A DNA stretch of 32,784 bases from a virus. Within the stretch, counting starts at the first letter, position 1. Each line of letters starts with the position of its first letter. Location: IMG/VR virus record IMGVR_UViG_3300042891_001333, positions 1 through 32,784 of that record. One strand, written 5' to 3'. The translations under genes and the position numbers were made by a program. The notes under the pieces are model-generated. The model was not told where the DNA came from, ran no database searches, and saw nothing but the letters and a program-made list of their open reading frames with translations. Below are positions 1 through 32,784 of the stretch, piece after piece.

Positions 1-1422
1 GGATGACCGCCCGATGCGAACAACGGAACGGATCATCTCCTGATACGCGTCAACGTTGTCCTGGGTGAAAGCTGCGTCAGGCGAGCGCCGACCGTCATTC
101 GTGACGGAATCGAACAGGATGACACCCTTCGTTCCCGGAACCCACACGGATGCGCTAGCGGAACCGTCGAGGTTATGCATCCGATTCAACGCAACCGACA
201 CCGACGCGCCGGTCAGCGCACGGTTCGTGACAGCGGTGCCCGTGCGCTGCGTGAGACGCGACACGATATCCCGCCCACCCGAGGTTCCGATTCCGATCAA
301 ATAGGAGTGTCCGTAGGCGTAGATCGGGGTCTTCTCCAGGGGGCCGGGGAGCACAGCGGTATTCACGTTGCCGTCCACGGGTGCGAGCCCGTTCACCGTC
401 GCAACACGGTCGGCCCACTCCGCGTCCCCGTTCGTGTCGGAGGTCTTGACGAGCGACTGCCCTGTGGTGCCACCGTCGGGCACACCGGAGCCCGAACCCT
501 CGCCAGGTTCCCACTGCCCAGCAGAATCGTTCCACACCGGCACCTGACCCGGCATGGGAGAGCCGACAACGTGCACGAACTGTTCGTCCGCGCCGTCCTT
601 GCTGTAAATGTCCGCGGTCATGCTGAGTGTGAGTGTGCCGTTACCGTTGTCGATAAACCCGATGCCGCCCGCACCGCCGCCGATCGCCACCCACGCGGAC
701 CCGTCCCATCCCTTCATCGTGGGTGGCTCGGTGGACGTGTCGGCCCAGACGGTCGTCACGGTCTCGTCGGGTGCCGTGTCCTGGTGTGGAACATAAGCAG
801 CGTCTAGCGCACCTCTGGTCGAGCTCCCCGAGTCCGCGACAAGGCCGGCCACGATCCCGTCATTCGACGTCGGGACAGCCTCCGCAGCAGCCTGAGCGTC
901 CTCGGCTGCCGCCTGCGCGGTTTCCGCAGCGGACTGTGCCGCCTCAGCGTCGTCCTTCGCCGCGATCGCCGCGTCCCGGGCAGACACCCACGCGACAACC
1001 TCCGCGCCCGGGTCGGCCGGCGAGACGGACGCGAACTCGGACAGGTCAACTGTCCCACCCGCGGACCCGGCGATCGAGAACTCATCCTCCGGGACCACGG
1101 ATGTCGCTTCGATGCTGACCAGCCACGTCCACCCCGTCGGGGTGATGTCCGGGTCGCCGCCGTACGCGAGGACCACATCCTCCCCGCCGATGGTCTTCAC
1201 GTACCCGTCAGCGTCGGTGACCGCGGCAACGGGTGCGATGTCGACGAGCCCGAACCCGGGCACACGGATGCGCTTCGGGTTCAGTTGCGGGGTGAACGTG
1301 ACCGACACGCCCTCCTGCGGGTTCACGTCAGGGTCAGTACCGACGTCGATGCCGTCGCCCTCATCAATGTGCAGACGGCCGACGACGGTGAACGTCGACA
1401 CGGAAGCGGGATATGCGCCCAT
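1..1422 (-). CDS. Tail protein with SGNH-hydrolase-like domain (3' end outside window)
   Basis: The frame is open from an ATG at 1422 to the left edge, so 474 residues are visible and the C-terminus is missing. Layout: a beta-rich N-terminus of about 140 residues (opening MGAYPASVSTF); an alanine-rich helical stretch at about 145-190, as in many phage tail fibres; a Gly-rich linker; then a domain from about residue 365. That domain has YAYGHSYLIG, with a candidate nucleophile Ser373 in block I (GHS instead of the usual GDS), and ILFDSVTND (N442-D443), resembling the block III GxND of SGNH/GDSL hydrolases. The catalytic Asp-His block V would lie beyond the edge. The start overlaps the stop of the upstream membrane-protein gene (TGATG). 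Inference: a distal tail or receptor-binding protein that deacetylates or deacylates host surface glycan. Tail identity is well supported by position; enzyme function is moderate. Confidence 0.75.
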   Translation of the reverse strand, partial: MGAYPASVSTFTVVGRLHIDEGDGIDVGTDPDVNPQEGVSVTFTPQLNPKRIRVPGFGLVDIAPVAAVTDADGYVKTIGGEDVVLAYGGDPDITPTGWTWLVSIEATSVVPEDEFSIAGSAGGTVDLSEFASVSPADPGAEVVAWVSARDAAIAAKDDAEAAQSAAETAQAAAEDAQAAAEAVPTSNDGIVAGLVADSGSSTRGALDAAYVPHQDTAPDETVTTVWADTSTEPPTMKGWDGSAWVAIGGGAGGIGFIDNGNGTLTLSMTADIYSKDGADEQFVHVVGSPMPGQVPVWNDSAGQWEPGEGSGSGVPDGGTTGQSLVKTSDTNGDAEWADRVATVNGLAPVDGNVNTAVLPGPLEKTPIYAYGHSYLIGIGTSGGRDIVSRLTQRTGTAVTNRALTGASVSVALNRMHNLDGSASASVWVPGTKGVILFDSVTNDGRRSPDAAFTQDNVDAYQEMIRSVVRIGRSS

Positions 1423-1922
1423 CAGGCACTCCTATCTGGTGGGTTCGTCTGCTCAAGATCAGCGCGGAGTTCCGCGTCGGCACGGTGCAGCGCTTTCACA
1501 TCGCTCTCGACGACATCCATGCGCCCGTGGAGCCCTTCGACGCTTTGAGCGATCTTCGCGACGGCCTGTTCGGTGCGGCGGATCCCGTCCTTCGCTGACG
1601 TCCCGTCGTTGAAATGCACCTCGTGGTGAATGTCGGAGACCTTCTTGTCCAGCGCTGCGTGCCTCTCGTCGGCATCGTGGTGGCGCTGATCGGATCGTTC
1701 GATGAAGTCAGGTAGCCCCTGCACCGCGGCGAGGATCGCGGCAGCGTTCACGACACCCTTCGCTACCGCGACCGTCCCGGGAAGCACCTTCTTGGCCAGC
1801 TTGTAGACGCCCCACATGGCGATGACGATCCCCGCCGCCCACGCGAAGAACTCAAGCCCGTTTGTCGAGCTGAGCCATGACTGGATCGGGTCTGGCAGCC
1901 AGTCCACGGGGCTCGGTGTCAT
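1422..1922 (-). CDS. Holin-like or DUF2746-like membrane protein with coiled-coil tail
   Basis: 166 residues. The ATG at 1922 overlaps the stop of the upstream tail gene (TGATG) and has a strong GGGGAG Shine-Dalgarno sequence. A hydrophobic segment at about residues 22-42 (FFAWAAGIVIAMWGVYKL) and a second, weaker one at about 50-68 are followed by a charged heptad-like region with many His, Asp and Lys residues to the C-terminus. This resembles small actinobacteriophage proteins (DUF2746 type) with an N-terminal membrane anchor and a C-terminal coiled coil, encoded near tail or lysis genes. A holin role is possible, but no endolysin is visible next to it. A membrane-anchored tail or lysis accessory protein is equally possible. 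A longer in-frame start near 2075 is rejected because it would run deep inside the upstream gene. Confidence 0.7.
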   Translation of the reverse strand: MTPSPVDWLPDPIQSWLSSTNGLEFFAWAAGIVIAMWGVYKLAKKVLPGTVAVAKGVVNAAAILAAVQGLPDFIERSDQRHHDADERHAALDKKVSDIHHEVHFNDGTSAKDGIRRTEQAVAKIAQSVEGLHGRMDVVESDVKALHRADAELRADLEQTNPPDRSA

Positions 1923-2710
1923 CGTGCTGCTCCCCATGTCTCGGCGGTCTTCTTCATCACCACGGATGGCGCCCACGGGCCGGCGGCTCTGTCGTTCGCG
2001 CGGCCCGCGGTCCACGCGCCGGAGCGTTTGATGCTCCCGCCCGAGATGGTCTCCGCGGACCCGACGCTCGACCACGGCCCCCAGTTGACACCGTTACGGG
2101 CGGATGCCTGCACGTACCGTGCCGCGCCTGGCGGGAGCGAGCCGATTGTCGTGAACCGGTTACCCCCGGTGCTGACGGTCGTTGCACCGGTCATACCGAC
2201 GTTGTCGGCGTGCCGGATGCGGTACTCCAGGATCCCCGTCCCGCCGTCGTCTGCGGGTGCCGCGAAATCGACCCGCATGCTCGTCGGGCCTATCTGCGAA
2301 AACGACGGTGTACCGCACGCGCTGGGCGCTTTCGGGATCCTCGGCGGCGTCTCCTCCGAAACCCCCACGGACCCGTCGCCGATGCTGGAATGATCGGTGT
2401 CGATCGAGAACGACGAGTAGAACCCCGACCCGTACCCGTTCGCATCATGATCGCGGGAGAACGTGACGTCGAACAGGGTGATGTCGTTGTAGCGGTTCGC
2501 GTACGGGATATTCCATGTGCCCGAGATCGCCCAACCGCCAAGGTTCGCCGACCAGTACTGGGTGTTGTTCGTCCACGACCCGTACCCGTAAGCCAGGTAA
2601 CGGCCGATCGCCCGATAGTGGGACTGGTTCCCGCTCTGCCCTGTCCGGTAGACATTGATGTAGATCTGCTGCGGCCCGGAACCGTTGAGCGCAGCAGACG
2701 CCTCAGTCAC
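1919..2710 (-). CDS. Minor tail protein with fibronectin type III-like domain
   Basis: 263 residues, GTG start at 2710 overlapping the preceding small gene by 8 nt. The N-terminal half is rich in Tyr, Trp, Asn and Gly and beta-strand patterned (IYINVYRTG, WTNNTQYWSANLGGW), as in sheath-like or fibre-like siphovirus minor tail proteins. Residues about 130-225 look like one FN3 domain: a proline-rich entry, then SFSQIGPTSMRVDF, GGTGILEYRIRH, and a strand ending in YVQASARNGVNWGPWS, where the alternating pattern and the terminal WGPWS are typical of FN3 G-strand regions. The C-terminal 35 residues are basic and low in complexity. Inference: a structural protein of the tail tip, with the FN3 domain probably for weak carbohydrate adhesion. 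The position between the Dit/Gp37-like genes and the SGNH tail protein supports this. Confidence 0.75.
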   Translation of the reverse strand: MTEASAALNGSGPQQIYINVYRTGQSGNQSHYRAIGRYLAYGYGSWTNNTQYWSANLGGWAISGTWNIPYANRYNDITLFDVTFSRDHDANGYGSGFYSSFSIDTDHSSIGDGSVGVSEETPPRIPKAPSACGTPSFSQIGPTSMRVDFAAPADDGGTGILEYRIRHADNVGMTGATTVSTGGNRFTTIGSLPPGAARYVQASARNGVNWGPWSSVGSAETISGGSIKRSGAWTAGRANDRAAGPWAPSVVMKKTAETWGAAR

Positions 2711-2957
2711 CGGTCGCCCCGTACTCGTCGCGGAGCTTGCTGGTCACAATGAACTCGGTGTTGAGCTCGCTGACCGTGATGACCCGCGGCGGGGTCTCGG
2801 CGACCACGACCATGCCGTCCATGTCGTCGGTGATCGTCAGGTCGAACAGTGCCAGCCCGAGAGAGTGAAGCCACTCGGAGATCCCGACACGGTTGTCCGG
2901 GGTGATCTTCCGGGCCAGGACAGTGCCCGACCGGTCGGCGCGCTGGAAAACAGCCAT
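2703..2957 (-). CDS. Small tail-region protein of unknown function
   Basis: 84 residues, ATG at 2957 preceded by a G-rich stretch (CGGGGGCC). It overlaps the FN3 tail gene by 8 nt. The sequence has short alternating hydrophobic strands (LALFDLTITDD, MVVVAETPPRVITVSEL) and no Cys or membrane segment. I do not recognise a family. Its place between two minor tail genes, with near-contiguous coding, suggests a small structural or assembly component of the tail tip. Confidence 0.7.
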   Translation of the reverse strand: MAVFQRADRSGTVLARKITPDNRVGISEWLHSLGLALFDLTITDDMDGMVVVAETPPRVITVSELNTEFIVTSKLRDEYGATGD

Positions 2958-2971
2958 GACGGCCCCCGATC

Positions 2972-3553
2972 TCAGTAGAAGTACAGGTCGCCGTCTTCGC
3001 CGACACCGCTCGACGGTGCGGTCGTGCCGACGAAGATCCCCAGCGCCTCACGGACGGCTTGCTTCCAGAACTTGCGCCGGTCAGTGACGTTCGCCGGGGC
3101 GATGGTGACCGCGCCCGCCGCGACCGCAACATCCGCGAGGGGGAACTCGTACACCGCTGTTGCGGTCTGCTCCAGGTCGGGTGGTGCCGGGGTAGCGCCG
3201 GGAGTGCCCTGCACGATAGCGAGCTGCACAGCGTTCACGGTGCCGTACTCCTTACGGAGCACGACCGTGTCAATGCGCGGCTGCCCCGACCCGTTCGCGG
3301 CGATCGCGGGGACCGCGGGACCGTCGGTCATCTTGTATCGGTGGCCCTCGACGAACCCGTACCCCTCAGGCACCTTCACCTGCAGGCCCGACGAGTCAGC
3401 GAACACCGCCAGCCCCGACACGACACAGGACGGGAAGATGAGCCGGAACATCTCCGAGAACTCGACATCCGTCGTGAACCCGAGTTCCGGGTCGAGGTCT
3501 TCCGGGTCAGCGCCCGCCGCGAGCCGGAACGGGTAAGAACGTTCGGTGGCCAT
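2972..3553 (-). CDS. Minor tail or baseplate-like protein
   Basis: 193 residues, ATG at 3553 with a clear AAAGGA Shine-Dalgarno. It opens with MATERSYPFRLAAGADPEDL. A middle part has VKVPEGYGFVEGHRYKMTDGP and IDTVVLRKEY, followed by ATAVYEFPLADVAVAAGAVTIAPANVTDRR. This layout (short N-terminal loop, one central beta domain, a segment describing default values, an 'I.P..VTD.R' strand) is seen in small siphovirus tail-tip or receptor-binding-associated proteins that accompany Gp37-like and Dit proteins. It ends GEDGDLYFY. No enzymatic motif is visible. Placed 12 nt after the Gp37-like gene. Tail function is inferred from order and general resemblance. Confidence 0.7.
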   Translation of the reverse strand: MATERSYPFRLAAGADPEDLDPELGFTTDVEFSEMFRLIFPSCVVSGLAVFADSSGLQVKVPEGYGFVEGHRYKMTDGPAVPAIAANGSGQPRIDTVVLRKEYGTVNAVQLAIVQGTPGATPAPPDLEQTATAVYEFPLADVAVAAGAVTIAPANVTDRRKFWKQAVREALGIFVGTTAPSSGVGEDGDLYFY

Positions 3554-3564
3554 GCTGTGTCCTT

Positions 3565-5166
3565 TCAGCCGATGCGGCGTGCCTTGATGAACCCGGTCAG
3601 AGTCGACGACGCATACAAGAGGTTCGTGCTGGTCGGCCCGCCGAGCGTGATGATGTCCCCAGCCGACAGGCGCCCGATGTACGACGACGTCGAGTAGTTG
3701 AAGGTGCCGGCCGAGTGATCGTGGGTGAACAGCCCGCCCGCGTGGGTCTCCAGAGCGGTGCGGGAACCGTTGAGCGCGAGGGTCACGTACACGTTCGTGC
3801 CGTCGCCGCGCTGCGCGCCTTCGATCTCGTAGATGCCGTCAGCGCCGACCACGATTCCGTTCGCGTTGGACTCCGCATCGAGCACGCCGCCGCCGTCGAG
3901 CCCGACAGCCCACACGTTCTTGTAGGCGGACGCGAGCGATGTCGGCCCGCCCTTCGCCGCCCAGTCCGCCGAGAACCCGACCGGGTTCCGCTCGAGGTTC
4001 GACACTCGTGAGCCGAGTGACGACAGGGACCGGTTGACTTGCCCTTCCCAGTCAGTGCCGTCCTCATCGCCGATCACAGCGGCCGTGTAGACGCCGTTCT
4101 CGGTGATGGTGAGGATGACCTGGTTCAGCCTGGCCGTGACCGGTGTGTCGCCGATCGTGACGGACACGAGGGAGCCGAGCGCTGACCGTGCGGATAGCAC
4201 GTCGATATCTTCGGACGGTTCCACCGTGAACCCGGCCGGCGCGGCCCCCTCCGCGAGCACGGCATCACCGGCCTGCTCGAGCTCGTCAGTGTCGTCCGTC
4301 TGCCGCTGGTCTACGAACCGTTCCCGACGACGCTTCCACGCCGCCTCCGCAGCAAGCGACGCCGTAGACGTCCGCTCAATGATCGTCCGGTTCACGCCCT
4401 GCTCTTGGCCGGCGACGATCGCGCGCGTCACAGACGGGGCACCCGACCCATGCTGAGTGGACTGCAACTGTTCGTTGTCGATGTCAAAACGCCACTCGCC
4501 TGACCGGTCCACGGACAGACTGATTTCAAGTTCCAGCTCGTCGTCGTCGTTCTGCACCAGGCGGAACAGGACATTGGTGTCGGACACGAGTTCCTGGCAG
4601 AGCTGGAGGAGGTTCTGGAACCTCGGCGACGCTGTCCGGGTCGGCCCACGCCCCAGCGACGTCCCGACAACAACGGACGCCCAGAATGTGCCGGTCGTCC
4701 GCGCCGACGGGGCATCCGGGCCGATGTTCGCCGAGACGTATGCGATCAGGAGGTCTTCGACAGTGTCGGTGCGGACGTCGTTCGCTTTGGTTTGTGCCGA
4801 CACATCCACGGTCTCCGGGTCCGGGTATGCGAGAGCGTCATCCAGCAGAATATCGTCAGACCATCCCTGGATGGTCCACGCCCCGTCCGGGTCCTCGGAT
4901 GTCTGCTCGCACGACTCGTAGTCAGTCGGCCCCGAGATAAGCACACCCTGCGGTGTGGTGACGATGATTCCCGCACCCTCAGCACGCAGCGCCGTGCACG
5001 GCTCGTACTCTGCACCGTCCACCGTCGCAGGGAGCACAACCTGCCACGTCCCCACACCGTTCGTCTTCGGCGCGAACGTCGCCCCGGTGAGGAACTGCGC
5101 GTCGATCTGCCACTGGCGTTGAAGGTTCTCGTCTCGTACTTCGACGATCAGATCCTCGACCTGCAT
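3565..5166 (-). CDS. ReqiPepy6 Gp37-like minor tail protein (tail-hub type)
   Basis: 533 residues from the ATG at 5166, which overlaps the Dit stop (ATGA); an in-frame start 33 nt upstream (5199) is possible but less likely. The N-terminal part (VEDLIVEVRDENLQRQWQID, then GTWQVVLPATV and IIVTTPQGVLISGPT) has the beta-domain pattern of the siphovirus Gp37-like family, in which a hub protein follows Dit. Residues about 260-330 are highly charged and helical. The C-terminal third (about 430-533) is Gly/Ser/Asn rich with YEIEGAQRGDGTNVYVTLALN and FTHDHSAGTFNYSTSSY, a C1q/TNF-like jelly-roll pattern common in phage receptor-binding tips. Inference: a hub protein fused to a trimeric adhesin-like tip domain. 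Family assignment moderate to good. Confidence 0.8.
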   Translation of the reverse strand: MQVEDLIVEVRDENLQRQWQIDAQFLTGATFAPKTNGVGTWQVVLPATVDGAEYEPCTALRAEGAGIIVTTPQGVLISGPTDYESCEQTSEDPDGAWTIQGWSDDILLDDALAYPDPETVDVSAQTKANDVRTDTVEDLLIAYVSANIGPDAPSARTTGTFWASVVVGTSLGRGPTRTASPRFQNLLQLCQELVSDTNVLFRLVQNDDDELELEISLSVDRSGEWRFDIDNEQLQSTQHGSGAPSVTRAIVAGQEQGVNRTIIERTSTASLAAEAAWKRRRERFVDQRQTDDTDELEQAGDAVLAEGAAPAGFTVEPSEDIDVLSARSALGSLVSVTIGDTPVTARLNQVILTITENGVYTAAVIGDEDGTDWEGQVNRSLSSLGSRVSNLERNPVGFSADWAAKGGPTSLASAYKNVWAVGLDGGGVLDAESNANGIVVGADGIYEIEGAQRGDGTNVYVTLALNGSRTALETHAGGLFTHDHSAGTFNYSTSSYIGRLSAGDIITLGGPTSTNLLYASSTLTGFIKARRIG

Positions 5167-6023
5167 CAGCGCACCATCTTTCGCTGCGGGTTGAACCATC
5201 CCGCCACCGACGACCCAGCCCCCGCATCGACGATCGCCGCGAAGCCGGTACTAACACCGACCGGTGCAGATGGGAACTTCGGTGCCGGACCGAGATCGGC
5301 GTACCGGTTCGCGCCGGTCTGATCAGTGACCGTCCACCCGGTGGTGGTGCGCACGATCGAGATGACTTCACCTTCGGTGAGTACCGCATCGAAGGTGAAC
5401 CCGCGCCCACCTAGCACGATCTCGCACGGGCCACCCGGGCCGGTGATCCGCCAGTTCACTGGCGTCTCCACGTCGCCCGGGTTCTCAACCACGAGATCCC
5501 CGTACGCCGTCGATCCCGTGACTGGCAGCGCCGACAGGTACGGCAGCAGCCCCAGTTTCTCCGCGGCCGGGTTCACCTCAGGGACCGTCACCGGGGCTTC
5601 ACGCACCCACAACGGGCGTGGGCACCGGATATCCAGGTCCCACCGTTCATAGGTCGGGGTCAGCGTCCGGACATCCTCCCCACCGCCGGTCCGGTAGAAG
5701 CCCATTGACCATTTCTCGCCGCCCGCGTACTGCGCCACGAGCGTCGGGCTCGCTGAACGGTCAACGTGCGACGCGAGCAGCCGGAGCGACGCCTCGAGCG
5801 CGTCCTCCGTGTCAGCCTCCACACCGATCGCTAGAACAGCGTCACGCATCGCGTAACGACCGCCCTGGTATCTGCCGCCGCCCGCAGCGGAATCCGCGAA
5901 CCGCAGCACCTCCGCAGGCAACCCCAGCCCCGACGTACCAGACTCGAGAACGAAGCTCCCCGCGCCGTCGCCCGACAGCAGCGGCAAAGTCCCGAGACTG
6001 GACACGATGCTGAACGTTGGCAT
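5166..6023 (-). CDS. Distal tail protein (Dit-like)
   Basis: 285 residues, ATG at 6023, 3 nt after the tape-measure stop. The N-terminal portion has GRYQGGRYAMRDAVLAIGVEAD followed by a helical segment EDALEASLRLLASHVD, then a strand region with YERWDLDIRCPRPLWV. That is the usual pattern of siphovirus tail-component/Dit proteins, which form the hexameric ring joining the tail tube to the hub. The C-terminal domain (about 165-285; GDLVVENPGDVETPVNWRI, GPGGPCEIVLGGRGF) matches the galectin-like C-terminal domain of these proteins. The position directly after the tape-measure gene is diagnostic. Confidence 0.85.
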   Translation of the reverse strand: MPTFSIVSSLGTLPLLSGDGAGSFVLESGTSGLGLPAEVLRFADSAAGGGRYQGGRYAMRDAVLAIGVEADTEDALEASLRLLASHVDRSASPTLVAQYAGGEKWSMGFYRTGGGEDVRTLTPTYERWDLDIRCPRPLWVREAPVTVPEVNPAAEKLGLLPYLSALPVTGSTAYGDLVVENPGDVETPVNWRITGPGGPCEIVLGGRGFTFDAVLTEGEVISIVRTTTGWTVTDQTGANRYADLGPAPKFPSAPVGVSTGFAAIVDAGAGSSVAGWFNPQRKMVR

Positions 6024-6026
6024 CCG

Positions 6027-8714
6027 TTACCCCCTGACCAGCCGCGACTCTATGCGGCGCACGGCCCGGACGGCTTGAACCTGCAACGGCACGCCCTGCT
6101 CGGGGAGGACGTTCATGTTCATCTCCACCCGCGCCCCAGACATCCCGCCGGAATGCAACCCGTCACGGAACTCGTAGACGGCGTGCTGCCCACCCATCGC
6201 CTTCACATCCGCCGCGGTGAGAACATGTTCACCGTTCGACAGCCGATACAGGCCAGCCGTGTCAGATGTCCCCGACCCAGGACCCACCACGGACCCACCA
6301 GAAGCCTTACCGATCGCGCCACCGTAGGCACTTCCGGGGAAGATCCCCGACACGTCGGGCCGCAACGGGACGGTCACGTTCGAATACGCCGCTATGAACC
6401 GGCTGATCTTCTGTTCAGCGTCGGACGTGTTCACCTGCACATACGTGTTCACGTTTTCCGGGATCAACCCGAGCTGGTCCGCGTACGCTTTCGCCTCATC
6501 CTCAGTTAGCCCAAACTGAGTCATGATCTCGATGAGCCGGTCACGGCCGTTCTGTATGGCTGCCGCTGCCTGATCCTGTGAGCCGGTCTGCGTGTACAAC
6601 GCTGCCGCGTACTCGAGGGTGGAGTTCGCGAGATCATCAATCGCGGCCTGGTTGTCACGGCCGGCCTGCTCCGAGATGTCTAGCGTGTTGCCGTTGTCCA
6701 CCAGCGACTGCTGCACGTCATCAAGCGCTTGCTCGAACCCGCGCTGAGCGTCGCGCACATCAAGGGTGGCGGAACCGAACCCGCGGATGATGTCAGCGAG
6801 CCCCTCGACCTCCTCACCCGTGTCAACGGCCTGACCGGCGAGGGCGCGCAACGCGTCCTCATTTGCCTGCGTGGATTGTTCACTGTCACCCAGAGCGAAA
6901 TCGAGCAGTCCCTGCCCATCGGCGGCGACACCCGCGGCGGTCGCCTGCTCCGTCAGCGCGTTCTTCAACGCCGGCATCGCGTCAAGCAGCGCCAACTGCT
7001 GCTCCGTCGTGAGGTCCCCGGCATCGGCCAAGAGACGGAACTGTCGCTGGGCAGCCGGAAGATCAGACTCGGCCAGCGCGCCGAGTTCCTGGCCGACACG
7101 CTTGAGGTTGTCGAATGTCGCCTGCGATTCGGATGAAAGCTGTGACCACCACTGCCCTGACTTATCCGAAGACTCGTCCAGCGCGGTCCCGAGCGTGCGA
7201 ATCTCCCGTGACGCCTCTCCGGCTGTATTCGTTAGGCCACGTGCCGACAACGCAGCCGATAGTAGGTCGAATGCGGTGGCTGCCGTGGTCACCTTGTTTG
7301 CGGTTTCTTCCGCGGATGGGAGCAGCTTCTCTGCGAGCAGCTGAGAAAGATAGTCGACTCCAACAATTGCGGTCCCGACCACGGCTACGGTGCCAAACGC
7401 GCGCCCGAGAGCCCCAACGACTCTGCCTGCGGCCTGAGCCTTCGGACCCAAAACCTCAAGGGCTTGTGTGTACTCGGCGACCTTCGGAACTAGTAGAGCC
7501 CACGAGCCGAACGCAGTGAACGCGGTTGCCCCCGCGAGGCCCACCCAGAACACGGCCTGTTGTCCCGCTTCGGGCATCTCGTTGAACTTGTCGACCAGCC
7601 CGGTTAGCGCCTGCGTGAAGAACCGCAAAGGGCCGTCAGCTGCCTCACCCATGGAGATGAACGCCGTGTCCAGGGCGCCCTGCAGCGCCTCAACGTCGCC
7701 CTTGAAGTTGTCAAGGCGGGTCGCGGCTGTTTCCGCCGCGTACCCCTGGTCGTCAACCGCTGCAGTCCAGTCCCGGATGCCCTGCTCCCCTTCGTTCAGG
7801 AGAACGTTCGCACCACGGATCGCGTCCTGGCCGAACAGCACCGCAAGGGTCGTGTTTTTCTGCTCATCGGTCATCCCCGACAGTGCGGTCTCAAGCTCAC
7901 CAGCGAAACCGGCCATTCCGATGAACTGCCCTGCAGCGTCGTACGCCTCGATGCCGAGTTCCTTCATGAGGTCCGCGGATTCCCCTGTGGGGTTCGCGAG
8001 CCGAAGCAGCATCGTCCGGAACGAGGTACCCGCATCGGACCCGAGTAGACCAGCCGACGCGAACGCCGAGAGCGTGGCCGTGGTCTCCTCGATCGACAGC
8101 CCGAACTGATTCGCGACAAGACCGGACTGCGCGAGGGCCTGCGACATGTCCTCCACATCGCCCATCGCCTTGCCCGCACCAGCAGCGAGCAGGTCGGCGA
8201 CGTGGGACGCGTCTGACCCTTCAAGCCCGAACTGTTGCAACGTGGTGGAAGCGATCTCCGCAGCCCGAGCTACACCGAGACCGCCAGCGGCAGCAAGGTC
8301 CAGAGCGCCAGACAGGCCTCCGCCGAGGATGTCCGATGTCGACAGGCCGGCCTTCGCCAACTCCTCAACCGCGTTCGCGGACTCCGACGCCGAGAACACG
8401 GTGGAAGCACCAGCCTCGAGCGCGGCGTCCCTCAACCGCTCCATGTTGTCCGCAGACTCGAGCGTGGCCGCTTGCACATTCGACATGGCCTGGTCGAACT
8501 CCGCGAACTTTGCGACCGCCACCCCAAGCCCAGCCGCGATTAGCCCACCGGCCGCGAGAGATACCCGCCCCAACTGGTCGAACGAGCGTTTCGTCTGCGC
8601 GAGTTTCTCGCCTTCTGACCCCACGGACGCAGTGGCTCGGGCGGCTTGGTTCATGCCGTCCACGTACTGCTGCATCTTCGCCGTGAGGCGTACAGACACG
8701 ACCCGTTCAGCCAC
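6027..8714 (-). CDS. Tail tape-measure protein
   Basis: About 895 residues. I prefer the GTG at 8714, which has GGGGG six nt upstream; a GTG at 8720 is in frame. The N-terminus is helical, with GGLIAAGLGVAVAKFAEFDQAMSNVQAAT, typical of the TIGR01760-type tape-measure core (TP901 family), followed by Ala-rich helices with TTLQQFGLEGSD and LSAFASAGLLGSDAGTSFRTML. A hydrophobic segment sits at about residues 405-460. Around residue 800 there is a Gly-rich tail-like part (YGGAIGKASGGSVVGPGSG) as in many siphoviruses. It acts as a length ruler and scaffold inside the tail tube and is injected during infection. By the usual rule of about 0.15 nm per residue the tail would be near 135 nm (inference). 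Confidence 0.95.
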   Translation of the reverse strand: MAERVVSVRLTAKMQQYVDGMNQAARATASVGSEGEKLAQTKRSFDQLGRVSLAAGGLIAAGLGVAVAKFAEFDQAMSNVQAATLESADNMERLRDAALEAGASTVFSASESANAVEELAKAGLSTSDILGGGLSGALDLAAAGGLGVARAAEIASTTLQQFGLEGSDASHVADLLAAGAGKAMGDVEDMSQALAQSGLVANQFGLSIEETTATLSAFASAGLLGSDAGTSFRTMLLRLANPTGESADLMKELGIEAYDAAGQFIGMAGFAGELETALSGMTDEQKNTTLAVLFGQDAIRGANVLLNEGEQGIRDWTAAVDDQGYAAETAATRLDNFKGDVEALQGALDTAFISMGEAADGPLRFFTQALTGLVDKFNEMPEAGQQAVFWVGLAGATAFTAFGSWALLVPKVAEYTQALEVLGPKAQAAGRVVGALGRAFGTVAVVGTAIVGVDYLSQLLAEKLLPSAEETANKVTTAATAFDLLSAALSARGLTNTAGEASREIRTLGTALDESSDKSGQWWSQLSSESQATFDNLKRVGQELGALAESDLPAAQRQFRLLADAGDLTTEQQLALLDAMPALKNALTEQATAAGVAADGQGLLDFALGDSEQSTQANEDALRALAGQAVDTGEEVEGLADIIRGFGSATLDVRDAQRGFEQALDDVQQSLVDNGNTLDISEQAGRDNQAAIDDLANSTLEYAAALYTQTGSQDQAAAAIQNGRDRLIEIMTQFGLTEDEAKAYADQLGLIPENVNTYVQVNTSDAEQKISRFIAAYSNVTVPLRPDVSGIFPGSAYGGAIGKASGGSVVGPGSGTSDTAGLYRLSNGEHVLTAADVKAMGGQHAVYEFRDGLHSGGMSGARVEMNMNVLPEQGVPLQVQAVRAVRRIESRLVRG

Positions 8715-8736
8715 AAGCACCCCCAGGAACGACGAA

Positions 8737-8758
8737 ACCCCGCCATATGGGACGGGGT
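8737..8758 (-). terminator. Hairpin between T-chaperone and tape-measure genes
   Basis: Read on the minus strand, ACCCCG and CGGGGT form a perfect 6-bp stem around a 10-nt loop containing CCATATGG, followed by TTCGTCGTT. It could be a weak terminator or an mRNA structure in the 210-bp gap upstream of the tape-measure gene. On the plus strand the same hairpin lies just upstream of the small membrane-protein ORF, so it could serve either direction. The U-tract is poor, so a processing or attenuating role is as likely as true termination. Confidence 0.4.
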
Positions 8759-8761
8759 AGG

Positions 8762-8986
8762 ATGCGGGGCATGAGCCCGCTACGAAAACTTGAGGTGTAC
8801 GCCTCGGTGCTGGTCGGGATCGGGATCGTCGCGGCAGGGATCGGTTTCTACTCGCCGGTCCTCACGCCGATCTTCATCCCCATCGGCGCGGTCGCGATCG
8901 CTGTCGCACTGATCGCGTACCCGATCAAGTGGGCTGCGGAGGCTGTCGTCGGCGCACGTTCCACACGAGAGACGGATCGCCCTTAG
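8762..8986 (+). CDS. Small two-helix membrane protein on the opposite strand
   Basis: 74 residues from the ATG at 8762 (GGGGTAGG just upstream); an ATG at 8771 is in frame and gives 71 residues. This is the only plus-strand ORF in the window that I believe. It fills a stretch where the minus strand has no gene, its third codon positions are strongly G/C, and the product is sensible. It has a short basic N-terminus, hydrophobic helix 1 (YASVLVGIGIVAAGIGFY, about 13-30), a PIFIPIG turn, helix 2 (AVAIAVALIAYPIKW, about 40-54), and a charged C-terminus ending RSTRETDRP. Its 3' end overlaps the 3' end of the T chaperone ORF by 62 nt, antiparallel. Function unknown; membrane accessory or superinfection-related roles are guesses. 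Confidence 0.65.
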   Translation: MRGMSPLRKLEVYASVLVGIGIVAAGIGFYSPVLTPIFIPIGAVAIAVALIAYPIKWAAEAVVGARSTRETDRP

Positions 8987-9341
8987 CGTCCGGGTACTGC
9001 CCGAAGTACTTGTCCTGCGCCCGCTTCAACGCGGCCGCAGCGAAGTCTGTCGACGGCAGGTCAACCTCGAAGTTCCCGTTGTTCGCCGGGTCCGTCGCTT
9101 CGGTGATCTTGAACCCGTGCGCGCCTCTCCGGGAGAACTCCTCCCGCCTCGACGCGGCGAGCACGGCAACATCGTCAGGTGACCACTCCGGCTCCCGAAC
9201 CGTCACCGAGTACCCCGTCACAGCCCCATCCGGGGTGTAATGTGTGGTGACCTCAGCAGGTTCCCACCCGGTCAACCGGCGAGGGGAAGCGCCTACTTCG
9301 CGGGCTAGCGCCGCTTCCTCGTACTGCCGCCCGCTTTCGCT
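8925..9341 (-). CDS. Tail assembly chaperone, T part (frameshift extension)
   Basis: This is the downstream segment of the G-T fusion, read after a -1 shift at the slippery heptamer (9341-9347). From the shift point the reading is SESGRQYEEAALAREVGASP and continues for 138 residues to the TGA at 8925. The fused product from 9715 is about 263 residues. The ORF alone has no good start with a ribosome-binding site near its 5' end and only makes sense as an extension. T-type extensions bind the tape-measure and tail-tube proteins during tail assembly. The C-terminus (WNVRRRQPPQPT) is basic and proline-rich. Its last 62 nt overlap the plus-strand membrane-protein ORF. Confidence 0.85.
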   Translation of the reverse strand, partial: SESGRQYEEAALAREVGASPRRLTGWEPAEVTTHYTPDGAVTGYSVTVREPEWSPDDVAVLAASRREEFSRRGAHGFKITEATDPANNGNFEVDLPSTDFAAAALKRAQDKYFGQYPDAKGDPSLVWNVRRRQPPQPT

Positions 9342-9715
9342 TTTCCCAGTTCCGCGATCCTCTGCTGAGGTTCGTACTGGTTCAGCCCCCACAATGCCGC
9401 GGCTATCAGCGACAGCGACGGGGACGGGAGCACATCGAGCAGGTCACCCCAAGTTCCGGGATCGACCGGTTCAGCCGAAACCGTGATCCGGTCCACCGGG
9501 TAGACCCGTGCAACCGCGTCCGTGTTGTAACCCACGTTCTTGTCTCGCGCGGCCCCCTCACGGGGAGGGCACTTCGCGACCAGATCAACCCACACATGCC
9601 CCGGGACCGGCGCGAAACTGATATCCACCAGTTCATCACCTACCGCGACCGTGACCGTCTGCCCACTAACATCCGCCGACTTCGCTTTCGCGATCATCGC
9701 CTTCAGATCAACCAT
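9305..9715 (-). CDS. Tail assembly chaperone (G-like)
   Basis: 136 residues, ATG at 9715. It lies between the major tail protein and the tape-measure gene, the conserved position of gpG-like chaperones. The sequence begins MVDLKAMIAKAKSADVSGQ, has a strand pair (VTVAVGDELVDISFAPV), then a Pro/Val-rich middle and a helical end (LSLIAAALWGLNQYEPQQRI) that runs into the slippery site. It ends with the basic GGSTRKRR. Most ribosomes should make this short form; a minority should shift to produce the G-T fusion. The chaperone keeps the tape measure soluble and recruits tail-tube subunits, then is absent from the virion. Confidence 0.88.
   Translation of the reverse strand: MVDLKAMIAKAKSADVSGQTVTVAVGDELVDISFAPVPGHVWVDLVAKCPPREGAARDKNVGYNTDAVARVYPVDRITVSAEPVDPGTWGDLLDVLPSPSLSLIAAALWGLNQYEPQQRIAELGKAKAGGSTRKRR
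9341..9347 (-). other. Programmed -1 ribosomal frameshift site (GGGAAAA)
   Basis: On the minus strand the zero frame reads CTG GGA AAA GCG, that is, the canonical X XXY YYZ heptamer G GGA AAA. Slipping back one base changes ...LGK|AKAGG to ...LGK|SESGR, which joins the G frame exactly to the long overlapping T frame. The overlap of the two ORFs spans 9305-9392, so the site lies well inside it. This is the arrangement of lambda G/GT, where the heptamer is GGGAAAG. Confidence 0.9.
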
Positions 9716-9724
9716 GGCTCACCA

Positions 9725-9774
9725 TTCCCTCACCAGAGAAGACAGGAAACCGGGGGTGGAGCCTGGTGAGGGAA
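9725..9774 (-). promoter_or_regulatory. Loop-leader complementarity upstream of chaperone gene
   Basis: The loop of the hairpin at 9750-9786 reads TTCCCTCACCAG on the minus strand (9763-9774). It is perfectly complementary over 12 nt to CTGGTGAGGGAA (9725-9736), which lies 10-21 nt before the chaperone ATG at 9715 and includes its most purine-rich ribosome-binding candidate. The mRNA could form a pseudoknot, or switch between two exclusive folds, affecting chaperone translation. The complementarity is directly visible; a regulatory role is inference. Confidence 0.5.
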
Positions 9775-9786
9775 CCCCACCCCCGG
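9750..9786 (-). terminator. Hairpin after the major tail protein gene
   Basis: On the minus strand CCGGGGGTGG pairs perfectly with CCACCCCCGG (10 bp) around a 17-nt loop, followed by TTTCCTGTCTTCTCT. It starts 6 nt after the major tail protein stop. It resembles an intrinsic terminator with a weak U-tract and may act as an attenuator that lowers chaperone and tape-measure transcripts relative to the highly expressed tail-tube gene, or as a 3' mRNA stabiliser. Confidence 0.65.
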
Positions 9787-9791
9787 AGTCA

Positions 9792-10307
9792 TCACGCTCC
9801 GGCCGCGACCGCGACCTCACGGTGGACGGTTCCGGTCACGTTGAGCTTCAGAACCTTCATCAGCTCCGTGTTCGCCGTCGGCGGCACGTCACGGGCAATC
9901 GACGTCGACACGGGGATCACCGCGTTCAGAACGTCGTCCTCCACGAACGTGTGACCCGACTCGTAACCGAGGGCGTGAACGATGTACCCTGCCGTCCCCG
10001 GGGTGCCGAGGGCCGTCTCCACGACGGTCGGAGTAGCCCGGTTGTAGACGTACTGAATCTCCACCGTGTCGGTCACGGTCCCGTCCAGTTCGATCGTCTG
10101 CTTCAGGGTGTATCGGCCCGTGTTGATCGTGCTCACGGTCGTGTCGTGACGGAACCCATCCGGGGCAAGCCCATACGTGATCCGCTTCACCGTGCCGGCC
10201 GCGAGCTCAGTCGCGGTCGGGGCTGTCGGGTCCGCGATCGTCGGAACCCACAGGACAATGCCGTAACCGTCTGCGGCCTGACCTGTCTGCACTGTTTCAG
10301 TCGTCAT
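9792..10307 (-). CDS. Major tail (tube) protein
   Basis: 171 residues from the ATG at 10307, chosen because GGAG lies just upstream; a longer frame back to 10379 lies inside the preceding gene. Begins MTTETVQTGQAADGYGIVLW. The pattern is a beta-sandwich tail-tube subunit: ATELAAGTVKRITYGL (entry loop and strand), TLKQTIELDGTVTDTVEIQYVY, GYIVHALGYESG, and a C-terminal FVEDDVLNAVIPVSTSIARD typical of siphovirus tube proteins. Its place between head-tail joining genes and the G/GT pair, and the hairpin at its 3' end, support the assignment. It polymerises into hexameric rings around the tape measure. Confidence 0.88.
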   Translation of the reverse strand: MTTETVQTGQAADGYGIVLWVPTIADPTAPTATELAAGTVKRITYGLAPDGFRHDTTVSTINTGRYTLKQTIELDGTVTDTVEIQYVYNRATPTVVETALGTPGTAGYIVHALGYESGHTFVEDDVLNAVIPVSTSIARDVPPTANTELMKVLKLNVTGTVHREVAVAAGA

Positions 10308-10530
10308 GTGCGTCTCCAATAGAGTCAGCCCCGGACGGGGCAAGGTCGTTCTCACCAGGCTTCTCAACCGCCACCACAACAGGCGCGGAACTCTTCTTTA
10401 CCCGCCTCTTCCGCGGCACGTCACCATCGACGCGGACGTACAGGTGCGGGTTGGCGTCGAACTCGCGCAACGGAACGAGGAACTCAGCTGGCGGGTCGTT
10501 GACCCCAGATCCACGGACGCGAACGAACAT
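10297..10530 (-). CDS. Small protein in the tail-completion region, unknown
   Basis: 77 residues, ATG at 10530 overlapping the stop of the tail-terminator-like gene (ATGA). It overlaps the major tail protein start by 11 nt. Begins MFVRVRGSGVNDPPAEFLVP with beta-strand character, then a Lys/Arg-rich patch (PRKRRVKKS) and an acidic tail. Comparable small genes sit between the tail terminator and tube protein in many actinobacteriophages. I do not recognise a function. Confidence 0.75.
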   Translation of the reverse strand: MFVRVRGSGVNDPPAEFLVPLREFDANPHLYVRVDGDVPRKRRVKKSSAPVVVAVEKPGENDLAPSGADSIGDAHDD

Positions 10531-10955
10531 CAGGACCTCCTCGAGGTAACCGTGAACTCGACGTCACGGAAATACAGCGGCGGCGAGATGGCGGTGTCAC
10601 GCTTGGTCGCGGTGAACGACTGCGGGTCTACCTGAATAGGGTCACATTTGCGTCCGGCTATGGGGATAACCTGCCCGACGAGCTCTCCTACCACCGCGTC
10701 AGTCAGGTTCCGCGCGGCCTCTGCAGTCAACCCGGTCGCGCGAACGAGAACACGGTGTTTGAGGGTCGATTCGCTGCTCTGCGCTGCCGTGTACCGGTCG
10801 TCTTCGAGCTCGTCCGGGCCGAGATCGTGTAGCACGAAATACGACTCGCGTACCACAGAACCGTCATCGTTGAGGGGTGCTTCGGAGTCGTGACAGTCGA
10901 CCGGTGTCGCATCGAGCAGCGCTTTCACCCCGTCGAAGATCGATGCTGTGTTCAT
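10530..10955 (-). CDS. Tail terminator-like protein
   Basis: 141 residues, ATG at 10955, overlapping the end of the HK97-gp10-like gene by 4 nt. Features: an N-terminal helix (NTASIFDGVKALLDA), a strand region (ESYFVLHDLGPDE, STLKHRVLVRATGLT), a helix (AEAARNLTDAVVGELVG) and a C-terminal strand (ISPPLYFRDVEFTVTSRR). This alpha-beta order is typical of the lambda gpU/HK97 gp10 group of tail terminators, which cap the tail tube and attach it to the head. Assignment rests on gene order and pattern. Confidence 0.7.
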   Translation of the reverse strand: MNTASIFDGVKALLDATPVDCHDSEAPLNDDGSVVRESYFVLHDLGPDELEDDRYTAAQSSESTLKHRVLVRATGLTAEAARNLTDAVVGELVGQVIPIAGRKCDPIQVDPQSFTATKRDTAISPPLYFRDVEFTVTSRRS

Positions 10956-11362
10956 GAGTCACCGATCCCGTCACCGATCGCGATGAGGATGCCCGACACT
11001 AGATCCTGCTCGATTACACGCTCAGCGGCTTCATAGTTCCGCTGGGGGGTCGCGTTCACACCGCCGGGAGCGTCCTCGACAATCCCGAGAGGACCCTGGT
11101 TGCGGGAGAGGTTCGGTCCAAGCTCGGTCTCGGCGCTACCATCGATGAACTTCACCGAGTCGTAGTCGACCGACGTCGGGTAGCCGGGAAGGTGTGTGCC
11201 GGCGCGGCGGCGAGCGGAACGGATCCACGCCTGGCGTCCGCGATACGCGGACGTTGATACGGCCTTCTTCACGTTCTTCATGACGTCGGCCGTCGCGTTC
11301 TCTAGTTCCACCGTGAACTGGTGCACTTCGGAAAAGTCGAACTCGACGTTGATTCCAGTCAC
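10952..11362 (-). CDS. HK97-gp10-like tail-completion protein
   Basis: 136 residues, ATG at 11362 overlapping the end of the DUF6093-like gene (ATGA). Sequence opens MTGINVEFDFSEVHQFTVEL, then a helical part with VMKNVKKAVSTSAYRGRQAWIRSARRR. That matches the long N-terminal helix and basic patch of HK97 gp10-type proteins ('minor capsid/tail completion'). A loop GTHLPGYPTSVDYD follows, then a C-terminal helix (NYEAAERVIEQDLVSGILIAI). It most likely works at the head-tail junction. Neighbours on both sides are also joining proteins. Confidence 0.78.
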   Translation of the reverse strand: MTGINVEFDFSEVHQFTVELENATADVMKNVKKAVSTSAYRGRQAWIRSARRRAGTHLPGYPTSVDYDSVKFIDGSAETELGPNLSRNQGPLGIVEDAPGGVNATPQRNYEAAERVIEQDLVSGILIAIGDGIGDS

Positions 11363-11769
11363 TGTGTTTCCTTCGCGGGGAGGCGCCGTGATGTCGCGTT
11401 CGACTGTGCCCGCGATGCGGTGATCCGGAACTTCGCCCCGACCAAAGCAGCGTCATCGGCGGATCCGGTGATCTCCACGACGCAGTCCTTGACGATGCTC
11501 GTCGTCCCCTCTACGGGGAACGAGATTGTGAGGTCTTGCTCGGCGTACAACTGCCCGCCAGCTTCGCCCTGGCGTGCCCTGGTGTTCCCAAACCGGACCT
11601 TGCACTTGCCGGTGTAGACCGTCGCCGCATCCGGTGCGTCGTGCTGCAACGTCACCGGGTTCCATTCACCCGGAGACCCAGCACCCGCAGCAGTTACAGT
11701 GCACGTCTCCCGCATCTCGCTCTCCGCCTCACGGCGGGCGAGCAGCAGATCAATACCCGCGGCCGTCAT
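11359..11769 (-). CDS. Head-tail stopper, DUF6093-like
   Basis: 136 residues. Start at the ATG at 11769 (MTAAGIDLLLARREAESEMR); the same frame stays open upstream, but that part is a shadow of the adaptor gene. The body (ETCTVTAAGAG, VYTGKCKVRFGNTRARQGEAG, QLYAEQDLTISFPVEG, VVEITGSADDAALVGAKFRI) matches the beta-barrel DUF6093 family of actinobacteriophage head-closure or stopper proteins. Overlaps the adaptor gene by 20 nt. Role: closing the portal channel after packaging and providing the tail docking surface. Confidence 0.78.
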   Translation of the reverse strand: MTAAGIDLLLARREAESEMRETCTVTAAGAGSPGEWNPVTLQHDAPDAATVYTGKCKVRFGNTRARQGEAGGQLYAEQDLTISFPVEGTTSIVKDCVVEITGSADDAALVGAKFRITASRAQSNATSRRLPAKETQ

Positions 11770-12244
11770 ACAGCACCGCCGGGTTACCGCCGACCACATC
11801 GGCTCGGACAGCAGCGCTCGACGGGCGCCGCATCCGCGGTGACGCCCCGCCAGGCACGGCGATCGACGGAGCATCGAAACCACGCTCGAACTGGACCGTG
11901 CCGATACCGCTGACCTGCCCGGGCCGATACGCCCGCAGGCTGGACAGCTGCGACGGGGAGAACAGTTCGCCGGCATTCCACCGGCGCGTGACCTCTTCAA
12001 TGGTCACGGAAGTCTTGTTGTCGGGATTCGAGTAGCACTCCACGGCCACCATCAGCACGATGCTCGCGACACCCTCGGGGACGTCCTCGCTGGTCCACTC
12101 GCGTCGCGCCTCACTGCGAGCAGCACCAGAAATGGTCGCGATGACCTCCTGCGCACGCTTGAGCTCGACACTGTCGGCTTCAAACGGTGCCAGTCCCAGC
12201 CAGTTGCTGAGACGCTCCGTGTCGATGAGCGGCTGATTAGCCAT
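11750..12244 (-). CDS. Head-tail adaptor (connector)
   Basis: 164 residues, ATG at 12244, first gene after the coat protein. The N-terminal half is helical: MANQPLIDTERLSNWLG, then ELKRAQEVIATISGAARSEA and PEGVASIVLMVAVECYSNPDN. This is the helix-bundle pattern of gp6/gp15-type adaptors that bind the portal. The C-terminal third is Gly/Pro/Ser rich and ends in VGGNPAVLYDGRGY. The gene order coat-adaptor-stopper-gp10-terminator is the standard siphovirus joining module. Confidence 0.8.
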   Translation of the reverse strand: MANQPLIDTERLSNWLGLAPFEADSVELKRAQEVIATISGAARSEARREWTSEDVPEGVASIVLMVAVECYSNPDNKTSVTIEEVTRRWNAGELFSPSQLSSLRAYRPGQVSGIGTVQFERGFDAPSIAVPGGASPRMRRPSSAAVRADVVGGNPAVLYDGRGY

Positions 12245-12263
12245 GGTTCACTCCTCCCGTGCT

Positions 12264-12307
12264 CCCGGGTGTCCCGCCCCCAGGGAAGAGGTGGCGGGAC
12301 ACCCGGG
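12264..12307 (-). terminator. Perfect hairpin after the major coat gene
   Basis: CCCGGGTGTCCCGCC and GGCGGGACACCCGGG form a perfect 15-bp inverted repeat with a 14-nt loop, located 6 nt past the coat protein stop and 19 nt before the adaptor start. There is no U-run on the minus strand, so it is more likely an mRNA 3'-end stabiliser, processing signal or attenuator than a strong intrinsic terminator. Confidence 0.7.
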
Positions 12308-12313
12308 GTTAGG

Positions 12314-13534
12314 TCACGCTGCGACGATCGAGCCGCCACCCGTGATGTTCGCGTCCTCGACGGACAGGACAGCCGCGGCCTTCAGCGTCACCGTCTTGTC
12401 GGTGGTGCCGGTGACCGTGGCGCCCGACACACCAGCCAGCGCGTTCAGCGCCGTCGCGATCGCCGTGTTCGACGCGTTGTAAGCGATGTTGTCGGTGGTC
12501 TCACCATCGACGGTGATCGTGTACGTACCGCCGGAGACGGTGCCGGTCGAGTCGAGCGTCCAGACCGCCTTCGCGGAGCTGGCACCGAAGTTGACCTTGA
12601 CCGCGCGGACGAAGTCCATCTGGACCTCACCGTCGACGACGATGACCTTGCCGTCAGCGTCGGTCTCCGGGTCGAGCACGACCGCGGCACCGACGAACGA
12701 CTCCACGATGGATCGGTCCTTCGCGTTGACCGAGTCGTAGTCGAAGATCTGCGTGATGGCCATGCCATTCGCGGCGATCGACGACCCCGACACCGCACCG
12801 CGCGGCACGACCGGCGCGACGTTCGCGAGAGCGACCGCCGTCTCGTGCACGAAGTACGACTCCTCAGGGTCGAGCGCGGGAACCTCGACGACGGTGAACC
12901 CGCCGAGACGTCCCACGACGCCGTCACGGAGCGCCTCGGACATGCCCGACGTGTCGACCGCGAGCAGGCGCGGGTGGCCGGCGATGTTCTCCGACACGGT
13001 CGACCCGACCAGCCAGTACAGGCCGGTCGTTGGGACCTTCTCGTCGACGAGCAGCTTCCGGGCGCGCAGCGCGACCGTTGCCGGGTCGTGGTTGTACGCC
13101 GTGGCCGGGGTCGTCGGGGTGAAGTTCACCTCGAGCACGAAGTCGGCAGCGGCGAGCGTGTCGACGATGACCTCCTCGTAGAACTCGATCATCGACTGCA
13201 CCTGCGGTGCCTGGATGTCTCGCACGAACTCGACCTCGTCGAGCGTCTGCTCCTCCGGGGAGAGGTGCACCGCGTTGTACGGGAACTTGTCGAGCGCGAT
13301 CTGCATCTTGGCCTGCGACAGGTCATCGACCACGATCGCGTTCGCCGAGCGCCAGCCCTTGTCGCGGGCGCGGAGCAGCGGGGGCCGCTTCACGTTCACG
13401 ACGTCTCCGGCTGCGCCGCGGAAGTCGCTGATGCCGTACTTCGTGACGAAGAGCGTCGGCAACTTGACCTGACGGCGCAGGAGCGCCAGGGCGGTGCCGG
13501 CGAACTTGGTCGCCTTCTGGAAGATGTTCGCCAT
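12314..13534 (-). CDS. Major capsid protein (P22 coat-like) with C-terminal extra domain
   Basis: 406 residues, ATG at 13534. N-terminal part MANIFQKATKFAGTALALLR, then KLPTLFVTKYGISDFRGAAGD and VVNVKRPPLLRARD, matches the P22 gp5-like coat family found in many actinobacteriophages. Mid part (SPEEQTLDEVEFVRDIQAPQ, YWLVGSTVSENIAGHP) and the E-loop and A-domain-like regions follow. From about residue 325 a separate Thr/Ala-rich domain appears (SGGTYTITVDGETTDNIAYN, ALNALAGVSGATVTGTTDKT). It resembles the small beta domain fused to or decorating phage coat and tail proteins ('ITVDGETTxxIAYNA' pattern). It follows the scaffold gene and is bounded by hairpins on both sides. Confidence 0.9.
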   Translation of the reverse strand: MANIFQKATKFAGTALALLRRQVKLPTLFVTKYGISDFRGAAGDVVNVKRPPLLRARDKGWRSANAIVVDDLSQAKMQIALDKFPYNAVHLSPEEQTLDEVEFVRDIQAPQVQSMIEFYEEVIVDTLAAADFVLEVNFTPTTPATAYNHDPATVALRARKLLVDEKVPTTGLYWLVGSTVSENIAGHPRLLAVDTSGMSEALRDGVVGRLGGFTVVEVPALDPEESYFVHETAVALANVAPVVPRGAVSGSSIAANGMAITQIFDYDSVNAKDRSIVESFVGAAVVLDPETDADGKVIVVDGEVQMDFVRAVKVNFGASSAKAVWTLDSTGTVSGGTYTITVDGETTDNIAYNASNTAIATALNALAGVSGATVTGTTDKTVTLKAAAVLSVEDANITGGGSIVAA

Positions 13535-13561
13535 GGGATACCTCCTTGGTTAGGGTTTTGA

Positions 13562-13591
13562 CCGCAGGGGACCCCATGGCGGGTCCTGCGG
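13562..13591 (-). promoter_or_regulatory. Hairpin between scaffold and coat genes
   Basis: An 11-bp stem with a 2-nt bulge: CCGCAGG plus ACCC on one side, GGGTCCTGCGG on the other, with a 6-nt loop. It lies in the 60-nt gap between scaffold stop and coat start. Together with the hairpin at 12264-12307 it brackets the coat gene, which suggests RNA processing that isolates and stabilises the coat message. No promoter-like sequence is visible beside it. Confidence 0.5.
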
Positions 13592-13594
13592 GTG

Positions 13595-14236
13595 TTACCG
13601 GGCGAGCGCCGCTTTCACGACGTCGTCGGCAGTGAGTTCGGGCTCCGCGCCGGGCCGTGCACCGCCACGCGGGGCAGGCTTCGGCTGTCGGGGCTCCGGC
13701 TTCTTGTTCTCCGGGTAGAACCGGTCGAGGAGCTTCTGGGCGTCCTCGAGCAGCTCGTCTTCGGTGTCGCCGCGGAGACGTTCGGCGAGGTCTGCGTCGA
13801 GTCCGGTGGACAGAGCGACTTTCAGTCGCATGTTCTCCGACTGCAATTGCTTCCACTCGGGCGCGTTCTTGTTCGCCTGTGTGATCGCCGCGTCTCGCTC
13901 CGCTCTCGCTTTCTGAAGCCTCTGTCTCGCCATTCGAATGGCTCGGCGCGCTCTCGGCGCATCAAACGGGCCGTCAAACTCTGGCCCGTCTTCGTCGTCT
14001 TCGTCGCTGTCTCCCGATTCGATGTCGCCACCGTCTGCGCCCTGCGCGTCCGCGGCGTCCGATTCCTGCTCGGAATCGGTGTCGTCGCTCTCCTGACCTC
14101 CGGTCGGGTTCGCTCCGCCTTCTCCGTCGAGGAACCGGATCCCCGCGACATCGAACCGTGTCAGTCCGATCGTCGCGAGGTCATCTGCGCCTCGCCGTGC
14201 GTGCACCTCTTGGTGCGTGGTGTCGCCCTGCGACAT
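13595..14236 (-). CDS. Capsid scaffolding protein
   Basis: 213 residues, ATG at 14236 with a strong AGGAGG. The composition is typical: an acidic disordered region (residues about 45-85 with ESDDTDSEQESDAAD and SGDSDEDDEDGPEFD), a long charged helix (ARRAIRMARQRLQKARAERD, then QLQSENMRLKVALSTGLDAD), and a basic Pro-rich C-terminal part (PENKKPEPRQPKPAPRGGAR) ending TADDVVKAALAR, probably the coat-binding helix. It lies directly upstream of the coat gene. It directs coat assembly into procapsids and is then released. Confidence 0.88.
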   Translation of the reverse strand: MSQGDTTHQEVHARRGADDLATIGLTRFDVAGIRFLDGEGGANPTGGQESDDTDSEQESDAADAQGADGGDIESGDSDEDDEDGPEFDGPFDAPRARRAIRMARQRLQKARAERDAAITQANKNAPEWKQLQSENMRLKVALSTGLDADLAERLRGDTEDELLEDAQKLLDRFYPENKKPEPRQPKPAPRGGARPGAEPELTADDVVKAALAR

Positions 14237-14256
14237 AGTGGTGTCCCTCCTAGGGA

Positions 14257-14277
14257 TCGCCCGCCCCGGTTGGGCGA
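14257..14277 (-). promoter_or_regulatory. Short hairpin upstream of scaffold gene
   Basis: TCGCCC and GGGCGA form a perfect 6-bp stem with a 9-nt loop in the 46-nt gap between the MuF-like and scaffold genes, just before the AGGAGG of the scaffold gene. It may insulate or tune scaffold translation. Weak evidence on its own. Confidence 0.35.
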
Positions 14278-14282
14278 GTGGT

Positions 14283-14969
14283 CTACGAACGCGGATAGAA
14301 CGCGTCCAAGTAGCCGTTCAGCAGCGCACGGTCTTTCGCTGTCCGGTTCCGCTTCGAACCGAGATACTGAAACGCCGAAGCCTCCGGCTCCGAACCGTCT
14401 GCGCGTACCGCCGTGCACTCACAGTGCAGGTGAGCCCCGAACGATGCGGTTGCTTCCTTGTAGACAGCGCCGCGGTCGGCGAGCATCCTGCAGAACCGGC
14501 ACGCGCCATCCCGCGCGATGCGCTTCCACCCGACCCGCTCAAGCAGCGACGTGCGCCGCACCGTCTCCCGCGCCCCCGACAGGATGTCGAGCACCGCACG
14601 GGCTGTCGTGTTCGAGTACACCGTGTCGGCTACGTCGGTGATCCGGGCACCAGCGCTCATCGCCTTCTTTCCCGACTGCGGGCCAAGCCACGCCAGAGAA
14701 GCCCGCAGCTTCCCGTGATCCACCGACGGGAGCACGAACGACACCGTGCCCCGCGCCCCAGCCGCGCGCCGCATGCTCATGTACGCGTCCTGCGCTACCG
14801 AAACCGTCTTCCCGTGCCCGTCGGTGACGACACGGTCTACGGCGGTGATCCACAGCGGCGACGAGCCCTCGAGGTCTTTGAAGTTCAGCTGCGGGAAGAT
14901 GTCTGTGAGACGGTCGGCCGCTTCACGCCGGATCAGCGCCAGCTCGCCGCGGTACTCGCCGACATCCAC
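14283..14969 (-). CDS. MuF-like minor capsid protein
   Basis: 228 residues, GTG start at 14969, 4 nt after the portal stop. The N-terminal 160 residues are helical (VGEYRGELALIRREAADRLT; ARAVLDILSGARETVRR). The C-terminal part has the hallmark CRFCRMLADRGAVYKEA followed by FGAHLHCECTAVR. These Cys-x-x-Cys and His-x-His-Cys-x-Cys residues form the metal-site-like signature of MuF/capsid morphogenesis proteins encoded after the portal in actinobacteriophages. Role: minor head component, possibly ejected with DNA. No ADP-ribosyltransferase or other toxin domain is seen. Confidence 0.82.
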   Translation of the reverse strand: MDVGEYRGELALIRREAADRLTDIFPQLNFKDLEGSSPLWITAVDRVVTDGHGKTVSVAQDAYMSMRRAAGARGTVSFVLPSVDHGKLRASLAWLGPQSGKKAMSAGARITDVADTVYSNTTARAVLDILSGARETVRRTSLLERVGWKRIARDGACRFCRMLADRGAVYKEATASFGAHLHCECTAVRADGSEPEASAFQYLGSKRNRTAKDRALLNGYLDAFYPRS

Positions 14970-14973
14970 GGGA

Positions 14974-16317
14974 CTAGAGTCCGTTCATCAGCTGCTGGAT
15001 GGGTCCCGGGTCTTCCTGCGCGTATTCCTGCCACCGCTTGATGCGCTCAGGCGACATCCCCGGCAGCATCTCCCACAGGCCACGTCGCGGCGCATCAACC
15101 TGCGTGCGGAGCTTCCCGACAGCGTCAGCAACCTGCGACAGCGACCGGATCTCCGAGTTCGCCCACTCGACCGCGCCGGCATAGTCATCCCACGCCCCAG
15201 GGATACCGTCGATGAGGCCGGCGAGACGGAACAGTTGCCCGTGGGACTCACCGAACGCGACCGTGTAGTCGTGGATCTTCCGCTGCGTCGACGCTTCCTC
15301 CGCCGCCTGCGCCTCGGCACCGTCCGCGTTGTTCGACTGCGAACCGACGATCGCTTTCTGGCTGATCTGCGCCGCCGTCGCCAGATCCTGCTTCGCGTCA
15401 CGACGAGCCGCAATGTACCCGTTCAGTTCGGTCCCGTCGAGGGTGCCGACCTTCGCTTCCGGGTTCTCGATCAGCAGCAGCCGGTCCCGCTCGAGCGTCG
15501 CTTTCTGCGCTGCCGCGTCCGCATCCGTCTCGGGCTTTTCCATGCCGGTGATGTACCGGATCTTCCATGACGAGTACGACTGCGTCAGGAGCCGGTCGAA
15601 GTTGGTCTGGTCGATGTTCGCCTGGATCGGGATCAAGCGCTCGACCTCGCCGTACACGTTGCCCTCGTCGTCTACGTCGCCCGCGTACCGGACCACCGGG
15701 ACAATCTCCGTGCCATGGACCTGCTTCTCGAGGTACTCCGCGTTTCCGCCGTCGGCGTCGATCTGTAAGACATGGACGGCCTTCTCGTCGACGACACCGA
15801 AATGGAAGTGCCGGCTGTCGGCCTTCTCGGAGTACGCGGAAACCATCGGCCACTCGTCCGCTTCCGGGTCCTGGTACAACGCGATCATGTTCCGCGCGGA
15901 GAACACCTTGATAACCGGTGCCGTGTCTCCCGGGACCGCCAAAGCGAACGACTGGCCACCCTGAAAAGCGGCACGGTAGAGCCGCTTCTGCCGCACAGGC
16001 AAAAGGTTGCGGCGCCAGATCTCCCACAGCCGCGCCTTCATCGCATCCTTGACGTCCTGGTCTGCAACGCCGGGGTTGTAGTCGACAATCTCGAGCGTCT
16101 GCGTCAACACCCGAAGAACCACGTCGATCAGCGGCACAGGCGACTTCTCGAGCAGCGCTTCGTACTCCTGATTTGCCTCACGCGGCTTGAACGGGGGAAC
16201 GTGCACACCGCGGCCCCAGTCCCGGAGCACCGTCTGACGTTCACGCTCCCTCCGCCATGCGGGGATGAGAAGGTCATGTGCCTGCTCCATGATGAGTCTC
16301 TGCTCTCGGGTCACCAC
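14974..16317 (-). CDS. Portal protein (SPP1 gp6-like)
   Basis: 447 residues from the GTG at 16317, overlapping the terminase stop. The next codon, GTG at 16314, is better spaced from the GGGAGG and may be the true start. N-terminal LIMEQAHDLLIPAWRRERER and PLIDVVLRVLTQTLEIVDYN, then the clip/wing part (SARNMIALYQDPEADEWPMV; VHVLQIDADGGNAEYLEKQ). VERLIPIQANIDQTNFDRLL is the typical SPP1-type portal motif that precedes the long channel helix (about 230-260), and QISQKAIVGSQSNNADGAEA follows. Forms the dodecameric vertex through which TerL pumps DNA. Confidence 0.93.
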   Translation of the reverse strand: MVTREQRLIMEQAHDLLIPAWRRERERQTVLRDWGRGVHVPPFKPREANQEYEALLEKSPVPLIDVVLRVLTQTLEIVDYNPGVADQDVKDAMKARLWEIWRRNLLPVRQKRLYRAAFQGGQSFALAVPGDTAPVIKVFSARNMIALYQDPEADEWPMVSAYSEKADSRHFHFGVVDEKAVHVLQIDADGGNAEYLEKQVHGTEIVPVVRYAGDVDDEGNVYGEVERLIPIQANIDQTNFDRLLTQSYSSWKIRYITGMEKPETDADAAAQKATLERDRLLLIENPEAKVGTLDGTELNGYIAARRDAKQDLATAAQISQKAIVGSQSNNADGAEAQAAEEASTQRKIHDYTVAFGESHGQLFRLAGLIDGIPGAWDDYAGAVEWANSEIRSLSQVADAVGKLRTQVDAPRRGLWEMLPGMSPERIKRWQEYAQEDPGPIQQLMNGL

Positions 16318-18110
16318 ACGCCTCCCTTCGGTCCCTTACGTTTCGACGTCGAATTCAGAACCAACGTCCTGACCATCCGTGCACCCACCGCGCACACAGC
16401 AAGGTCGATCTTCCGCGGCGACTCCGGCCCGTCCTTCATCAGCGACACACCATGCCTTGTAGGGAACCGTTTCGCGTTCTTCACATGCCGCGCGAGCTCC
16501 GGGTTACCGTCATGCGTCAGATCACCGTTCTCGATGTCCTCAGCCATCTGCTCAGCCGCCGCAACGAACTTCGCGCCCTCGTCGGAACTGTTCGCCATGT
16601 CGAACGACACCGCATGCTTGTTCGGCCGCGCCCACACGATCAGCCCAGACCCGAAATCCCGATGCCACTCGTCGATCATCGGCGTCCAGAACCGGTCCAG
16701 CGTCCCGTCCTCCCGGGTGTGCGACGGGTCCCCGAAGAACCCGAGCACCCGGTACGTCTTCATGATGTGCCGCACCCGCAGATTCACCTCGGCGCGCGGC
16801 GCGACCCAGTCGAAGTCCTTCGACCGTTCCCGCTTCGGTGGCCGCTGCCACAACCCAAGCGTGAACAACTGCCCGTCGCTGATCCGGCACCCGACAAGCG
16901 CCGTCGCGTCATCCGACTTCGACCCGTCGAAGAACAGGGCTATCTCTTCACCCGGCTTCAGCTTCGACGCCGGCCGCGCCAGATCATCCCACTTCTGCGC
17001 GTTCGCCCACGACTCCTCATCGGAGACGATCTGGTTGTACCAGAACCGCCGCGACTGCGACGGCGGGATCCGCGGGTCCTCCACCTGCTTGCGGAGCCGT
17101 TTCGCGTTCAACCACACCGAGTCGCCACGAACCGAAACGATGACGTCCTCGATGACGTTCGGATTCTCCGGGTCGATCAGCGGCGCGTTCGGTGCCGCCT
17201 CCAGCGAGTCGTACATGACGCCCTGCAACAGGATCTCGTCCGGGCGCGCCTGCGACAGTTCGTAGTTCGTCCGCGTCCGCTCGAGCACCGAGTCTTGCCC
17301 CGGCTGGTACGCATTCGAGATCTGCAACAACCTGCCGTGCACGTCGAGGTCTTCGGCGTCGATCGCATCCGGCGACTTCGCCGCGTTCCGCGCGAGCACC
17401 TCGTACATCGCGATGCCGTTGTTGTTGTCCCGCCAATGGTGAGTCTCATTCAGCAGCGTCGCCGTCGTCCGCGCGCCCTCGATCGGTGTCGGGTTCGACG
17501 TCAACGCTTGCAGGAACCGCTCATCACCGAGCGCGTAAATCTGCTCTTTCCCGATCGCGAGCTGATACTCAGCCTTCGCGTCATCAGTGAACATTCGCGG
17601 GAACAACCGCATCGTGTTCTTCGTCTGCTCCTGCGTCACCGCGAGGATCTGCACCCACGCGGCCGTCTGCTCCGTCGCAACGGCCTGACCGTTCTTCCAC
17701 CCCGCGAACACCGGCACACCCACGAGCTCGTTCGCGCAGTACGCCGCGCCGAACGGGTCCTTACCGTGCCCCTTGATCCGCTGGATGACACCTTCACGGT
17801 CGAAGATCAACTCACCGTTGCTGTCGACGGCGTACCACCACAGCCAGATCCGCGCCTGCTCCGCCGTGAACTTCCACGGCCGGCCCCGCCGCAGCTGCAA
17901 CCGCTGCCCGGTCCACACGAGCGAATCCCACCCGATCGAATGCTCCGGCAGAATGAACCGCCCCTTAGCATCCGTCTCCCACGACGGCCCCAAATGCGAC
18001 GGCTGATACTTAAACGCCGGCCGAGCATCCGGCTCAGACAGCAACTCACGGTAGTACCGGCGAATGTCCGCCGAGTCGTCGTATTTCGGGGCGACGCGTC
18101 TACGCGCCAC
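16311..18110 (-). CDS. Terminase large subunit
   Basis: 599 residues from the GTG at 18110, which overlaps the TerS stop by 11 nt. The frame stays open to 18185, but that would overlap TerS by 86 nt with an Arg-rich, improbable N-terminus. ATPase: a P-loop-like RIKGHGKDPFGAAYCANELV (Asp where Ser/Thr is usual, as in other actinobacteriophage terminases), then Walker B-like LLNETHHWRDNNNG. Nuclease: IALFFDGSKSDDATALVGC with the first acidic residues, VLGFFGDPSH, and the final acidic segment near SPRKIDLAVCAVGAR. It packages and cuts DNA together with TerS and the portal. Confidence 0.94.
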   Translation of the reverse strand: MARRRVAPKYDDSADIRRYYRELLSEPDARPAFKYQPSHLGPSWETDAKGRFILPEHSIGWDSLVWTGQRLQLRRGRPWKFTAEQARIWLWWYAVDSNGELIFDREGVIQRIKGHGKDPFGAAYCANELVGVPVFAGWKNGQAVATEQTAAWVQILAVTQEQTKNTMRLFPRMFTDDAKAEYQLAIGKEQIYALGDERFLQALTSNPTPIEGARTTATLLNETHHWRDNNNGIAMYEVLARNAAKSPDAIDAEDLDVHGRLLQISNAYQPGQDSVLERTRTNYELSQARPDEILLQGVMYDSLEAAPNAPLIDPENPNVIEDVIVSVRGDSVWLNAKRLRKQVEDPRIPPSQSRRFWYNQIVSDEESWANAQKWDDLARPASKLKPGEEIALFFDGSKSDDATALVGCRISDGQLFTLGLWQRPPKRERSKDFDWVAPRAEVNLRVRHIMKTYRVLGFFGDPSHTREDGTLDRFWTPMIDEWHRDFGSGLIVWARPNKHAVSFDMANSSDEGAKFVAAAEQMAEDIENGDLTHDGNPELARHVKNAKRFPTRHGVSLMKDGPESPRKIDLAVCAVGARMVRTLVLNSTSKRKGPKGGVW

Positions 18111-18462
18111 GAGCCCACCTGGCCCTCGCGGCACGCTGCGCCGCGATCGACCTCGGCGACTTCGGCGTCTCCTCCACATCCTCATCAGGAAGCTTCAACG
18201 CCTTCACCAACGCAGCAAACGCCGCCCGATGCTGCCGAACCTCCGCCAACAGCGGATGCGCCACCTGCTGCCCCATCGACCCCGTCACCAGCAGCGGAGC
18301 ACCCTTCAGCTTCGCCTCGAGACGATCAATGAGCGCAAGCTCCCGGCACGCCGACTCCAGCAACGCGAACTCGCTCGACGACAGATCGAACTTCCCCGTG
18401 ATATCACGCCAGAACTTCAACCCCGTCGCACCCATGCCCGCAGGCGCACGCCGACCAGCCAT
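18100..18462 (-). CDS. Terminase small subunit (P27-like)
   Basis: 120 residues from the ATG at 18462, chosen for its excellent AGGAGG 7 nt upstream; the frame extends back to 18717, but that part is a shadow. Sequence MAGRRAPAGMGATGLKFWRD, then FDLSSSEFALLESACRELAL, KLKGAPLLVTGSMGQQVAHP and LLAEVRQHRAAFAALVKALK. The 'G..FWRD', 'LLE.AC..L' and 'G....HPLL.E.R' arrangement is the P27 small-terminase pattern. The C-terminus is basic (SIAAQRAARARWARG). It recognises the packaging site and hands DNA to TerL. Confidence 0.88.
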   Translation of the reverse strand: MAGRRAPAGMGATGLKFWRDITGKFDLSSSEFALLESACRELALIDRLEAKLKGAPLLVTGSMGQQVAHPLLAEVRQHRAAFAALVKALKLPDEDVEETPKSPRSIAAQRAARARWARGA

Positions 18463-18590
18463 CAGTGAGCCTCCTAGACCCTGCGGCCAGCCCTGCCAGC
18501 CGAAAAAACCACCCGAAAATGCATGCGGAAGCGTGCTTGCTATGCCCGTCGGTCTTTTGGCTGGGCCGAGGGGGGACTCCCCCGGGGTGG
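18463..18590. other. Intergenic gap before terminase; possible packaging-site region
   Basis: 128 nt without a gene between the HNH nuclease and TerS. On the minus strand it has the inverted pair ACTCCCC/GGGGGAGT close to the HNH stop, the palindrome GCATGC, and a T-rich run (GGTGGTTTTTTCGG) before the TerS ribosome-binding site. Packaging sites of cos phages often lie near HNH and terminase genes, but I cannot identify a cohesive end from the sequence alone. Confidence 0.35.
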
Positions 18591-18905
18591 TCAGGGGAGT
18601 CGGCGGATGCCGGGGTGTGGTTCGGGGGGTCGTCGCTTCGCTGCGACGTACCGTGCGTGTCTTGCTGCTTGTGCTTGCTGCTGTGTCTCTTGCTTGTGGT
18701 GTGGTGTGCAGATCCACATGAGGACTTCGTCTCGGTGGTCCTCGGGGTCACCTGTGTGGTGGCACTCTGTGCCGGGCGCGGTGCAGCGTTGGCCGTTGGT
18801 GTCTTGCCATTCGCAGATGCCTTCGGCTCTCTTGCGTACGCGGGCTCTGCGTTGAGGCCAGTCGCTCGGGAGGGTTGAGCGTCGGTCGCTGGTGTGCCAC
18901 GCCAT
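18591..18905 (-). CDS. HNH endonuclease (terminase-associated)
   Basis: 104 residues from the ATG at 18905, which overlaps the stop of the zinc-ribbon ORF (TGATG) and has GGGAAG seven nt upstream. Motifs: SDWPQRRARVRKRAEGICEW, then C-AAPGT-like 'RCTAPGTECHHTGDPEDH' (Cys ligands and the HH of the HNH core), then NEV-like 'DEVLMWICTPHHKQETQQQA', where CTPHH is the usual closing Cys/His of HNH folds. HNH nucleases next to terminase genes are needed for packaging and cleavage in several long-tailed phages (HK97 gp74-type). A role with TerS/TerL is likely by position. Confidence 0.88.
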   Translation of the reverse strand: MAWHTSDRRSTLPSDWPQRRARVRKRAEGICEWQDTNGQRCTAPGTECHHTGDPEDHRDEVLMWICTPHHKQETQQQAQAARHARYVAAKRRPPEPHPGIRRLP

Positions 18906-19036
18906 CAGGTGTCTTCCCATGCTGGGTCGCAGCACTCAGCCGCGGCGAGCCTCGACGTGTACTGCGACTCGCAGACGGGGCATTCGAACACGTGCGGGTC
19001 GGCTTGCTCGGTGACGAGTCGTTCGATGTCGGTCAC
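18905..19036 (-). CDS. Tiny zinc-ribbon-like protein
   Basis: 43 residues. GTG start at 19036 overlapping the upstream stop (GTGA), stop overlapping the HNH start (TGATG). Sequence begins VTDIERLVTEQADPHVFECP and contains ECPVC followed after 15 residues by ECCD, a plausible four-cysteine metal site; it ends PAWEDT. The coupling on both sides and the codon use make it a real gene. Unknown function. Confidence 0.75.
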   Translation of the reverse strand: MTDIERLVTEQADPHVFECPVCESQYTSRLAAAECCDPAWEDT

Positions 19037-19197
19037 AGCAATGCCAGCCTTGCCTCGAGCAGGTGTTCGTCATTGTCATGCTCGGGGTGTTCGAGGAGGA
19101 ACCGGCCGATCGCGTCGAGCGCGTCACCCTTGTCTTTCGACTGGGCGCCGATGTGGTCGAGCATCGCGTCCGTGGTCTTCGGGATGTCGCGGACCAT
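19033..19197 (-). CDS. Small hypothetical protein, acidic and helical
   Basis: 54 residues, ATG at 19197 overlapping the upstream stop. MVRDIPKTTDAMLDHIGAQS, then KDKGDALDAIGRFLLEHPEH and a charged helix ending EARLALL. No Cys, no membrane segment. The longer frame upstream is a shadow of other sequence. Translationally coupled at both ends within the small-gene run before terminase. Function unknown. Confidence 0.65.
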   Translation of the reverse strand: MVRDIPKTTDAMLDHIGAQSKDKGDALDAIGRFLLEHPEHDNDEHLLEARLALL

Positions 19198-19307
19198 CAG
19201 TGGTGGTTCCTGTTCCGGTGCCACATGTACATGCGGTGCTGAACCTGGTACGGGACGAACGCGATCACCAGCAAGGTCACCACGAGTATCCCGAGCCTGC
19301 GGAACAT
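19197..19307 (-). CDS. Tiny membrane protein
   Basis: 36 residues, ATG at 19307 with a strong GGGAGG six nt upstream. It is a single hydrophobic helix (LGILVVTLLVIAFVPY, residues 5-20) followed by a basic, His- and Met-rich tail (HRMYMWHRNRNHH). It is the first gene after the 345-nt non-coding region, so it probably heads the late transcript. Topology suggests an N-terminal anchor with a cytoplasmic His/Arg tail. Function unknown. Confidence 0.65.
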   Translation of the reverse strand: MFRRLGILVVTLLVIAFVPYQVQHRMYMWHRNRNHH

Positions 19308-19574
19308 GACCGCCTCCCTTGCGGGGTGTGGTGTCCCGCCGCGCATCACAGCTCCTGGGGCAGGGCTTACGGACACCTCGGGCGGAACGCGATCCGCGCT
19401 GTGAGGCTCCGGTCTCGTGCGTGTAGGTGTGAGCGTGTGGCGGCGGGACAACCCAGACGACCGCCCCAACCTTGGGACGGATACCCTCAACCAGCACAGG
19501 CCGCGTGTCAGACGACTAGCCGGGAGGGGGAAGGATCCCGGGGTGCGGGGCACACGCTCCCCGGGAAGCACAAA

Positions 19575-19610
19575 CCCCGCAGAACCGGTTCTGGACACAG
19601 TTATGCGGGG
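19575..19610 (-). terminator. Candidate terminator with palindromic arm
   Basis: CCCCGCA...TGCGGGG inverted repeat, 7 bp, with the loop carrying the palindrome AGAACCGGTTCT, which could form an alternative 6-bp hairpin. It is followed by TTTGTGCTT on the minus strand. The palindrome itself could also be a repressor operator. Evidence is structural only. Confidence 0.4.
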
Positions 19611-19618
19611 ATGTGACT

Positions 19619-19624
19619 AGCATA
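19619..19624 (-). promoter_or_regulatory. Possible -10 element (TATGCT)
   Basis: Minus strand GGGTATGCTAGTCAC contains TATGCT, a common actinobacterial phage -10 hexamer, about 30 nt downstream of the last small gene of the early block and about 310 nt before the first late gene. No good TTGACA-like box is found 16-18 nt upstream (TTGCGT is 22 nt away). Low confidence. Confidence 0.25.
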
Positions 19625-19652
19625 CCCGATACCACGGGGTTACGACACGCAA

Positions 19653-19823
19653 TCACACTGACGGCGTGTCGCCATGCTCCAGTTCAGCCGATTCCTGAGC
19701 TTGCAAGAGGACCTGCCCGCCGTCGGCGCTGAGATGGTTCACGCAGCGGTCCTCACCAGCAACGACATCGTGCGCGACCCAGTAACCGCCCACCCCGCAT
19801 ACGGAACACGTCGGCCCGCTCAT
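19653..19823 (-). CDS. Small CxxC zinc-binding-like protein
   Basis: 56 residues, ATG at 19823 overlapping the upstream stop within the recurrent GGTGATCCGTCATGA junction. MSGPTCSVCGVGGYWVAHDV, then RCVNH. The arrangement C6-x2-C9 ... C27-x2-H30 is a classic CCCH metal site. The C-terminal part is acidic (QAQESAELEHGDTPSV). It is the last gene of the small-gene block and its stop abuts the hairpin-rich region. Probably a small nucleic-acid- or host-protein-binding adaptor; function unknown. Confidence 0.75.
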   Translation of the reverse strand: MSGPTCSVCGVGGYWVAHDVVAGEDRCVNHLSADGGQVLLQAQESAELEHGDTPSV

Positions 19824-20095
19824 GACGGATCACCCGGTATCTGGTCAAACCCAGTACAGGAGCATCGGGTGCATGCTCCGTCATATTCGAGAGGCGCGGC
19901 CCCGTGCTCACCGTGCTGGTGCAAGCAACCGCAGAGAGAACCATCCTGTACGCATCGGCATTCGCCAACCCACGGACATTCGTGGGCAGCGCCTAGATCC
20001 TTGATCTTCTCGACATGCGCGTCGAGACGGTCGAGGCCGCCGATTGTGCTGATCCGTAACCGCTCCATCGCGTCCCAGAGCGATTCGTCGCTCAT
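19820..20095 (-). CDS. Cysteine-rich small protein
   Basis: 91 residues from the ATG at 20095 (preceded by CAGGGAGC); the frame upstream to 20140 is shadow. N-terminal helix MSDESLWDAMERLRISTIGG, LDRLDAHVEKIKDLG; then a cysteine cluster ECPWVGECRCVQDGSLCGCL and HQHGEH, and CTRCSC near the end; nine Cys in total. Ends in the GDPS peptide encoded by the junction element. It looks like a double metal-binding knuckle after a helical N-terminus. Unknown function. Confidence 0.72.
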   Translation of the reverse strand: MSDESLWDAMERLRISTIGGLDRLDAHVEKIKDLGAAHECPWVGECRCVQDGSLCGCLHQHGEHGAAPLEYDGACTRCSCTGFDQIPGDPS

Positions 20096-20379
20096 GCTCC
20101 CTGTCCTTCCGGTTCCTGTGCCGCAACGACCTTCGCGCATCGTGGGCAGAACGTGAGCACGACATCGAAATCTGTGCTGGCGTCGTCATTTAGGCCATAG
20201 CAGACAAGCCACCCCGACTTCTTGGTGCCGACCCGCTCCCAGCGTCGAGGTACGGTGACGTCCGCACCGCATCCCATCAGACTCGGCATGCCGTCGCAGC
20301 GGTACTCGTATCCACCCTTCACCCGCTCCCCGATGCCATCGAATCCGCGCCAGCCGTTCGCGCGCGCTTCTGCACTCAT
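20092..20379 (-). CDS. Small zinc-ribbon-like protein
   Basis: 95 residues, ATG at 20379 inside a GGTGATCCGTCATGA junction. Two cysteine pairs: YRCDGMPSLMGCGADVTVPR and, near the end, TFCPRCAKVV, spaced like a treble-clef or zinc-ribbon fold, with WLVCYGL between. Begins MSAEARANGWRGFDGIGERV and ends EPEGQGA. Overlaps the next gene by 4 nt. Proteins of this type are frequent in actinobacteriophage early regions without assigned role. Confidence 0.72.
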   Translation of the reverse strand: MSAEARANGWRGFDGIGERVKGGYEYRCDGMPSLMGCGADVTVPRRWERVGTKKSGWLVCYGLNDDASTDFDVVLTFCPRCAKVVAAQEPEGQGA

Positions 20380-20582
20380 GACGGATCACCCGATTCCCTG
20401 TGGCGTATCCACTGGCGCCACGTCTGATCAGCCGCGCCGACTACCTCGAGACGCCAGCGCACCCCGAGGTAGTCGACCACGGTCCCAGTGCGCCGCCAGA
20501 AGGTCCGCCACCATGCTGGCGGCCTCGGTTCGCGACCGCGGTAGCGCGGCGGCGTGTAGATGACCTTCACATTCCCGCTCAT
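20376..20582 (-). CDS. Small basic protein, unknown
   Basis: 68 residues, ATG at 20582 in a GGTGATCCGTCATGA junction and ending in the same element (GDPS). Very rich in Arg and Trp: TPPRYRGREPRPPAWWRTFW, RRTGTVVDYLGVRWRLEVV, then ADQTWRQWIRHRESG. A beta-strand pair (VDYLGVRWRLEVVG) suggests a small SH3- or OB-like fold, possibly nucleic-acid binding from its charge. No family recognised. Confidence 0.68.
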   Translation of the reverse strand: MSGNVKVIYTPPRYRGREPRPPAWWRTFWRRTGTVVDYLGVRWRLEVVGAADQTWRQWIRHRESGDPS

Positions 20583-20917
20583 GACGGATCACCCGGTCGA
20601 TAGAGCACGCGGACAGGCGTGTACGTCGTCGCTTGGTCGTCGTCCAGGTCGTAACCCGGTCCCCAAATCGTGCGCCAGTGATATGTCAGGCTGTCCGTAC
20701 GGATGAATACGCGGCCGATCTCATCGCGGAGTATCGTCCCCTTGGGAAGTTGAGCGATGTCCTCGCTTGCGGTGTACTCCGACTGTTCGATCTCGGCTAC
20801 CAGCCCACGTATGACGCGCTCAAGCCGCCTCACCTCGGGCCACGTCACCTTCCAGCCCATCTCCGCCGCTATTTCACCGCCCGCAAGAGCGGCTCGCGCG
20901 TCGTCAAGGGCACTCAT
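20579..20917 (-). CDS. Small hypothetical protein
   Basis: 112 residues, ATG at 20917. Upstream junction is a variant of the repeated element (GGTGATCAGTCATG). N-terminal helices MSALDDARAALAGGEIAAEM and WPEVRRLERVIRGLVAEIEQ, then strands GTILRDEIGRVFIRTDSLTY, WRTIWGPGYDLDDDQATTYT and VRVLYRPGDPS. The alpha-then-beta order and acidic C-terminal half resemble many uncharacterised actinobacteriophage proteins. No catalytic motif seen. Confidence 0.7.
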   Translation of the reverse strand: MSALDDARAALAGGEIAAEMGWKVTWPEVRRLERVIRGLVAEIEQSEYTASEDIAQLPKGTILRDEIGRVFIRTDSLTYHWRTIWGPGYDLDDDQATTYTPVRVLYRPGDPS

Positions 20918-21156
20918 GACTGATCACCGGGTTCCGATTCGGTCAGTGCGACCATCTCGCCCGCGTCAATCTGACGCCGAGTCCACCACCGCATCGTGAA
21001 TCCGTGGCACTGTGGCCAGCCGGTACTCATGTACTCGCCGCGCGGTTCCTGGGTGCTACCGCACGTTTCGCAGCGGAGGATGCCGCCATGCTGCGGGACG
21101 ATACCTTCCACCGAATGCTGTAGTCCGCGCAATCGGCCAAAGAACTCAACGCTCAT
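20914..21156 (-). CDS. Small zinc-binding-like protein
   Basis: 80 residues from the ATG at 21156 (CAGGGAGC upstream). The frame extends upstream to 21444, but that part overlaps the preceding gene in another frame and is a shadow. MSVEFFGRLRGLQHSVEGIV, then RCETCGSTQEPRGEYMSTGW and PQCHGFTMRWWTRRQIDAG. C29-x2-C32 and C50-H51 could bind a metal. Ends ESEPGDQS, a variant of the shared C-terminal peptide. Confidence 0.7.
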   Translation of the reverse strand: MSVEFFGRLRGLQHSVEGIVPQHGGILRCETCGSTQEPRGEYMSTGWPQCHGFTMRWWTRRQIDAGEMVALTESEPGDQS

Positions 21157-21410
21157 GCTCCCTGCCACTCCGATCGGCGCTCGATGAAGATCGTGTGCGC
21201 CGGGTAGCCCCCGTTGCGCCCGACTGAGTGCACAGGCATTCGCATCCACCACGCGGCCAGGCGCGCTCCGATGAACGTGCGGCGAAAGATCGGCATGGTC
21301 AGCCGGGTGTTCCCGTACCGCACGACGTACGGGAATCCGTGGATGTCGGTATACCGGCGCTGATGCTTCGACGGCCGCGGTCGCCAGACGACTTCCTCCC
21401 GCTCGCTCAT
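21153..21410 (-). CDS. Small basic hypothetical protein
   Basis: 85 residues, ATG at 21410 in a variant junction (GGTGAGCCGTCATG). MSEREEVVWRPRPSKHQRRY, then YVVRYGNTRLTMPIFRRTFI, GARLAAWWMRMPVHSVGRN and HTIFIERRSEWQGA. Rich in Arg and aromatic residues with strand-like segments; no Cys. The C-terminus is encoded by the CAGGGAGCATGAGCG type of junction. Function unknown. Confidence 0.68.
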   Translation of the reverse strand: MSEREEVVWRPRPSKHQRRYTDIHGFPYVVRYGNTRLTMPIFRRTFIGARLAAWWMRMPVHSVGRNGGYPAHTIFIERRSEWQGA

Positions 21411-21565
21411 GACGGCTCACCAGCCGCCGGAAACAAGGCGTCAACCACTGCCGCAGCCAGTCGATTGTGGTACTGCCACACCGTCTCGCGACGCACGTCG
21501 TAGGGCCTTTGACTGCGAATTGCTCGCCGCCCTTCGTCTATGCGGCCGTCTCGCTCTGCGCTCAT
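21407..21565 (-). CDS. Small hypothetical protein, 52 residues
   Basis: ATG at 21565 within a perfect copy of the junction element, TGA overlapping the next ATG. MSAERDGRIDEGRRAIRSQR, PYDVRRETVWQYHNRLAAAV, VDALFPAAGEPS. Charged N-terminal helix followed by an Ala-rich helix (ETVWQYHNRLAAAVVDALF). Supported by coupling on both sides and GC-rich third positions. No function recognised. Confidence 0.7.
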   Translation of the reverse strand: MSAERDGRIDEGRRAIRSQRPYDVRRETVWQYHNRLAAAVVDALFPAAGEPS

Positions 21566-21729
21566 GACGGATCACCCGATTCGTGAGCAGTACGTTCGAC
21601 GGCCCAGACGATGCGAGCACGCGCTCTTTGAAGTGCCAGCGACTCCCGCCAAGGCAAGCGCATCTCAGGTGCCCACTGGCGTAGCGCCCTGAACTCGTCT
21701 TCCCTCAGTTCGACCGTGATCGTCTTCAC
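21562..21729 (-). CDS. Small ribbon-helix-helix-like protein
   Basis: 55 residues from the GTG at 21729 (GGGAGGTCCGGA upstream); the longer frame upstream is a shadow. VKTITVELREDEFRALRQWA, then PEMRLPWRESLALQRARARI, VWAVERTAHESGDPS. A single N-terminal strand (TITVELRE), then two helices separated by a turn, resembles Arc/MetJ ribbon-helix-helix DNA-binding domains, although the usual strand motif is only approximate. Could regulate the small-gene operon. Confidence 0.6.
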   Translation of the reverse strand: MKTITVELREDEFRALRQWAPEMRLPWRESLALQRARARIVWAVERTAHESGDPS

Positions 21730-21884
21730 TCCGGACCTCCCGGTCTCTGGAACGGGCCGGGCTGGCGTAGGCCGAGACTGAACTCGATCACTTGGTAGCC
21801 CTCCCGACGCCAAAACTCGGCGCGAGAAGCATCCACATACCAGTGGAGTACCTCGCCCATGTAAATCACGGCGTAGACGATCAT
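21726..21884 (-). CDS. Small hypothetical protein, 52 residues
   Basis: ATG at 21884 with GAGGAATC upstream, overlapping the preceding stop (ATGA). MIVYAVIYMGEVLHWYVDAS, RAEFWRREGYQVIEFSLGLR, QPGPFQRPGGPE. The strand-helix-strand start (VYAVIY...VEYQVIEFS) suggests a small ferredoxin-like or nucleotide-binding-like fold. The C-terminal PGGPE is encoded by the ribosome-binding site of the next gene. Unknown function. Confidence 0.7.
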   Translation of the reverse strand: MIVYAVIYMGEVLHWYVDASRAEFWRREGYQVIEFSLGLRQPGPFQRPGGPE

Positions 21885-22438
21885 GATGATTCCTCCGAAC
21901 CGAGTGCCGCTGAAACGGCGGACGCCTCAGCATCGAGCCGCGCCGCTTTGGCGAGCATCCATTCACGGAACTCGTGACGCTCGTCACGGGTCAGTTCCAC
22001 GTAGAGCGATTCGCCCGATACGGATCCGAACCACCGAAACAAGCCTCGCTTCCTATCGACGCTCACCGATGAAGGCGTGAACATTGGCCATCGACTCATG
22101 TCTTCGAGAACTCGCGCCCTCTGCCGTTTCTCGTCAATCTCGGCGATCTTCTGCCGCACGTCCTGCTCGGTCATTTCTCCTCCTGGGTACGGTTCGGGTG
22201 GTTTCGGCATCCGGCTTGTCTCGCACGACGGGCACCCATCGGCGAGGAGCGTAAGCGAAAGCACCGGCTGATCCGGTTGCTCATCGGCCTCCTCGTAGAC
22301 TCGGTGCCGCTCGGGGTATCCGCAGCTCGGGCAGGTCGCATCCGGCCTATCTGTAACCAACTGATAGCGATCCTCGGAGTTCCAGAAGTGGGTAACGAGG
22401 TCCTCCGCGGACGTCGTTCCGTCAGGAAGTGTGATCAT
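21881..22438 (-). CDS. Zinc-ribbon protein with probable internal start (two-module ORF)
   Basis: 185 residues, ATG at 22438 in a junction element. The first module (1-88) has TCPSCGYPERH and DGCPSC, two pairs for a zinc ribbon, ending PKPPEPYPGGE. There the DNA carries GAACCGTACCCAGGAGG, the same 17 nt that form the ribosome-binding site of the gene at 22845, followed by ATG (22174). The second module (89-185) would start MTEQDVRQKIAEIDEKRQRA and is charged and helical, then LFRWFGSVSGESLYVELTRD. There is no stop between the modules. Either one fused protein or a long and a short (97-residue) product is made. Confidence 0.75.
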   Translation of the reverse strand: MITLPDGTTSAEDLVTHFWNSEDRYQLVTDRPDATCPSCGYPERHRVYEEADEQPDQPVLSLTLLADGCPSCETSRMPKPPEPYPGGEMTEQDVRQKIAEIDEKRQRARVLEDMSRWPMFTPSSVSVDRKRGLFRWFGSVSGESLYVELTRDERHEFREWMLAKAARLDAEASAVSAALGSEESS

Positions 22439-22866
22439 GACGGATCACCCGGTTCGACCATGAACGTCACCGGCTTGCCGAGCGACCGCGCGTACGCAAT
22501 CTCGCGAGCCGTGGACTCGCCGTAGTATCCGCCGACGTTCACGACATGCACCCTGTCGGCCATGTCGATCTTCTGGAAGTGAATCCGGTCGAGCATCCGC
22601 TTCAGATCGCTGGCATCCGTCGTCCAGTCGTAGTCCGGCAGGTCCGTGTGACCGAACAGCCCGAGCGAGATGACGAGGTGACCCTCCATCGTCAGGCGGG
22701 CGTTCTCGGCGTTGATCGCGTCCTTGAACTTAGTCGACCCGCAAAGAGTGACCACCTCCGCGCGCGTAGCGCGCTCAGCGAGGCACCCTTCACAGAATCC
22801 CGCGTCGCCCGCGAAGTGTCCGGGGCCAGTGTGCCTGACGTTCATCGTTCCTCCTGGGTACGGTTC
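22179..22866 (-). repeat. Recurrent junction element C (GAACCGTACCCAGGAGG), two copies
   Basis: 17 identical nt at 22179-22195 and 22850-22866. The second is the ribosome-binding site of the DUF4406-type gene (22845). The first lies inside the 185-residue ORF, 5 nt before its internal ATG at 22174, which argues that this ATG is a used or former gene start. Confidence 0.85.
22435..22845 (-). CDS. Nucleoside 2-deoxyribosyltransferase-like (DUF4406-type) protein
   Basis: 136 residues, ATG at 22845 with AGGAGG. N-terminal CEGCLAERA knuckle, then VVTLCGSTKFKDAINAENAR, the G-S-T-x-F signature of the family, LTMEGHLVISLGLFGHTD, LDRIHFQKIDMADRVHVVNV and GGYYGESTAREIAYARSLGK PVTFM. The last segments match the conserved 'I..AD.V.VvN..gy.GeStarEI.yA...gKpv'. 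These folds bind or process nucleosides and nucleotides. Ends in the GDPS peptide. The protein may act on nucleotide pools or serve a counter-defence role; that part is inference. Confidence 0.82.
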   Translation of the reverse strand: MNVRHTGPGHFAGDAGFCEGCLAERATRAEVVTLCGSTKFKDAINAENARLTMEGHLVISLGLFGHTDLPDYDWTTDASDLKRMLDRIHFQKIDMADRVHVVNVGGYYGESTAREIAYARSLGKPVTFMVEPGDPS

Positions 22867-22889
22867 TGTTGGTTGGTGTACTTGGTCAT
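22842..22889 (-). CDS. 15-residue coupling micro-ORF
   Basis: ATG at 22889 overlaps the stop of the 237-residue gene (ACATGA) and its TGA overlaps the next ATG (CGATGA). Reads MTKYTNQQNRTQEER. The sequence contains the AGGAGG for the following gene. Likely a translational coupling device that keeps ribosomes moving across the 41-nt gap, rather than a functional peptide. Confidence 0.45.
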   Translation of the reverse strand: MTKYTNQQNRTQEER

Positions 22890-23599
22890 GTCGTTGCCGC
22901 CTCTCTCACGGTCTCGAGGTCGCTGGCGAGCTCACGCCCGGTCCATGTTGTCCCGCACGCCCTGCACCGGGCTGTCGCGTTCTGGAACGCCTCAGCCCCA
23001 TCCGTGGGCCGGTACGTGAGAACAAGAGGGTTGGTGCACCACTCCCTCAACCGGGTATCCCACCACACGGCCCTGCCCGTCACCGGGTCGAACCCCTGAG
23101 TGCAAGCCGGGTGCGGGCACGGGTCAGGTAGCGGGGCTTCCACGATCTCGATGTGGTCGCGGATCAGGTCAGCCCACCCACGAAGCTTCCCGATGTAGAA
23201 CGCTTCCGACGCGGGCTCGTGCGGGGTTCGCATGTACGCGACGTACCAGGCTTGAAGTTGGGTGGCCGCATCCGAGCGGCGGGGCGCCCCCGCTGTCCTG
23301 GCCCAGTCGCGGATCATCGCCGTGATACGGGTCATGTGCATCAGTGCGGTGGAGTCCAACATGCCCCGGGTGAACGCGAGGGACTGGCCTGTACCGTCCG
23401 TGGTTGTCATCTGCCCCCGCATGACGGCTTCCATCTGCACTAACAACGGGTCATGCGTGACCGTCCCGTTATGGGTGTGTGGCGCGACCGGGCACTCCGG
23501 GTCGCACAGGGGTGACATGTTCCCCGGAACACGTTGCCTCACCGTCTCCGTCGATGGTTTCGCCAGGACATCAACAGCATCCAGAAGCTCAAACCTCAT
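22886..23599 (-). CDS. Actinobacteriophage hypothetical protein with zinc motifs
   Basis: 237 residues, ATG at 23599 overlapping the upstream stop (GATGA). N-terminal LCDPECPVAPHTHNGT, a helical centre (DSTALMHMTRITAMIRDWAR; DAATQLQAWYVAYMRTPHEP; FYIGKLRGWADLIRDHI), then PDPCPHPACTQGF and C-terminal ARCRACGTTWTGRELASDLE. The C-terminal CRACG followed by WTG and a helix resembles a zinc-ribbon/HTH end; the middle is four-helix like. Proteins with this layout are common beside replication genes in actinobacteriophages. Possibly DNA-binding; no catalytic motif. Confidence 0.75.
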   Translation of the reverse strand: MRFELLDAVDVLAKPSTETVRQRVPGNMSPLCDPECPVAPHTHNGTVTHDPLLVQMEAVMRGQMTTTDGTGQSLAFTRGMLDSTALMHMTRITAMIRDWARTAGAPRRSDAATQLQAWYVAYMRTPHEPASEAFYIGKLRGWADLIRDHIEIVEAPLPDPCPHPACTQGFDPVTGRAVWWDTRLREWCTNPLVLTYRPTDGAEAFQNATARCRACGTTWTGRELASDLETVREAATT

Positions 23600-23862
23600 C
23601 GCCGGCCCCTCACTGCCGCCAGCCCGGCATCCCTGCGAACCGCTGCCACAAATCCGACGAGCTCCCCCGTCTGAGCAGCAACCTGAGCGTCCGTAAACCC
23701 GGCCCTCACGGCGGCGAGAATCACCTCTCTGCGCCCTTGTGGACGGATGACATGGTTGATCGCCGCGACGAGCACGTCCTCGACCGTGACGCCACGGTTA
23801 TCTGCTTCTGACGCGAGACGCCCCCACACGTTGACCGGGACCATCACCTGAACGGTTTCCAT
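23596..23862 (-). CDS. Small DNA-binding-like protein (RHH plus HTH pattern)
   Basis: 88 residues from the ATG at 23862 (GGAGG seven nt upstream); a GTG one codon earlier is possible. VQVMVPVNVWGRLASEADNR GVTVEDVLVAAINHV looks like a ribbon-helix-helix strand and two helices. Then GRREVILAAVRAGFTDAQVA AQTGELVGFVAAVRRDAGL reads like a helix-turn-helix (AGFTDAQVAAQTG). Overlaps both neighbours by 1-4 nt. Likely regulator or helper next to the replication initiator; family uncertain. Confidence 0.68.
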   Translation of the reverse strand: METVQVMVPVNVWGRLASEADNRGVTVEDVLVAAINHVIRPQGRREVILAAVRAGFTDAQVAAQTGELVGFVAAVRRDAGLAAVRGRR

Positions 23863-24581
23863 CACGCCACCTCCAGCGCTTTCTCATGGATGAACTGTTG
23901 AACCTCGAGCGGGCTCTTCGCTATCGCCCCGGTCACGTACCGTTGCGGTGCCGCTGGTGCGGTCTTCGCCTTGTCGAGGATCCAGAGCGCGACCTGCAGC
24001 GCCCCGTTCGCGTCTACCGTGAGGCCGGTGTGCCGGACGATCGCGTCGACCACTGAACGCAGGTTGCTCACCCCGCGGCGGGCGGCGAGCTTCCTCGTCA
24101 TCTCCGGGATCACTATCGGGTCGGTCGAAACTCGCGCGCGGTTACTACTGGACTGACTCTTAGAAAGTGAGTAGAAGTCATTGGCTTGGCTTGGACTGGA
24201 CTGGGCAGGTGTACCACCACCGTTAGTAACGTCGTTACCTTCGGTGTTAGTACGCCGTTTCTCCCGGTGTTTCGCAACCCGTTCACGAGTCGCCGCACGC
24301 TCCGCCTCAACCTGCTCACGGGTCCGCTGATACCTCGACCAGTCATGGAACCACCAGCAATTTTGACCGTCATCGAACACCCACAGGCCGGCCAGAACGA
24401 GAGCTGTAGCCGCGTCGTGGTCGCCGTCGAGGATCCTGAGAGTGCGGTTGGTCACCTTGCCGTCTGTGAGGTGCTTCGCGCAGTACGAGCCAGCACGAAC
24501 CCACAGGGCGACAGCGGTGGCGTCGAGCTCGAGCACCTTCGGGTGCGACCAGAACCCGTCGTCCACGTTGAACCACACCAT
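23862..24581 (-). CDS. Replication initiator-like protein
   Basis: 239 residues from the ATG at 24581, overlapping the HNH stop (TGATG); the frame upstream is a shadow. MVWFNVDDGFWSHPKVLELD, ATAVALWVRAGSYCAKHLTD, GKVTNRTLRILDGD: this opening is the actinobacteriophage winged-helix 'replication initiation/DnaD-like' family. A basic linker (RTREQVEAERAATRERVAKH, REKRRTN) and Ser/Gln-rich segment (TPAQSSPSQANDFYSLSKSQ) follow, then a C-terminal helical domain (RKLAARRGVSNLRSVVDAIV; PQRYVTGAIAKSP) like the DnaD/DnaB-II part. It would open the origin or load helicase; no helicase is seen in the window. Confidence 0.75.
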   Translation of the reverse strand: MVWFNVDDGFWSHPKVLELDATAVALWVRAGSYCAKHLTDGKVTNRTLRILDGDHDAATALVLAGLWVFDDGQNCWWFHDWSRYQRTREQVEAERAATRERVAKHREKRRTNTEGNDVTNGGGTPAQSSPSQANDFYSLSKSQSSSNRARVSTDPIVIPEMTRKLAARRGVSNLRSVVDAIVRHTGLTVDANGALQVALWILDKAKTAPAAPQRYVTGAIAKSPLEVQQFIHEKALEVA

Positions 24582-25006
24582 CAGCGGACCCCCACCCATT
24601 CGAGATGCCGTGCGATCTCCGCATCCGTCGCCGGTCGGCGTTCCCGGGAGGACAGCAGCATCCACCAGTCCCCGGCGAGATCCTGGACCGGTGTCGCGAG
24701 TGCCCGTTCGAGGGTTTTCGCGTGCGTCGCCGCGGGCCTGACGTACAAGCCGCGCTGCTCGAGCTCGAACAGGACGATCGCGTGCGCGTCGGCCTTGTCG
24801 CCGTTGCACCGCTCACACGCGGCGACCAGCACGCCGGGATGGTTGAGTAGGCGGCTGCCGCCAGCTTGCCGGTTCGCCCGGTGGTCCGTGGTGGTTGCTT
24901 CGCCCTGGCACCGGTTGAGTGCGAGGAGGCAGAAGTGTCCATCCCGCTCGATCACGGCATCCTTCACCACCCTGGGCGGGTGATTCACACCCCTACGCTT
25001 ATTCAC
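24581..25006 (-). CDS. HNH endonuclease
   Basis: 141 residues from the GTG at 25006, inside a 27-nt direct repeat; a GTG at 24988 is an alternative. VVKDAVIERDGHFCLLALNR, CQGEATTTDHRANRQAGGSR, VLVAACERCNGDKADAHAIV. Cys pairs (C..C and CERC), the DH core and the NGDKA closing helix are the standard HNH fold. The C-terminal helical region (LERALATPVQDLAGDWWMLL) ends HLEWVGVR. It lies between the HTH gene and the replication initiator. Stand-alone HNH proteins may be homing-type or serve replication/packaging. Confidence 0.85.
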   Translation of the reverse strand: MNKRRGVNHPPRVVKDAVIERDGHFCLLALNRCQGEATTTDHRANRQAGGSRLLNHPGVLVAACERCNGDKADAHAIVLFELEQRGLYVRPAATHAKTLERALATPVQDLAGDWWMLLSSRERRPATDAEIARHLEWVGVR

Positions 25007-25012
25007 GCCGCA
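24986..25012 (-). repeat. Direct repeat D, copy 1
   Basis: 27 nt identical to 26052-26078; minus-strand core GTGAATAAGCGTAGGGGTGT. This copy spans the stop of the HTH gene and the GTG start of the HNH gene. Confidence 0.9.
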
Positions 25013-26024
25013 CCTTGCAGCGGATGGTGTCGGCGATGCGACCGTCACTCCACCGCTCCCGGTGAAGCCGGCGCACGCATTCGCGGCGCTCTGCCGGGGT
25101 GAGCCGTGGCCCTTCGCCGGTGATCGCGAGTTCGATCGCGACCTCGTCGACGCTGCCGTCTTCCTCGTCAGGGACGGGGGGTTCCGTGTCGGTGTCGATG
25201 TCGTCCCACGCGAGTGGTGGGAGCCAGCGGCGTGCGGCCGCGTAGCGCAGGGTTCGGGTGTAGGCGATCTTGTCGCGGTGTGACTGCTGCGGTGGTTCCT
25301 GGTCCCACAGCTCGTCGAACAGTTCGACGACGGCACGGTGGGTGGCAGCGCCAACGAACTGGCGTTGCATCATGCCGCCGAAGTTGGCACGGTCCATCCC
25401 AAGCCGGTCCGCGAGTTTCGATTGGGACCAGCCTCGGGCGACGAGTGCCTGCAGGCGCCGGTGCGTTCCGCGTGACGGGACGGACTTTCGGGCGCCCAGG
25501 TTCTCGATGCGTGGCTCTACGGCGAGGATCTTCTCGGCCTTCTCCCGGCCGACTCGTTTCGGGATCTCCCCGTAGCGGGTGCCAGGTTCCTGACGTCCCC
25601 AGATCAGCTGTCGTACACCTGTGATGCCGACGCCGGCGAGCTGGGCGATGCGCTTGTAGCCGATGCCGTACTCGCTGAGCATCAGGATGTGCTCACGGAC
25701 CGGGGCGGCGTCGACAAGGCCGGTATCGAACCGCCCGTAAGCCTTCAGCTTCGATCGGCGGGTCTCACGAGCGTTGTGGTCCGCGACACAGTCATCGCAG
25801 CGGCATTGATGCTGGATGTAGCAGGTGGTTGCCTCGGCGTGCTTGTGGTCGGGTGGGCAGACGTAGTCATGCTTCTTCTGACGCGGCGGCAACGGTTCGT
25901 GTCGGGCGAGATCTCCGGCTTTCCATGCCGCCTGGTAGTGGGCGCGGCACAGTCGCCGCGCGATGCTTCGGCGTTCGCATCCGTCGTGGGTGCAGATGAT
26001 CTTGATGCCAGGTGTGGTGCTCAC
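24999..26024 (-). CDS. Large helix-turn-helix DNA-binding protein
   Basis: 341 residues from the GTG at 26024 with GGAGCAGGGAAC upstream; an in-frame GTG at 26072 would overlap the methylase stop and add 16 residues. N-terminus VSTTPGIKIICTHDGCERRS IARRLCRAHYQAAWKAGD is a Cys/His cluster of the kind in many actinophage HTH proteins; further cysteines at YVCPPDHKHAEATTCYIQHQ CRCDDC. Then HTH-like EYGIGYKRIAQLAGVGITGV RQLIWG and RGWSQSKLADRLGMDRANFG, and a C-terminal acidic region with TPAERRECVRRLHRERWSDG RIADTI, a third HTH-like unit. Possibly a multi-site regulator of early genes. Not a typical repressor. Confidence 0.8.
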   Translation of the reverse strand: MSTTPGIKIICTHDGCERRSIARRLCRAHYQAAWKAGDLARHEPLPPRQKKHDYVCPPDHKHAEATTCYIQHQCRCDDCVADHNARETRRSKLKAYGRFDTGLVDAAPVREHILMLSEYGIGYKRIAQLAGVGITGVRQLIWGRQEPGTRYGEIPKRVGREKAEKILAVEPRIENLGARKSVPSRGTHRRLQALVARGWSQSKLADRLGMDRANFGGMMQRQFVGAATHRAVVELFDELWDQEPPQQSHRDKIAYTRTLRYAAARRWLPPLAWDDIDTDTEPPVPDEEDGSVDEVAIELAITGEGPRLTPAERRECVRRLHRERWSDGRIADTIRCKVRRE

Positions 26025-26045
26025 GTTCCCTGCTCCATCCGTGTG
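26019..26045 (-). repeat. Direct repeat E, copy 1 (downstream of methylase)
   Basis: 27 nt matching 26822-26848 except one base (GTG start here, ATG there). Core CACACGGATGGAGCAGGGAA. It carries the ribosome-binding site of the HTH gene. Overlaps no other repeat but sits 6 nt from repeat D copy 2. Confidence 0.88.
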
Positions 26046-26051
26046 CCCCGG

Positions 26052-26078
26052 CACACCCCTACGCTTATTCACGCCGCA
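26052..26078 (-). repeat. Direct repeat D, copy 2
   Basis: 27 nt identical to 24986-25012. It spans the methylase stop (GCGTGA) and an in-frame GTG start candidate for the HTH gene, so both copies occupy the same type of gene junction. Confidence 0.9.
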
Positions 26079-26827
26079 TCACCGCCCTCGAAGATGAAGG
26101 TCTGCTGCGCCAGGCGCTGCGCAGCTGCGTGCGCGTAGTCCTCTCGCACCTCGAATGCGACGCAACGCCGACCCATGCTGCGCGCCGCTACGGCGGTAGT
26201 CCCGGACCCGGCGAACAGGTCCAGCACAAGCCCCCCCCTGGGCACGCTGTACTCGATCAGCGGGGAGACGATGCCCTCAGGCTTCTGCGTCGGGTGGATT
26301 GCTCTGCCGTGCTCTGACCGGACGTACTGCACCGACCTCATCAGGCGCGGCCCGCCGTCCTCGGAGCGGTACGCGGAAGCCTCGATGTGTCCGGTGTGGG
26401 TTGGGCGCGTCTTCCGGCGCACAGTGCGCGGTGTCGCGTCAGGTGTCGTCGGCGTGACATGATGCAGGTCTTCCCACTCGCCGCGATACCAGAGCACTGC
26501 CAGCTCGTGCACCCGCTTGAAACGGTCGGCGTGGAACCCTGACCCGTTGTGCTTCTCCCACACGATCTCCTGCGACAGCTTCCAGTGAGCGAACTCGTCG
26601 GCGTTGTCGTGGAACATGCGGAACGACCCGAAGCACCACATCGCGTTCGTGATTTTCGCCGCCTCAGACGGCCACCCCTTCGGCCACTGATCCCACTCCA
26701 GGGATGTCTCCCCATACGGCGGATCAGTGATGATCGCCGCCACATCCATCTCCTGCAGCCACTCGAACTGGTCCTGCCACCTTCCGTGGTGAAGCTGCAC
26801 GTACTCGTCTTCGTAGTACAGGCTCAT
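26069..26827 (-). CDS. DNA methyltransferase (beta-class, N6-adenine or N4-cytosine)
   Basis: 252 residues, ATG at 26827 with GGAGCAGGGAAC. Order: catalytic TDPPYGETSLEWDQW (motif IV, DPPY) near residue 36-50; a variable middle that can serve as target recognition domain (WEKHNGSGFHADRFKRVHEL to the HTGHIEASAYR segment); HPTQKPEGIVSPLIEYSVPR; then VLDLFAGSGTTAVAARSMGR (motif I, AdoMet binding) near 207-226, and RRCVAFEVREDYAHAAAQRL. Motif IV before motif I is the beta-class order. No restriction partner next to it, so a solitary phage methylase that may protect DNA from host restriction. Flanked by 27-nt direct repeats. Confidence 0.93.
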   Translation of the reverse strand: MSLYYEDEYVQLHHGRWQDQFEWLQEMDVAAIITDPPYGETSLEWDQWPKGWPSEAAKITNAMWCFGSFRMFHDNADEFAHWKLSQEIVWEKHNGSGFHADRFKRVHELAVLWYRGEWEDLHHVTPTTPDATPRTVRRKTRPTHTGHIEASAYRSEDGGPRLMRSVQYVRSEHGRAIHPTQKPEGIVSPLIEYSVPRGGLVLDLFAGSGTTAVAARSMGRRCVAFEVREDYAHAAAQRLAQQTFIFEGGDAA

Positions 26828-26848
26828 GTTCCCTGCTCCATCCGTGTG
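26822..26848 (-). repeat. Direct repeat E, copy 2 (upstream of methylase)
   Basis: 27 nt matching 26019-26045 with one mismatch. Encodes the C-terminal RMEQGT of the upstream gene and the ribosome-binding site and ATG of the methylase. Confidence 0.88.
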
Positions 26849-27057
26849 ATGTCGGCGGCGTACTCGCGATCTCCGGGTTGCGGGTCGAGCATCAGACCAG
26901 CGGGAGCCACAGACCAGTCGAAAGCCCGCGCATGCGCCCCATCTGCCCGCAGGACCGCAGCGGCCCGCATGACCCCTTCGGGCGTGGAATCCGCACCGGC
27001 CTCAACCCACTTCCCGGACTTGAGGACACCTACCCCGTAACGCAATGGGAACCTCAT
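26824..27057 (-). CDS. Small hypothetical protein
   Basis: 77 residues, ATG at 27057 (GGAGAGG upstream). MRFPLRYGVGVLKSGKWVEA, then STPEGVMRAAAVLRADGAHA RAFDW, and a C-terminal MLDPQPGDREYAADITRMEQ. Strand-helix-strand pattern with no Cys. Its end, ADITRMEQGT, is similar to the end of the neighbouring gene (RADIERMERS), because the junction DNA is repeated. Function unknown. Confidence 0.72.
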   Translation of the reverse strand: MRFPLRYGVGVLKSGKWVEAGADSTPEGVMRAAAVLRADGAHARAFDWSVAPAGLMLDPQPGDREYAADITRMEQGT

Positions 27058-27482
27058 GACCTCTCCATCCGTTCGATGTCGGCGCGGAGCCGCTTCATGA
27101 TCCGGTCCAACTCCGCGACCCGGGCCACGTTCGTGTCGGACAGGTGCGACCGTTGCGCGCGCACCACCGAGCCGTGCATGGACCCGCCTACCGCGGCACG
27201 GTCAGCCACGGGGGACGCGGTGCGGCGCGCGTACTCCGCTTCCGCAGCCTCAAGCTGCACCCGCCACCCGGGGAGCTTCGAACGGTTGCGTTCACGCCAC
27301 CGGGCCTCCGCCGCCTCACGCTGCACCTTCTCTTTCGCAAGGCGTTTCTTCTGCCGCTCCAACTCGATCCCGTAGTGCTTCGCGCAATGAGCGGAGAGGT
27401 AGACCTCGGCCCCGCAGAAGTGACCCTTGGCGTCCGATCCGCGCGCGACGACAACGCGATCACAGGATGGTTCAGCGCACAT
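27054..27482 (-). CDS. Zinc-binding protein with coiled-coil region
   Basis: 142 residues from the ATG at 27482 (GAGGAG eight nt upstream), overlapping the RecT gene by 11 nt; the longer frame to 27593 is a shadow. MCAEPSCDRVVVARGSDAKG HFCGAEVYLSAHCAKHYG: C2, C7, C23, C34/H37 make a treble-clef-like metal site. Then strongly charged helices (ELERQKKRLAKEKVQREAAE ARWRERNR; VQLEAAEAEYARRTA) and a C-terminal helix ending RADIERMERS. Possibly a nucleic-acid-binding accessory to the recombination genes; unproven. Confidence 0.72.
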   Translation of the reverse strand: MCAEPSCDRVVVARGSDAKGHFCGAEVYLSAHCAKHYGIELERQKKRLAKEKVQREAAEARWRERNRSKLPGWRVQLEAAEAEYARRTASPVADRAAVGGSMHGSVVRAQRSHLSDTNVARVAELDRIMKRLRADIERMERS

Positions 27483-28308
27483 TGCTCGGCTCCTCTGCTC
27501 CACCAGCAACACGCGCCTCAAGCGGATCCCCAACACCAGGCTCCACCGCGTCACCGACGACGAGCCCTTGCACGCCTTCGATGGACCGGACAACCTGCCC
27601 CTCGTCTTCGACCTGCCGCATCACCTGGATCGCGAGACCGAACTCTGTCGACTTCGGGAGGTACGGGGACACTTCCCGGACAAGGGTCTTGCGGGCCATC
27701 TCCTCCTCATGCGTCTTCCACGGCCCCCGATCCCACTTGTCGGGGCGGCGGGCGAGGATCTTCTCTTTCGGGAGGGTTTCCCACACCACACCGCCGCCGC
27801 TGATCTGCGCCGTGACTACGGCGTCAGTCCACGGGCGGGTGGATTCCCGGTCGGCGGGTTTCCAGTCGAAGAATCGGCCCCGTTCACTGTTCGCCCCGTA
27901 CTCGAAGTAGTCGCCCTCACGGACCAAGAACGTCTCCACCCGGAGGACCCGCCCGGAACGGTACGCGAGCTCGATGAGCCCCTGATATCCGACGATCGGG
28001 ACGCACACCCATGTGCCGTGCTCACGGCGGGGGGTGAGCCAGAAGTGCCCCAGCGCTGAACCGATCTCAAGCTTCAACTGGGCGGCGAGCATGATCGACC
28101 CGAGCACCGAATCCGCTGTCGCCTGCTGCAGGTACTCGGACTTCTTGATCTCACTGATAGCCGCGCGGACGAACGCGCCTGAGTTGAGCGTGCCGGCGAG
28201 TTGCGCTTCGATCGCGGCCTGCTGCCGGTGCACCAGGTCCATGACCGTCGGTGTTTTGCCCTGGCGTTCCTGCGCGGCCACAGCCGCGTTACTGAGGTCC
28301 GTGCTCAT
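27472..28308 (-). CDS. RecT-like single-strand annealing protein
   Basis: 278 residues from the ATG at 28308, overlapping the exonuclease stop (TAATG). The frame continues upstream, but inside the exonuclease gene. Body: VMDLVHRQQAAIEAQLAGTL, FVRAAISEIKKSEYLQQATA DSVLGSIMLAAQLKLEIGSA LGHFWLTPR, VPIVGYQGLIELAYRSGRVL, EGDYFEYGAN, RKTLVREVSPYLPKSTEF. 'A..LkLeig...G..ylvP', 'GYkGl..Lar.sG.v' and 'R...k.lplS.e...A' correspond to the conserved RecT core. Together with the exonuclease it forms a two-component homologous recombination system for phage DNA. Confidence 0.93.
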   Translation of the reverse strand: MSTDLSNAAVAAQERQGKTPTVMDLVHRQQAAIEAQLAGTLNSGAFVRAAISEIKKSEYLQQATADSVLGSIMLAAQLKLEIGSALGHFWLTPRREHGTWVCVPIVGYQGLIELAYRSGRVLRVETFLVREGDYFEYGANSERGRFFDWKPADRESTRPWTDAVVTAQISGGGVVWETLPKEKILARRPDKWDRGPWKTHEEEMARKTLVREVSPYLPKSTEFGLAIQVMRQVEDEGQVVRSIEGVQGLVVGDAVEPGVGDPLEARVAGGAEEPSNVR

Positions 28309-29240
28309 TACTGCTCCTTGGTCTTTGTGCGGCGCAGCACCCTGAACGGCTGCCCAACCGTCGTGAACTGTTGCGCAAGATCCGGGTACGCCTCCCGGAA
28401 CGCCTTCTGATCGAACCCGGCGCGGCCCTTCTGCTGCCGCCACGTCGCGACCTTCACCCCGTCATGGGTGAGGGTGTCTGCTGCGCCGACGTACTGGCCG
28501 AGCACGACCTTGAGGGCATCGCGCTCTTCGGTCTGCGCTTGAATGTCCGAGTTCAGGACCGTGATCCGCTCGAGAGTGTCGAACGCCTGCTCGGACAGTT
28601 CGATCTCCGTCCCGTCTGTGACGATCGCGTTGACCTCAGCGAGCGTCGACACGGGAGGCTCAACCTTTGCGCGCACGTGCCCGTCCCACATGCTCATGGC
28701 GGCGGGTACGAGGTGCTCTCGGATGAAGCGATCATCGCGAGGCTCCCAGTACAGACGGGTTTCGCGACCGCCAATCCACACGACCACTGCCGCCCGCGGT
28801 GTGCCAGCCACCGCCATCTCAGCTTGTACTTGAACTCGTATCTCAGTGGGAATGCCCTCGTCCCACTGATGCCCGGAGAACGCTGACGAAGTCTTGAACT
28901 GCCACGTCAGAAACGGCGCAGAAGAGACGCGATCAAACGAAGCATGCAGGAATGGCCACTCCACCGATCGAGCCATAAAGCCAGGCTGAAGTTTGATATC
29001 CAGGCCAGAAAACTGCTCCACCCACTTGTGGATGATGTGCTCTGACTCGTGGCCGTAGAACGCGAGTTCAGCGGGAAACGGGCGGTCGACGCCCATCTTT
29101 GACTTGTAAACATCCAAGGGCGTCATGTATGAGCTAAGGCCCATTACGGCTGCCATTTCCGAAGCGCCAATGCTCCTACGACGCTCCTCCTGCCACGCGG
29201 GCGTGTCGGGAACCACGTCTACTCGCTCGAACGCGCTCAC
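28308..29240 (-). CDS. YqaJ/lambda-type exonuclease (RecE-like partner)
   Basis: 310 residues, GTG at 29240 overlapping the HNH stop. Motifs: RRRSIGASEMAAVMGLSSYM TPLDVYKSK (YqaJ entry), FYGHESEHIIHKWVEQFSGL, FLHASFDRV (the conserved Asp), LTWQFKTSSAFSG and EIRVQVQAEMAVAGTPRAAV VVWIGG (Q..Q...a.aG), RFIREHLVPAAMSMWDGHV. The usual ExK of the PD-(D/E)xK core reads QFK here. The C-terminal part is helical and charged and ends RTKTKEQ. Resects double-stranded ends 5' to 3' and hands ssDNA to the RecT-like protein encoded next. Confidence 0.9.
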   Translation of the reverse strand: MSAFERVDVVPDTPAWQEERRRSIGASEMAAVMGLSSYMTPLDVYKSKMGVDRPFPAELAFYGHESEHIIHKWVEQFSGLDIKLQPGFMARSVEWPFLHASFDRVSSAPFLTWQFKTSSAFSGHQWDEGIPTEIRVQVQAEMAVAGTPRAAVVVWIGGRETRLYWEPRDDRFIREHLVPAAMSMWDGHVRAKVEPPVSTLAEVNAIVTDGTEIELSEQAFDTLERITVLNSDIQAQTEERDALKVVLGQYVGAADTLTHDGVKVATWRQQKGRAGFDQKAFREAYPDLAQQFTTVGQPFRVLRRTKTKEQ

Positions 29241-29734
29241 GCCGCCTCCTCTCTACGGGACTTTCGGCACGCCTTGCAGATTCGGTGGCCGTGCGGGTTC
29301 TTGATGAGGTTCTGAATTGTGAATTCATGACCTCGCTTGCAGTGCGTCTGATTCGCAAAGCGGTTGCGTCCATTGCGGCTCGCTTCGCGCAGATTGGCTC
29401 GATGCGTGTCCCACCGCAGGTTTGAAAGGTGGTTGTTTGCCGGAACATCGTCGCGATGACACGCCTCCATGCCTTCCGGAGATGGTCCGACAAATGCCTC
29501 GAGTACCATGCGGTGCAGGTAAGCCTTGGTACTACTTCCGTCACGCCATAGGTGGACATACAGATGACCGGTTGCATTGGCCGCTGGATGAAGCAGGCGA
29601 CCTAGTAGGCGCCTCGAGCTTCCGTTGATATGCGGCACCACTCGATCAAGAGAACGCACACTTCCGTGGTCACTGATTTCGTACAGCGACTCCCATCCGA
29701 CAACTGGTAACCAACGCTCGGCTGTAGTGCTCAC
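29237..29734 (-). CDS. NUMOD4/HNH homing-type endonuclease
   Basis: 165 residues, GTG at 29734 overlapping the upstream stop. WLPVVGWESLYEISDHGSVR SLDR is the NUMOD4 motif. HLYVHLWRDGSSTKAYLHRM VLEAFVGPSPEGMEACHRDD VPANNHLSNLRWDTHRAN is an HNH_3 core (HRMV, H-R-D-D, N-H-L-S-N-L-R-W). Then CKRGHEF and ICKACRKSR make a C-terminal Cys cluster of a zinc ribbon. The DNA is visibly less GC-rich than its neighbours, for instance around 29310-29420. A free-standing homing endonuclease next to the exonuclease gene; probably acquired. Confidence 0.92.
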   Translation of the reverse strand: MSTTAERWLPVVGWESLYEISDHGSVRSLDRVVPHINGSSRRLLGRLLHPAANATGHLYVHLWRDGSSTKAYLHRMVLEAFVGPSPEGMEACHRDDVPANNHLSNLRWDTHRANLREASRNGRNRFANQTHCKRGHEFTIQNLIKNPHGHRICKACRKSRREEAA

Positions 29735-30042
29735 GGTGTCACCGCCAGGTGTGTGTCGATCGCTGCAACAATCCGCTGTGACGCCAACAAATCCCGCCCC
29801 AACGCGAGCTGCACGCTCTGCTCCTGGACGCGCACTGACCGCAACTCATCCGACCCGAGGACCGTATAGTCCTCGTCCTGGTCAACGGTGTACCGGGCCT
29901 GATCGCCCGAACCAACCGTCCACACTGTGAGTAGAAGGCTCCGCTGCCCGAGCGGTTCCGGTGGTGCCGTGACGACCATGATGCTGCCCGACGCCGGGTG
30001 TGTCACCCAGTCACCCGTCTGCAGGTACTTCGCCGCGGTCAT
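29731..30042 (-). CDS. Small hypothetical protein
   Basis: 103 residues from the ATG at 30042; the frame upstream to 30162 is a shadow. MTAAKYLQTGDWVTHPASGS IMVVTAPPEPLG, LLLTVWTVGSGDQARYTVDQ, YTVLGSDELRSVRVQE, and a C-terminal helix LALGRDLLASQRIVAAIDTH LAVTP. An SH3-like beta barrel with 'GDWV' start and 'YTV..DEDYTVLG' strands, followed by a helix. This pattern occurs in many phage genes of unknown role. ATGA overlap with the upstream gene. Confidence 0.7.
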   Translation of the reverse strand: MTAAKYLQTGDWVTHPASGSIMVVTAPPEPLGQRSLLLTVWTVGSGDQARYTVDQDEDYTVLGSDELRSVRVQEQSVQLALGRDLLASQRIVAAIDTHLAVTP

Positions 30043-30614
30043 GACGACACCTCCGGGAGTAGGCGCGAGAACGGCAGGTACTTGTGAATGTGTCCGTCCT
30101 CGATCGGGAACAAGCTGTTGGTGTTGATCAGCCGCCATGAGCCATCGCCGTCGAGAGACCACACAGTCGGAATCCCATCGAGCGCGCCGCCCACGTACAG
30201 CCCCGGAATCGTGGGAAGAGGCTTCGGCTCAGGATGAGCATCGAAGTAGGCGGCTGCGACGTCCCTTGCGGTGCGGCGAGTTTCCTCATCCTCGCTGTCA
30301 CCGTAGAAGGTCCGAAGATTGTCCTCCCAGGCGGTGTAGATGCGGGGGATGCGCTCGCTCAGGATGGTGACGCCGCGGACGGCTCCGCGAGATGGATCGA
30401 CCGGTTGTGGGTAGACCGCGAAGTCTGGGTAACGGGCGTCACGCCACCGCCCGAGGCGTTCGTCCTCCTCAGCCCGAAAGAACTCCCGGAGGGCTTTGAG
30501 TTCACTTGAATCGGTCCATATCGGAGTGATAGGACGATTGCCTACAGCGAAGACGATCTGCTCCTCGTCGTTGATCTCCACGCCGATGCCGTTGGATGCG
30601 GTGAAGTCGTTCAT
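30039..30614 (-). CDS. Hypothetical protein
   Basis: 191 residues from the ATG at 30614; frame upstream to 30923 is a shadow. MNDFTASNGIGVEINDEEQI VFAVGNRPITPIW, SELKALREFFRAEEDERLG, GAVRGVTILSERIPRIYTAW EDNLRTFYG, ARDVAAAYFDAHPEPKPLP, GLYVGGALDGIPTVWSLDGD GSWRLINTN, and SLFPIEDGHIHKYLPFSRLL. Strand-helix mix with a repeated 'strand-Gly-strand' near the C-terminus. Acidic centre. I recognise no catalytic motif and would leave it unassigned. Coupled to both neighbours by ATGA. Confidence 0.7.
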   Translation of the reverse strand: MNDFTASNGIGVEINDEEQIVFAVGNRPITPIWTDSSELKALREFFRAEEDERLGRWRDARYPDFAVYPQPVDPSRGAVRGVTILSERIPRIYTAWEDNLRTFYGDSEDEETRRTARDVAAAYFDAHPEPKPLPTIPGLYVGGALDGIPTVWSLDGDGSWRLINTNSLFPIEDGHIHKYLPFSRLLPEVSS

Positions 30615-31015
30615 GCCGTCACCGCTGCGATGACCAGCCACACGAGCACGACACCCACAAGCCCGGTGACGGCAATGGTGGCCCAGAAACGGGAGTCCCG
30701 CCGCAACGGGCGCATGTGCACCCCGCCGACCGCGGCTGATGCCGGTACGGGGAGGTACTTCTGTCTGGCTTCGGGGAACTCGCACCAGCAGCACGCGCCA
30801 CCCATGTCCGCCCGCTGCTCCGTCACACGACCCTCGGTCAGGGGAACCCACACGCCCCCATCCCAGTCCGTGTACGACTGACGACCCGGGACGATCAGGT
30901 TCGCGATGCTTGAGGGGACGCACCGGTCATCCAACGACGTGAAATGCGTCACATCCACCAGGGCGTCACCCTCGAACCGACCCAGGTACATCCTGGTTTT
31001 CGTTTGCTCCGTCAC
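30611..31015 (-). CDS. Tail-anchored membrane protein
   Basis: 134 residues, GTG at 31015 overlapping the solenoid gene stop (GTGA). VTEQTKTRMYLGRFEGDALV DVTHFTSLDDR, a central WVPLTEGRVTEQRADMGGAC CWCEFPEARQKY (ACCWC pair), and one C-terminal hydrophobic helix RFWATIAVTGLVGVVLVWLV IAAVTA (about 110-134). Topology suggests an N-in, C-terminal single-pass anchor. The CCxC could bind a metal or form a disulphide. Function unknown. Confidence 0.72.
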   Translation of the reverse strand: MTEQTKTRMYLGRFEGDALVDVTHFTSLDDRCVPSSIANLIVPGRQSYTDWDGGVWVPLTEGRVTEQRADMGGACCWCEFPEARQKYLPVPASAAVGGVHMRPLRRDSRFWATIAVTGLVGVVLVWLVIAAVTA

Positions 31016-31785
31016 TTCGACACCTCCGCCCAACGCGCGATCGTGGCGTTCCCCAGACGCTTCAACGCCCGGTACTGCTCCATCCACAAGTCCTGCGTAA
31101 GCTCATCCGCCCGCCACGACTCCCGGCGTCGCTTGACCTCCGCCATCAGCGTCCCGAGCGTCCCCGTCCAACACCCCACCGCGAGGATGTGCTTCCCGTT
31201 CTCGGTGCGGAACACCGTCGCAACGACACCTTCCGACCCGATCGGGTCGACAGCGATGTAGTGCCACGTCTTCTCAACCCGGGCGTTGCCGGAGACCTGG
31301 GCGTTGCCGGAGACCCAGGCGTTGCCGGAGACCCAGGCGTTGCCGGAGACCTGGGCGTTGCCGGAGACCCGGGCGTTGCCGTAGACCCGGGCGTTGCCGT
31401 AGACCTGGGCGTTGCCGGAGACCCAGGCGTCGCTGTAGACCCGGGCGTTGCCGGAGACCTGGGCGTTGCCGTAGACCTGGGCGTTGCCGGAGACCCAGGC
31501 GTCGCTGTAGACCCAGGCGTTGCCGGAGACCTGGGCGTTGCCGGAGACCTGGGCGTTGCCGGAGACCTGGGCGTTGCCGTAGACCTGGGCGTTGCCGTAG
31601 ACCCAGGCGTTGCCGGAGACCCGGGCGTCGCCGTTGGTCAGCTCGGACGACTCGATCCATCCGCCGAGATCGCCCTTTCGGATGCCGTGTCGGGGGATGT
31701 CGCGGGTCGCGCGGATCTGCCGCACCGTGTACCCGTGGATGTTGACCTTTTCGAGCCCGGTGAACTCGTAACTTTGCTCCGTCAT
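31012..31785 (-). CDS. Hexapeptide-repeat (beta-solenoid-like) protein
   Basis: 257 residues, ATG at 31785 (AAAGGGC upstream). Layout: an N-terminal domain of about 52 residues (YEFTGLEKVNIHGYTVRQIR; GDLGGWIESSELTNG); 20 hexapeptides (residues 53-172) of the form [N/D]-A-[QWR]-V-[SY]-[GS]; then a C-terminal domain (YIAVDPIGSEGVVATVFRTE; GCWTGTLGTLMAEVKRRRES; WMEQYRALKRLGNATIARWA). The repeats fit a left-handed parallel beta-helix (hexapeptide-repeat, polymer-forming type): Ala and Val alternate inward, Asn/Gly at turns. The length of about 6.7 coils would give a rod. Function unknown; a scaffold, binding rod or transferase-like fold are options. The N-terminal IRKGDLGGWIE pattern is also seen in phage and bacterial hexapeptide proteins. 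Confidence 0.88.
   Translation of the reverse strand: MTEQSYEFTGLEKVNIHGYTVRQIRATRDIPRHGIRKGDLGGWIESSELTNGDARVSGNAWVYGNAQVYGNAQVSGNAQVSGNAQVSGNAWVYSDAWVSGNAQVYGNAQVSGNARVYSDAWVSGNAQVYGNARVYGNARVSGNAQVSGNAWVSGNAWVSGNAQVSGNARVEKTWHYIAVDPIGSEGVVATVFRTENGKHILAVGCWTGTLGTLMAEVKRRRESWRADELTQDLWMEQYRALKRLGNATIARWAEVSK
31270..31629 (-). repeat. 18-bp tandem repeat (20 units) inside the solenoid gene
   Basis: Minus-strand unit GGCAACGCCCAGGTCTCC and close variants. Codons for Asn, Ala, Val and Gly are nearly invariant. Variation is at the third codon of the unit (CAG, TGG or CGG for Gln, Trp or Arg), TCC versus TAC (Ser or Tyr), and two units with AGCGAC in place of GGCAAC. The hexamer group VYSDAWVSGNAQVYGNA occurs twice, 72 nt apart, suggesting duplication of a 4-unit block. 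Confidence 0.95.
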
Positions 31786-31807
31786 GTCTGTGCCCTTTCG
31801 TGCGGAG

Positions 31808-31891
31808 TTAGCGGCTGTGCCGCGGAGGATCAGATGGTGAAGTGAGGACCACCGCGACGATGAGCGCGGCGACCAGGAGAATGGCGATCAC
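31808..31891 (-). CDS. 27-residue membrane peptide
   Basis: GTG at 31891 overlapping the upstream stop (GTGA), TAA at 31808. VIAILLVAALIVAVVLTSPS DPPRHSR: a single hydrophobic helix of about 16 residues and a short basic tail. Fills the gap between two longer genes and is translationally coupled. Could be a small inner-membrane effector (holin/antiholin or superinfection-type) but nothing more specific can be said. Confidence 0.5.
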   Translation of the reverse strand: MIAILLVAALIVAVVLTSPSDPPRHSR

Positions 31892-32103
31892 GTGTCGTCC
31901 CTGAGCCCGTCGAGCCGGTCGAGGCGTGACAACTCCTCCGGATCACCCGCCGGCAGGTCAGCGATCAGCCGGTGCCACGGGGTGAACGCCACCACAAACA
32001 TCACGAACAAGAACGCGGCGAGGAACCAGTCCCGGACACCCATCCACGCGGGAATCAGGGCCAGGGTGAACAGGAACCCGGCACACCAACGAACAGTGAT
32101 CAT
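31888..32103 (-). CDS. Two-helix membrane protein
   Basis: 71 residues, ATG at 32103 overlapping the upstream stop (ATGA). MITVRWCAGFLFTLALIPAW MGVRDWFLAAFLFVMFVVAF TPWHRLI: two transmembrane segments (about 6-20 and 27-41), then a charged tail ADLPAGDPEELSRLDRLDGL RDDT. Topology probably N-in C-in. Function unknown; small membrane proteins of phages include holins and superinfection factors. No lysin is close by. Confidence 0.7.
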   Translation of the reverse strand: MITVRWCAGFLFTLALIPAWMGVRDWFLAAFLFVMFVVAFTPWHRLIADLPAGDPEELSRLDRLDGLRDDT

Positions 32104-32429
32104 GACGCTGCCTCCGCGATCGGGAAGGCGTCAACGCACTGCCGCATCGCCGCGAGCAGGTCGTCCATCGCGTCTTCGATGTCTAGCCGGACGTCGGCAC
32201 GGATCATGTGTGCCGGTATCGTGATGCCATCGTCTCGGACCATCGCAATGAAGTCGTCATACTTCACGACACGGCCCCAGGTGTGTGCTTCGTCGGCCCA
32301 CAGCGTGACGTTCAGGGGCTTCACGTCGTGCACGCCGACCTTCGCGGCGTACACGATGAAGTCCCCTCGCACGCGGCCGTGATCGACGGTGAAGATCCGC
32401 CAGAACCGAGTCATATCGTGCGCGCTCAT
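32100..32429 (-). CDS. Hypothetical protein
   Basis: 109 residues from the ATG at 32429, which overlaps the upstream stop (ATGA); a start at 32444 would extend by 5 residues. MSAHDMTRFWRIFTVDHGRV RGDFIVYAAKVGV, DVKPLNVTLWADEAHTWGRV VKYDDFIAMVRDDGITIPAH, ADVRLDIEDAMDDLLAAMRQ. N-terminal strands and helical C-terminal half, acidic. The HDMTRFWRIF start and YDDFIAMVRDD helix are not a known motif to me. Unassigned. Confidence 0.7.
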   Translation of the reverse strand: MSAHDMTRFWRIFTVDHGRVRGDFIVYAAKVGVHDVKPLNVTLWADEAHTWGRVVKYDDFIAMVRDDGITIPAHMIRADVRLDIEDAMDDLLAAMRQCVDAFPIAEAAS

Positions 32430-32755
32430 GATGCGACTGCCCATGTCTTGCAGCGGCGACCCTTCGACGTCCGCCCCACCCCGGCCTCAACCACACGCCC
32501 GTCTTCAACAAGCTCATGACGGGCGGTACGCAACCTCGAATCTGAGAACGACCACGGGTTCAACACCGGCGCGGCCAGATGCTCCCGGTAAATCTCCCCA
32601 TCAGACAGGGGACGGTCAGCGTGGGTGAGGATCCGCATCACCTCGAGCTGGGATGCTGCCGTGTCCGACATGTCCGCGGCTTCGTGGGATGTGATCAAGT
32701 CGTTGCGGCGGACGTTCGGTGACCCGGGGTACACCATCGGCGGGACAGTGCTCAT
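32426..32755 (-). CDS. Winged-helix-like protein
   Basis: 109 residues, ATG at 32755. MSTVPPMVYPGSPNVRRNDL ITSHEAADMSDTAASQLEVM RILTHADRPLSDGEIYREHL: the helix 'TAASQLEVMRILTHADRPLSDGEI' is MarR/DUF-like winged-helix wording, followed by FSDSRLRTARHELVEDGRVV EAG and the wing-like strand pair RTSKGRRCKTWAVAS. 'SHEAAD' near the N-terminus with helix 'LEVM..L' is also common in phage proteins that resemble RusA-adjacent HTH proteins. A small DNA-binding regulator is likely. Confidence 0.7.
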   Translation of the reverse strand: MSTVPPMVYPGSPNVRRNDLITSHEAADMSDTAASQLEVMRILTHADRPLSDGEIYREHLAAPVLNPWSFSDSRLRTARHELVEDGRVVEAGVGRTSKGRRCKTWAVAS

Positions 32756-32784
32756 GACGCACGCTCCGCCGCGACTCGCTCTAC
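32752..32784 (-). CDS. 3' end of an upstream gene (truncated by window edge)
   Basis: Open frame entering from the right edge reads VERVAAERAS and stops at TGA (32752-32754), overlapping the next ATG. Only ten codons are visible; no product can be named. Confidence 0.4.
   Translation of the reverse strand, partial: VERVAAERAS

Follow-up and report, generated by a model that had tools for sequence, protein, structure and literature searches.

Two adjacent genes of a phage genome, coding for a DNA methylase (MTase) and a regulator-like HTH protein, have short direct repeats at their ends, raising the question of whether each is a cassette bracketed by its own pair of repeats, as the original prediction had it, or whether the repeats have another origin. 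The analyzed stretch of DNA (hereafter, the window) is a virus record of 32,784 bp that carries terminase and tail genes and has its non-structural half on the minus strand; its source is an actinobacterial phage. On the coding strand, the order is RecE-like exonuclease, RecT, g27054, g26824, e2, MTase, D1, CCGGGG, e3, HTH, D2, HNH, and RepA, the individual features being:

28308..29240 (-), RecE-like exonuclease (YqaJ; PF09588 and phrog_434)
27472..28308 (-), RecT-type annealing protein (PF03837, E 9e-33)
27054..27482 (-), g27054, hypothetical protein, syntenic with L007 and present too in G412/G414
27063..27084 (-), e1, weak E copy (22 nt, 91%) at the 3' end of g27054
26824..27057 (-), g26824, 77 aa, no known family, its 3' end being e
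26828..26848 (-), e2, exact 21-nt E core, in-frame end of g26824, abutting the MTase ATG
26069..26827 (-), DNA methylase (N6_N4_Mtase; PF01555, E 6e-31), 252 aa, full length
26052..26078 (-), D1, MTase tail and stop, then first HNH codons, with no gene after it
26046..26051 (-), CCGGGG filler, 6 nt, linking D1 to e3
26025..26045 (-), e3, exact 21-nt E core, orphan, abutting the HTH GTG start
24999..26024 (-), HTH gene (phrog_1590), GTG start, C-terminal part truncated at D2
24986..25012 (-), D2, with the HTH stop TAA (24999-25001) inside the HNH 5' end
24581..25006 (-), HNH endonuclease gene (phrog_740), GTG start inside D2
23862..24581 (-), RepA-like replication initiator (phrog_2447)

Rfam and tRNA scans of the region returned no matches.

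The repeats themselves are as originally described: repeat D at 24986-25012 and 26052-26078 is identical (27/27), repeat E at 26019-26045 and 26822-26848 has one mismatch (26/27), and the degenerate third copy of E claimed one junction upstream is present at 27063-27084. The exact core of E (e) is 21 nt long (CACACGGATGGAGCAGGGAAC) and ends immediately 5' of both start codons, so that the sole mismatch of E is the A/G difference between ATG and GTG. Both D (27 nt) and the E core exceed chance, since 200 Markov-1 versions gave longest exact repeats of 14-20 nt when modeled on the whole window and of 10-16 nt as 4-kb local versions. Short sequence identity is placed exactly at gene boundaries (27/27 in D, 21/21 in e). 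The leader e, common to the MTase and HTH genes, corresponds to the 3' terminus of the gene before: g26824 finishes its coding sequence in e2 (ITRMEQGT, then the stop), and e3 is the end of no gene. The trailer D, equally common to both, is the MTase tail with the first HNH codons; in D1, the MTase tail and stop (GDAA-stop) are followed by the opening HNH codons without an HNH gene behind. D1 and e3 jointly make up an orphan 44-nt spacer between the two genes (26025-26068). The placement of the repeats at stop/start junctions accordingly stands as regards their location at gene junctions, but D1 and e3 are not full stop/start junctions. Likewise, the notion of two repeat pairs, each bracketing its own cassette, is right about repeats at junctions but runs against the shared leader and trailer of the two genes.

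The ends of the two genes differ in character. The MTase of a relative (L005) ends in FIFPEGDAA and a stop, with CGCGTGA, ahead of a different downstream gene; with the same GDAA ending and CGCGTGA standing before another gene, the C-terminus of the window MTase is, by this comparison, native. Repeat D2 holds this MTase tail (TGCGGCGTGA), though the gene upstream of it is the HTH gene rather than the MTase. The HTH start is the GTG at 26022-26024, in agreement with the homologue L083 (MSTTPGIKI), and an open reading frame starting at 26072 is an artefact. At its other end, the window HTH reads IADTIRCKVRRE up to the stop, the protein ending in KVRRE where D begins. The five homologues that align through the C-terminal region (L266, L267, L268, L270, and G003) run 24-30 residues past the last aligned residue (e.g., TVLRIRQELGL...). 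Judged against these, the HTH gene lacks about 25-35 codons at its junction with D, although C-terminal length varies in the HTH family, as L265 and G004 terminate even earlier than the others. The picture of the HTH gene as a clean, intact cassette is not supported, given this truncation.

Given that e lies directly 5' of the start codon and D at the stop of the MTase and HTH genes alike, we propose that the locus is probably a single gene slot that occurs as a tandem pair, each copy holding a different gene. The MTase tail in D2, behind the HTH gene, indicates that the D2 junction derives from an MTase-HNH junction; since e3 repeats the leader of the MTase, the most economical interpretation has the HTH gene replacing the MTase from the start codon to the last codons. 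Two relatives offer support: in G003, the HTH gene occurs upstream of HNH and RepA genes of the same PHROGs as in the window (phrog_740 and phrog_2447), and in G002, the MTase is positioned between g27054 and HNH. The slot common to the relatives is only approximate, because the HTH-HNH gap of G003 is ~0.65 kb and other genes separate the MTase from HNH in G002. The ancestral order would have been g26824-e-MTase-D-HNH-RepA, with the HTH gene taking the place of the MTase either in the genome of a sibling phage or in one copy of the slot after its duplication. The left join would have formed at the start codon, directly after e, and the right join would have truncated the HTH gene, fusing the remainder to the last MTase bases, possibly through TGCGG microhomology. 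Both forms would then have been linked by one illegitimate event (D1-CCGGGG-e3), the six bases CCGGGG being present in neither flank, with the copies of e (21 bp) and D (27 bp) persisting as direct repeats. If this order of events, which we infer, is right, the locus seems to preserve the former occupant of the slot beside its successor, making the order readable.

Annealing between the repeat copies, probably by the RecE/RecT proteins of the phage, would yield an HTH-only or an MTase-only phage with frames intact. The expectation that one crossover deletes a whole gene and keeps the starts and stops of its neighbors was reproduced in silico for both pairs, with recombination between the e copies losing 803 bp (the MTase) and between the D copies 1066 bp (HTH); both products keep the g26824 stop, the MTase stop, and the start and length of HNH. 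The RecT and the RecE-like nuclease are encoded directly upstream of the slot region. Rad52-like recombinases have been proposed as drivers of phage mosaicism, and Redbeta is reported to need a pairing segment of at least 23-27 bp, compared with 31-34 bp for RecA (PMC3945230). The length of D would fit about the Redbeta-type pairing requirement, and the exact core of e (21 bp), slightly under the reported length, would be a marginal fit; action of the RecT on these repeats is inferred.

The clean products in silico also suit an insertion, whereby the HTH gene (as D-x-e-HTH) or the MTase (as e-MTase-D-x) entered the junction by one homologous crossover and duplicated it; indeed, the order e-M-D-x-e-H-D formally equals the single-crossover entry of a D-x-e-HTH circle at D. 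We nevertheless consider such an insertion unlikely: the D and e of the donor would have to include the MTase tail and the g26824 end, respectively, so that the donor would already come from the same slot, the HTH gene is truncated at D, and both the free form and a single-copy relative are unseen. A genome with a gene absent and one copy of D or e left was sought without success, as were genomes with only e-MTase-D-HNH or only e-HTH-D-HNH, in a set without a close relative spanning the locus, so that this absence shows little. Exact scans of viral contigs for D and E gave no matches, the four matches to a relaxed 18-nt e core all lay away from gene junctions, and comparison with annotated phages gave nothing or 17-nt matches of chance quality. 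Searches with the MTase and the window DNA recovered relatives of single genes, all of which have other junctions, and D and e were not found at the junctions of other or related phages.

Other junctions of the window carry repeats of their own. Most of its long direct repeats originate in a gene at 31012-31785 (-), with many in-frame repeats and a YdcK beta-solenoid (PF18836). Outside this solenoid gene, the exact direct repeats of at least 17 nt can be grouped into four families (D, E, F, and G). Their copies are located at start codons or immediately 5' of them, the exception being one G copy (22178) that falls in frame within a predicted gene; the repeat of a fifth family, H, measures 15 nt in the window. 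Family F (CGGGTGATCCGTCATGAG) includes GGTGATCC, which is complementary to the 3' end of 16S rRNA, and ATGA as stop/start. Its seven window copies (with up to two mismatches) precede the starts of several unrelated genes at 22438, 21565, 21410 (two mismatches), 20917 (two mismatches), 20582, 20379, and 19823, the junctions spanning 19820-22453 (-) and the exact copies ending the upstream gene in GDPS-stop. The exact 18-mer occurs in 12 stretches of a viral collection, where the upstream frame ends in GDPS-stop and a new frame opens at ATG, except in L218, whose downstream frame is closed five codons in, and L214, which has a short upstream frame; our conclusions on F use this 18-nt pattern, as a 16-nt pattern mostly adds chance matches. 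With up to three mismatches, F is found in nine other contigs (G409, G410, G412, G413, G414, G002, G411, G415, and G004), a biased survey given that most contigs were fetched for carrying F. It is absent at that threshold from Appa, Constance, RootBeer, G003, G005, and G006, and was not found in 400 Microbacteriaceae genomes. Families G and H are common to the window, G409, and G410. One copy of G (GAACCGTACCCAGGAGGA), at 22849-22866 (-), precedes the start at 22845, and the other, at 22178-22195 (-), is in frame within the open reading frame 21881-22438; two genes may be fused in this frame, or it may contain a hidden internal start.

Such families bear on the reading that the repeats are merely translation signals held alike by selection, comparable to the start-associated sequences (SAS). 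These are asymmetric repeats with Shine-Dalgarno cores, 5' of the start codons of unrelated non-structural genes in cluster K mycobacteriophages and cluster EF Microbacterium phages, and those of cluster K have been suggested as recombination targets (PMC3203893, PMC7302621). Families F and G, with strong Shine-Dalgarno cores, resemble them, as does e in part (two exact copies and one weak one), e abutting both start codons with GGAG and AGGG elements; SAS and ESAS being known from cluster K and EF phages lends this reading a precedent. Unlike SAS, F also covers the last codons (GDPS) and stop of the upstream gene, D is not an SAS, and by inspection e, D, F, G, and H all differ from the 13-bp SAS consensus forms GGGATAGGAGCCC and GGGAAAGGACCCC. 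As the main explanation, translation alone is improbable and was rejected: D is mostly the MTase 3' end with HNH 5' coding sequence, its D1 copy starts no gene, ribosome binding leaves 27/27 identity including coding sequence unexplained, and D and e are missing from the junctions of related phages.

The window being a virus contig record, coexisting strain variants (e-MTase-D and e-HTH-D) could also have been fused head to tail in assembly. The same virus is also represented by another contig, L084, which is 100% identical to the window in the 6192 compared bases (window 18584-24775). It ends close to the locus, stopping inside HNH with its last shared base at 24775, 211 nt short of D2, so that the locus lies outside its span; this break was possibly caused by strain variation at the locus. 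An artefact of this kind is nonetheless very improbable, as the D1-CCGGGG-e3 join has six bases from neither flank that an assembler would not invent, and reads should therefore span it. We give next to no weight to a dedicated recombinase acting site-specifically at D or e, and reject an integron-like cassette with an integrase and an attC-type site after each gene: exact 27-bp direct repeats do flank one gene, and the D1/e3 join forms a perfect 6-bp hairpin (GTGTGC-CGGG-GCACAC), but this is absent at e2 and D2, and no integrase domain was found in the part of the window proteins scanned.

The proposed arrangement of one slot present twice, with an old and a new occupant, has partial counterparts in other phages. 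In Island3 (gene 68) and Brujita of the cluster I mycobacteriophages, the 3' end of a gene repeats that of the upstream gene over ~50 bp, and recombination between the repeats was proposed to add or remove the gene (PMC3029335). The end of g26824 similarly resembles that of g27054, whereas a relative lacking the gene is known only there, and only here do two genes share leader and trailer. In LRRHood and Cali (cluster C1 mycobacteriophages), extra genes lie between 29-bp direct repeats located at gene ends, and relatives retain a single repeat copy (PMC3029335); unlike that case of four genes and 1.35 kb, the present one has single genes in tandem, and a single-copy relative was not found. The short conserved junctions and the RecT-type protein of the phage also recall the homologous recombination at short conserved boundary sequences, with Rad52-like recombinases, in phage mosaicism (PMC3029335, PMC3945230); for the present locus, such recombination is predicted from the sequence. 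The locus hence fits as a further example of the known gene swapping at short conserved gene junctions or start-associated sequences.

Most phage mosaic boundaries are without shared sequence, and illegitimate recombination is therefore usually assumed. The shared junction families make it possible to test concretely whether gene exchange, too, is guided by conserved translation junctions. For F, ~91% homology over 159 bp between two other phages (L210 5111-5269 and the reverse complement of L213 11455-11613) begins at the motif and spans one small gene (MRDQCYRRGW...), the upstream genes being unrelated; by this alignment, F marks the exact edge of one gene exchange. Cassette-like gain and loss at conserved junctions thus finds support in F; D and e were not found to recur at junctions in other phages. 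It is possible, if tentative, that in this actinobacterial phage group the non-structural region consists of small genes set between a limited stock of shared junctions (F, G, H, D, and e) that would act both as ribosome-binding stop/start sites and as RecT landing sites, allowing cassette-like exchange of one gene without an integrase. For 13 of the 77 short homology blocks, the left end coincides with a gene start in the two genomes alike, where joint random shifts would give 1.5, with gene starts taken from a simple finder checked on Constance and the pairs of relatives not being independent. Another start-proximal patch is a 44-nt match of L246 (G412 8416-8459), 95% identical to the first codons of the window MTase, the rest of the methylase having diverged. 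Separately, L007 has its own junction repeat (GCAGGCGGTGACGCATGA; ~5330-5350 and 5748-5766), which flanks its g27054 homologue on both sides.
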